Source: Methanobacteriota archaeon
GTDB taxonomy: Archaea > Halobacteriota > Bog-38 > Methanoflorentales > Methanoflorentaceae
Length of the DNA: 40,738 nucleotides
Direction of reading: 5' to 3'
Assembly: GCA_003158275.1 (NCBI GenBank)
Contig: PMIN01000064.1
Location: 1 to 40,738 of the forward strand
The position numbers and the translations under genes are program-made. The notes under the pieces were generated by a model. The model was not told the DNA's origin. It was given only the letters and a program-made list of their open reading frames with translations, and ran no database searches. This document shows, in pieces, positions 1 to 40,738 of the stretch (the stretch's first letter is position 1; each line of letters opens with the position of its first letter).

Positions 1-4
1 AATA

Positions 5-403
5 TTAATCGTTAAGCCGAGAGTTCTTCTCGACCCCGTTTAACGCCTCAATAACCGCGCCACGGTCGAACTTCGCAGGGTAGAAACGCGCCATCAGGTA
101 TATCAGCGAAAGTAATAGGTACTTGTAGATTAAAGCAATTGCAGAAACAAGGCCGAATAACGAGAGATATACCAACGACTTAGCTAACACGGCGCCGTTG
201 GCAATGAGCCGTCTTGCAAAGGTGACGTCGCGCTTAATGAATTGCTGCGCGGGAGCAGCGGTCGCGGTGATCTTTGTGTGCACCGAGGTTGTATTGGGAC
301 GCACGTTGAGCGCTGCGGTGCTGCGGGCGCCATTGGTAATGCGAGTTCCTTCAGTATCAGCACGCACGTTTTTCTTAGCTAAAGCAGTCGCAGATCGGCT
401 CAA
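5..403 (-). CDS. Small basic membrane protein, unknown function
   Basis: A 132-residue product of unrecognised family. Residues 1-65 are basic and rich in Thr/Ala/Asn. Residues about 70-108 are strongly hydrophobic, enough for one long or two short membrane helices, and a short charged tail follows. The frame has no ATG; the first usable start is TTG at 403, and an in-frame stop lies just upstream at 443-445, so little N-terminal sequence can be missing. An AT-rich stretch with TATA-like sequence on this strand (467-476) lies about 65-70 nt upstream. The coding potential is plausible because of the coherent hydrophobic segment, but the function is unknown and a chance frame cannot be excluded. 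Confidence 0.4.
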   Translation of the reverse strand: MSRSATALAKKNVRADTEGTRITNGARSTAALNVRPNTTSVHTKITATAAPAQQFIKRDVTFARRLIANGAVLAKSLVYLSLFGLVSAIALIYKYLLLSLIYLMARFYPAKFDRGAVIEALNGVEKNSRLND

Positions 404-857
404 GGCGAAATGCCATCTCCCTACATTCCTCTTTGTAAGTTGTTATTTTACGTTAATGATGTAGATTGGTATAAAGCTTGCTCAACACTTACTTTTATGC
501 AAATGTTTTACCAATGGTATAAAGAAATAACTTTTGACTAAAGTCATTAATGTTTGCATGCTATGACCAAAAACAATGCTAGCAGCTCGGCGGCCCTCCT
601 TGTATTTCAATTGGTTATGGCGGTCGCTCATTCTCGGAACCCGTCAGGGACTCTACGTCGCCACCGGAATATAATACTGCCGTTTTGACGCGATCACAAC
701 GTGTACAGCAGAGCTACGAGAAAAATAGGCCTACGGCTTCGCGGGGGTATGGGCAAAATCACGCGCGAATGAATAGACGGACTCAGCAAAGACGGGGTCA
801 TATCCCCATCAACAGCGTTTTGAAAACTCGCTGACGTGAGCGTTAGGGCGCACCAAA
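404..857. other. AT-rich intergenic region with a 10-bp direct repeat
   Basis: No convincing gene. The decamer TGGTATAAAG occurs twice, at 467-476 and 515-524, 48 bp apart, in an AT-rich stretch. Read on the minus strand each copy gives CTTTATACCA, a good archaeal TATA-box match, so they may be alternative promoters for the minus-strand gene ending at 5. From 560 to 857 I see nothing recognisable. Confidence 0.4.
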
Positions 858-1082
858 ATGAAAGTCATAGGCTATGTGCGCGTCTCGACTGAAGCCCAGG
901 CACATGAACTTCGTGCTGTTATGATCCGCCTGGCCAGCGCACTTAATACCGTGCTACCCGTGCCTATCGCACTAGAGGTAGCTCGGCCTACCAAGATACG
1001 ACGATATTACGATAACCTTTTTTTTGTTTTTGGGGGTTTCGTTTTTTTACGATACTTGCTCTTCAGTACTCGCCACTCATGA
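858..1082 (+). pseudogene. Serine recombinase/resolvase N-terminal remnant
   Basis: The first 15 residues (MKVIGYVRVSTEAQA) are the classic N-terminus of serine recombinases: beta-strand 1, then the YxRVST motif with the catalytic Ser at residue 10 and the conserved Arg at residue 8. Full-length family members run about 180 residues or more. Here similarity stops after roughly residue 16, and the remainder (74 residues in all) ends in low-complexity Phe/Leu encoded by T-runs. None of the other expected catalytic-domain motifs or a DNA-binding domain is seen. I read it as a truncated, inactive stub of a resolvase or IS607-like transposase. It may mark an old mobile-element insertion at the left edge of the window. 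Confidence 0.6.
1018..1048 (+). terminator. T-rich tract, possible archaeal terminator
   Basis: On the plus strand there are T8, T5 and T7 runs separated by short G-rich spacers. Archaeal termination typically uses such U-rich tracts without a strong hairpin. The tract lies inside the tail of the resolvase remnant, so it may simply be part of the decayed sequence. Confidence 0.3.
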
Positions 1083-1266
1083 AAAAAAGATAGATTCACG
1101 AAAAAAATAAGAATAATTCCGCTAAAGGTAGAATACACATCGTAAAGTCGTTGCATCGTCGGTGGAGGGCCTAGTTGCAGGTCACTTTAAAGCGTGATAT
1201 AGTTTCATGGTAGAAATGGGCCCTGGAAGCACAAAATACGATGAAATGGCCCACTGAGGACACTAA

Positions 1267-1863
1267 ATGACCACGAAAAACAAGAAAAAGAGTCCCCCGT
1301 GGCTCCGAATACTTGAGATCAGCGCAGGTCTTCTGATCATGGCCCTGGGGGTCGCCGCCTTTTACCCAGGGGTGTCGTGGAGTCGGACAACACTCCTTGC
1401 ATTCCTAGCAGTCGCCCTAATTATCCTTGAAATTTTATATATCGTGCGCATATTTGCGAAAGGCATTTCGGGACGGCGGTGGCTCAACTTGATTCTGTCA
1501 GTTCTAGCAACCCTAATCGCCGTCTTGGTACTCGTTCTGTCCTTCTATGTCGTTCTGTCTTACTATGGATTTATTTTGATTCTACTCGACCTGCTAGCCT
1601 TGGGATTGTTCTTTGCCGGAATCGCGAACGCCGTGCGCGGCACAGTCGGCGGCAAGATCGTGGGCCTCTTTGGCATTTTCATCGGCGTCTTCGTGTTGAT
1701 AGACTTACATATCCCGGTCATCGTCGCCGTTTTCATATTCCTCTTCAGGTTAATAAGGCCAGTATTCCCCCTCTCGACTGACGTCGCAGCACTGATTACA
1801 CTGTCCTTGACGATCTTTGGGTTGGAGCCCATAATTTCTGGGATAGTGGGGAGATGGGTCTAG
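1267..1863 (+). CDS. DUF308/HdeD-like polytopic membrane protein
   Basis: A 198-residue protein with a short Lys-rich cytoplasmic N-terminus (residues 1-12) and about six hydrophobic helices (roughly 14-34, 40-60, 72-94, 98-121, 126-160, 175-195). The layout, with Gly/Pro-containing short helices arranged as paired repeats, resembles HdeD/DUF308 proteins. These are known as small repeat membrane proteins linked to acid resistance in enterobacteria and of unknown function in archaea. The ATG at 1267 is preceded by GAGGA at 1256-1260, a usable ribosome-binding site. No operon partner is evident on either side. The family assignment rests on topology and general sequence character only. Confidence 0.6.
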   Translation: MTTKNKKKSPPWLRILEISAGLLIMALGVAAFYPGVSWSRTTLLAFLAVALIILEILYIVRIFAKGISGRRWLNLILSVLATLIAVLVLVLSFYVVLSYYGFILILLDLLALGLFFAGIANAVRGTVGGKIVGLFGIFIGVFVLIDLHIPVIVAVFIFLFRLIRPVFPLSTDVAALITLSLTIFGLEPIISGIVGRWV

Positions 1864-2185
1864 CCTACTCGTTTATGGTAAAAAGTGAGTTTTGGACACA
1901 CAAAATCACATAAAAATGGCCTATTTGGGACATTAGCAGCCTACTTGTCCAAGGCATTAGGGCCACTCTTGAAACAAGGCCAAAATGCAAAGCCTTACTC
2001 TCTATTTGTGTCATTATAGAAACTCGCTTCCCGAGAACAGGAAAGACATAACCAATTGTCTTGAGGAGACCCAGGTTGACCTTATGCTGAGGCTGCAGCC
2101 AGGAGCACGAGAGACTACCTAATAACAACGCTGCTATGGCGCACTGGGATCCGGGCGAATGGCGCATTCAGTCGGCGGTCAATCG

Positions 2186-2672
2186 TCACGCCTGCAATTC
2201 CTCACGCACTATAACAATCAGGTCTGAGATTGGTAGCGCAGTCCCGCCCTCATAGCACGAGACGCCTTGTTCCTTCTTGGCGACCACTTTGCCGTTATTC
2301 TTGTACACTGCGCAGTCAGGCACGTGTGCGTTGACGCCAGCCTCAATTTTGTCAAAAATGACGTCAGATACTGTTATGATGGCATTAGTGCCTCTCCAAG
2401 CATCTGCTTTTCTGCGGTCTCTACGTTCCGCATTCGTCTTAGGATGGTCATAATTTCACCATTAGCCTCGCTTCTAGTGCTGACGGCCTTTTTTCTATGT
2501 CGCCAAGTTCGAGTACTCGCGCCGCAATTGTCCCGCGATCGAGCTCACTGCCTGAGCTGAAGTACTGGTAACGAAGAGGAAAAAGAAGATAGCGCGAAAC
2601 GATTTCGATTGTCTGATAGAACGTCTCTGGCCGAGCAGGAAGATCCACTCTCACCATTTGAAGGTTGACCAA
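2186..2672 (-). pseudogene. Frameshifted unidentified gene remnant
   Basis: Two long open segments in different frames on the minus strand read as plausible protein. The upstream one (2448-2672; ATG at about 2657) contains PARPETFYQTIEIVSRYLLF and ends at TGA 2448-2450. The downstream one (open 2189-2455, 89 codons, no start codon) contains NAIITVSDVIFDKIEAGVN and EGGTALPISDLIVIV, and ends at TGA 2186-2188. They overlap by a few codons, which suggests one ancestral gene of about 150 codons split by a frameshift. A third short segment in the remaining frame (around 2374-2450) also looks helical, so the exact reading is uncertain. I do not recognise the family. Confidence 0.35.
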
Positions 2673-2686
2673 AAGTTGATCAAAAC
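2665..2686 (-). repeat. Tandem 11-bp repeat, copy 1
   Basis: On the plus strand TTGACCAAAAG (2665-2675) is directly followed by TTGATCAAAAC (2676-2686). The reverse complement matches 21 of 22 bases at 37847-37868. It sits immediately upstream of the ATG at about 2657 of the decayed minus-strand gene, a position compatible with an operator or a dispersed repeat. Confidence 0.6.
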
Positions 2687-2913
2687 TTTACGATGTTTTC
2701 AGGGCAGGCGATAGCGGGCCGCCACATATTTGGAAGAAAGACCTCGACTTGTGCGACGCTCTGCGTCCTCAGGTTCGAGTCTAATGCGATTTACGGGGTC
2801 GACCGCAATCGAGCATAATCGCACGCATTTGTCTCAGCTAGCTCTCGACAGCGATAACGTTATAGCTACTGCCTTTGTTACCATACGTGACGTTCTTTAG
2901 GAAAGGGGGCTAA

Positions 2914-3177
2914 CGAACGCCAAGCGCGCGAAACGGTGAGTTTGCCGAATCGCTCAGCAATGAGCGAGGGCAGTCTTGCGGTTTAGGCCTGGGAACATAC
3001 GGCCCTGCTTCACTATATCTGCCGGGAGATGCACGTCGCAATCAGGCCAGGTCGACGACAAATCGCGGCGTTGATTCGTCTGGAGGCATCGCATCACGTT
3101 ATCTGAAAAGTCTGAATTCAACACACGGTCTCAAGCAGGTCTTGCTTGGTACGAAGTTGTGCCAATACTCCTCATCC
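2914..3177 (+). pseudogene. Start-less open stretch, possible gene fragment
   Basis: An 88-codon frame open between TAA 2911-2913 and TGA 3178-3180 has no ATG, but its composition is protein-like (for example GQSCGLGLGTYGPASLYLPG, then a basic RRNQAR patch). It overlaps the start of the CPBP gene in another frame. The Gly-rich, basic tail is reminiscent of C-terminal ends of transposase-type proteins, but I cannot assign a family. Confidence 0.2.
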
Positions 3178-3890
3178 TGATCGGTGAGGGTTTGCTGTTC
3201 GCTGGCTACCCAGTGCTTTGCGTCGGCGTGCAAGCGCTCAACATCGTCGTGATTGCTATTATCGTGGCGGCGCTGCGTGGGGAGCGGGTGCAGCTCGTCG
3301 AAGCGCTCGCTCTGGTATCGGTGTTTCGTGTCGTCAACCTCTCATTTGCGCTGATTTCGACCGTGACGATCTACTGGTTCGCCACCATCTACGGTGTGAT
3401 GTACTTACCCCTCATCTTGGTCGTCATCCACGAGAAGATGAGCCGGCGTGAGCTGGGCATCGACAACGTGCGTCGCTCCGTCGTGTTACTCCCGCTCGGC
3501 GTTCTTATCGGCGCTGACTTCGGGGTTATCGAATACGCTCTTCTTGCGAATACGCCGCTTATCCCGAATGCTTCGCTGTCAGAGCTCGTTCAGTTGAGTG
3601 TTGTAATGATCTTCTTTGTGGCGATCGTTGAGGTGCTGCTCTTTTTTGTCCTCCTGCAACCGCAGCTCATTCAGCGAAAGGGTGCGATTGTAGGCATCCT
3701 CATCACGAGCGTGATCTTCGGGGCCATGCACGCGGGCTACGCCAACGGCTACGAACTCGTCTTTGCTACCGGAGCCGGCATCGTCTTGGGTCTCGCCTTC
3801 TACGAAACGAGAAATCTAGCATTCGTCGTGGCGATCCACGCCGTTAACAACATCGTCCTCTTTGGCATGCTCGCCTTTTTGACGCATTGA
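3159..3890 (+). CDS. CPBP-family intramembrane protease-like protein
   Basis: A 243-residue polytopic protein with about seven membrane helices. The C-terminal half fits the CPBP (CAAX protease/bacteriocin-processing, Abi) fold: motif 2 FGAMH with His191 and motif 3 HAVNN with His227 and Asn231 are present. Motif 1, normally EExxxR, reads VEVLLFF around residues 157-163, so the first Glu and the Arg are replaced and peptidase activity is doubtful. The best start is GTG at 3159. The same frame stays open back to 3075 without an ATG, and residues such as WYEVV fit on directly, so the 5' end may be truncated or the start may lie further upstream. It stands alone, with an unknown substrate. Confidence 0.65.
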   Translation: MPILLILIGEGLLFAGYPVLCVGVQALNIVVIAIIVAALRGERVQLVEALALVSVFRVVNLSFALISTVTIYWFATIYGVMYLPLILVVIHEKMSRRELGIDNVRRSVVLLPLGVLIGADFGVIEYALLANTPLIPNASLSELVQLSVVMIFFVAIVEVLLFFVLLQPQLIQRKGAIVGILITSVIFGAMHAGYANGYELVFATGAGIVLGLAFYETRNLAFVVAIHAVNNIVLFGMLAFLTH

Positions 3891-3920
3891 CAAGAATTTC
3901 TAGCGGCTGAAGCCCAAGCC

Positions 3921-4250
3921 TTAGACGAGTCGTGCTACCGCGAACACTACAAACGCGCAGAACGTCACAATGAGGGGCACGTAGATGACCTGCAACGCTG
4001 CCGTTCTTTGTGCGCTCGAGGAGTCGCGCCACTCCGGAATCAAAGCTGCCACCATCTGAAGACGGCGCGTTGCAGCTGTATGTGAGTCACTCTTCGACAT
4101 CACATCCGCTAAAGCAAGCAAAAAGATGAGTACGCCGATTGCAATAATGGAGCAGGTAATGATAACACTGAGCGCGATCGCTGACGAGGTCGTCGACGAG
4201 AGACTACTCACGGTCGAACCGTTTGAAGTCAACGTCGAGATAAGCCCCAC
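3921..4250 (-). CDS. Small two-helix membrane protein, unknown
   Basis: A 109-residue protein. A Ser/Thr-rich N-terminus (1-24) is followed by helix 1 (about 25-48), a charged loop (49-85) with an Arg/Gln-rich predicted helix, and helix 2 (about 86-108) at the extreme C-terminus. The start is GTG at 4250. A good TATA-like box on the same strand (4275-4282, GTTTATAC read 5'-3') lies 25-32 nt upstream, the spacing expected for a leaderless archaeal transcript, which supports this being a real gene. It converges with the CPBP gene, 30 bp apart. I do not recognise the family. Confidence 0.5.
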   Translation of the reverse strand: MGLISTLTSNGSTVSSLSSTTSSAIALSVIITCSIIAIGVLIFLLALADVMSKSDSHTAATRRLQMVAALIPEWRDSSSAQRTAALQVIYVPLIVTFCAFVVFAVARLV

Positions 4251-4274
4251 AACACTGTGTATTGGCGCTCGTTA

Positions 4275-4282
4275 GTATAAAC
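4275..4282 (-). promoter_or_regulatory. TATA-like box for the 3921-4250 gene
   Basis: Read on the minus strand as GTTTATAC, centred about 28 nt upstream of the GTG start. Archaeal transcription begins about 25 nt downstream of the TATA centre, which predicts a leaderless or nearly leaderless message. Confidence 0.5.
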
Positions 4283-5187
4283 GGCTTGCGCTCTCTCTGC
4301 GCGCTCGCATCGCGTATTGTATTGTTCTTGAAACAGTGTTGTTATAACGCTGCGGTTCTGCGCCAATCAGCACAGAAAAGCGAGTGGATCAAATGCAAGG
4401 GCAAGCTGAGTGTAGTTCACGCGAACGAAGATGGCGTAGATATGATCACGCCAGACGATCTTTTGATGAGGGATACACGAAAACTGCTTATGTCATAGCA
4501 GATCAGATTGTCATACGAAACAAAAGACATTGCGCGCTAATTGGAGCTCAGGTGCTGACGCTTTCCGTAAAACGATCAATCTTACCTTTTAAGGCCTGCG
4601 GTTTGAACTGCCGAGACAAACTGCGCTAAGACGTCAAAGCTTTCCAACAAATGTTTGATAGACATTTGAAATAGTCTCAGATACGGCTCAACGAATGCGA
4701 GATATGGTTTTTCCTTACGTTAGATAGCACAGTTCACGTGTGATAAAATGAGGCAAAATTGTCGCAGACAAAGAGCTGAAGCTTTAGCCATCGGCATCGC
4801 TCTCCAAACAGAGACCGACGAAGGCTTCACTTTTTTTGCTCTGTGGTTCCCCAAGCGTTGAGAATGTCAGATGGGCGAAATGCGAATCTTGGCGTGAACT
4901 ATCGCTAGTTTAGGCTCTAGGTAAAGGAGCTACGTAACCTTAAGCCATAGCTGGTTGCATCTACAGGAGAAACTAACAATGACTAAAAAAAGCAGCGATA
5001 CCCCTGAAGGGGTTACGCACGTGCGATCTTCCTGCCACGAATGCGCAACGCATTCTGTATTGTTGTTTAGCTACTGCGAAAAAGGATAGAAGACCGAGTA
5101 TTACTGCACTGAAACAACTCAGAAGAAGGGTGATTTTGGCACGAATCTCACTGATGAGTAAGGGCAATACACTTATTTCGAACACAG
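4283..5187. other. Gap without a convincing gene
   Basis: No recognisable gene. A plus-strand stretch around 4380-4500 encodes a partly protein-like segment (SEWIKCKGKLSVV, then MITPDDLLM) with no recognisable relatives. A small palindrome, AAATGT and ACATTT flanking a 7-nt loop, lies near 4650-4670. Nothing else stands out. Confidence 0.4.
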
Positions 5188-6126
5188 CTACTCGCGTTCT
5201 AGGGTCCCAAATCCCAATACGTCCTTCGTGAACTGGAGAAAACGTCGTGGGTGCTGGAGGTTTGACCTCCGGAAGGGGTCGTATGCAAATGCCTGACAGA
5301 AGCACATCAGCGCCTTTCCACTTTGACCGAGCTTGTAATGCCGGTCGGCTAACCTGTTGAGCGTCGTTGCTTTAGCTTTTGCCGACATTTGGTGGTGCCA
5401 CTTACTCAGTGCATACTCTAGAACCTTAATATCCTCCTCGCAATGAACCCGAGTTGCCCCACCTTGGAACCCCCGAATGCCACAGGTGTTGCTCGAATGT
5501 GTTCGATACTGAACAAGTGGTTCTGGTATGAAATAAAACGCGTACTTTGCTGCTAACTCCAGATACATTTTATAGTCGTTTCCGTATTTCAAACTCTCAT
5601 CATACCTAATGTGGCCCAGATTAGCCCTCTTAAGGAGCATGTTCGAGTTCATAAAGAACTCCCACCGCCCTAAGAGGTCGTGGAAAATGTCCCCTGTTTT
5701 CTTTGCTGAGATGCCGTGGAATTCAGTCCACGTTGGGCATACCCGTTGCCCGCTCTCATCGATAATCTCTGCCTCAGTAAAAACGACCAAGTCCTCATCA
5801 GATTCAAGAACGGCAAGTTGCTTGCTAAGCTTGTCCTTCATCCAAACATCATCTGATGCGGTTTCCGCCAGAAACTTTCCTTTTGCAGCAGCAATACCAT
5901 CATTCATCGTCTTTGCGATTCCACAATTTGTCTCGTGGAGGATTACGCGCACTCTGGCGTCTTCCGTGGCGTATTTTTGAATAATTTGTCTTGATGAATC
6001 TGTCGAAGCATCATCCACAATTATCAATTCAAGGTCCTCGAAGTCTTGACCTAGAACACTCTCAATAGAGTCGGAGATAAACTTCTCGTGATTGTATGAA
6101 GCAATTACTACGCTAACTAATGGCAT
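5188..6126 (-). CDS. Family 2 glycosyltransferase
   Basis: A 312-residue inverting GT-A glycosyltransferase. The N-terminus MPLVSVVIASYN is the GT2 Rossmann-like start, IIVDDASTD (Asp38-Asp39) binds the nucleotide, and SDD at 91-93 is the DxD-type metal site. The C-terminal third is helical. It should add a sugar from an NDP-sugar to a growing lipid-linked glycan at the cytoplasmic membrane face; the sugar cannot be read from sequence. The ATG at 6126 overlaps the 3' end of a decayed aminotransferase gene (6113-6335), so the two were once a translationally coupled pair. The present promoter is unclear. Confidence 0.9.
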   Translation of the reverse strand: MPLVSVVIASYNHEKFISDSIESVLGQDFEDLELIIVDDASTDSSRQIIQKYATEDARVRVILHETNCGIAKTMNDGIAAAKGKFLAETASDDVWMKDKLSKQLAVLESDEDLVVFTEAEIIDESGQRVCPTWTEFHGISAKKTGDIFHDLLGRWEFFMNSNMLLKRANLGHIRYDESLKYGNDYKMYLELAAKYAFYFIPEPLVQYRTHSSNTCGIRGFQGGATRVHCEEDIKVLEYALSKWHHQMSAKAKATTLNRLADRHYKLGQSGKALMCFCQAFAYDPFRRSNLQHPRRFLQFTKDVLGFGTLERE

Positions 6127-6335
6127 CTTTATTTACCTCAGCAACATACGTGACTCGCCGTCGGCTAACGACGGATAGAGCGGAAAAGATGACTTGTAGA
6201 TCGCCCGCGTTACCATTTAATCCCGCCTCTCGACTACTAAATAAGCTTTTGCTTATGTACTGGAATTGGACAGCATGTAAGTGTTTGAACGCCGGTAGAA
6301 GGAATCTGCTTGCGAGCGCGTTTGCAGCAAGCGGT
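6113..6335 (-). pseudogene. Decayed DegT/DnrJ aminotransferase 3' end
   Basis: The minus strand here is a broken copy of the end of the aminotransferase at 7993-9087. Across different frames one reads GVQTLTCCPIPVHKQKL (intact: [18 protein letters not shown]), then FPLYPSLADGE (intact: [11 protein letters not shown]), then YVAEVNKDA (intact: YVAGALKDA). At least two frameshifts separate these pieces, so the gene is dead. The 5' two thirds are missing. The terminal bases, including the stop codon overlapping the downstream ATG of GT2, match the intact copy closely. Confidence 0.85.
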
Positions 6336-6435
6336 ATCTAATATATTAGCAGCTTTGAGTTTACCGCAGCACATAAGTCATTTGAATTGTTAAACTTGTA
6401 TGTTTGTTTGATCCTAAAAATATAGTGGTGTTACG

Positions 6436-7602
6436 ATGGAAATAGGGGGTTTTTTTGAATTTCCCAAATTTGACCATATTGATAACGGCGCTTCAACCTA
6501 CCATTATCTAACTAGCTTATACGAAAATTATAGTTTTTTTAGAGATGGAAGGCAGGCAATCAAAGCTGTCCTGCAAAATTCAGGTGAAATCAAAGATAGA
6601 CTGTGTTATCTACCATCATACCTGTGTGATTCAATTATCCAACCTTTCACAGAAATGAACTTAAACGTAAATCTTTTCGGTCACGAAGATCCTTTAAAGC
6701 CAATTTTGGATATGGACATCAGTAATTCAGTGATATTGATAATTGATTATTTTGGGACGGAATCTGTTTCCAACAAAGAAATTCGTGAGCTGTTAGACAA
6801 AGATAATATCGTAATTATGGATGTTACTCAATCAATACTTGATAACAACCGATTTTCGGTCACGCATGATTGTTATTATCTAGTTGCCAGTCTAAGAAAA
6901 ATTTTTCCTATCCCAGACGGAGGAATAGTCTACCATACTAACGAAAAATTCGCTGCAAGTGATATCTTCCCCATAGATTATGAATCAAAGTTGGAAGCTA
7001 TGGTTTTGAGATATTTCTATCTTAATGGAATAGCCGTAGATAATGTCCCTACCCATGACGACCAAAAGCTCGATTCCGTTTTTGAAGCCTGGTATACCAA
7101 AAAGCCTGAAGGATTTAAGAAACGTTTAGAAGCTGTAAAAAGGCATTATTTAGCCCTTCATTATGAATACGAGCTGAAGAAATTTCAAAATCAGATAATA
7201 CCCCAAAATATCCCTGCAATTTCGTTATACATATTGCATAATGTTTCCTATCCAAATATTATTAACAAAAGGGCTGAAAATCTAAAATTTGTGTACAAGA
7301 ACATCATTCATAAGGATCTATTTGTGTTCAATTTTGAAGATATCAAAAGTCCATTTTTGCTACCACTAAAATTCAAATCTGAAGAAGAAAGGGATTTCGT
7401 CAAAAACTCTCTAATAAAGGATGATATTTATCCGCCAATCGTATGGGACATAGAAGAATATGTCCCTAGCGAATACATTTACGAACGTGAATTTAGTAAA
7501 AGGATGCTAACAATACCAATAGACCAGAGATATACACCTTACGAACTATCAAAGCCCGTTACTATAATAAATCAGACATATCAGAAAATACAACAAAGCT
7601 GA
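6436..7602 (+). CDS. Divergent PLP aminotransferase-fold protein, AT-rich
   Basis: A 388-residue protein related to the fold-type I PLP enzymes of the DegT/DnrJ/EryC1 group, but divergent. Recognisable blocks are GRQAIKAVLQN (about 38-48), LPSYLCDSI, IIDYFG, VIMDVTQSIL (the Asp that contacts the PLP ring) and SLRKIFPIPDGG around residue 155-166, where Lys is the likely Schiff-base lysine. It probably modifies a nucleotide sugar or related small molecule for surface glycan. Composition is foreign: two 60-bp lines counted by eye are 37% and 27% GC, while a line in the neighbouring aminotransferase gene is 48%. It lies on the plus strand between minus-strand genes, between a dead and a live copy of the same aminotransferase, suggesting recent transfer. 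The ATG at 6436 follows only a weak GGTG site. Confidence 0.75.
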   Translation: MEIGGFFEFPKFDHIDNGASTYHYLTSLYENYSFFRDGRQAIKAVLQNSGEIKDRLCYLPSYLCDSIIQPFTEMNLNVNLFGHEDPLKPILDMDISNSVILIIDYFGTESVSNKEIRELLDKDNIVIMDVTQSILDNNRFSVTHDCYYLVASLRKIFPIPDGGIVYHTNEKFAASDIFPIDYESKLEAMVLRYFYLNGIAVDNVPTHDDQKLDSVFEAWYTKKPEGFKKRLEAVKRHYLALHYEYELKKFQNQIIPQNIPAISLYILHNVSYPNIINKRAENLKFVYKNIIHKDLFVFNFEDIKSPFLLPLKFKSEEERDFVKNSLIKDDIYPPIVWDIEEYVPSEYIYEREFSKRMLTIPIDQRYTPYELSKPVTIINQTYQKIQQS

Positions 7603-7992
7603 CAAAGACCTATTTCGTCTTTTTGTATGCGCCGCCTCAAATTTGTTTACTTACTGTCTATAAACGAACAGGCCACGGTCGAGAACTGAACCGATGCCGA
7701 TTTATGCTCTTATCTCCGCGTCTTGTCGACGCAGGTCAAGCAACGGGGACTTATTTTTAGTTATGATATTATGATTAGCGAACGTTGACACGACAGCGGC
7801 GTGCCGTCTGCCAACCGTCAAACACATGGTTCGAGGATCTACAGTCGTCATAGCCCCCCTAGATATGCGCTCTAGCGATGTGTCGCCGGATATTTCGTCA
7901 ACTATTATCAACCCGAAGTATCGAACTCTTGGCCTGCACGCTCTCAGTTGACCGAGAGGTAAATCTCTCGTGATTATAAGTGGGCATCAAAA
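7603..7992. other. Gap with a small inverted repeat
   Basis: No supported gene. A perfect 6-bp stem, CGAGAG at 7953-7958 and CTCTCG at 7965-7970 with a 6-nt loop, lies just downstream of the minus-strand aminotransferase stop. It could be a weak terminator hairpin, although no U-tract follows. A 69-codon minus-strand frame (7702-7911) has no recognisable motif. Confidence 0.4.
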
Positions 7993-9087
7993 CTAACTAG
8001 TGGCATCTTTAAGTGCCCCCGCTACGTACGCAACTTCTTCATCGGTCAAAGAGGGATAAAGCGGTAGCGAGAGGATTTCGTTGCATATCACTTCAGTGAC
8101 TGACAAGTCTTTCGCGGTCTCAAACTCTTTGTAGGCATTTTGCTTATGGACTGGTATCCGATAGTGAATCTGTGTTTGAATGCCTCTCTTTTGCAGGAAC
8201 CGTTGACACTTGTCCCTCTTAGCTAATCGCGTTACGAACAAGTGATATACGTGCTTTGCATAGGCTCTTTCGACCGGCAGAATAATGTCTGTTTGATCAA
8301 GTACCTCCGCGTATAGTTTGGCTATCCGCCTCCTCTTTTCGTTCCACATATCCAAGCGCGATAGTTTGATTCGCAGTACCGCCGCTTGCAGCTCATCCAA
8401 ACGACTGTTGACCCCTACACAGTCGTGATGATATTTCTTAGATTGGCCATAATTCCTCAGCGATTTTATTCTTTCTGCCAAGCTGCTGTCGTTTGTCGTG
8501 ACGAAACCTCCGTCGCCATAGGCGCCGATGTTTTTCGCCGGATAAAAACTGAAACACCCCACATCCCCAATGCTGCCTACCTTTTTCCCATTATATTCTG
8601 CCCCGTGCGCTTGACATGCATCCTCGACTACAGAAAGACCGTGTTCTTTTGCGATCTCAAGGATGTAGCCCATGTTCGCTGGGTGCCCGTAAAGATGGAC
8701 GGGCAAAATGGCCTTGGTTTTTTCCGTTATTTTGTCCTCGATCAGCGCAGGATTGATGCAATAAGTTTCAGGCTCTATATCGACGAAGACAGGTTTCGCT
8801 CCACACCTCACAATACTATCTGCGGTTGAGACAAACGTATGAGAAACAGTTATGACTTCGCTATTTTCGTCGATTCCTAATGCTTTCAAGGCAAGAAATA
8901 GAGCATCGGAACCTGAATTCACACCGATGCCATGCTTTGCTCCGATGTAATGGGAAAACTCTCTTTCAAACTCATTCAGTTGTTGTCCAAGGATAAACCA
9001 CCCATTTTCCAGAGTTCTTTGGATGATGCTGGTGATCTCATCCCCGATTTCAGCATATTCTCTCTTTAAGTCGACGAGGGGTATCAT
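7993..9087 (-). CDS. DegT/DnrJ/EryC1 nucleotide-sugar aminotransferase (FdtB/QdtB-like)
   Basis: A 364-residue PLP-dependent sugar aminotransferase. Visible features are NSGSDAL (phosphate cup, 57-63), [15 protein letters not shown] with Asp156 under the PLP ring, and [16 protein letters not shown] with Lys185 as the Schiff-base lysine. The family transfers an amino group from glutamate to a keto-sugar nucleotide. The overall sequence resembles the FdtB/QdtB group that makes dTDP-3-amino-3,6-dideoxyhexose, and an FdtA/QdtA-type ketoisomerase is encoded at 20157, so this is the favoured substrate by inference. I chose ATG 9087 ([11 protein letters not shown], the usual family start) over the in-frame GTG at 9120. 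The last five codons of an ancestral GT2 start (MPLVS) still overlap its 3' end. Confidence 0.85.
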
Positions 9088-9112
9088 AATTTTCGCAGAC
9101 ACTTCACGTCTT

Positions 9113-9238
9113 TTACTCACGACGTGCTAGTTTTCGCGGGTAGTTCAGTAATAAGAGTTGTTTCATTAACCCATCCAAATATGCAGCATCAGATGCTTCA
9201 ACGTTTATCGTGTTCCCGATCGACTTCGCTCTTTTAGA
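9113..9238 (-). pseudogene. Possible glycosyltransferase C-terminal remnant
   Basis: A 41-codon open frame ends at TAA 9113-9115, just upstream of the aminotransferase. It reads VEASDAAYLDGLMKQLLLLN, the pattern seen near the C-terminus of GT4 enzymes (acidic loop, then a helix ending in LL.N.). No upstream part in frame is visible. The rest of the 9121-9462 gap, including a T-run near 9283-9289, shows nothing else. Confidence 0.3.
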
Positions 9239-9462
9239 TCAACGTTATACTAGTTAGGGAAGAGTCTTTCAGTGACGTGGTTTTTTTAGTCCACGCCTAA
9301 AGTTCTCTTCACCAGTTTCTCTTCTTACGCGCTCGTAAAAGGAATTGACACTTAGCTCCTCCTTGTAACTGGGACACGGTTCAAGACCCTACGTTCTATC
9401 TGAATATTGATTCATACCTGCAGATCATATAGGATTTTAATGCGTCAACAATTCATTCACAT

Positions 9463-10569
9463 CTATGTATCGAACTGTTCGATCACTGAGATCAACTTCT
9501 CTTTATTGACTCCCACCCCATAATGTTTTTCGACCGTGTGTCGGGCATTTTTACCGACTCTCTCCATAAGGTCGCAGTCAAAAAGGGATTCATTCACTTT
9601 AGTCACTAGCTCGGACTCTTCACTAATGAATATATCTTGTTCGGGCGTGACGTGGTCCAAGCCGATGGCTCCTACTGTTGTTGTAAAAACCGCCAATGAG
9701 CACGCCATCGCCTCTAGAATCTTGTTGAGCGGTCCAGAAGTAGGGAATGTCGAAGCAACTAAAACGGCGTCCAAGCGCGTTAATTGCTCGACATAATCTT
9801 GGAATCTTTCAAGGTAACCGACATAGTGTATTCGCTCACTTCGGACCTGCTCATAGTCACACGCCCCGATAACTGTGAATTTGATGCGTTTATCAAATTT
9901 GTCCACATTCCTAAATACAAAATCCAGCGTGTTGGTGTTTGCGCCCCTATCTGTAGCGAATGGTCCAATTAAGCCCACCGTTTTTCCTTCATCATCTTCT
10001 GAGCGCTGAGCTTTATTCTCTCGACGCTTGAATCTAGTCTCATCGACGAAAACAGGGACAAGGAAAATACGCTTGTTGAATGTTGCAAAGTGTTTGTAAA
10101 TATCTGAGTTCAATGCAATCATACAGTCGGCGTGTTTTGCTGCAAACTTCTCGCGCCACTTCACCATCTTGATCCCAAACTTATCAATGGGATTCGGATT
10201 AGGCAAACTCTGCTCTCTCTCGAGCGATAAAATCCCGTGCGCTTCAAACACTACCTTGAAATTGCACAACTTAGCAATTGCGAAGTAGGTAAAAAAACCC
10301 CATAAATCGGCTGAACAATAAACAAGATTAAATCGGTTTTTTAAAACAATGGGGATCAATTGAAAGTTCCAAAGCTTTGACGGCTTGATTACCTCTATAT
10401 TGTTGGCTTCTCTCTGGCCTCTCCCTCGTATGATCAATGTGCAAGCATACCCCTCCTTTTGCAGCTGTTCAAATACTCGTTTTGCTCGCACGCTTGTGCC
10501 ATCATTCATAGAGATATCGTTTCTCGTAGAGATGTTAACCTGGGGAAATGCGGAGATTGCAATCTTCAT
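9463..10569 (-). CDS. Family 4 glycosyltransferase
   Basis: A 368-residue retaining GT-B glycosyltransferase (start ATG 10569). The N-terminal half begins MKIAISAFPQ and contains FEAHG, a typical acceptor-side motif. The C-terminal half has VGLIGPFATDRG and VIGAC strands and then GPLNKILEAMACSLAVFTT, the E-x7-E region that holds the NDP-sugar. It presumably extends the surface glycan. An in-frame TTG at 10596 would add nine residues; ATG 10569 is better placed at the start of the first beta-strand, with AGGAA about 17 nt upstream. It stands as a single gene with gaps on both sides. Confidence 0.88.
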   Translation of the reverse strand: MKIAISAFPQVNISTRNDISMNDGTSVRAKRVFEQLQKEGYACTLIIRGRGQREANNIEVIKPSKLWNFQLIPIVLKNRFNLVYCSADLWGFFTYFAIAKLCNFKVVFEAHGILSLEREQSLPNPNPIDKFGIKMVKWREKFAAKHADCMIALNSDIYKHFATFNKRIFLVPVFVDETRFKRRENKAQRSEDDEGKTVGLIGPFATDRGANTNTLDFVFRNVDKFDKRIKFTVIGACDYEQVRSERIHYVGYLERFQDYVEQLTRLDAVLVASTFPTSGPLNKILEAMACSLAVFTTTVGAIGLDHVTPEQDIFISEESELVTKVNESLFDCDLMERVGKNARHTVEKHYGVGVNKEKLISVIEQFDT

Positions 10570-11412
10570 TCTTGTAACTTGAGGTTCCTTTTTCAACGCT
10601 TAGCGATTCAGCGACCCCATGCGCTTTTCTGACCTTAGTCTATTGGCAAGCCCGATAAAGCTCTGTACGATTATGAAACTAACCGTTTGGGGCATATTCA
10701 CAAAATCTTGATAGTTACTATATTGAGTTAACATCAGTTTCAAGATTGATTCTGTGCATGATGAAAGTCATTAACCGTCAATGTTTTTGTTGATTATTCA
10801 TCAGAGCTATAATCTAGGTTCTTGTTTATTCTGAGGCGCAATGAAACTCACTATCCGGTATTTGTAAAACTGGCAGGCAATCGAGTTCAGGAGCAAAACC
10901 ACCTATGAATGCTTCGGAGGTTCAATCGGATCGCCCCTCAAATCGACTTTCTTGGGCAGCGTGAAATCGTTGAGCGCTAGTTACGAAGAGGGCCGAGTAT
11001 TAACGAGTGACGCGAATTTTCCTCAGTGTTTAGAGTTCTCGTTCAAAGGCCTCCTGAACGAAACTCGCAAAGATCAGCCCGCGTTTCCATTACGATATTT
11101 GAGACGCATCTTCGAATTACATAATCGTTGCGCTGGGCATTTTGGTGTCATAATGCTCAGTAAACTAAGCCTTCTCTAATTTTTGCACCTCAAGATATAT
11201 TCAAAAAGACGATTCACTGCGGTTGAACGAAATGACAGGTTTTACGTATTAAACGTGCATTGAAGACTTGCGCCCATATAGCGATCTTGGTAGCTGAGTG
11301 ACTAGAGATGCCGTATCAACTTTAAGGTTTATCCTGATAGCGTCAACTGATCGAACTAGAGGCTAACGAAACTGTAAGACGTGCGCCATAACGTGTCCTT
11401 CCGCGAACTAGC
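10570..11412. other. Gap without a supported gene
   Basis: More than 800 bp with no recognised gene. A plus-strand frame at 10952-11179 (75 codons, containing LRYLRRIFELHNR) has no family motif. AT-rich sequence at 10690-10830 may hold promoters, but I cannot assign a TATA box with confidence. Confidence 0.4.
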
Positions 11413-12873
11413 ATGACCCTAGAGACCAGAACCGTACGCAACATTGGCTGGACTGCAACGTCAAAACTTGCTCAAATGCTAATGTCAATACTGATTTCTG
11501 CGATCTTAGCGAGATTGCTTGTGCCTAGCGACTTCGGACTGATTGCTATGGTGCTCGTGTTTTCGAATTTTGTCGCCATTTTTGCGGGATTTGGATTGAC
11601 GAGTGCTATAGTGCAAAAACAAGAGATTAGTGACGAGACATTATCCTCGACTTTTTGGATAAACGTGGGCCTGGGTGCGTTGCTGACTGTAGCATTGGCA
11701 GGCTCTGCGCCCTTAATAGCTGCTTTCTATTCTCAACCACGACTGGCCCCCCTCGTCGTGTTTATATCCACGACCTTTTTCATAACTTCATTTTGCAATG
11801 TGTCTTACGCGCTGCTTATGAAACGCATGAATTTCAAAGCCCTTGCGATCATCGGAATCTGCGTAACTGCGATTTCTGGCCCCATAGCTATTTTCTTGGC
11901 TTTTTCCGGATACGGCGTCTGGAGTTTGGCTTGGTACACGGTTCTTTCCAGTGTTTTTTTTGCCGTATTCACTTTGATTTATGCTCGATGGGTTCCCCAT
12001 TTTTTGCTCGGGTTGCAGCACGTGAAAGGGATATTAGGGTACGGTGCGAACCTCACAGGATCTGTTTTCGCTAACTATTTCGCTCAGAACATGGATAATC
12101 TGCTTATTGGGCGGTTTCTTGGCTCCGCTGGCCTCGGCTTCTACAACCTAGCTTACAACTTGCTTGTGTTGCCGACGACTGCCGTCACCGACGTCGTCGG
12201 GAGCGTCATGTTTCCTGCACTTTCGATAATCCAACACGACAAACAGTTGGTGCGCAACGCTTATGTTAGAGCTAATCGCTACATCGCCGCCGTCTCGTTT
12301 CCGTTGATGATATGGGTGCTTGTCGCGGCGCCTCAGCTTATCCGGGTGGTTTACGGTCCAAAATGGATAAGTGTGATCCCGTTAATTCAAATTTTCGCGT
12401 TAGCGGGACTAGAACTATCGATAGGAGCAAATGTGTGGTGGATATTTACGTCTCAGGGCAGGACTGATGAGCAGTTCAAGTTGACTATCTTTACGACTGT
12501 TGTGATTGTTATTTCCTTTCTTGTCGGGCTTCGTCGGGGGGTCGAAGGGGTTGTAATCGCGTACACTGTAGCGATATATTTGACAGCGTACCCTGTTTTT
12601 GCCATCGCATTTCGATTGATAGACTTGAAAGTAAAGTCCGCACTGGCACCGCTGTGGTCAGTTACATTGGCAGCCTTCGCGCTAGGGATTGTTGCGTTTC
12701 TCCTTCAAATCTCGCTCGAGAGTCTGGGGGTCACACAAGACTTGACCATACTAGCCATCGTGACAGCTGCAAGCCTATTGACCTATTCAGTGGTCCTTTT
12801 TTTATTAGACAAAGAGCTCTTTATCGGAATCGTGCAACTCCTCCGTCAGTTAAGATCAGTTGACAGTGCATAA
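11413..12873 (+). CDS. Wzx-type polysaccharide flippase (MOP superfamily)
   Basis: A 486-residue integral membrane protein with 12-14 predicted helices. The N-terminus (TRTVRNIGWTATSKLAQMLM, then ARLLVPSDFGLIAM) is characteristic of the polysaccharide-transporter/WzxC branch of the MOP superfamily. GRFLGSAGLGFYNLAYNLLV in the middle marks the start of the second six-helix half. These proteins flip lipid-linked oligosaccharide units from the inner to the outer face of the cytoplasmic membrane, and it is the only obvious exporter in this island. Its start, ATG 11413, has no clear Shine-Dalgarno sequence. It is a single plus-strand gene between minus-strand glycosyltransferases. Confidence 0.92.
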   Translation: MTLETRTVRNIGWTATSKLAQMLMSILISAILARLLVPSDFGLIAMVLVFSNFVAIFAGFGLTSAIVQKQEISDETLSSTFWINVGLGALLTVALAGSAPLIAAFYSQPRLAPLVVFISTTFFITSFCNVSYALLMKRMNFKALAIIGICVTAISGPIAIFLAFSGYGVWSLAWYTVLSSVFFAVFTLIYARWVPHFLLGLQHVKGILGYGANLTGSVFANYFAQNMDNLLIGRFLGSAGLGFYNLAYNLLVLPTTAVTDVVGSVMFPALSIIQHDKQLVRNAYVRANRYIAAVSFPLMIWVLVAAPQLIRVVYGPKWISVIPLIQIFALAGLELSIGANVWWIFTSQGRTDEQFKLTIFTTVVIVISFLVGLRRGVEGVVIAYTVAIYLTAYPVFAIAFRLIDLKVKSALAPLWSVTLAAFALGIVAFLLQISLESLGVTQDLTILAIVTAASLLTYSVVLFLLDKELFIGIVQLLRQLRSVDSA

Positions 12874-13735
12874 TCCGAAACTCAGAGCACGCGCGAACAT
12901 AACACAGTTTGGGGGGCGCATTAGGCAGTGATAAAGCAAATAAGTGAAAAAACCCGATCATCCAGAGGGGCACATTGCTAAACTCGGGCTTTCATTCTGA
13001 ACTAGATTAAAAAAAACAAGTCGCGAGATTAGAGAAGTTAGCGTAATGTTGAAGCGCACTTGGGCGCCATCTTTCGTTACGTTGCTACTTGCCTAATTGC
13101 AAACGCGTCAAGTGAGGCCGTCGTTGTAGTGTCGGGCTATTTGAGTGTGGGGGTGATATCGCGTGCAGCTTAGCAATGCCATAATCGGAAAACTGAAAAA
13201 GGAGGGCACTAAAAAAATCGCAGGTCGTAAACGTTCATTTTAAGAGTCGCACGGACCTTACCACACGCCATCAGATACGATTGACAAGATTTCATCGTCA
13301 TCTGCTCTGAAAACGGTCAGCTGGGTATGACCGTACTGGCGCAGGTTGCGGAAGTTCTGGGGGTTGTCCACAACACGTGAGGCTCGGCGCGTAGTCATCG
13401 CTGACCGGGCGCGGACCGGGAGACGTAGCATTTCTTTGGTTAGTAGTGGTAATGGCAAGTTGATGCAGCATCTTGTGCAAGTAGATTTTAGCAGATTTAG
13501 GGCTCCGCACGAAGCTGATTGTATTACCTCGTTATTCTCTAAGAAGAGTTCAAGATCCAAGCGCAAAAAAGCAGCCTTAGCCACCCGATGCTGTCAGAAC
13601 GGACGCTGATTAGCGGCTGACACGCAGTTTTCCTAATCGTTCATCTCAAATACGTCGTTGCTTGCTATAATATATCAGAAATACGTTCGCGCTTCACAAG
13701 GAGAGGCAAAAAAGAGTCCTAAAACATTCAATATT
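12874..13735. other. Gap with minor protein-like fragments
   Basis: No intact gene. Small fragments look coding: plus strand 13163-13243 (AIIGKLKKEGTKKIAG before a stop) and overlapping minus-strand frames at 13258-13584 that change frame repeatedly. I cannot name either. A TATAATATATC sequence near 13665-13676 has no gene downstream on the plus strand. Confidence 0.35.
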
Positions 13736-14920
13736 TCACGTGTCAATCACGGACTGATATATCTGAATGGTTTTTTCTGCTATGGCATCCCAGGACAAAT
13801 ACTGAAGCGCTCGTTGTCGGGCCATTTTTCCAAGATCCTCCCGCAGGGTCCTGTTCTCGAGAAGGGAACGCATAGCAAAGGCAAGAGCGGACGGGTCACT
13901 CGGGGGGACATACGTGCCCGTATCACCTAAATATTCTGAACTACCCCCAAGGGAGGTCGCGATCACCGGAGTGCCATTCATCATAGCTCGTGTAATAATA
14001 GCGCTCTGCCAAACCGGTTCAGTATAGACGGCGAATGTGAAGACGCTCTCCTGCATTTTTTCATCAAATTCTATTTCACTCAACCTACCATGCCACTTGA
14101 TCTGATCCTCCACGTTATTCCGTCTAGCCTCATTTTTTGCTGCTTGTTCTGCCTCATCTGCATAGATACCGTACACTTCTAGATTAATCTTGATCCCCTG
14201 ATCTCGTAAGATTCGAAGCGCTTTGAGAAGGGTAAAGAAACCTTTGTACTCTAAAGGTTCCCCAAAATAAGCTACTCTGGTCCTCACCAGTCCTTTGAGA
14301 TCAACTTGATGACCGCCGTGACATACCAGATGAATTTTATCTTCCGGAATTCCAGCCTCCAGCATGCGAACTTTTAGTCGCCTAGACTGAACAATGACAG
14401 CATCAGCATAGTTATACACTCGGTGAAGGTGAAGCAACCTAGCTAGGGGAGGGGGACTCAGATCATGAATGGTTACCACCTTATGCGGCACTGTCGTTTG
14501 TGTGAGAAGAGTGAGAAGGGGCAGCTCCCCGAATGATTCACTTGAGGATTGTTGGTAATGCAGTATATCGGAGTCTTTGCACTGCTTTGCATAGCGCAAT
14601 CCCATAGGAACTCTGCTTGTAAGATAGACAAAGCGTCGAATGCTGGATCGGTTAGGTGCATCTCCATAAGAATCAAAGGGAGAGGTAACGAGACAGTATT
14701 TGCCATCAAAAAGGGAAGAAGAGCCGCGATATTTATATTTACACACACAATGACTTGTTACAACCTTAACTGAAACCCCTCTTCTCATTAATGCATCAAT
14801 AAGATTCCCTCCATAATTGGCCGGAGAAAGATTACGGTACCAGCAGGTTATCATGCAAACAGAGAGAGATTTAATCACAATCACCTCTAAGATCGGTATT
14901 TTTGGCATGTATTCAACCAT
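13736..14920 (-). CDS. Family 4 glycosyltransferase
   Basis: A 394-residue GT-B enzyme. The N-terminal domain contains a Gly-rich NYGGNL loop (acceptor and nucleotide site) and VVTIHDLSPPP. The C-terminal domain has VAYFGEPLEYKGFFTLLKAL, the standard start of the second Rossmann fold with the G-x2-x-Y-KG motif, and then WQSAIITRAMMNGTPVIATS in place of the usual E-x7-E (the first Glu region is diverged). The tail PPSDPSALAFAMRSLLEN is typical. The start is ATG 14920; a second ATG at 14908 and a GTG before the IKSLSV segment are alternatives, and the first 15 residues may not be translated. It is a lone minus-strand gene in the glycan island. Confidence 0.88.
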   Translation of the reverse strand: MVEYMPKIPILEVIVIKSLSVCMITCWYRNLSPANYGGNLIDALMRRGVSVKVVTSHCVCKYKYRGSSSLFDGKYCLVTSPFDSYGDAPNRSSIRRFVYLTSRVPMGLRYAKQCKDSDILHYQQSSSESFGELPLLTLLTQTTVPHKVVTIHDLSPPPLARLLHLHRVYNYADAVIVQSRRLKVRMLEAGIPEDKIHLVCHGGHQVDLKGLVRTRVAYFGEPLEYKGFFTLLKALRILRDQGIKINLEVYGIYADEAEQAAKNEARRNNVEDQIKWHGRLSEIEFDEKMQESVFTFAVYTEPVWQSAIITRAMMNGTPVIATSLGGSSEYLGDTGTYVPPSDPSALAFAMRSLLENRTLREDLGKMARQRALQYLSWDAIAEKTIQIYQSVIDT

Positions 14921-15140
14921 GATATAGGTTTTTGCGCTAATCGAATGACGAAAATGAGTGATGCAAGGAATCTATTTATTATGTTTAACAATTCATGTAG
15001 CCTTCCGTAGAGATCACGCGGAGAAGAGGGATTGATGGCAGTGCGGGGAAATATTCAGTTTACGATACTGCCAAACGCTCAATAATTCTATAATTTCAGT
15101 TCTACTGACGTCTTGTCATCTCCGTTTTTTTAGCGCATCC

Positions 15141-17204
15141 ATGATAAAGCTTGAAGCAAAAGACGGCGGCAAAAAAAAACGAGAGAAGTCACCTACTCAA
15201 TCACTTGTAGTCACACTTGCGCTCATACTAATGCTTCTCGCAGCAGGACTCGCTCCGTGCCTATGTGCCGCCCAGCAAGCCCCCCCTCCTGCTCTCCTCT
15301 CAGCGAATAGCACGACTCGTGGGCCCCAAAACGTCACTGAACTCGCTTCCTTTCTCAACACCACCATTTCTGACGAGCTTTCAGCCTACCACATCCCCGG
15401 CGCAACGGTCGCCGTGGTCAAAGATGGGAAGCTCTTCTACGCCAATGGGTACGGCTACGCCGACGTGGCTAATAACACGCCCGTCGACGCGAATGCGACG
15501 CTCTTTGAGATCGGCTCAGTGACCAAGCTCTTCACCTGGACGGCCGTCATGCAACTCGTCGAGGAGGGCAAGATCAACCTCCACGCCGACGTCAACACTT
15601 ACCTCAGGGACTTCAAGATCCCTGATACGTACCCGGGGCAGCCGGTGACCATGGAAAATTTGATGACCCATACGGCCGGATTTGAAGCGCAACCTGAAGG
15701 GGTAGTGGTTTCTGATCCTAAGGACATACAGCCCCTCGACGCGACTCTTGCTCAGACCATGCCCGCGCGCATCTGGCCACCGGGGCAGGTCTGGTCGTAT
15801 TCCGATTGGGGTGCTGCCCTCGCCGGTTACATTGTCCAGGAGGTATCGGGCATTCCTTTCAACCAGTACGTCGGAGAGAAGATCTTCACGCCGCTTGGCA
15901 TGAACAACACGACGATCGAGCAGCCGGTGCCGCCGCCGTTGGCAGCGAATGTCTCGAAGACGTACGCCTACAGTGATGGTGCGTTTCAGCAAACGCAGGA
16001 CTGGACTATCGGAATGGCCCCCATTGGCGCCATCCACAGCACCGCCAGCGACATGGCGAAGTTTATGATCGCTCAACTCCAAAACGGCGAGTACAACGGC
16101 ACGCGTATCCTCAACACCTCCACCGCCCTCGACATGCACAGCGCACACTTCACCCCCGATCCCTACACAAAATTCGCGCTCGGGTTTTTTATGGGCAACC
16201 AGAACAACGAGAGTAGCATCAGCCACGCAGGTTATACTGCATATTTCCGCAGCGAGATCTTCCTGTTGCCTGTGCGTAACGTCGGTTTTTTCATCTCTTA
16301 TAACAGTGCTGGGGGAGGCGGTACTGGGGGAGGTCTGGCCTTACAGGACCTCACGCAGAAGTTTCTTGATCACTACTACCCTTACACACCACCCCTGCCG
16401 AAGCAAGCGAACTTCAATGACGCGCAGACTTTGACGGGCACCTACCAGAGTACGCTGAGCGTATACACCACGGTCCCCAAGTATTTTGGTGCTTGGGCAA
16501 CAGACGTCGGAAGCTCAAGTATCAGCGTCACCGGATACGCGAACGGCACGGTTACTTTGTCGGGCGTGCCTGGGAACTTCGTGCAGGTGGCACCGCGTGT
16601 GTTCGAGGCCCCGGATGGGAATACAACGTTTGGAGGTGGCTACCACCTCATCTTTACGACTGACAACGGATCCACGTATCTCCACTCAGATGCAGAACCA
16701 CAATACTACGAGCGCCTCCCCCCGTACGCCACCCCCGCCGACGTCACGAACCTCGGCTACCTCTGCCTTGCGGTCTTCGCTTCTGCAGCGATCTGGCCTC
16801 TAGGCGCGCTCCGCGTGCGCTGGCGACGTTGGCGGCACGCTGAAAACATAAACGAAGGGGGGCAAACTCGCCTTCCTTCTCTTGCGCACTGGCTTATCGG
16901 CTTCGCGGGCATACTCTACTGGATTGTCTTCCTCATTCCGTTCTTCCTTCATTTCGCAATTGGTACAGCGCAATTCCAGTATCTCACAAGTAGCCTCACT
17001 ATCCCCCCACTCATCGTCGCTTGGCTCGCCCTCCCGCTCATCGCGATCGCCCTCACCGCTGGGGGCACAGTTTTAGCTGTCCTCGCCTGGATGTGTCGCT
17101 ACTGGACCACGTTTAGTAGGATCCACTACACGGTCGTTGTAGGGGCAGCCCTTGCCATTATCGCGTGGCTCAACTACTGGAACCTCATTGGGTTCAAATG
17201 GTGA
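15141..17204 (+). CDS. Membrane-anchored beta-lactamase-fold serine hydrolase
   Basis: A 687-residue exported protein. Residues 1-20 are basic and 21-44 form a signal or anchor helix. The beta-lactamase/PBP4* (class C) domain follows: SVTK at 126-129 carries the nucleophilic Ser and the Lys, YSD at 220-222 occupies the YxN position, and HAG at 362-364 the KTG position. Residues 420-535 form a beta-rich linker and about 537-683 hold five hydrophobic helices, so the catalytic domain should lie outside the cell, held at both ends. Family members act as D-Ala peptidases, esterases or amidases; the substrate here is unknown, and an archaeon lacks murein. A TATA-like TCTATAATT lies near 15088-15096. 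Unrelated to glycan synthesis by sequence, it interrupts the island together with the next gene. Confidence 0.88.
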   Translation: MIKLEAKDGGKKKREKSPTQSLVVTLALILMLLAAGLAPCLCAAQQAPPPALLSANSTTRGPQNVTELASFLNTTISDELSAYHIPGATVAVVKDGKLFYANGYGYADVANNTPVDANATLFEIGSVTKLFTWTAVMQLVEEGKINLHADVNTYLRDFKIPDTYPGQPVTMENLMTHTAGFEAQPEGVVVSDPKDIQPLDATLAQTMPARIWPPGQVWSYSDWGAALAGYIVQEVSGIPFNQYVGEKIFTPLGMNNTTIEQPVPPPLAANVSKTYAYSDGAFQQTQDWTIGMAPIGAIHSTASDMAKFMIAQLQNGEYNGTRILNTSTALDMHSAHFTPDPYTKFALGFFMGNQNNESSISHAGYTAYFRSEIFLLPVRNVGFFISYNSAGGGGTGGGLALQDLTQKFLDHYYPYTPPLPKQANFNDAQTLTGTYQSTLSVYTTVPKYFGAWATDVGSSSISVTGYANGTVTLSGVPGNFVQVAPRVFEAPDGNTTFGGGYHLIFTTDNGSTYLHSDAEPQYYERLPPYATPADVTNLGYLCLAVFASAAIWPLGALRVRWRRWRHAENINEGGQTRLPSLAHWLIGFAGILYWIVFLIPFFLHFAIGTAQFQYLTSSLTIPPLIVAWLALPLIAIALTAGGTVLAVLAWMCRYWTTFSRIHYTVVVGAALAIIAWLNYWNLIGFKW

Positions 17205-17323
17205 TCATAAGAGTCACGTCACGAAGTTCGCTGTGCAATTGTCGCGACATAATCCCGGAAAAACGATCGTTGAACGACTGCTTTTTGATTAGTTATCAAC
17301 CGCCGCAGTGAACTGCTAAGACA

Positions 17324-17331
17324 TTTAAATA
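17324..17331 (+). promoter_or_regulatory. TATA-like box before the esterase gene
   Basis: TTTAAATA is centred 16 nt upstream of ATG 17344 but 32 nt upstream of the second in-frame ATG at 17359. Archaeal spacing therefore favours a transcript starting near 17352 and translation from 17359. Confidence 0.4.
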
Positions 17332-17343
17332 GAAGACCTGAGT

Positions 17344-18252
17344 ATGTCACGTACTAATATGCGTTCCCCGCCCTTTTTGTTTGTTTATATCGGCGTTATC
17401 GCTGCAATCGTAACAGCGTCTGCGGTCTATTCGTTTACGCAAAACTCAAATGAGCAGCCCCTACGCCCTGGTGATTATCATGTGACGTTAACGTACCAGG
17501 GATTAGCACGATCATACGTTCTCCACGTTCCACCTCAGTATGATGGAAATACCTCCCTCCCCCTCGTTATTGCGCTCCACTATTTGGGTGTCGACGCTGA
17601 AACCTTTGCAAATGTCAGCCACTTAAACGAAAAAGCTGACGCTGAGGGTTTTTTTGTTGTATATCCTCAGGGACTGAATAACTCCTGGAATGCAGGGTCC
17701 TGCTGTGGGTCGTCTTCTCAGCAAAAAGTCGATGATGCCGGATTCATTAAGGCCATCCTCGTACAGCTCAAGAGTCAACTCCCCGTGAATGATTCGCGTG
17801 TTTACGCCATTGGTGTTTCGAACGGCGGAATGCTTGCGTATAGTCTTGCCTGCGATTTTCCTGAGGACTTCGCTGCCATAGCGTCTATTGCTGGAACATC
17901 TGTCGTTGAGGGTTGTAACGCGACCAGACCGGTGTCGGTTCTTGAGGTCCATGGCACCGCTGATGAGGTCGTACCGTACAACAATACTACCCGTAATGAG
18001 AGCGTCTTTCCTGTCCCCCCTGCTGTCGACGCCATCTCCTACTGGGCACAGCACGACAGGACCGTTTCCGTCCAACGACAACAAGTAACAAACAACGTCA
18101 CAGAAACCACCTATAGTGGGGGCTCAAACGGAACCGAAGTGGTCCTTTATACGGTCATTGGCGCCACACACTCACAAACATTCGCGAACCCTATTCCGAC
18201 CCTCGATCTTGTATGGCGCTTCCTTGAGCTGCATCCGCGGCAGTCTGCTTAA
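17344..18252 (+). CDS. Secreted PHB-depolymerase/feruloyl-esterase-like hydrolase
   Basis: A 302-residue alpha/beta hydrolase of the LpqC/PhaC-depolymerase (CE1-like) type. A hydrophobic signal or anchor segment (10-31) precedes the catalytic domain. Visible are the nucleophile elbow GVSNGG with Ser159, Asp207 in HGTADEVVPY, and His276 in GATHSQ; the GSCCG pair and later cysteines probably form disulfides. The usual oxyanion motif HGxxG reads HYLG. Such enzymes cleave ester bonds in polymers or ester-linked acyl groups outside the cell. It follows the beta-lactamase-fold gene by 139 bp, with its own TATA-like box. ATG 17359 is a possible alternative start (see promoter). Confidence 0.85.
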   Translation: MSRTNMRSPPFLFVYIGVIAAIVTASAVYSFTQNSNEQPLRPGDYHVTLTYQGLARSYVLHVPPQYDGNTSLPLVIALHYLGVDAETFANVSHLNEKADAEGFFVVYPQGLNNSWNAGSCCGSSSQQKVDDAGFIKAILVQLKSQLPVNDSRVYAIGVSNGGMLAYSLACDFPEDFAAIASIAGTSVVEGCNATRPVSVLEVHGTADEVVPYNNTTRNESVFPVPPAVDAISYWAQHDRTVSVQRQQVTNNVTETTYSGGSNGTEVVLYTVIGATHSQTFANPIPTLDLVWRFLELHPRQSA

Positions 18253-19086
18253 AGGACGTTGTCGTGTGAATTCGGACGATTAAGCATTTTTTGAGGCATT
18301 TTCTGACCTTTTTTGCACCTTTCTACGGAGCTTCCAGAAGGTGAGATAACAACTAGAAAGGCAAGTACCCCATCGTGCACCGTTGATAGCTTCGAGTCGG
18401 TAGTCCTGCAAGCTTTGAAAATGTGTGAGAGGGTCTTACGGTTGCAATAACCTTCCTTTACGTGGTGGGGTGAGATTTTACTGCGATGAGCCCCCAACGA
18501 GTGTTTTGAAAGCGCGGCATCAACACAATTTTGATTGACAGCCTTGAACTCCCACCTTTGTTAAACGTATTGCCTATTTTTTGCAGTTACTGCTTTTTTT
18601 TTGGCAATATGACTACCATTCGACAATCGGAGAAGGCACGTTGAGCGTGTGTTCCTCGCTCACGACGGGCTCTTTAGCGCAGCAGTGTGCTCGGCGAAGC
18701 CAGAAGACCTGTTTTTGCATCATAACCGTAGAGTAGACCACTTCCACGGACATTTATCGGCAACATGTCGTCGTCGCCAGGAACGAAGGGGTCCGCCGGC
18801 GCATACTGAACCTTTTTTTACACGGTGCCCGAAGGAATTGAGGTCCTCATTGAAATCGAACAAAAGGTGCAAGGGGGCGCTCGCGGGGGTGGCGATCTAA
18901 GTATCTTCTCGCGAGTTCAATCTTTGCTGTGTCCCACTCGCCCATTGATCGCCGTTCTCAAAATGCAATGCGGATTGTCGGGTAAGTTAACATCATTTTG
19001 ATTTTTTACGCCTTGCCCGTAAGTTGGATGTGAATACAGAGCATTATTAGTGACTCTTAGGCGTCCAAAAAAAAATCTTTCGTGCC
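18253..19086. other. Gap carrying repeat copy A and decayed sequence
   Basis: No intact gene in more than 800 bp. It carries copy A of a roughly 92-bp repeat (18433-18524). Around 18690-18750 a stretch (TTTTTGCATCATAACC region) resembles the pseudogene downstream of copy B (near 19870-19900), so the duplication probably extended further and has decayed. A T10 tract at 18592-18602 could be a terminator. Confidence 0.45.
18433..18524 (+). repeat. Degenerate direct repeat, copy A
   Basis: Starts with GTCTTACGGTTG and contains CCTTCCTTTACGTGGTGG and, further on, TTTTGAAAGCGCGGCATCAAC. It aligns over its whole length with copy B at 19706-19801, with substitutions and a small indel. The two copies bracket the acyltransferase gene at 19087-19641. 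Confidence 0.75.
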
Positions 19087-19641
19087 TCAATCGCGGATCT
19101 TCTTTGCGGGAACGCCAGCGATAGTAATACCTGGTTCAGTGAACGATTCAATGACGACAGCGTTAGCCCCTACAATTATGTCATCTGCAAGTTCTATATC
19201 CCCTAGTATTCGAGCCCCTGCAAGAATCGTCACGTTGTCACCTATTTTAGGTGCCTTATCCGAATACCACGTCTTTTGTGCGATATGCGTGCAATTGTGA
19301 AGGGTGCAATTTGCCCCAACCTTTGCATTTCCATTTACTATAATTGTACCCCAATGGACCACATGTAATCCCGGCCCAAAAACGTTTAATGGAATGGTAA
19401 AGCCGAGTTTTATGCTTGATTGTTGCAGCCTGCGTCGAAGATAAAGGTTGTAGGGTCTCCAAGACAGTGAAGTTTTACAGTTATGATAATATTCGGCTTT
19501 TCTCAACAAACGCTGCCAAGCTAATACGACTTTATAGAAACGGCTAAAAGCCGTCCATTCTTGTATATTTAATCTGCGCATGTCTGCTTCTAAGAAAAGA
19601 GTATAGTCTTCTTTTGAATTGATTGGAGACCAAGATCCCAT
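19087..19641 (-). CDS. Left-handed beta-helix (hexapeptide) acyltransferase
   Basis: A 184-residue enzyme. A helical N-terminal part (1-60) is followed by imperfect hexapeptide repeats such as VNGNAKVGANCTLH, APKIGDNVTILAGARILGDI and DDIIVGANAVV, and the closing IAGVPAKKI of the family. It resembles serine O-acetyltransferase (CysE) homologues found in capsule loci and should move an acetyl or similar acyl group from CoA to a hydroxyl or amino group on a sugar. With the ketoisomerase at 20157 and the aminotransferase at 7993 it could N-acylate a 3-amino sugar (FdtC/QdtC role), but the LbH subfamily looks closer to O-acetyltransferases. I chose ATG 19641 (MGSWSPINSKEDY). The frame stays open to 19756 through repeat copy B, with GTG at 19683 as an alternative. 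Confidence 0.85.
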   Translation of the reverse strand: MGSWSPINSKEDYTLFLEADMRRLNIQEWTAFSRFYKVVLAWQRLLRKAEYYHNCKTSLSWRPYNLYLRRRLQQSSIKLGFTIPLNVFGPGLHVVHWGTIIVNGNAKVGANCTLHNCTHIAQKTWYSDKAPKIGDNVTILAGARILGDIELADDIIVGANAVVIESFTEPGITIAGVPAKKIRD

Positions 19642-19705
19642 AGCCACACCCTTCGCAAGTCGCAATCTGTCAGTATCCAACACGTATCCTCTTAAATCCG
19701 TAATA

Positions 19706-19801
19706 GTCTTACGGTTGGATAGCTGTAACCTTCCTTTGCGTGGTGGAGTGAGGTTTTAACTGCGGTGGACTTCCAACAAGTTGTTAAAATGCAGCTTCAA
19801 C
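19706..19801 (+). repeat. Degenerate direct repeat, copy B
   Basis: Matches copy A (18433-18524): GTCTTACGGTTGGA, CCTTCCTTTGCGTGGTGGAG and a similar end. On the minus strand it is open in frame with the acyltransferase gene, so that gene's upstream region was formed from this repeat. Confidence 0.75.
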
Positions 19802-19825
19802 GTAAAGGTCTGCAGTCGCCGTTAA

Positions 19826-20136
19826 CGTGGCCCTGAACGTTTTGCTTATCCCGAAGAAGGGTTACTTTGGTGCATCATTTGCACAGTGGTCACGGAAGCC
19901 TTTAGGCTTGCTTTGGCCCTCTTTTTCTTGGGACGATACGGCTATACTTTAAGTCAAAGGCCGAGCATGCCACCTTTTATCATTGGGGTTGTTTCAGCAC
20001 TATTGTTTTCGAAAATGCCTCATTGACGCCGATTATAATCATCGCCCTCGCTGTGTATGCCGTAGTTATATATAAATTCGGAACAACTCATGGTCAAAAC
20101 CGGTTGATTTTCGGATTGCTTCAACCGCGAGACTGA
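19826..20136 (+). pseudogene. Frameshifted membrane-protein C-terminus
   Basis: The first segment (19826-20023, stop TGA 20024-20026) has no start codon and reads through EAFRLALALFFLGRYGYTLS and PPFIIGVVSALLFSKMPH. The second, in the next frame (20026-20136), reads TPIIIIALAVYAVVIYKFG and ends at TGA. Joined, they look like the last about 100 residues of a polytopic membrane protein with three helices. In a glycan locus a polymerase or a GT-C protein is a reasonable guess, but no motif proves it. It ends 20 bp before the ketoisomerase gene. Confidence 0.5.
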
Positions 20137-20156
20137 TAAAAGCTTAGATGTGAACC

Positions 20157-20669
20157 ATGCCCGAAGAAATAGGTCGGATAATTCAACTTCCGAAAGTTGA
20201 AGATGTGAGAGGCAATCTGACGTTCATTGAAGAGAATCGCCACGTACCGTTCGAGATCAAACGAGTCTACTACCTCTACGACGTTCCAGGTGGAGAGTCG
20301 CGAGGCGGACACGCGCACAAGCAACTGCATCAGTTCATCATCGCAGCGACTGGCAGCTTTGACGTTATCTTGGATGGGGGATCGAGTCAGGAACGCTATA
20401 ACTTGAATCGGTCCTATTACGGTTTATACATCCCGCCGATGGTATGGCGTGAAATCGATAATTTTTCTTCAGGCTCCGTTTGCTTGGTCTTGGTGTCAGA
20501 TTATTTCGATGAAGAGGATTACATTCGAGAGCATGACGTTTTTAGGAAGCAATTGCAAGCGCAACAAAAGGACCGCAATCAATACTCTGGTGGCTCAATC
20601 ACGCTGGAGAAGGTAGTGACCATATCACAACGGCGTGAAACTTCATTCCGCGACTCAGCTGACGATTGA
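20157..20669 (+). CDS. dTDP-sugar 3,4-ketoisomerase, cupin (FdtA/QdtA-like)
   Basis: A 170-residue single-domain cupin of the WxcM/FdtA/QdtA family. Key features are VRGNLTFIEE at the N-terminus, RGGHAHKQLHQ at 49-59 with the two active-site histidines 52 and 54, the LYIPPMVWREI strand (90-100), and VLVSDYFDEEDYIREHDVF near the C-terminus, a typical family ending. These enzymes convert dTDP-4-keto-6-deoxyglucose to the 3-keto isomer, the step before transamination to Fuc3N or Qui3N. The likely partner aminotransferase lies at 7993. FdtA and QdtA give products differing at C4, and I cannot tell which from sequence. A TATATATAAA at 20067-20076 is a possible TATA box with a leader of about 60 nt. 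The C-terminal 25 residues are polar and may be non-conserved. Confidence 0.88.
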   Translation: MPEEIGRIIQLPKVEDVRGNLTFIEENRHVPFEIKRVYYLYDVPGGESRGGHAHKQLHQFIIAATGSFDVILDGGSSQERYNLNRSYYGLYIPPMVWREIDNFSSGSVCLVLVSDYFDEEDYIREHDVFRKQLQAQQKDRNQYSGGSITLEKVVTISQRRETSFRDSADD

Positions 20670-20761
20670 CCCTGCTTGGGAACTAAAATGCAATTAGATG
20701 GCAGAGCTACACTCTTTGAGCTAATATCTCCTGAAAAAGAAGCGGAGGCAATGTCTTGCGA

Positions 20762-21790
20762 CTAGTTTCTGAACCTCCTCAGTTTTTGAGCCAAGCCCTC
20801 TTTTATGTTAAACGCTGAATAGATCGTGTTGGCCACCCTGTCGAATCTATCCACATAGCAAAACGGTTCTAGCACCGGATCAAACTTTGATTTATATCGA
20901 GAGAGAGGCGCGTCAACTTCGCCTAAATCCAACTTCTTAAAGCCCGCTGATTTTGCCCGTTGAATGACTTCCCATACGAGATAATCGGTTACACTCAGAT
21001 CCTTTCGTGCGTTAACGTTGCCAATCCAATAGCAATACCGCTCCTTTTGCATCGCACAGCACGCGGTGGCGGTTGCGAGGCTTCCGTCGACGCTGAGGTT
21101 GTACACGGTTATTTCCTGGGGAAACGTCTTCACAAGCTCCTTGAGATAGCTGTCGCTTAGCAGGGGCACTTCTATGCCGAGTTCAGAGAACCTCGGTCGC
21201 CAGATGTCAAGCAATGGGCGCACGTCATCAGTTTGTTGTATCTCAGGTGAGTGTCCGTGCACGTACTTGATTTCCTGCCTGCAGCGCCTAGAGAATGATG
21301 CCCATATCTCATCGAGGGGTCTTTCCAAGTCAATCGCGTACGTAAACCTCAAGTACCCCCTATACCTCTTCTTCCAGGTGAAGGAGCGTACGTCGAGGAA
21401 ATTTGGGACAGTGACAAAACCAACGAAATTCGGCGCGATCTTATCGATCTCCCTGCACAGCTCGTCTGTTACTTGCTCGAAGATCTTTTCCTTAGTAATT
21501 GCCTTGAGCGCCTGCACGCTCGGATCAAAAGCTGGACCTAAATACCACAATTGTGTGTCGATGGGCGGCGGTGACCCCATATTAGTCAGTCCGAAGCGAT
21601 CTCGCCAAATAAAAAACGGAAATACGCATCTCAGCTCTTCTCCTGAGTATACACAATAGGGCACGAATCGGTACTTCGAATTTCGCTCAACGGCCTTAAG
21701 GAAGTTCCACTTGTGAAATAATAATCCCTCTGGGCTAGTTTCGACAAACTGGTCCCATCTCTTTTTATCGTCAAGTAACTCAACAGCCAT
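20762..21790 (-). CDS. FemAB/GNAT-like acyltransferase, pair 1 member A
   Basis: A 342-residue protein with the FemAB-like double-GNAT layout. The N-terminus (WDQFVETSPEGLLFHKWNFL) is the usual start of such enzymes, in which a Ser/Gly-rich segment precedes an aromatic helix. The centre holds ASFSRRCRQEIKYV, the SxxRRxIxxA-type motif of this fold, and the C-terminal GNAT half ends with KKLDLGEVDAPLSRYKSKF. Known relatives transfer amino acids from tRNA or acyl groups from CoA onto peptides or amino sugars. Here a glycan amino group is the likely acceptor, by inference from the 3-amino-sugar genes nearby. It has a close tandem paralogue at 21932-22987. The start is ATG 21790. Confidence 0.75.
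   Translation of the reverse strand: MAVELLDDKKRWDQFVETSPEGLLFHKWNFLKAVERNSKYRFVPYCVYSGEELRCVFPFFIWRDRFGLTNMGSPPPIDTQLWYLGPAFDPSVQALKAITKEKIFEQVTDELCREIDKIAPNFVGFVTVPNFLDVRSFTWKKRYRGYLRFTYAIDLERPLDEIWASFSRRCRQEIKYVHGHSPEIQQTDDVRPLLDIWRPRFSELGIEVPLLSDSYLKELVKTFPQEITVYNLSVDGSLATATACCAMQKERYCYWIGNVNARKDLSVTDYLVWEVIQRAKSAGFKKLDLGEVDAPLSRYKSKFDPVLEPFCYVDRFDRVANTIYSAFNIKEGLAQKLRRFRN
21032..21254. repeat. 223-bp perfect repeat within pair 1, copy in member A
   Basis: By eye, identical over 223 bp to 22238-22460. It encodes residues from about TDDVRPLL to MQKERYC of both FemAB-like proteins, whereas flanking parts differ. This is a block of recent duplication or gene conversion. Confidence 0.85.
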
Positions 21791-21931
21791 TTTTACACAC
21801 TACATAAGACATGCGCTTTTTGTTGACCTGTTTCGATCTGGAATCTGGCTAAAGCTGTTTCGCTTGTTCACATTGCTTCACTTTATTGGTTTCTTAGGGC
21901 CCGCTAGTCCCGGCGCCGACCGTTTCCATGC

Positions 21932-22987
21932 TCACAGCTTGCCTTTGGGAACTGCCGGTTCGTGTGTAGCACGCCGATGCAAGATTCGCTTGACTCTCAG
22001 CATTGAGCCGGCTAACCTTGGATAGGCAACGCTGGCTATCTTTGCCAACGCATCAATTCTTGAGACGTAGCAAAACGGTTCTAGCACCGGATTAAACTTT
22101 GATTTATATCGAGAAGGACCAGGTTCGCATAAATCCAACTTCTTAAAGCCCGCTGATTTTGCCCGTTGAATGACTTCCCAATCAAGAAATTCATTCACAT
22201 CAAGATCCCTGCGCACACTAACGCCACCGATCCAAATGCAATACCGCTCCTTTTGCATCGCACAGCACGCGGTGGCGGTTGCGAGGCTTCCGTCGACGCT
22301 GAGGTTGTACACGGTTATTTCCTGGGGAAACGTCTTCACAAGCTCCTTGAGATAGCTGTCGCTTAGCAGGGGCACTTCTATGCCGAGTTCAGAGAACCTC
22401 GGTCGCCAGATGTCAAGCAATGGGCGCACGTCATCAGTTTGTTGTATCTCAGGTGAGTGTGCGTGCGTCCGCTTTATTTTCTGCCTGCAGCGCCTAGAGA
22501 ATGATGCCCATATCTCATCGAGGGGTCTTTCCAAGTCAATAGCGTACGTGAACCCTATATGCGCCGTGAAGTCTTTCCAAATAAAGGAGCGTACGTCGAG
22601 GAAATTTGGGACAGTGACAAAACCAACGAAATTCGGCGCGATCTTATCGATCTCCCTGCACAGCTCGTCTGTTACTTGCTCGAAGATCTTTTCTTTGGCA
22701 CTTGCTTTGAGCGCTTGTATGCTCGGATCAAAGGCGGGACCTAAATACCATATTTGTGTGCCTCGTGGCGGAGAAAGCATGTGAGTCATTACCCGCCTTC
22801 GCCCGACAAAAAACGGGAATATGCACCTCAGCTCTTCTCCTGAGTATATGCCATAGGGCACGAACCGGTACCTCGAATGGCGTTCCACAGTCTTAAGGAA
22901 GTCCCACTTATGAAACAGGAATCCTTGTGGGCTAGCGTCGACAAACCGGTCCCACATCTTTTTATTGTCAAGCAGCTCAACAACCAT
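21932..22987 (-). CDS. FemAB/GNAT-like acyltransferase, pair 1 member B
   Basis: A 351-residue paralogue of the 20762-21790 gene, arranged in tandem 141 bp upstream of it in the reading direction. I chose ATG 22987 because MVVELLDNKK aligns with the paralogue's MAVELLDDKK; an earlier GTG-type frame extends to 23023. The middle is identical at the DNA level (22238-22460), other identical blocks encode the FVTVPNFLDVRSF and IDLERPLDEIWASF regions, and discrete windows differ. For example the GGVSVRRDLDVNEFLDW segment here replaces GNVNARKDLSVTDYLVW. The C-terminus is longer and unrelated, ending in a basic tail. It probably has the same chemistry with a different acceptor or donor. Confidence 0.75.
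   Translation of the reverse strand: MVVELLDNKKMWDRFVDASPQGFLFHKWDFLKTVERHSRYRFVPYGIYSGEELRCIFPFFVGRRRVMTHMLSPPRGTQIWYLGPAFDPSIQALKASAKEKIFEQVTDELCREIDKIAPNFVGFVTVPNFLDVRSFIWKDFTAHIGFTYAIDLERPLDEIWASFSRRCRQKIKRTHAHSPEIQQTDDVRPLLDIWRPRFSELGIEVPLLSDSYLKELVKTFPQEITVYNLSVDGSLATATACCAMQKERYCIWIGGVSVRRDLDVNEFLDWEVIQRAKSAGFKKLDLCEPGPSRYKSKFNPVLEPFCYVSRIDALAKIASVAYPRLAGSMLRVKRILHRRATHEPAVPKGKL
22238..22460. repeat. 223-bp perfect repeat within pair 1, copy in member B
   Basis: Partner of 21032-21254. The sequence diverges abruptly at both edges, with further identical blocks beyond short divergent windows. Confidence 0.85.
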
Positions 22988-23875
22988 TTTTGCATCCTTG
23001 TAACGCGATATGGTGAAATCCACGAGAATGAGTGGCGAGCACAGGCAAGCCAGTCTTTTCTACACTGTGGTCGCTGCACATTCAGAAAAACTACTCTAAA
23101 TGTTTTGTAATACTGTCCTATTGAGGCAGTTCTCCATGACTTTAACGACAGGGCCCCCCACATAATTGCCACTTTTCCTAACATAATCATAGTTAAAGAT
23201 CATTGCTATTCTTTGAGCCCATCATTCCAGCGCAGTTTGTTTGAATAAAAAGGCGTCACTTCGTTTGTTATTATGTTTCGGGTATCGCCAATTGATATCA
23301 CTAGCAGCATACCGCGCGTGATTACCTTTAAAACGATGGTTAGTAGTCCTCTTGGTATGTCGGCAATATGAGTAATCGAAGTGTGTATAGCAGATCAGCA
23401 CCCTGTTCTGTCACCCTCCTCGAACCTTCTCTGTGCTGTTTTTAACGTTTATTTAAGAAGCGGCCTTCTTAACCTCTTCGAATAGTATAACTTCGAATAG
23501 TATAATAATATCTTTAAATGAGCGAGTTGTTTCAAGCTTTATGAGTAGGAAGACAATTAGTCGATTATGGCTCATATTCATAAAGCGTGCTCAAAAATGA
23601 AAGAGGTCTCTTGGGTTAGAGAAGGCGTTTGTTAACACTCTGACTCGGGGAAGGATAACCTACATACTCCTACAAGAGATATTTTCAGCGAAATAACAAA
23701 AACGAATCGACGGCCTATTACAATAGATGTGAAAAGTGGGTCTCACAGGGAAACGTTTACTGGTTGCGAGGATTATACATATATAAACGCAGAATCACGC
23801 TCTGGACGTCCAACAAGATTGATTTTGCGTCCTGTTTCGAATATGCTCACTAAAAGGCAAAGAAGCGTCGATAGC
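22988..23875. other. Divergent promoter region with a 15-bp tandem repeat
   Basis: About 890 bp between the two divergently oriented acyltransferase pairs; no gene recognised. Two perfect 15-bp units, CTTCGAATAGTATAA, lie in tandem at 23476-23490 and 23491-23505, followed by AT-rich TATA-like sequence (TATCTTTAAATG) at 23510-23520. This is a good candidate for control of the plus-strand pair. The plus-strand frame of the next gene stays open back to 23729 but has no homologous residues there. Confidence 0.45.
23476..23505 (+). repeat. 15-bp perfect tandem duplication
   Basis: The unit CTTCGAATAGTATAA is present twice with no spacer. AT-rich, non-coding, about 370 nt upstream of the ATG at 23876; possibly regulatory or a replication-slippage product. 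Confidence 0.75.
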
Positions 23876-24832
23876 ATGATTGAAGTCGTTCGGTATGAAT
23901 CAAGCTATAAATCTCGATGGGATGATTTCGTTCGTAACTCCAATAACGGGAGCTTTCTTTTCTTTCGAGATTACATGGATTACCACTTAGACAGGTTCCT
24001 AGATTCATCGCTTCTTTTTTTTGAAGAAGACGATTTAGTCGCTCTCATGCCCGCAAATATCGCGGATGACATTTTTTGCAGTCATGCTGGTTTGACATTT
24101 GGAGGGGTGATATCTGATCGAAAGAAGATGAGAATCGAGTTGATGTTGGACGTATTTGACTCTTTAATGGAGTATCTAAGCCAACATCGGATTAAGACCA
24201 TAGTGTACAAACCAATTCCGCATATTTACCATACGGTCCCAGCAGAGGAGGATCTTTATGCACTTTTTCGATATGGTGCAAGGCTAATCAGACGCGATGT
24301 CTCTTCTGCCATTGTTTTCGATGAACCTATCCCATTTAGTAAATCAAGAAGGCGGGGGATAACGCTCGCCAAGAAGAGCGGGATCACAATTACGCGAACT
24401 GATGATTTTGAAGCGTTTATGTCCATAGTAGGGGGGGTGCTCAAGAGTAAGTATAACGTAAAGCCCACTCATACGTCGAGTGAGATAGTATCCCTCGCGC
24501 AGAAATTCCCTGAAAATATTAAGCTTTTTGCCGCGTACAGGGATGAGATAATGCTTGCAGGCGTGATTATCTACGAAAGTGGACCCGTCGCTCACGCGCA
24601 ATATATCGCATCGAGCGATACAGCGAAAAAAATGGGGGTCGCAGATTTAGTGTTTGACTCCATAATCTCTCATTATTCAACCGAAAAGAAGTATTTTGAT
24701 TTTGGGATATCAACGGAAAAAGGTGGAGCTTACCTAAATAGTGGCCTTGCTGCGAACAAGCAATATTTTGGCGCCCGAGCCATTATGTACGACACTTATG
24801 AAGTAGATGTGGCAAATAGTAGATCCCTATAA
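23876..24832 (+). CDS. FemAB/GNAT-like acyltransferase, pair 2 member A
   Basis: A 318-residue protein of the same broad acyltransferase group as pair 1 but only distantly related to it. The N-terminus RYESSYKSRWDDFV and NGSFLFFRDYMDYH are family-typical. RRGITLAKKSGITITRTDDF matches the basic-helix-plus-strand core motif, and YFDFGISTEKGGAYLNSGL forms the last GNAT strand and loop. The start ATG 23876 was chosen because the tandem paralogue at 24931 begins at the equivalent residue (MIDIVRYES). It probably attaches an acyl or aminoacyl group to a sugar amine in the surface glycan; the substrate is unknown. It is followed 98 bp later by its duplicate. Confidence 0.75.
   Translation: MIEVVRYESSYKSRWDDFVRNSNNGSFLFFRDYMDYHLDRFLDSSLLFFEEDDLVALMPANIADDIFCSHAGLTFGGVISDRKKMRIELMLDVFDSLMEYLSQHRIKTIVYKPIPHIYHTVPAEEDLYALFRYGARLIRRDVSSAIVFDEPIPFSKSRRRGITLAKKSGITITRTDDFEAFMSIVGGVLKSKYNVKPTHTSSEIVSLAQKFPENIKLFAAYRDEIMLAGVIIYESGPVAHAQYIASSDTAKKMGVADLVFDSIISHYSTEKKYFDFGISTEKGGAYLNSGLAANKQYFGARAIMYDTYEVDVANSRSL
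24128..24338. repeat. 211-bp perfect repeat within pair 2, copy in member A
   Basis: By eye, identical over 211 bp to 25180-25390. It covers the codons from MRIELMLDVF to FDEPIPF. The 5' parts of the two genes differ clearly on the left of this block. Confidence 0.85.
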
Positions 24833-24930
24833 GATATGCTTCAAGACTAGGGTGTTATGAAATTACGCATTAACACACGATTGTGCTCCGGTCGTGAATT
24901 ACGTAACAACACGGTAGTAGGAGCCCGAGC

Positions 24931-25896
24931 ATGATTGATATAGTCAGGTATGAATCAAGCTATAAATCTCGATGGAATGATTTCATAAGCAAGTCTAAAA
25001 ACGGGAGCTTTCTTTTCTTTCGAGACTACATGGAATATCACAAAGACAGGTTCTTTGATTCATCGCTTCTTTTTTTTGAGGACGACGTCCTGATCGCTGT
25101 TATGCCAGCAAATGTATCGGGCAGTGTTTTACAAAGCCACGAAGGTCTCACTTTTGGAGGCGTCACATCAAACAAACAAATGAGAATCGAGTTGATGTTG
25201 GACGTATTTGACTCTTTAATGGAGTATCTAAGCCAACATCGGATTAAGACCATAGTGTACAAACCAATTCCGCATATTTACCATACGGTCCCAGCAGAGG
25301 AGGATCTTTATGCACTTTTTCGATATGGTGCAAGGCTAATCAGACGCGATGTCTCTTCTGCCATTGTTTTCGATGAACCTATCCCATTTAACAGAAGAAG
25401 AAGGCGAGGGATAACGCTCGCCAAGAAGAGCGGGATCACAATTACGCGAACTGATGATTTTGAAGCGTTTATGTCCATAGAGGTGGGGGTGCTCGAGAGT
25501 AAGTATAACGTAAAGCCCACTCATACATCGAGTGAGATAACATCCCTCGCGCAGAAATTCCCTGAAAATATTAAGCTTTTTGCCGCTTATAGGGATGAGA
25601 TAATGCTTGCAGGCGTGATTATCTACGAAAGGAAACCCGTCGTTCATGGACAGTACGCCGCATCGAGCGAAATAGGACGTAAAATGAGGGCCGCAGACTT
25701 GCTCTGGAACTTCTTAATAACTCATTATTCAACCGAAAAGAAGTATTTTGATTTTGGGATATCAACGGAAAAAGGTGGAGCTTACCTAAATAGTGGCCTT
25801 GCTGCGTACAAGGAAAGTTTTGGCGCCCGAGCCGTCATGTATGATACTTACGAAGTAGACGTTGCAAATAATAGATCGCCTTCAGATCCACCCTAG
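24931..25896 (+). CDS. FemAB/GNAT-like acyltransferase, pair 2 member B
   Basis: A 321-residue tandem paralogue of the preceding gene, 98 bp downstream. The ATG 24931 start (MIDIVRYESSYKSRW) aligns with it. The region 25180-25390 is identical in DNA and the rest is near-identical with short changed windows: positions around NRRRRR versus SKSRRR, and the segment AADLLWNFLITHYS versus VADLVFDSIISHYS. The N-terminal strand and loop after FFED differ most (SGSVLQSHEGLTFGG versus DDIFCSHAGLTFGG types). Known chemistry of the fold is acyl or aminoacyl transfer; the role here is inferred to be glycan decoration. GAGCCCGAGC precedes the ATG without a good ribosome-binding site. Confidence 0.75.
   Translation: MIDIVRYESSYKSRWNDFISKSKNGSFLFFRDYMEYHKDRFFDSSLLFFEDDVLIAVMPANVSGSVLQSHEGLTFGGVTSNKQMRIELMLDVFDSLMEYLSQHRIKTIVYKPIPHIYHTVPAEEDLYALFRYGARLIRRDVSSAIVFDEPIPFNRRRRRGITLAKKSGITITRTDDFEAFMSIEVGVLESKYNVKPTHTSSEITSLAQKFPENIKLFAAYRDEIMLAGVIIYERKPVVHGQYAASSEIGRKMRAADLLWNFLITHYSTEKKYFDFGISTEKGGAYLNSGLAAYKESFGARAVMYDTYEVDVANNRSPSDPP
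25180..25390. repeat. 211-bp perfect repeat within pair 2, copy in member B
   Basis: Partner of 24128-24338; see that entry. Confidence 0.85.
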
Positions 25897-26072
25897 ATCA
25901 TTGTCTGTGAAATAACGTTAACGGGACGGATGTTTCCACTTGCATCGCTTCCAAAAACTTATTGCGCATAACTGATCACGTTAAGTTGCTTGAGCTTAGT
26001 GCCAACGAACCGTAATTATATTGCATTTATCTTATCGTTTTTATCTCATTCTTAACGTATCCCCGTGAATCA

Positions 26073-28727
26073 ATGAAGCTCGAGACCCGCATCAACCTGA
26101 AAGACGTAGGCATAAAACAATTACTAGCCACGGTGCTTTCGCTTCAAATCGCATTGTGGACGCTAATGGGACTAAACGTTTTAGGAGTCTCGATCCCGAT
26201 TGTTCAGCCGCTTATAGGCTTTGTGTATCTCACTTTCGTCCCTGGGACCCTTATATTAGCAGCCCTCAGACTGCGCAACCTGGGTATCGTTGAAGCTGTA
26301 TTATATGCGGCGGGGCTGAGCATCACAGTCGTGATGACGATCGGGCTTGTAGATACCATTGTCTTCAATGCAGTCAACGTGATTAAACCGTTCTCTAGTC
26401 TTAGTGTCATTAGCTCGGTAAGCTTGGTGGTACTGGTATTGTGTGCTGTTGCCTACTTCAGAAACAGAACAATGGGCCATGTCCGTTACCCCCCCGGTTT
26501 GGGTAAAGGTCTAAACTCGATATCTCTTTTCAACACCGAAATATCGGTCCCGTTGACTCCAACGTTATTTTTAGTCATACTACCTTTTATCACAGTTTTT
26601 AGCACCTACCTTGTCAATACTTACAACGTACCTGTGGGGCAGTTTGCTCTTTACTTAATACTTGGTGCCGTTGTCCTTTTAATCGCGTTTACTAGGTTCA
26701 TTCCGCCGAAACTATATCCCTTAGCAGTTTTTGTGATAGCCTTATCGCTCCTATTTCAAGAGACACTTATCTCAGCGTTTGTAACTGGATGGGACATTCT
26801 GAGTGAGTGGAGCTTAGCTAACTCCGTATTGACTGCAGGTGCCTGGAATCCCAGTCTGCTCAATCACTATGATGGTATGTTAAGCATAGTTGCAGTTGCG
26901 CCTGTTTACTCCATCATCTCGGGCCTCGACCTCATATGGGTTTTTAAGATAGTGTATCCCGCAATATTTGCCCTGGTCCCGCTTGGCTTATACCAAATAT
27001 TTCGCAGACAGGTGGATGAGAAAATAGCGTTCCTGTCGAGTTTCTTTTTCATGTCGATCGTGAGCTTTTTCGTCGAAATGACTCAATTGGGAAGACAGGA
27101 AATAGCCGAGTTTTTCTTTGTTTTATTAATTTTGCTGCTCGTAAGCAAAGAGATGAACAAAACGATCCAATCAGCGCTTTTTGTAGTATTCAGTCTATCA
27201 CTGGTGGTATCCCATTACGGCTTGACGTACATAGCCCTATTTTTCTTTTTTGTGATGTGGCTCGTATTAGCCGTAGCACCCGTCGATGGATCAAAACCGA
27301 CTATGTCGTTATTACGAATTAAGAGGGGGGCCCGCAAGGACAATCAGATCTTCGTTCCATCCCCTGAATCATCCCCGAGAAGCGCTGTAACGATTCTCTC
27401 CATCTTGGTACTTTTCATTGCGTCATTTGCGTGGTACGCTTTCACTGCGCAAACGGAAATCCTTTCAATTGTCTCCTCACTCGGGAGCCAAATTGCAGGT
27501 TCAATACAAAACATGTTCAACCCTACATATAGCCAAGCCGTAAACATCGCGGCCCAACAGGCGCATGCACCGCAAGGCTCCATCCTTCATCGGGTAGTAT
27601 CCGCAGCCGACGCGTCTTTTTACTACCTCAACCAGTTCTTTATCCTAGTGGGCGTGTGCGTGGTAATTTTTCTGAAAAAGCACCGCTTCAGGTTTCAACG
27701 CCCCTATGTGGTCATCTCGACTACCGCGTTAGGATTCCTGATCGTTGCTATAGCTGTTCCTTATCTCAGCGCCTCTTTAAACTGGTCTCGGGTGTTCCAA
27801 ATTGCGTCGATCTTATTGGCGCCATTCCTCGCCGTAGGTTTCATCAAAATCGGTGAGGGCGGTAGCGCGACAATGAGTAGAGTTAAAAGTAAGCTCGGGT
27901 TTGGCAACTCAGCGCGGGTGAATCTCTCACGTTTGACAAGGTTGCTCGCCTTATACTTAGTGGTCTATTTGTTTTTTTCGACCGGCTTTGTTTTAGCCCT
28001 TGCAGAGGGCAGTCAGACGATCGCGCTAAACAATAAGATTGATGATATGCAGTTCAATCACCAGGAGATCAGCGGCGTCACATGGCTGGCCACTAACGGT
28101 GGCGCCATCCCCCTCTCCGGTAAATACGTCACCATATACCACTACTTCAACAGCGTCAGGTACAACGACACCAACGAAACCACCAACGCCACCGGCCAGA
28201 TTACCCTCACCCAGACCTTGAGCTCCGCCGGTCAAAACGCCTACTATGCCACCTTCGCCGGCGACGCAGCCTACAACCCCGTAACGGCCGGCGGCGTCAA
28301 CGTCAGTGTCGGCAGCAGCCAAGCCACCAGCCAAGCCACCAGCCAAGCCACCACATACGGAGTACTCACCACATCCGAAGGGAGCGTTGTTCAAACCATC
28401 ACCCTCGCCGCGTCCACCACGACCCCTGCAGTCGGCCAGCCCGTCACCTTCACCGCCACTCTCACAGGTGCACAGGTCGCATACGGAGATGAATACAGAT
28501 CAATGTTAATTGGAGCTCTCGACCCACCAGCAAAAGGGTTGATACTACAAAACACATCAGCTGGTGGTAGTTTCATCTTCCTGGGCACTTACAACATTGA
28601 ACACAATCAGGCTGACATACCCTTAAAAATAGGTGTGAATCCCGTGGTGTCTATACAAAATGTCACACCCTTTGTTAGTAACAAAAGTCTGATTTACTCT
28701 AATGGAGGTGCTAATGTATATTCGTGA
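26073..28727 (+). CDS. DUF2206-like archaeal membrane protein with inserted Ig-like module
   Basis: An 884-residue polytopic protein. The N-terminal segment (PLIGFVYLTFVPGTLILAAL, then EAVLYAAGLSI) and the overall pattern of about 14-16 helices up to residue 655 resemble the archaeal DUF2206 family, predicted GT-C-like membrane proteins common in archaeal glycan loci. Conserved blocks include a luminal GWDILSEW loop with acidic residues after helix 8 or so (Asp in GWD may be catalytic in a GT-C fold). After the last helix the expected extracellular end is split: EISGVTWLATN (about 665-675) is separated from VAYGDEYRSML (about 802-812) by an Ig-like insertion (residues 676-799). A lipid-phosphate-sugar transferase or polymerase role is an inference. 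ATG 26073, no clear ribosome-binding site. Confidence 0.75.
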   Translation: MKLETRINLKDVGIKQLLATVLSLQIALWTLMGLNVLGVSIPIVQPLIGFVYLTFVPGTLILAALRLRNLGIVEAVLYAAGLSITVVMTIGLVDTIVFNAVNVIKPFSSLSVISSVSLVVLVLCAVAYFRNRTMGHVRYPPGLGKGLNSISLFNTEISVPLTPTLFLVILPFITVFSTYLVNTYNVPVGQFALYLILGAVVLLIAFTRFIPPKLYPLAVFVIALSLLFQETLISAFVTGWDILSEWSLANSVLTAGAWNPSLLNHYDGMLSIVAVAPVYSIISGLDLIWVFKIVYPAIFALVPLGLYQIFRRQVDEKIAFLSSFFFMSIVSFFVEMTQLGRQEIAEFFFVLLILLLVSKEMNKTIQSALFVVFSLSLVVSHYGLTYIALFFFFVMWLVLAVAPVDGSKPTMSLLRIKRGARKDNQIFVPSPESSPRSAVTILSILVLFIASFAWYAFTAQTEILSIVSSLGSQIAGSIQNMFNPTYSQAVNIAAQQAHAPQGSILHRVVSAADASFYYLNQFFILVGVCVVIFLKKHRFRFQRPYVVISTTALGFLIVAIAVPYLSASLNWSRVFQIASILLAPFLAVGFIKIGEGGSATMSRVKSKLGFGNSARVNLSRLTRLLALYLVVYLFFSTGFVLALAEGSQTIALNNKIDDMQFNHQEISGVTWLATNGGAIPLSGKYVTIYHYFNSVRYNDTNETTNATGQITLTQTLSSAGQNAYYATFAGDAAYNPVTAGGVNVSVGSSQATSQATSQATTYGVLTTSEGSVVQTITLAASTTTPAVGQPVTFTATLTGAQVAYGDEYRSMLIGALDPPAKGLILQNTSAGGSFIFLGTYNIEHNQADIPLKIGVNPVVSIQNVTPFVSNKSLIYSNGGANVYS
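28098..28469 (+). other. In-frame circularly permuted Ig-like (Big-type) module
   Basis: About 124 codons, more GC-rich and cytosine-ended than the flanks. It begins in the middle of an Ig-like repeat (IPLSGKYVTIYHYFN, then NATGQITLTQT and YYATFAGDAAYNP), passes through a SQAT linker, and ends with what is normally the beginning of the next repeat (TTPAVGQPVTFTATLTG). One full repeat period is thus present but permuted. A 22-bp stretch, CTACTATGCCACCTTCGCCG region, is shared with the remnant near 37.7 kb. Confidence 0.75.
28317..28352 (+). repeat. Three perfect 12-bp repeats (SQAT linker)
   Basis: AGCCAAGCCACC occurs three times in tandem and encodes the Ser-Gln-Ala-Thr linker of the inserted Ig-like module. 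It could expand or contract without changing frame. Confidence 0.9.
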
Positions 28728-29193
28728 GAGAAGACTTTCTTTCCCGTATAACAATGACAGTCTCGGTGTTTGACAGAATAAGTAATAACTCGCTCTTCAG
28801 ATTCCTGCTTTATTGATCTAACGTGAATTCCTTCTCTATCGAGACGATGTGAAGATGAGGCATGGTTAACGCTTTGCTACGGGCGTGTCTGCCCGGGACT
28901 AAAAGATACAGCAGAACCCTGAGTATCTCGAGCTGTTTGTTTAGGAAGACAGCTCCTAGAGATTTGTCGGCCGTCATGGTAATCCCTCTCAGCTCCACGC
29001 AATCTCGCAACAATAACGTCACCTTGTTGCAAACAAGCTCAATTTACGCGTTTCGTGTGTTATTGCAAAGCTATGGACAGCGGCGATTGCTTTGTGCTCG
29101 CAATTGAAGCATTCTAGCTACTTACTTTTCCGGGTGGAATCTCATCCATTTCAGCTCCGTGTCAATGCTCTCATTTGACGCGAAGTCTATGCA
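28728..29193. other. Gap without a supported gene
   Basis: Non-coding by my reading. It lies between two convergent genes, and a TTTCTTTCCC tract at 28736-28745 could help terminate the upstream gene. Nothing else recognised. Confidence 0.45.
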
Positions 29194-30375
29194 TTACTTA
29201 CTCACCGCGAGTTCTAAGATTCTGCGCCAGCGCTCTACTGCCCTAATGTACGTGAATTTTTGCTCGATTACGTTGTGGGCATTTGCAACAATTCTCTCTA
29301 TATCGGGGTGAGATATCGCCCTTGTTATGTTCTCAGCGATCACTGCGGGGGTGTGATCCTCCATGATGAAGCCCGTTTCTTCATCCCTGATCACATCTAC
29401 AATGCCTCCTTTTGCTGTAGCCAAAACCGGGGCTCCACACGCCATGGCTTCTAAAACAGATGTAGGAAAGGCATCGAAATACGTAGGAAGAACAAACAGC
29501 CTTAATCGATTGAAATAATCCGGGAGGCCTTTTTCTATCCAGCCTATGACTTCAATATCGACACCAAGTTCTTCAAAGAGGGCCCTACTCTTTTCGTCGA
29601 CATAATGCGACAATTTTCCCGATCCACCGATGAGGAACTTCACGTTGTTGTAAGACTTGGAAACTAGCGGGATTGCGTCGAGAAATTCGACGATTCCTTT
29701 TTCTTTTGCCAGCCGACCAATAAAACCAACGACTAGTTCGCGTTCGTCAATACTCTTGTCTATTTTAAAATATGAGGTATCAACAAACCGAGCTCCTTCG
29801 GGAAGGAGTTTGCTCTGGTACTTTGCTAGCTTTAGCTCTTCGATCAGCGTAGAAGTCTCGGGCGAGAGTCCATCAAACAGCTTGAGAAGAAGCGGGTCTT
29901 GTAGGCTAAATATTCTTGTGAGCAGAAGTTTTTTGCTGCTTATGCTTCTGGTGATGACGTCTATCGTTCTCTTTCCCAGAAGCTTCGAAGTAATTACAGG
30001 TATCAGATAAAACGGATTTGCCATATAAAAAACAACGATATCCACTTCACCGCGAATTCTCATAAGTTCTAGGCTGCTTTTCGCCTGCGCGAGAATACAT
30101 TTAACGATCCACAAAAGCCCAGAATAGAGTGTCGGTTTTTTTTCGGCTACATAATGTAATCCTACACCTATATCGCGAAGTTCGACTTTTTCAGACACTA
30201 CATTGATCCTGTCCGTATTTCCGTCTATCACCACAATTTCTTTGCAAAGAGGGTCAAGAATTTTGAGCAATTCTGACAAGAATTTGTAGGGTGCTTCAGA
30301 TTGCCAGGGGAAGGAAACAATGGCAACTCGGCATTTTTGGTCATTTTCCAAAGATGCTTCTGCCATCAAAGTCAT
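29194..30375 (-). CDS. Family 4 glycosyltransferase
   Basis: A 393-residue GT-B enzyme, last gene of a three-gene minus-strand operon. The N-terminal domain starts CRVAIVSFPWQSEAP. The second domain begins VVGFIGRLAKEKGIVEFLDA, a textbook GT4 motif with the phosphate-binding Arg and Lys, and ends with FPTSVLEAMACGAPVLATAKGG (the E-x7-E site) and DEETGFIMEDHTP. It should transfer a sugar from an NDP donor to the growing glycan. ATG 30375 (or the ATG at 30366) overlaps the 3' end of the phosphodiesterase gene by about 25-35 nt, indicating translational coupling. Confidence 0.92.
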   Translation of the reverse strand: MTLMAEASLENDQKCRVAIVSFPWQSEAPYKFLSELLKILDPLCKEIVVIDGNTDRINVVSEKVELRDIGVGLHYVAEKKPTLYSGLLWIVKCILAQAKSSLELMRIRGEVDIVVFYMANPFYLIPVITSKLLGKRTIDVITRSISSKKLLLTRIFSLQDPLLLKLFDGLSPETSTLIEELKLAKYQSKLLPEGARFVDTSYFKIDKSIDERELVVGFIGRLAKEKGIVEFLDAIPLVSKSYNNVKFLIGGSGKLSHYVDEKSRALFEELGVDIEVIGWIEKGLPDYFNRLRLFVLPTYFDAFPTSVLEAMACGAPVLATAKGGIVDVIRDEETGFIMEDHTPAVIAENITRAISHPDIERIVANAHNVIEQKFTYIRAVERWRRILELAVSK

Positions 30376-31837
30376 AGCGTCTCCAATCGATACCTAAGAG
30401 ATCGAGGATAGTTGGTGCAACGTCCATCAAAGTTGCTTCCTTTTTGCTGATGTTTCTTTCTTGAACGTTAGAGATCAAGAAGACTGCATGATGTTGCTTA
30501 TGGTACCCAGGCGAAATATTATGCATAATACTCTTACCAAACCGAGACGCGGGAGTCATCATACCAGCGCAATACGTATCCTCTAACTCAAAAAGGATGT
30601 CCGGATAACGCTCGACGTAAGCACCCTCGTACAACTCCTCACGCTTGATGGCCCACTTCGCAACCCGCTCGCCTGTTTCAGGATCTGTGATCTTCAGAAT
30701 CGCTTTAATGATCGAGTCGCGCACTTGTTCGTAATCGCCTTCGTTAACATTTTCCGTGTTGACACGTATACCCCCGTAAGGGTAGTTTTTGATTCCGGAT
30801 TGATCGGTCAGGTAGGCAATGCTGTTTTTCCAGTCAACAGGATTTGAGCTGACTATCCAGTCCTTGCCTTTCGGAAACACACGGAGAGCCTTTTCAGCGA
30901 AGTTCCCAAGTTCATATTTGTCGACGGCTTTCATTATAGAGAGTTTGAGTTGCGCTGAAGGAGACACGGTACGGGTCACATTCTTTTTGCCATTTTGAAT
31001 GGTTATCATGCCCATTTCGCGGAGAAATTCATTAAGGTTCACCAAGTTGACCGGCCGCGAACCTATTCCGTGATCGCTCACTACAATGGTCGACGTGTCG
31101 GTATCTGTTGCAGCCAAGAATCTCGCAATGATTTCATCGTAGAGCTGATAAAATTCTGGAATTACATTCTTATAGCGATTATTGGTTCGGTAGGCCGGAT
31201 CATTCTCATCGTAAGAATTCCAGTATGAGTACTGAATTATATCAAGTTCACCAAAGGATACAAAGAACAGATCCCATTCGAGTTCGTTAAGGAGCCGCAT
31301 CGCGAGTTTCGTCTCACGCTCGAGTTGTTGCTTGGCTAGGTAAATGTAGGAATCCTTATCCCGTTTTCCTGGGAAGTGAGCTATATCCCATCGGAATTCA
31401 GAAATATTGTAATCGTCGCTTACGCTAGGTGGACATACGCGCACTTTTTTTGTTATCCCCGATCTGCCTACCATGACCCCATTGACCGGCCAGGGTGGAT
31501 ATCCGACCAGGTGGGGGAGGACGCAAACTCGTTTTCCTATCCCACTTGCGAGGTCCCAAAACGTCTTCCCACGAATCGTTGTGTTATCAACATCCTTATT
31601 AACCATCTCGCTCGTTCTGCTCAAAATATCGACAAAGAGCAGGATTCCGTGTCTTGCTGGATTTAACCCAGTATATATCGAGCCCCACGAAGTCGGCGAA
31701 TCTGGCGGGAAAACGCCATCAAACTGGATATCTCGCGATTCTTCTCTCAGTTTGGAAAAAGTTGGTAAATCATTTTCAAGCTGCGACAAGGTAAGTGAAT
31801 CCAATGCATCTATTCCAATCACAAGTACTTTTGACAT
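30341..31837 (-). CDS. AlkP-superfamily phosphodiesterase/phosphatase
   Basis: A 498-residue protein of the type I phosphodiesterase/nucleotide pyrophosphatase branch of the alkaline phosphatase superfamily. Metal ligands and nucleophile can be placed: Asp10 in VIGIDALD, Thr49 in SPTSWGS (nucleophile), Asp199, Asp255-His256 in SDHG, and His449 or His450 in HKQHH. Where most relatives have D-x3-H, this reads DIIQY, so one zinc-binding His may be Tyr203. No signal peptide is seen, so it is cytoplasmic or acts at the inner face. Archaeal glycan loci often carry such enzymes, probably acting on phosphorylated sugar or polyprenyl intermediates. AGGTAGG lies 7 nt upstream of ATG 31837, a good ribosome-binding site. 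It sits between the kinase gene (10 bp gap) and GT4 (overlap). Confidence 0.88.
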   Translation of the reverse strand: MSKVLVIGIDALDSLTLSQLENDLPTFSKLREESRDIQFDGVFPPDSPTSWGSIYTGLNPARHGILLFVDILSRTSEMVNKDVDNTTIRGKTFWDLASGIGKRVCVLPHLVGYPPWPVNGVMVGRSGITKKVRVCPPSVSDDYNISEFRWDIAHFPGKRDKDSYIYLAKQQLERETKLAMRLLNELEWDLFFVSFGELDIIQYSYWNSYDENDPAYRTNNRYKNVIPEFYQLYDEIIARFLAATDTDTSTIVVSDHGIGSRPVNLVNLNEFLREMGMITIQNGKKNVTRTVSPSAQLKLSIMKAVDKYELGNFAEKALRVFPKGKDWIVSSNPVDWKNSIAYLTDQSGIKNYPYGGIRVNTENVNEGDYEQVRDSIIKAILKITDPETGERVAKWAIKREELYEGAYVERYPDILFELEDTYCAGMMTPASRFGKSIMHNISPGYHKQHHAVFLISNVQERNISKKEATLMDVAPTILDLLGIDWRRYDFDGRSIFGK

Positions 31838-31847
31838 TAGCGCCTAC

Positions 31848-32540
31848 CTACTGGACGAAGCTAATAACCTGCTCCAAAATCTCTTTTTTCACAATTTCTA
31901 CATCGCGCGTATTATCAATGATCGTGCATTTTCCCGGGAATACATGATCCACTAATCCAAAAAGCTCCTGATAGTTTTCCCACAGTGCCTTCGCATTTTC
32001 CGCTGACGTTATTTCTTCTTTTTTTCGCAAGAAGGCGATATCCGGCGGAACTTCAATTAGGAGGATCTTGTCCGGAATAGGCAGCAGTTTAGCATATCTT
32101 CTGAGCAGAGATACTTTTTTGGTCTCAGGGTAACCAAATTCCTGACATAAAGAGAAGACCACGTCGTAAATGTACCGATCAAAGATCATGATTCTTTCTT
32201 TCGCCGTCTTTTTAGGGATCCATACCCTTCTTATGCCGAATATCACGTAATTGATGAGAACCAGCCGCGGCCACACTTCGCTGAAAATCTTCGTCATTAG
32301 TGGACCTTGCTCTCTTTGTGCACCTATTCCTGCGTGCTCCGGGCTAACGTCAAACCTCAAGAGGTTGCTTCCGCCTATCACTCTGAATAGCTTCCTCTGC
32401 AAAGAGTACTCACCTTCCAACCACCAAACGCGCCTTACGTGATGCCCCCTCCTCTTGAGCTCACCGCACAAATATGAGGAAAGAGTGCTCTTGCCGGAGC
32501 CGTCCATTCCCATGAAATAGATTATAATGGTATCTTTCAT
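31848..32540 (-). CDS. Thymidylate-kinase-like P-loop kinase
   Basis: A 230-residue P-loop NTPase. The Walker A loop GMDGSGKST (11-19) follows the first beta-strand, IFDRYIYDVV holds the DR[YH] motif of dTMP-kinase-like enzymes, and LLIEVPPDIAFLRKK is the LID-proximal strand (a typical DxxxxxxR). Relatives inside glycan operons are often annotated as thymidylate kinases, but the acceptor may be a sugar or polyprenol and cannot be read here. ATG 32540 (MKDTIIIYFMG) is favoured over the GTG-type start at 32591 because it leaves a TATA-like box at 32569-32584, at archaeal spacing. First gene of the operon with the phosphodiesterase and GT4. Confidence 0.85.
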   Translation of the reverse strand: MKDTIIIYFMGMDGSGKSTLSSYLCGELKRRGHHVRRVWWLEGEYSLQRKLFRVIGGSNLLRFDVSPEHAGIGAQREQGPLMTKIFSEVWPRLVLINYVIFGIRRVWIPKKTAKERIMIFDRYIYDVVFSLCQEFGYPETKKVSLLRRYAKLLPIPDKILLIEVPPDIAFLRKKEEITSAENAKALWENYQELFGLVDHVFPGKCTIIDNTRDVEIVKKEILEQVISFVQ

Positions 32541-32568
32541 TGACGCCTCTGCACCGATTGAGGTTATT

Positions 32569-32584
32569 CTTAAATATATTTTTA
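32569..32584 (-). promoter_or_regulatory. TATA box of the kinase-phosphodiesterase-GT4 operon
   Basis: Minus-strand TAAAAATATATTTAAG, centred about 36 nt upstream of ATG 32540, predicts a start site near 32551 and a leader of about 11 nt. It is the best archaeal TATA box in the window. Confidence 0.6.
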
Positions 32585-32591
32585 GGCCCAC

Positions 32592-33315
32592 TCAGCATTG
32601 TCGAAGGTCTCTGCTTAGTTCTGTTTCAGTTGTCTTAGGCGCGTTACGCTACGCTGCAACACTGTGCCCGAGTTGTTTCAACACTGTAGGGGCGTCAGGA
32701 TCGTATCCGATTTCGGGCTTTGTTCTTTGTTCTCCTTAAACTCAGTTTGACCGCTTACCAGGCCCGGTAATGAATCCAGACTTTCGAGAGACTCCTGTCG
32801 CCCCTATCGCTAAAGCTCATTAGCACGCACCGTCTCATACTTCGCTTATTCAGTTGCCGCAAAGAGTGGTATGAGGCGAACATAAAACTGGCGATAGCGT
32901 CAATTTTCAGCTCAAATGCGCCCAAGATAGCCACTGCAAAGTTTTTGCTCAGCACAAGGTAGCCTCATGCATAAAAAAGCTGAATCATTACCTATGCCGA
33001 AACGGGAAGCAAACGGCGTTCCTGCGCGCGATACGTAGTTCCCAAAACGTTGAAAAGTCATCGCTACGCAAATTGCTAGCTATATCTGGTTTCTTGGCAA
33101 ATTAGCCGTTTCGGTTTTTGCGCTAGAAGTCAAGAGCAACGCGCCCTACAAGCGGACTTGTGAGATGTAAGCTTTGGAGTTTCTCAGTTGTCGCACCACA
33201 TCATGTGGTAAAGCTACAGCAACCGTCGGTTTGTTGCAGTTCCGGTTGCTCTTGATCTTTTCGCCGCTTATACTTCGGCTGACTGCAGTTATCGTTTTCG
33301 TCTGGCTGAGGCGGT
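32592..33315. other. Gap without a supported gene
   Basis: About 720 bp. A 66-codon minus-strand frame at 32755-32955 (RSMRRCVLMSFSDRGDRSLS region) looks faintly protein-like, perhaps a decayed gene end. The rest shows nothing I can name. Confidence 0.4.
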
Positions 33316-34290
33316 CTATCTTAGCAGCCGTCTGTACATCTCCACGAGGCCCTCAGCCAGGTCGTCCCACGAATATCGCGCGACGAGACTGCGAGTGTCA
33401 ACCCGAGGTCCCTTGTCTCTTATTGCGCCGAGAATGCTCGGCATCTGCTCAACGTCATCAACAAAGACAAGACCTGAACCCTCTTTGAATACGTCTGGAA
33501 GAGCCCCAAAGCGTGTAGTGACAACTGGCAGATTGCACGCCATGGCTTCCAACACGGAAAGAGGGGTCTCAATGCACGCTTTTGGATCAATCGTTGGAAA
33601 TACATAGCAATCCGCTAAGTTGTAGACGGCCTCAACGTTCGAGAAATGTTTCTTCCATACCAAGCATCCGGCTCCCTCGAGTTCACGGGCGAGCAGCTCG
33701 CTTTCAACCTCGTTCTCCCTCGCCACAATTATCACTTGAGTCCCCTCCGCTTGCTGAATTTGCTTGAAGACGTTAAGGTTCCGAGCTCTTCGCATCGATG
33801 CTAGATGCAGAACGACAAAGCTGTCAGATGACAGTTGAAACTCCTCTCTAAGGCGTCTGATGTGTGATTCCTCCATCGGTCTGAACTTGCTTAGGTCAAC
33901 GCCGTTTGGGAAAAAACAAGTCTCGAAACCAGCCGATCTGAACAACAGGTCGCTTTTTTTCGACTGAAATAGAACAATGTCTGGTCTGAGTGGTTTCAAG
34001 AGCCGCTTTGCCCATAGCGAGGGATGGAGGGCTGAGATTACCGTTTTTGCTTCAGGATTCAGTTTGGAAATAAGTTTTGTCGTTAGGATGCCGCGAGTGG
34101 TCGGCGTCAAGACAAAATGGATTATATCTGGTCGGAACGTCCGTATGGATCGCCATGCGCTTAGTGAAGAAATTGTGCACTTCGCCACCTCGATTCCTTT
34201 GCTCTCGAGGCCGTTTCCTAAGCTTCTAGCAACGTTCCTTTTGCCTTCGTCTACAACATCTGAGAAGTGTCCTACCAAACAGACTTTCAT
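33316..34290 (-). CDS. Family 4 glycosyltransferase
   Basis: A 324-residue, rather short GT-B enzyme. MKVCLVGHFSDVVDEGKRNV holds the first strand and a Gly-poor loop, IIHFVLTPTTRG follows, and VVLHLASMRRARNLNVFKQI opens the second domain. TPLSVLEAMACNLPVVTTRFG is the E-x7-E site and WDDLAEGLVEMYRRLL the C-terminal crossover helix. The usual KG after the second-domain strand is replaced by RN. It is probably co-transcribed with the GT2 gene 90 bp upstream. The start is ATG 34290. Donor and acceptor are unknown. Confidence 0.9.
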   Translation of the reverse strand: MKVCLVGHFSDVVDEGKRNVARSLGNGLESKGIEVAKCTISSLSAWRSIRTFRPDIIHFVLTPTTRGILTTKLISKLNPEAKTVISALHPSLWAKRLLKPLRPDIVLFQSKKSDLLFRSAGFETCFFPNGVDLSKFRPMEESHIRRLREEFQLSSDSFVVLHLASMRRARNLNVFKQIQQAEGTQVIIVARENEVESELLARELEGAGCLVWKKHFSNVEAVYNLADCYVFPTIDPKACIETPLSVLEAMACNLPVVTTRFGALPDVFKEGSGLVFVDDVEQMPSILGAIRDKGPRVDTRSLVARYSWDDLAEGLVEMYRRLLR

Positions 34291-34380
34291 CGCTTCTCTC
34301 TAATGTTCATATTGTTTTGTAGTGCCGGGTATTTGTGTTTGGATGGCGGATAGAGGGTAGCTCTGTTCCCTTCTATTTAT

Positions 34381-35307
34381 TCACGTTCTGACAGCTAGAC
34401 GTTTTTTGTGTAGTAGTCCACTGATAGCGCCTGTAACCTTAGCAACTAGAACGACCGCTAAGACCAAAAAGCTGGAACACAAAACAAGGGGTTTACGTAT
34501 TCGAACAAGATTGGCCAAGTTAGCGCTTACGAATCTAAGGGCATTGGCACCGTGGGCCTCGAGCACAAAAGTTGGGCCTATGCCGCCGCCAAATGCTGCC
34601 CTCGAATAAGCAAAGTACTGCTTGAAAAGCTCCGCGAAATTCCGCCGCGGGCGCATGTAGCACGTCGCATCAGGAGCTGATGCAAATCTATAACCGGCTC
34701 TATGGGCTCTTAGAAAAAGGTCTGCGTCTTCTCCTATGCCACGCGGCAACCATTCGGCAAAGCCGCCAAGCTCTTCCCAGACTTTTTTCTTAAACGCCAC
34801 TGACCTGCACGAAGGCAAGAATCGACTCCAATCGATTAGATCAAGGTTAGGATAAAGCATCGCCCCAACGCTTTCTTCAAATAACGTTTTAGGCTGAGGT
34901 TCGAAATTGCCAGACACGATATCAACATCAACGTCGGTTTCAAACGGCCGAACGAGGTTTGCCAGCCAGTTCTGAGGGTATTCCACCCCGCCATCAGCGC
35001 AGGCAATGTAATCATAATGTGCATTCGCAGTTGCGACGTTCCTTCCCTTAGCGATGTTGACGTCACGCATCGCAATGATCTTCATATCAGGATGCTTTGC
35101 TGCATGTGTCTGTAAAAGTTCTATAGTGCCGTCGGTTGAGCCGCCATCCACAACAACAATCTCTTCCGGCAGTCTTGATTGCGCGAACAACGACTCGAGT
35201 AGCGTAACGATTGATTCTCGTTCATTTTTGACGGTAATGCAGAGCGACAGCTTCACTGAATTGCCTCGATACACAATTTGCTCTAACTGCGGTGAACGTT
35301 GACTCAT
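34381..35307 (-). CDS. Family 2 glycosyltransferase with C-terminal membrane helix
   Basis: A 308-residue GT2. LSLCITVKNERESI is the first strand, IVVVDGGSTDGTIELL the nucleotide-binding Asp motif, and IACADGGVEYPQNWL the DxD-equivalent (ADGG), followed by GGFAEWLPRGIGEDADLFLR with the catalytic-base-like ED. The C-terminal LVLCSSFLVLAVVLVAKV is a single membrane helix. Proteins of this type act as membrane-anchored sugar transferases. The ATG at 35307 is preferred to TTG 35319. It is transcribed before the GT4 at 33316, 90 bp apart. Confidence 0.9.
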   Translation of the reverse strand: MSQRSPQLEQIVYRGNSVKLSLCITVKNERESIVTLLESLFAQSRLPEEIVVVDGGSTDGTIELLQTHAAKHPDMKIIAMRDVNIAKGRNVATANAHYDYIACADGGVEYPQNWLANLVRPFETDVDVDIVSGNFEPQPKTLFEESVGAMLYPNLDLIDWSRFLPSCRSVAFKKKVWEELGGFAEWLPRGIGEDADLFLRAHRAGYRFASAPDATCYMRPRRNFAELFKQYFAYSRAAFGGGIGPTFVLEAHGANALRFVSANLANLVRIRKPLVLCSSFLVLAVVLVAKVTGAISGLLHKKRLAVRT

Positions 35308-35371
35308 AGTTCTTTTCAAAATTGTGCTAATAACTCTTATGGTTCACCGCGCGCATACCGAGGCCCTTATC

Positions 35372-35655
35372 TTAGCCATTAACGTTGTTTGCGAAATCGA
35401 TAATGCCAGCGCATAAAGAAACAGCCTCATCGAAAATATTGCTTGCAAATGGTAGTTTTTCAGCAGTTGCCGGCGCAAAGTTATTTTTTGCTGAAAATGC
35501 CTGGGCAATAGTAATGCTCTTTTTGTCAAAATCCGTTCCGACGACTTGGCAGCCTTCTTATAGTTCAAAAACCGTAGTGTCGGCTCTGTATGCGCAGAAA
35601 GTCGTATAGTTTCTACTTCGACGCTAGAATATAATACTACCTTCACCGGGGGCAT
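35372..35655 (-). pseudogene. Decayed class I SAM-dependent methyltransferase
   Basis: A 61-codon open frame (35375-35557, stop TAA 35372-35374, no start) reads GCQVVGTDFDKKSITIA, then ATAEKLPFASNIFDEAVSLC. This matches the end of methyltransferase motif I/strand 2 (the acidic residue that binds the SAM ribose) and the AExLPF/FD motif. Upstream, another frame (35560-35655) carries the preceding strand-like residues (VEVETIRLSAHTEPTLRFLN). The Gly-rich SAM loop and the 3' half are missing. It is clearly dead. Confidence 0.75.
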
Positions 35656-35977
35656 AGCACGCGTAGCATAGATATGCCGGAACGCGCAGAGTTACGCTGT
35701 CGGTACGCCCTTCGCAGCCGTACACCCAGGTCCTTCAGTGCTCGCTTAACCACCTTCCCGTTTGTGCGCGATGTGCACGGTGGTTATACCGGCGCAGCGG
35801 TTTCACGTCGTGTACGTGGGCTCAGCTACGACGTCGGCGGAGGTGCCAGCAGCACTGCGCACTATAAAAACGTTCTCAGGTTGATCGTGGCGAGCGAACC
35901 GAGCGGTTTATTGTTATAACCTAGCAGCGCGTTGAGGTTAGTCGTACACGCGTCCGGAGGTGTGCAGGAGTGAGCGC
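35656..35977. other. Upstream region of the NTase-HAD gene, with TATA box
   Basis: TATAAAAA at 35863-35870 is a good TATA-like box, giving a leader of about 85 nt before ATG 35978. GGAGGTG and CAGGAG (35956-35970) supply a Shine-Dalgarno site 7 nt before the start. A plus-strand frame at 35674-35919 has no recognisable family. Confidence 0.5.
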
Positions 35978-37480
35978 ATGAAGGCCATCATACTCGCCGC
36001 GAACGACAATATACAGCTACGCCCCCTGAACCTCCGAAAACCGAGCGCGTTAATCAAGATTAATGGAATTTCTCTGCTTGAACACCAAATACGCGGGTAT
36101 AATCGTGCAGGCGTCGAAACCGCGTCCATATCGGTCGTCGCTGGTTATCAGCACGGTCAGGTCAAACGCTACTTGACGCGCGAGCACCCAGAAATACGTG
36201 TCGTGAGGAATCCCGCCTATCATGTGGCGGGCGCCCTATATTCGCTGAACCTCGCCCTGCGAAGCGCAGAGCCCCACAGCGCCGATCAGGGGCTCTTCAT
36301 AAGCAGTGGAGAGTGCTTGTACGATGATGCGGCAATTGAGCGCGTGTCACGCGTCTCTGGGAGCGCCATCGTCGGGGACAGCAGCCATTACGCGATCGAG
36401 TCCACGAAGGTCATCGCCGAGAACGGGAACGTCGTGCACATTGGCACCCACGTTCCGAAACACGCGGCCACCGCGGTCGCAACCGGCTTATGCAAGCTTG
36501 ACGCTCACGCTCGTAGCGTGCTGAGCGACATCGCCGCAGAGCGCACTGCCGAAAAACGGGATGCGCCGATGGCCGTCGCGCTTGATGATCTGATTTGCCG
36601 GACACGGATGACGCTCGTCGACGTCGCTGGAACGAAGTGGGCCGCCCTGCGCACGATGGACGATGTGCACACGGCCGACAAGCGATTCAGTCGTTTTTCA
36701 TTGTCCGGCAAGCGGTATGTCGTCCTCGACTTGGACGGGACCGTGTACGTGGGGAACTTGCCGATCCGCGGCACCGTTGAGTTCATCAACCGCAATATAG
36801 GCCATCGTGCGTTCTATTTTGTCACGAATAACACCTCGAAGCTTCCCGAGGAGTATCGCGTACGGCTCAACGCGCTCGGCATACCCGCTGACGCGGAGCA
36901 CGTCGTCACGCCGCTTGCGCCACTTATCGAGTACCTGCGCGAGCGCTCGCTGACGCACGTGTATCTGCTCGCGAACGCGAGGGTCACCGCGTACCTGCGG
37001 AAGGCGCTGCCCGGACTCACGCTGACCGCCGATCCGGAGGCGTGTGAGGCGCTCATCGTGACCTACGATACAGAGCTCACGTACGACAAGCTGCGAGACG
37101 CCGCGCTACTGCTGCAACAGAACCCGCGTTTGACGTTTCTTGCGACGCACGGCGATCTCGTGTGTCCCACCGAGCACGGGTTCGTCCCCGACAGCGGCTG
37201 TATCTTGTCGGTGCTCGAGCAAACAACCGGGCGCACGCCGGGCACTGTTTTTGGTAAGCCAAATCCGCTGTTGTTGGAGCGCGTAACCGCTCACCACAGC
37301 CTAGGTGAGATAGTCGTCGTCGGCGACCGACTGTACACCGACAGGACGATGGCGCACAACGTGGGATGCGATTTTATCTGTGTTCTGAGCGGCGAGGCTA
37401 CGCGTGAACAAATAGACGAACTGAGCGAAGACGAGTTCCCGTCGCTCATTGTGAAGGATCTTGGAGACCTGCTCACCTGA
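35978..37480 (+). CDS. Fusion: NTP-transferase-like domain plus NagD-type HAD phosphatase
   Basis: A 500-residue two-domain protein. Residues 1-235 have the fold of LicC/RmlA-type nucleotidyltransferases (MKAIILAAN, LRPL, SLLEHQI, YHVAGALYSLNLAL), but the catalytic signature is lost: LAAGxGxR reads LAANDNIQ, the PK Lys reads PS, and the metal Asp in the SGD loop reads SGE. Residues 245-500 form an intact HAD-IIA domain: DLDGTVYVG (Asp251, Asp253), FVTNNTSK, GKPNP (Lys427) and GDRLYTD (Asp450). HAD-IIA members dephosphorylate glycerol-phosphate-like substrates; such fusions may make CDP-polyols for glycans. ATG 35978 has a good ribosome-binding site; the earlier GTG at 35960 is less likely. 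GC-rich, unlike the core island (one line counted, 63%). Confidence 0.85.
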   Translation: MKAIILAANDNIQLRPLNLRKPSALIKINGISLLEHQIRGYNRAGVETASISVVAGYQHGQVKRYLTREHPEIRVVRNPAYHVAGALYSLNLALRSAEPHSADQGLFISSGECLYDDAAIERVSRVSGSAIVGDSSHYAIESTKVIAENGNVVHIGTHVPKHAATAVATGLCKLDAHARSVLSDIAAERTAEKRDAPMAVALDDLICRTRMTLVDVAGTKWAALRTMDDVHTADKRFSRFSLSGKRYVVLDLDGTVYVGNLPIRGTVEFINRNIGHRAFYFVTNNTSKLPEEYRVRLNALGIPADAEHVVTPLAPLIEYLRERSLTHVYLLANARVTAYLRKALPGLTLTADPEACEALIVTYDTELTYDKLRDAALLLQQNPRLTFLATHGDLVCPTEHGFVPDSGCILSVLEQTTGRTPGTVFGKPNPLLLERVTAHHSLGEIVVVGDRLYTDRTMAHNVGCDFICVLSGEATREQIDELSEDEFPSLIVKDLGDLLT

Positions 37481-37541
37481 GCAATCGGACAGGCCGACCC
37501 GTTCTCGCTGAAGTTCTGGTTCGTGAACAGAAACGACGTGG

Positions 37542-37778
37542 ATGACGAGGTTACGATTTTCCTTGCTCGGGTGCGCTTTGCCGTACGCCGTTTTCAGATG
37601 CGCCGCTCCGCCGATGTCGACGCGCATAGACACAACGATATACACCGACGCGAGCGCCAAGGTTACGTTCACACAGAAGTGGACGCCAGCCGGCACCCGC
37701 CCCTACTATGCCACCTTCGCCGGTGATAGGTGGTACAAGGCATCGACGAGCGTAGTCGCGACGATCATCGTTCATTAA
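37542..37778 (+). pseudogene. Ig-like domain remnant
   Basis: The last 48 codons in frame, from about 37632, read TTIYTDASAKVTFTQKWTPA, then PYYATFAGDRWYKASTS and VVATIIVH, ending TAA 37776-37778. This is the second half of a Big/Ig-like repeat of the kind inserted at 28098-28469, with shared DNA around CCTACTATGCCACCTTCGCC. The first half and any signal peptide are missing or out of frame. Probably a leftover of a secreted surface protein. Confidence 0.65.
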
Positions 37779-38180
37779 TCCAGCTCGGGCGCGGCAGTGC
37801 CACCCAAGGGCGACACCGCAATTTGACGGTTCTAAAAATGCGGTCAGTTTTGGTCAACTTTTGGTCAAGTTTTGTTGCTCGCGATAATTGTCGATAGCAG
37901 CACGCAGCGGCGCGTGAGACGATGGATGGCGATTAACCATGCGCATATCCCCGCTTCGAAAATACGCTTAGGCAACCCGTGCTGCGCGTTTCGGCAGCTC
38001 GCGCGATGCTTCACAATCAGCGCTGTGGGGGGCCGGCCGTGGCTCAAGACGTCAATCTGTTCGTCGGCCGCACGGCCTCGCTGCGCTTACTCCTACAAAG
38101 GAAATGCGAAAACGCAAAGGTAATTAAGTGAGCAGTGAGAAACTGCAGAGCTATTGATCCCTTTAGAAGCGAAAGGCGTT
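37779..38180. other. Gap before PGI, with repeat copy 2
   Basis: Contains the tandem 11-bp repeat (37847-37868) and otherwise no recognisable gene. No strong TATA box is evident for the downstream PGI gene. Confidence 0.45.
37847..37868 (+). repeat. Tandem 11-bp repeat, copy 2
   Basis: GTTTTGGTCAA then CTTTTGGTCAA, followed by a partial third unit, GTTTTG. It differs from the reverse complement of 2665-2686 at one base in 22. Confidence 0.6.
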
Positions 38181-38912
38181 ATGAAGCTCAAGTTTGGCGA
38201 ACGGCTGATCGACCCCGAGATCCGGCGGCTCTACGACCTTCGTGACGTTGCCTTCGACAGCGCCTGGTTTGAGGCAGCACCGGATCGCGACGCGTACTAC
38301 ATGTACCGTGACCTCGCGCGCACCCCCACCGACGCGGCAGCCATCACGCGCCACCAGCTCCGCTATGACATCACGATCATCCCGCCGTTCACCATGGGAC
38401 TCGAGTTCGTCAAGACGTACGGGCACTACCACTCGCGCGTGAACCCGAAGTTTCGCGACACGTATCCCGAGATATACGAGGTGCTCGACGGCGACGCGCA
38501 CTACCTGCTGCAGCGCGCGAAAAACGAAGAGAGTGTTGACGAGGCGATCCTCGTTAAGGCGACGCGCGGCGACAAGGTGATCGTCCCGCCAAACTACGGA
38601 CACGTGACGATCAACCCGTCGGAGCGCACGCTGAAGATGGCCAACTGGGTGTGCCGGTCGTTTGATTCGGTCTATGAGCCCTACGCGAAGCTCCGCGGTG
38701 GCGCGTACTACGAGCTCATTAACGGGAGGTTGCTGCACAACCAAGCGTATCACCACGTGCCTGAGATCAGAGTCACCTACCCGGTCGAGGTGCCCGACCA
38801 GGGGCTGATAAGGCGAAAGCCGATGTACGAGTTGATCGAGGAGCCGTACCTCCTGGAATTCCTTACGGCGCCAGAGCGGCACACGGGGCTCTTTCAAGAA
38901 CTCTATCGATAA
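38181..38912 (+). CDS. pgiA: Cupin-type glucose-6-phosphate isomerase
   Basis: A 243-residue enzyme of the archaeal cupin PGI family, unrelated to the classical PGI. It converts glucose 6-phosphate and fructose 6-phosphate in the cytoplasm. The N-terminal KLKFGERLIDPEIRRLYDLR is characteristic. The metal-binding cupin motifs are clear: GHYHS with His82 and His84, PEIYEVLDG with Glu97 or Glu100, and VPPNYGHVTINP with His141. Family members are about 190 residues; the extra C-terminal about 50 residues (after GRLLHNQAYHH) are basic and conserved-looking, probably part of a longer euryarchaeal subgroup. ATG 38181 is chosen over the TTG at 38154. It could feed fructose-6-phosphate into sugar-nucleotide synthesis for the glycan island, but that link is inference. 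Confidence 0.88.
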   Translation: MKLKFGERLIDPEIRRLYDLRDVAFDSAWFEAAPDRDAYYMYRDLARTPTDAAAITRHQLRYDITIIPPFTMGLEFVKTYGHYHSRVNPKFRDTYPEIYEVLDGDAHYLLQRAKNEESVDEAILVKATRGDKVIVPPNYGHVTINPSERTLKMANWVCRSFDSVYEPYAKLRGGAYYELINGRLLHNQAYHHVPEIRVTYPVEVPDQGLIRRKPMYELIEEPYLLEFLTAPERHTGLFQELYR

Positions 38913-39524
38913 CGTTCGCGCCCCCAGTGCGTATGATCCCGGCGTGCGGGGTGCGTAGCTCGCCTTCCCCCTCGCTTCTGCGTGTGATTGACAAAACGCG
39001 CCTTTCACTTCGATCACTCGGATAGCATGCGGTCGTCGTCCTCAGTTTGGCATCATCTGGAAGCGACGCGTACACTGTCTATAGATACCGCCCCTCCGAC
39101 TTGCGCACGAAATCCCCGCTTTGCATTACATCGCAACGCCGACGAGGGAAAACCGCCCCCACCATACGTCGCAGCAGCAGCAATCTGTGAGATCTGGCTG
39201 ATGCTCCGCGGCGTCTGTTGCGGCGACCATCGACAATGCGAGCAGCGCGACTACGTTCATAAGAACTTTAGGAGGTCGCAGTCCTGCACGTATGTGCCAT
39301 CGTGGCAGGTGGCAGTCTATGCGTGGTGTTGTTCTCCGCATAGTCCCTCTTCTCCGTCAGGCCGCCCAGATAGTGCCATTTGGCGCTCTTGCTCGTTGGG
39401 TGCGTCCGGGTGAAGCCACATAACAAAGGTTAAGTAGCTTGTAAAAAACCAAATAGCTTACCTGAAAGCCGCAATTAGTCTTTGCGATCTGCAGCCTTTT
39501 ATACTCAGGCGAGACTTGTTAAAG
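38913..39524. other. Gap with possible decayed secreted protein
   Basis: About 600 bp. A minus-strand frame around 39126-39266 starts like a signal peptide (MNVVALLALSMVAATDAAEH) and loses coherence after it, as if frameshifted. I cannot name it. The region otherwise ends in the promoter of the next gene. Confidence 0.35.
39497..39504 (+). promoter_or_regulatory. TATA-like box for the secreted propeller protein
   Basis: TTTTATAC is centred about 25 nt upstream of ATG 39525, the ideal spacing for a leaderless archaeal transcript. Confidence 0.55.
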
Positions 39525-40738
39525 ATGTCATCACCCCAGGATGAAATGAATGTCGGCGTGCAATGCTGGACCAAGCGTTTCAAGAAGTTCGCATTTTTTC
39601 TTCTTTTTTGCACCGTCTTGATCACTCTCACCGCTGCGACAGCAAATGGTGCGGATAACACAGCTCTTCCAACGAACGCCACGGCAGCGCAGCCGTTGGT
39701 AGGCGCGACGACGCATCCGATACAGTATTGGATTGGCTGCGCGCCGTCAATGGTCGATGACGGCACCTCGCTGACCTACTTTCAGCAACACGGATTCACC
39801 GCTGTCGTCGTGGTTGTGCCCGACACTCAGACGTACCAGACTGAGCTCAATAAGATCAAATCGCTTGGCATGACGCCAATCATTGATATTGAGATGCCCA
39901 TTTGGGACGGCGGACAGCTTCAGAGCACTCCGATAAGCAGTTTTTCTGGCTATTTCCAATCACTTAAAAACGCCGGCTGGCAGTATGTCGCCTCGGAAGG
40001 CGGCAGGACCGGCGATCTCGAGTACATGCAGAACTACTTCCAGGGCTACGTGAACTTCAACTGTGACCAGTGTGGCCTGTGGCAAAACGTATATAAAGAT
40101 CCGTTTACTGTCGCGAACAGTTGGGAGAGCTATTACCCATCTGAGTGGCCCTCCATCCAAAATGGGTCAGAGCAGGCCGCTGCGCTTGGCATCCAGAACG
40201 GCATCCTCGCTGGTGCGTGGGCTAATAGCGGCGGCGACAATCAGATATATGCTAACTCGGAGAGCGGCAGCGGCACACCATCATACCTTTCAATGCTTAA
40301 CTGGTCATATGCTAATGGAATCGGCTTCACCAGTTTTCAGGTATGGTGCGGCGACAACCCCAATGGGCTAAGCCAGTACAAATCACTAGGATTTGACAAA
40401 ATAGTCGCAAACCTGCAAACGTATTACCCGCCGACTAGTTCTGCCAGCTTGAGCCCCTGGTCGAGCATCGGCGGTCAACTTGTTTCGGGCACCGGCCCTG
40501 CCGTATCCACGCAAAACGCAAACAGCCTTGACGTCTTTGCAATAGGAACCGACAACGCTCTGTGGCACAAGTCGATGGACGGGTCCGCGTGGTCAGCGTG
40601 GCACTCCCTCGGCGGGACTCTGACCTCGTCACCCGCTGCGACGTCACCGGCTAGCGGCGTGATCGACGTCTTTGGGCGCGGCGGCAACGGCGCGCTCTAC
40701 TCTAAGCAGTATTCCGGGACCTCCTGGTCCAACTGGTA
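39525..40738 (+). CDS. Secreted barrel-like protein with DUF346/PLL propeller repeats (partial)
   Basis: The 5' 404 codons of a gene that runs off the window end. A signal peptide (about 16-43, FKKFAFFLLFCTVLITL core) is followed by a Thr/Ala-rich linker. Residues 63-300 look like a TIM-barrel glycoside-hydrolase-type domain, with acidic loops such as IIDIEMPIWDGG (Asp121, Glu123) and SEGGRTGDLEY (Glu158) as candidate catalytic residues. From residue 305 repeats of the DUF346/PLL beta-propeller type begin (WSSIGGQLVSGTGPAVS, DVFAIGTDNALWHKS, then SLGGTLTSSPAATSPASG), a fold that includes fucose-binding lectins. It probably binds or cleaves polysaccharide outside the cell. The leaderless TATA box supports ATG 39525. 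No family was matched exactly. Confidence 0.8.
   Translation, partial: MSSPQDEMNVGVQCWTKRFKKFAFFLLFCTVLITLTAATANGADNTALPTNATAAQPLVGATTHPIQYWIGCAPSMVDDGTSLTYFQQHGFTAVVVVVPDTQTYQTELNKIKSLGMTPIIDIEMPIWDGGQLQSTPISSFSGYFQSLKNAGWQYVASEGGRTGDLEYMQNYFQGYVNFNCDQCGLWQNVYKDPFTVANSWESYYPSEWPSIQNGSEQAAALGIQNGILAGAWANSGGDNQIYANSESGSGTPSYLSMLNWSYANGIGFTSFQVWCGDNPNGLSQYKSLGFDKIVANLQTYYPPTSSASLSPWSSIGGQLVSGTGPAVSTQNANSLDVFAIGTDNALWHKSMDGSAWSAWHSLGGTLTSSPAATSPASGVIDVFGRGGNGALYSKQYSGTSWSNW

Follow-up and report, generated by a model that had tools for sequence, protein, structure and literature searches.

The window analysed here, a stretch of 40,738 nucleotides, is the entire contig C9 of a draft genome (G000; 2.10 Mb in 252 contigs, 70% complete) of an uncultivated archaeon. 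Most of it is filled by a surface-glycan cluster that comprises glycosyltransferases, a flippase at 11413, a DUF2206 membrane protein, a DegT-type sugar aminotransferase resembling FdtB (7993..9120, minus strand), a hexapeptide-repeat acyltransferase (19087..19683, minus strand; PF00132), for which the top NCBIfam models are serine O-acetyltransferases scoring below cutoff, and FdtA, a member of the dTDP-6-deoxyhexose 3,4-ketoisomerase family (20157..20669, plus strand; PF05523, 184 bits). The cluster also contains four transferase genes, which, as an earlier sequence-only reading had described them, form two tandem pairs in divergent arrangement. Pair A lies on the minus strand in the order A2 (21932..22987), A1 (20762..21790, 342 aa), and pair B on the plus strand in the order B1 (23876..24832), B2 (24931..25896, 321 aa). 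The true starts of A2 and B1 are probably ATG 22987 and ATG 23876, since homology between the copies begins there, while the listed GTG starts (23023 and 23729, respectively) lie upstream of it. B1 and B2 are 82% identical, and the two pairs share only about 20% identity with each other. All four genes are intact, each copy with its own flanks and an unbroken frame.

All four products pass the threshold of the Acetyltransf_6 family (PF13480, cutoff 22 bits; A1 42.8, A2 41.0, B1 30.1, B2 22.6 bits). The FemAB family (PF02388, cutoff 24 bits) is not reached (A2 11.2, B2 18.8 bits), and the top NCBIfam model for all four, the XrtA/PEP-CTERM-associated FemAB protein TIGR03019, gives 32-59 bits, far below its cutoff of 260. 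A search of solved structures with the A1 sequence alone returned no match; a profile built from 23 sequences related to A and B matches Weissella FemX (1ne9) with E 6e-13. The AlphaFold2 model of B2 (pLDDT 82.8) superimposes on FemX and Sbb17 with TM 0.66-0.69, i.e. it has the double GNAT fold, and its best matches among solved structures are the streptothricin synthases Sba18/Sbb17 (TM 0.68/0.75), followed by FemX. The A1 model, built from two usable sequences, reached a pLDDT of 31 and was set aside, and the fold of the A proteins and the placement of their islands were derived from the sequence profile and alignment. FemX Phe304-Lys305 aligns with A1 Tyr299-Lys300 and B2 Tyr293-Lys294, and the equivalent of the catalytic Lys305 is 90% or more invariant over the 23 sequences. 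The Q/RxxGxG/A pyrophosphate loop of canonical acyl-CoA GNAT enzymes found no match in six proteins. We conclude that the four proteins are FemX-like double-GNAT transferases. They share with the FemX/FemABX aminoacyl-tRNA-dependent enzymes (1ne9/4ii9) the fold, the lysine of the FKxxF motif and the segments of FemX Tyr254 and Tyr256, but are archaeal, are encoded in a glycan cluster where no peptidoglycan substrate is expected, and fall below the Pfam FemAB cutoff.

Each pair is a mosaic. A1 and A2 share a perfectly identical core block of 223 nt (codons 180-253 of A1; 21032..21254 and 22238..22460, minus strand), and B1 and B2 one of 211 nt (24128..24338 and 25180..25390, plus strand); both blocks had been located correctly by the sequence-only reading, are maximal and extend no further on either side. 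Their edges are abrupt: the 30-nt windows directly before the block have an identity of 0.60 (A) or 0.30 (B), those inside it 1.0. A single window past each block has an identity of 0.77-0.80, after which the value is again about 1.0; each pair therefore consists of several identical blocks with islands between them. When the codon differences were shuffled within a pair, the longest identical run averaged 39 nt for A and 47 nt for B, and the observed length was reached in none of 20,000 shuffles. Synonymous differences, compared window by window, are absent from the blocks, and about 40-80% of synonymous sites are changed over the main islands; dS is 0.01 in the cores and 1.34 in the islands of pair A, and 0.05 and 0.74, respectively, in pair B.

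The islands of pair A comprise residues 1-101 (most divergent at 62-80), 138-148, 173-179, 254-272 and 290-296 and the C-terminal tail, and those of pair B (B1 numbering) residues 1-89 (most divergent at 61-81), 155-157, 185-190, 235-266 and 294-297; pair B therefore has several small islands in addition to its main ones. Their positions correlate between the two pairs (r 0.43, matched by about 1% of circular shifts, few of which are independent). The 254-272 island of A1 (20975..21031, minus strand) begins where the FemX beta-strand with Tyr254 and Tyr256 aligns and continues into the following helix; its counterpart in A2 (22181..22237, minus strand) is of the GGVS..RRD..LDWE type. Through the joint A-B alignment the same FemX residues, both of which we take to line the substrate site and the first of which is substituted in the variant of structure 1xf8, also fall at the start of the large B island (residues 235-266; 24578..24673 in B1, 25630..25725 in B2, plus strand), which covers beta4-loop-alpha3 of the second GNAT domain. 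A further island of A1 (residues 290-296; 20903..20923, minus strand) directly precedes the FKxxF motif with the catalytic lysine (Lys300, encoded at 20891-20893), and in B2 the island at residues 293-296 (25807..25818, plus strand) surrounds the invariant Lys294, with YKES in place of NKQY in B1, i.e. three of four residues differing. In the first domain the same loop region is divergent in both pairs (residues 62-80 of A1, 21551..21607, minus strand; residues 61-81 of B1, 24056..24118, plus strand). Residues 138-148 of A1 (21347..21379, minus strand) are of the YRxxLR type, with FTxHI in A2. Two small islands map to the basic helix that opens the second GNAT domain: residues 173-179 of A1 (21254..21274, minus strand) and, where this helix begins, residues 155-157 of B1 (24338..24346, plus strand; SKS in B1, NRR in B2). 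A helix of FemX has been proposed to contact tRNA (PMC12945691), and the helix carrying these two islands is perhaps its equivalent.

A third mosaic pair was found in a second species of the genus (genome G003, contig C153), where two A relatives stand in tandem. The first 183 nt of their coding sequence are identical and the remainder differs, which places the homogenised block elsewhere than in A1/A2. Positions 21291-23429 of the window are collinear with positions 1-2171 of C153, with 64.7% identity upstream of A2; the A tandem is therefore older than the split of the two species. No second species with the tandem was found for pair B, and its age was judged from dS alone. We compared A1 and A2 with two copies from G003, C153b and C28. 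At core sites the pattern is concerted in 29 cases and orthologous or swapped in none, and at island sites the respective counts are 7, 15 and 2 (Fisher P 5e-8). In the core tree A1 and A2 group together with 100% bootstrap. The island tree instead groups A2 with C28 (99%) and, on the complementary side of the split, places A1 beside C153b (95%). In pair A, then, the paralogues are closer to each other than to their orthologues inside the tract, and the trees conflict elsewhere. Together with the old tandem flanks, the synonymous contrast and the different placement of the block in the third pair, this strongly supports the gene conversion of the core that the sequence-only reading had suggested. 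The core common to A1 and A2 resembles C28 more closely than C153b (53 against 20 sites, P 1e-4). The islands of A1, in contrast, resemble C153b, and on this comparison A2 was probably the donor of the core and A1 the recipient. Judged by position, A2 has C153b as its orthologue, but the inner islands of C153b are of the A1 kind. All four combinations of the two island types, at 138-150 and at 254-272, are represented (A1 and C153b; A2; C28; C23). Both observations indicate that segments were exchanged separately. Other genomes rich in A-family paralogues showed no long shared runs (at most 22 nt among the 12 copies of the closed genome G013, which are far more diverged), although their copies have diverged too far for this to be informative, and no relatives of A or B were detected in viral contigs.

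The explanation we favour, with a probability of roughly 0.6, is that the four genes are two old tandem pairs, encoding FemX-like N-acyl or N-aminoacyl transferases, in which ectopic gene conversion between neighbours has overwritten the structural core, most likely from A2 into A1 in pair A. Where short segments surround the predicted site for acceptor and donor, they have retained, as islands, ancient, type-specific sequence and have been exchanged separately between copies. The outcome would be a set of enzymes that have a common scaffold and differ in substrate preferences, decorating amino sugars of a surface glycan. The weakest link of this account is the selection that would keep the islands apart. 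That the divergent segments are specificity loops, as had been proposed, is supported indirectly, by their alignment with the substrate-site and catalytic-lysine segments of FemX, by the correlation of their positions between A and B, and by the reassortment of their types; against it, dN/dS above 1 was not found in the islands (0.31 in A, 0.41 in B), so that positive selection in the form of an excess of amino-acid over silent change is not shown.

The same conversion could also have left the islands by chance, if random tracts failed wherever the sequences were already too different and specificity was under no selection. We regard this as possible, though rather unlikely. It agrees with the lack of elevated dN/dS and with the position of the homogenised block in G003: the N-terminal region divergent between A1 and A2 is the very part converted there, so part of the A1/A2 pattern may indeed be due to chance. 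Moreover, amino-acid change is faster at island codons than at core codons in other pairs of copies as well, and the islands perhaps are simply tolerant sites. Chance accounts less readily for the seven-codon island at A residues 173-179, flanked by 60 and 223 nt of complete identity, for the positional correlation between pairs as dissimilar as A and B, for the divergence of the 62-80 loop in the A pairs of both species, and for the coincidence of islands with substrate-site and catalytic-lysine segments.

Another scenario would reverse the ages of the two kinds of segment, with a recent duplication after which short divergent segments were acquired from other lineages, so that the blocks are ancestral and the islands new. 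A pool of donors does exist, as the island types are met again in further copies and genomes, and for pair B, for which no orthologous tandem was found, such an origin is conceivable. For pair A it is ruled out by the conserved flanks: the upstream sequences and C-terminal tails of A1 and A2 are unrelated, and the flank of A2 matches that of C153b by position. We consider it improbable. Less probable still is an artefact of assembly, in which near-identical stretches were collapsed or duplicated and the perfect blocks or second copies are unreal. All three tandem cases (A, B and the G003 pair) come from fragmented draft genomes, presumably derived from metagenomes; G000 itself is in 252 pieces, several related contigs break off within A-family genes, and contig C163 of G000 has an N gap in such a gene, as expected at repeats. 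Yet every copy has its own flanks and intact frame, the tandem arrangement and a flank recur in the independent assembly of G003, where the mosaic moreover lies at another position, and a collapse could erase a difference of a few percent but not create a contrast of 0.01 and 1.34 in dS. Constraint on the nucleotide sequence itself (RNA structure or an overlapping gene), which the antisense open frames across the blocks might suggest, is refuted by the divergence of the cores from copies at other loci and in the other species (dS 0.5-1.0 between the A core and other copies in the genus, 18 third-position differences between the two species) and has hardly any probability left.

The genomic partners of the two families indicate what the enzymes may act on. 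Relatives of B adjoin FdtA and/or a DegT aminotransferase in eight of eight other lineages examined (archaeon G035, Vibrio harveyi, a Prevotellaceae MAG, a Marinilabiliaceae MAG, Saccharicrinis, Ruegeria, Prevotella and Devosia), each of the two partners being present in seven; in V. harveyi the order is rmlB-rmlA-fdtA-B-degT. In the window, FdtA, the pathway partner of the B genes, lies 3.2 kb from B1, and the DegT gene, 61% identical to the one adjoining the B gene of G035, lies 14.8 kb from B. Because of this recurrent neighbourhood, the most economical reading is that B probably is a 3-amino-sugar N-acyltransferase acting on dTDP-3-amino-3,6-dideoxyhexose, i.e. that the B enzymes would transfer an acyl group to the 3-amino function which FdtA and the FdtB-type aminotransferase generate. 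With its genes next to, or in between, those of FdtA and FdtB type, B takes the pathway slot of the N-acetyltransferases FdtC and QdtC of the dTDP-3-amino-3,6-dideoxyhexose pathways. FdtC and QdtC are hexapeptide-repeat enzymes, unlike the FemX-fold B proteins. Our literature search found nothing specific on FemAB-type enzymes in Fdt operons; in the records examined, the B-type family is annotated only as GNAT.

The link to a 3-amino sugar, drawn earlier from a pathway in the same island, has good support in pair B but lacks it in pair A, whose relatives stand beside PaaK-like ligases or a LegC-type aminotransferase (e.g. in G003, where an A gene is followed by a WbuC-like cupin and a LegC-type aminotransferase). 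Judging distances by eye, 12 of the 13 best-scoring PaaK-like ligases, which form a distinct clade, are encoded within about 6 kb of an A-family gene, and none of 34 weaker ones evidently is. This association suggests that the acyl donor for A is made by a PaaK-like ligase. As to the nature of the donor, acyl-CoA or aminoacyl-tRNA, the retained FemX lysine and the absent CoA loop point one way and the PaaK linkage, for A, the other.

The closest structural parallels of B2 are the aminoacyl-tRNA-dependent streptothricin synthases of the Sba18/Sbb17 and Orf11 type (9wqw-9wqy), which acylate an amino sugar and of which Sba18/Sbb17 were solved with the amino sugar streptothrisamine bound (PMC12945691). 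Unlike B2, with which they share only 12-14% identity, Sba18 and Sbb17 act on an antibiotic intermediate. To our knowledge, no tandem mosaic is known among such synthases. Alternation of converted stretches with divergent islands, from which novel combinations arise, has been described for GOT1 of Tigriopus (PMC3728101), a eukaryotic aspartate transaminase, unlike the archaeal surface-glycan enzymes considered here. Long-lasting concerted evolution in prokaryotes homogenises paralogues within a genome and was reported for 26 genes, mostly key members of important pathways (PMC6053082), whereas the homogenisation at this locus is partial and spares active-site islands.

If confirmed, these genes would show, in an archaeon, surface-glycan enzymes whose scaffold is homogenised while their active-site cassettes stay protected and exchangeable. 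More tentatively, they might constitute a combinatorial specificity system based on ectopic recombination between FemX-like genes, both dispersed and in tandem, in which a uniform scaffold would keep exchange efficient while active-site cassettes are shuffled into new N-acyl or N-aminoacyl surface decorations, which could be of value to the cell, e.g. in evading viruses. B1 and B2, as natural tandem twins with differences concentrated around the active site, would allow direct tests of the code by which FemX-like sugar acyltransferases achieve specificity, and a FemX-fold family that spans Vibrio and Prevotella to archaea would gain a likely pathway role in the N-acylation of 3-amino sugars. 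Islands kept apart amid a homogenised scaffold suggest a way both to keep and to reshuffle enzyme specificities.

Analysis of the neighbourhoods of A-family genes, i.e. relatives of the minus-strand FemX-like tandem pair A1/A2, reveals that across Halobacteriota they are adjoined by a separate clade of PaaK-like adenylating ligases (loci L054, L057, L058, L063, L067, L068 and L046, positions 1237-2562), whose top PDB match is phenylacetate-CoA ligase. For 12 of the 13 best ligase hits an A-family gene is found no more than about 6 kb away. Genome G002 (contig C77, L051, about 7357-7468) holds a decayed fragment of an A-family gene, with an in-frame TAG, covering the first ~38 codons. In G000, the genome of the window, a further A-family copy (contig C163, L047, 17-881) contains a stretch of N, and a ligase remnant follows shortly behind it.

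The stretch upstream of A2 (window 22988-23429) shows 64.7% identity to the end and flank of a glycosyltransferase gene in G003, a second species of the genus (L048). Only short matches in differing frames are left, and this stretch probably represents a decayed glycosyltransferase.

The glycan cluster contains also a 687-aa serine hydrolase with the beta-lactamase fold (PF00144; 15141-17204), followed by an esterase (from 17344), and a type I phosphodiesterase gene (30341-31837). In several haloarchaeal plasmids, a FemX-like match is overlapped by a gene annotated as "alkaline phosphatase family". An 84-nt repeat occurs at 28181-28264, within the DUF2206/Big_3_5 protein (26073-28727), and, 9.5 kb apart and 71% identical, at 37643-37726; both copies are probably segments of Ig-like domains.

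In distant bacteria, the FemX-fold B family, i.e. relatives of the plus-strand pair B1/B2, is a constant partner of genes for the 3-amino-sugar enzymes FdtA/FdtB (L041, L042, L043, L044, L061, L080, L081, L082), accompanied in three loci (L061, L080, L082) by a GH32-like protein. Where any annotation exists, these B-family proteins are labelled GNAT only.

Follow-up and report, generated by a model that had tools for sequence, protein, structure and literature searches.

A DUF2206 membrane protein of archaea with a putative circularly permuted Ig-like domain in its C-terminal part

The window analysed here (the whole stretch of 40,738 nucleotides) carries a gene for a membrane protein of the DUF2206 family whose neighbouring genes form a glycan-biosynthesis island, with GT1/GT2, Polysacc_synt, DegT and FemAB-like members; Rfam returned no RNA family in the window. 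The stretch belongs to a draft genome (G000; 2.1 Mb in 252 contigs, 70% complete) from a genus that we regard as methanogenic, since MCR alpha is present in five of the seven genomes covered for it (the gene is missing from the incomplete draft G000). The reading frame of the DUF2206 gene runs uninterrupted through 124 in-frame codons (28098–28469) that split the DUF2206 match (Table 1). Family membership is clear from the PF09971 score of 176.1 bits, compared with a curated cut-off of 35.6; a search of NCBIfam gave no match, and a sequence search of solved structures found no relative of the host protein.

Table 1 Coordinates of the DUF2206 gene and of the parts of its insert in the window.
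Feature	Position	Strand	Details
DUF2206 membrane protein carrying the inserted domain	26073..28727	+	884 aa; PF09971 E 1.3e-51
Host part upstream of the insert	26073..28097	+	transmembrane helices and start of the C-terminal soluble domain
Putative C-terminal half of the Ig-like domain	28098..28310	+	aa 676–746; HMM 25–91
Closing linker, original C-terminus to original N-terminus	28311..28394	+	aa 747–774; ~27 residues by HMM coordinates; SQAT-rich
Three perfect 12-mer copies of AGCCAAGCCACC	28317..28352	+	encode most of the SQATSQATSQAT run
Putative N-terminal half of the Ig-like domain	28395..28469	+	aa 775–799; HMM 2–28
Host C-terminal part downstream of the insert	28470..28724	+	DUF2206 profile 273–368

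The DUF2206 profile is matched in two pieces, positions 3–275 (ending at 28106) and 273–368 (starting at 28464), and because these pieces are consecutive in the profile, the two flanks of the insert are contiguous in the family. In the alignment, insert-free homologues run from '..AAWLSNEKTN' straight into 'ATPVYADVYRG..' or equivalents, and in the remaining DUF2206 proteins amenable to alignment, members of this genus as well as distant ones, the 'WL' helix is followed at once by the 'VYADxY' strand. DUF2206 matches were found in 74 of the 393 genomes of the phylum, with a break at profile position 275 only in the insert-bearing subfamily. The last helix ahead of the insert spans aa 663–675 in the AlphaFold2 model; beyond the insert the host resumes at a conserved strand (aa 803–805, VAYGDEYR), and its C-terminal part ends in the family motif IYSNGGAxVYS. 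As a separate observation on the family, five DUF2206 paralogues of the same genus (L049, L054, L110, L035 and L050) have profile matches broken near positions 75–104, which suggests a long variable stretch elsewhere in the protein.

To describe the insert, an Ig-repeat HMM was built from seven repeats of tandem arrays in the same genome. In these array repeats the A strand (TQLTLTASNTTPAVNQ) comes first and the G strand (VTITV) last, and since the array ORFs on contigs C241 and C93 stop just past a G strand, the natural order of the unit is fixed. Against this HMM, the insert in the window matched positions 25–91 first (E 4.3e-17) and positions 2–28 second (E 7.3e-5); the orthologues from two other species of the genus gave 25–91 then 2–25 (G002) and 26–91 then 3–26 (G003). 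In all three proteins each Ig position is present once and in rotated order, with one or two positions missing at the very start and a small overlap (about four residues in the window), and the cut of the permutation lies in the B-C loop, after TATLT. The matches show a predicted Ig-like domain that is complete and circularly permuted. Only its C-terminal half was matched by Big_3_5 (PF16640; profile 31–87 of 88), with 22.8 bits, below the curated cut-off of 35.5, and a match limited to this half is what the permuted order would lead one to expect. Searched by sequence against solved structures, the insert matched nothing but a capsid protein (E 0.26). The first-pass annotation of this DNA had described an Ig-like module of about one repeat period, permuted and spliced in frame between flanks that are contiguous in DUF2206 proteins, with three perfect 12-bp repeats in a SQAT linker, and had called for a search for insertion-free homologues; the profile orders, the uninterrupted homologues and the 12-mer copies starting at 28317, 28329 and 28341 bear out this description throughout.

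The linker between the two halves measures 27, 24 and 21 aa in the three inserts by HMM coordinates, the one in the window being the longest. Within the arrays, the distance from a G strand to the next A strand is 2–6 residues with one exception of 21 residues before a divergent repeat, so that long linkers are not entirely confined to the inserts. The N- and C-termini of an Ig sandwich lie at opposite ends, and joining the old termini within a single domain would need a span as long as the insert linker. The case thereby offers a concrete prediction, namely that permuted Ig domains require a lengthened linker joining their old ends.

An AlphaFold2 model of the host protein, computed from 31 sequences, reached a mean pLDDT of 83 and a pTM of 0.85. 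Strands were predicted at 678–680, 685–692, 695–703, 709–715, 720–728 and 740–746 in the C-terminal half of the Ig-like domain and at about 770–780 and 790–800 in the N-terminal half, mostly with pLDDT values of 70–88, and values were lower (45–66) around the loop near 731–738 and at the linker. When only three sequences were used to model the C-terminal part, strands over large stretches of both halves had values near 80 and the flanks were poor; Foldseek with this model alone gave no significant match, in a search that depends on the order of elements and with flanks poorly modelled. With the whole model, the best Foldseek match was AglB (3wak; E 6.2e-4, probability 1.0), followed by STT3, PglB and AftA, also with probability 1.0, and the TM-scores of only 0.26–0.40 against these GT-C matches mark the resemblance as distant. 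The model supports a distant GT-C (AglB/STT3-like) transmembrane fold for the DUF2206 host, and by extension for DUF2206. Two acidic residues that are invariant in the alignment, D241 and E245, would fit a first-loop acidic motif, which is no proof of transferase activity with a lipid-linked donor. The WWDYG motif is absent from the translated DUF2206 protein, and we therefore make no claim of an oligosaccharyltransferase. Since the host resembles AglB/STT3-type GT-C enzymes, its soluble C-terminal domain should face the outside of the membrane, and the insert with it.

The orthologues in the two other species show 63% (G002) and 60% (G003) identity in the alignment, and the identities of their inserts are 71% and 53%. 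Three separate assemblies agree in the insert, its site and its order, and no proteins other than these three orthologues match a profile of the insert from end to end; they are the three sequences from which the insert is known. The three inserts group together in a tree that includes array repeats (one clade, support 95/93). Together, these data show a single insertion in one subfamily that took place before the three species split. Another genome of the same species as the window (G100) is without a DUF2206 gene carrying the insert; it has only scattered matches of 66–80% to positions 1–12000 of the window on several contigs, and the order of this end of the window is thus not conserved within the species. 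Lacking both the gene and the conserved order of these first 12 kb, G100 is of no use as an empty-site control.

Taken as a whole, the locus very probably holds a complete permuted Ig-like (Big_3_5-type) domain inlaid in the extracytoplasmic C-terminal domain of a GT-C-fold DUF2206 protein. We infer a capture by recombination, in which a stretch of DNA one unit long, cut at the B-C loop, would have come from a tandem Ig array of the same lineage, by copying or by excision. Its in-frame integration into the surface loop that separates the 'WL' helix from the 'VYADxY' strand would predate the species split. A cut in a loop would place the two new ends side by side and so disturb the host fold little, while the original termini, far apart, would be bridged by a linker lengthened from 2–6 to 21–27 residues, in part through expansion of the 12-bp repeat. 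A junction microhomology in the window (GCCACT...GGTG) was considered and given no weight, being too short and only in part preserved in G002 and G003. By analogy with the variable IS, P1 and P2 units of AglB, we infer that the insert may sit at the periphery of the enzyme's outer face as a module whose most likely task would be to bind a glycan or S-layer acceptor or to present it, or to stabilise the soluble domain.

A later event may have been added to this permuted insertion without being an alternative to it: after the original insertion, lineages could have exchanged the insert, or gene conversion could have renewed it. The closest pair in the insert is the window with G002 (bootstrap 0.9995), whereas in both flanks G002 pairs with G003 (>0.999), and the lowest dS is found for the window and G002 in the insert and for G002 and G003 in the upstream host part. 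However, a G002-G003 clade of inserts was not rejected (AU p 0.19, in a tree with array repeats as outgroup), and faster change in G003 would also explain the pairing. We see such exchange as a serious possibility, if a somewhat less probable one than its absence. Going further, the insert could be an exchangeable surface module, which entered once, became foldable in permuted order through its long linker, and was later swapped between species independently of the host gene, with a more diverse recognition by a cell-surface glycosyltransferase as the result; this broader scenario seems to us rather unlikely.

Under another explanation, there is no permuted domain: the two Ig halves would be remnants that do not fold, or a flexible spacer. 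The low-complexity, fast-evolving linker would agree with this, as would the fact that the structural evidence for one sandwich consists of predicted strands. However, identity among the three inserts is 73–88% in the N-terminal half and 49–70% in the C-terminal half compared with 30–57% in the linker, the sequence is conserved over the whole Ig profile, and the strand predictions given above cover both halves with mostly good values. The dN/dS of the insert is about 0.4–0.6 among the three species, and these comparisons show that it is maintained by purifying selection. A non-folding spacer is therefore improbable in our view.

As the first-pass annotation had stated, the codon composition of the insert differs from that of the flanks: in the window, GC3 is 0.77 in the insert, compared with a maximum of 0.60 among upstream windows of 124 codons and 0.36 downstream. 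The inserts of all three species have a GC3 of 0.71–0.78, most of the host gene 0.36–0.55, and the repeat parts of the genome's own Ig arrays 0.82–0.85. Because high GC3 is common to the three species and to the Ig arrays, codon bias does not date the event; it points to a probable origin from such Ig repeats and not to a recent arrival. The resemblance in codon usage and the presence of related arrays in the same genome could also be read as a recent, species-specific capture from one of these arrays, but this reading is refuted by the sharing of the insert among three species, and the insert shows a synonymous divergence (0.46–0.56) similar to the value for the host part (0.5–0.8). The closest array copy has 77% nucleotide identity over 165 bp, with no closer copy over the main match, so no direct donor is left. 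We consider a recent capture highly improbable. Of the annotation's proposal of capture from a tandem Ig array, for which it advised a search for the donor, the related arrays in the same genome stand, while a recent date and a direct donor do not, and the recombination itself is putative. Contigs C241, C122 and C216 of G000 end inside tandem Ig arrays, in their first or last few hundred bases, so arrays are under-represented in the assembly, and a closer donor could have escaped it. That a metagenome assembler went once round the cycle of a tandem array and spliced an Ig unit into an unrelated gene, which was the annotation's own candidate for a refutation and which a fragmentary 252-contig draft with several contigs ending in Ig arrays and an insert of one repeat period might call to mind, is practically excluded by the occurrence of the same insert, site and order in two other species that were assembled separately and have diverged at the protein level, and by the intact frame with a dN/dS below 1.

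Swaposin is a plant-specific insert located inside an aspartic protease sequence and, like the insert in the DUF2206 protein, lies within an unrelated protein. Also as in the present case, it is a permuted unit related to a tandem repeat array, here of saposins (PMC3320104). The two cases differ in that swaposin has the all-helical saposin fold in a plant protease, whereas for the DUF2206 insert an Ig-like beta sandwich is predicted, its host is a GT-C-like membrane protein from an archaeon, and the same genome also carries array repeats. An array-type unit, permuted and in frame within an unrelated protein, is what we find here, and swaposin is its closest precedent; the kind of event is already known. 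In potato type II inhibitors, domains span two repeats (PMC2259423), and tandem domain swaps are described for titin Ig domains (PMC6863430); there, as here, the C-terminal part of one repeat combines with the N-terminal part of the next via the inter-repeat linker, but within the array and not as a permuted unit alone inside another protein. The C-terminal domains of AglB and PglB have variable IS, P1 and P2 units on a conserved core (PMC3703281) and are similar to the DUF2206 case in that a variable beta-rich unit is added to, or inserted in, the soluble-domain core of a GT-C enzyme; these units are not Ig repeats and are not described in that paper as circularly permuted. A limited literature search brought up neither a description of a permuted Ig repeat inlaid in a GT-C protein nor any paper mentioning DUF2206. 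Natural circular permutants usually come to notice only long after they arose; in the present case, one can compare the repeat family that is the likely source, the permuted copy itself, relatives free of the insert, and the three species that share it. The insert would add a second fold class to the swaposin-type route, by which an array unit passes out of register into another protein.

A short ORF at 37629–37784 of the window contains a lone Ig-repeat fragment of the same family (HMM 49–91), apparently a remnant. At 39540–40738, where the contig stops, lies an incomplete secreted protein with a close resemblance to the N-terminal portion of the C241 protein (L021 592–2127), which has two Ig repeats at its end. 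An Rce1-like CAAX protease gene adjoins the DUF2206 gene in G002 (L064 1216–2346) and G003 (L065 3117–3848); in the window it lies at 3159–3890, about 22 kb from the DUF2206 gene with glycan genes in between. The G002 copy of this protease has an additional N-terminal Ig-like stretch.
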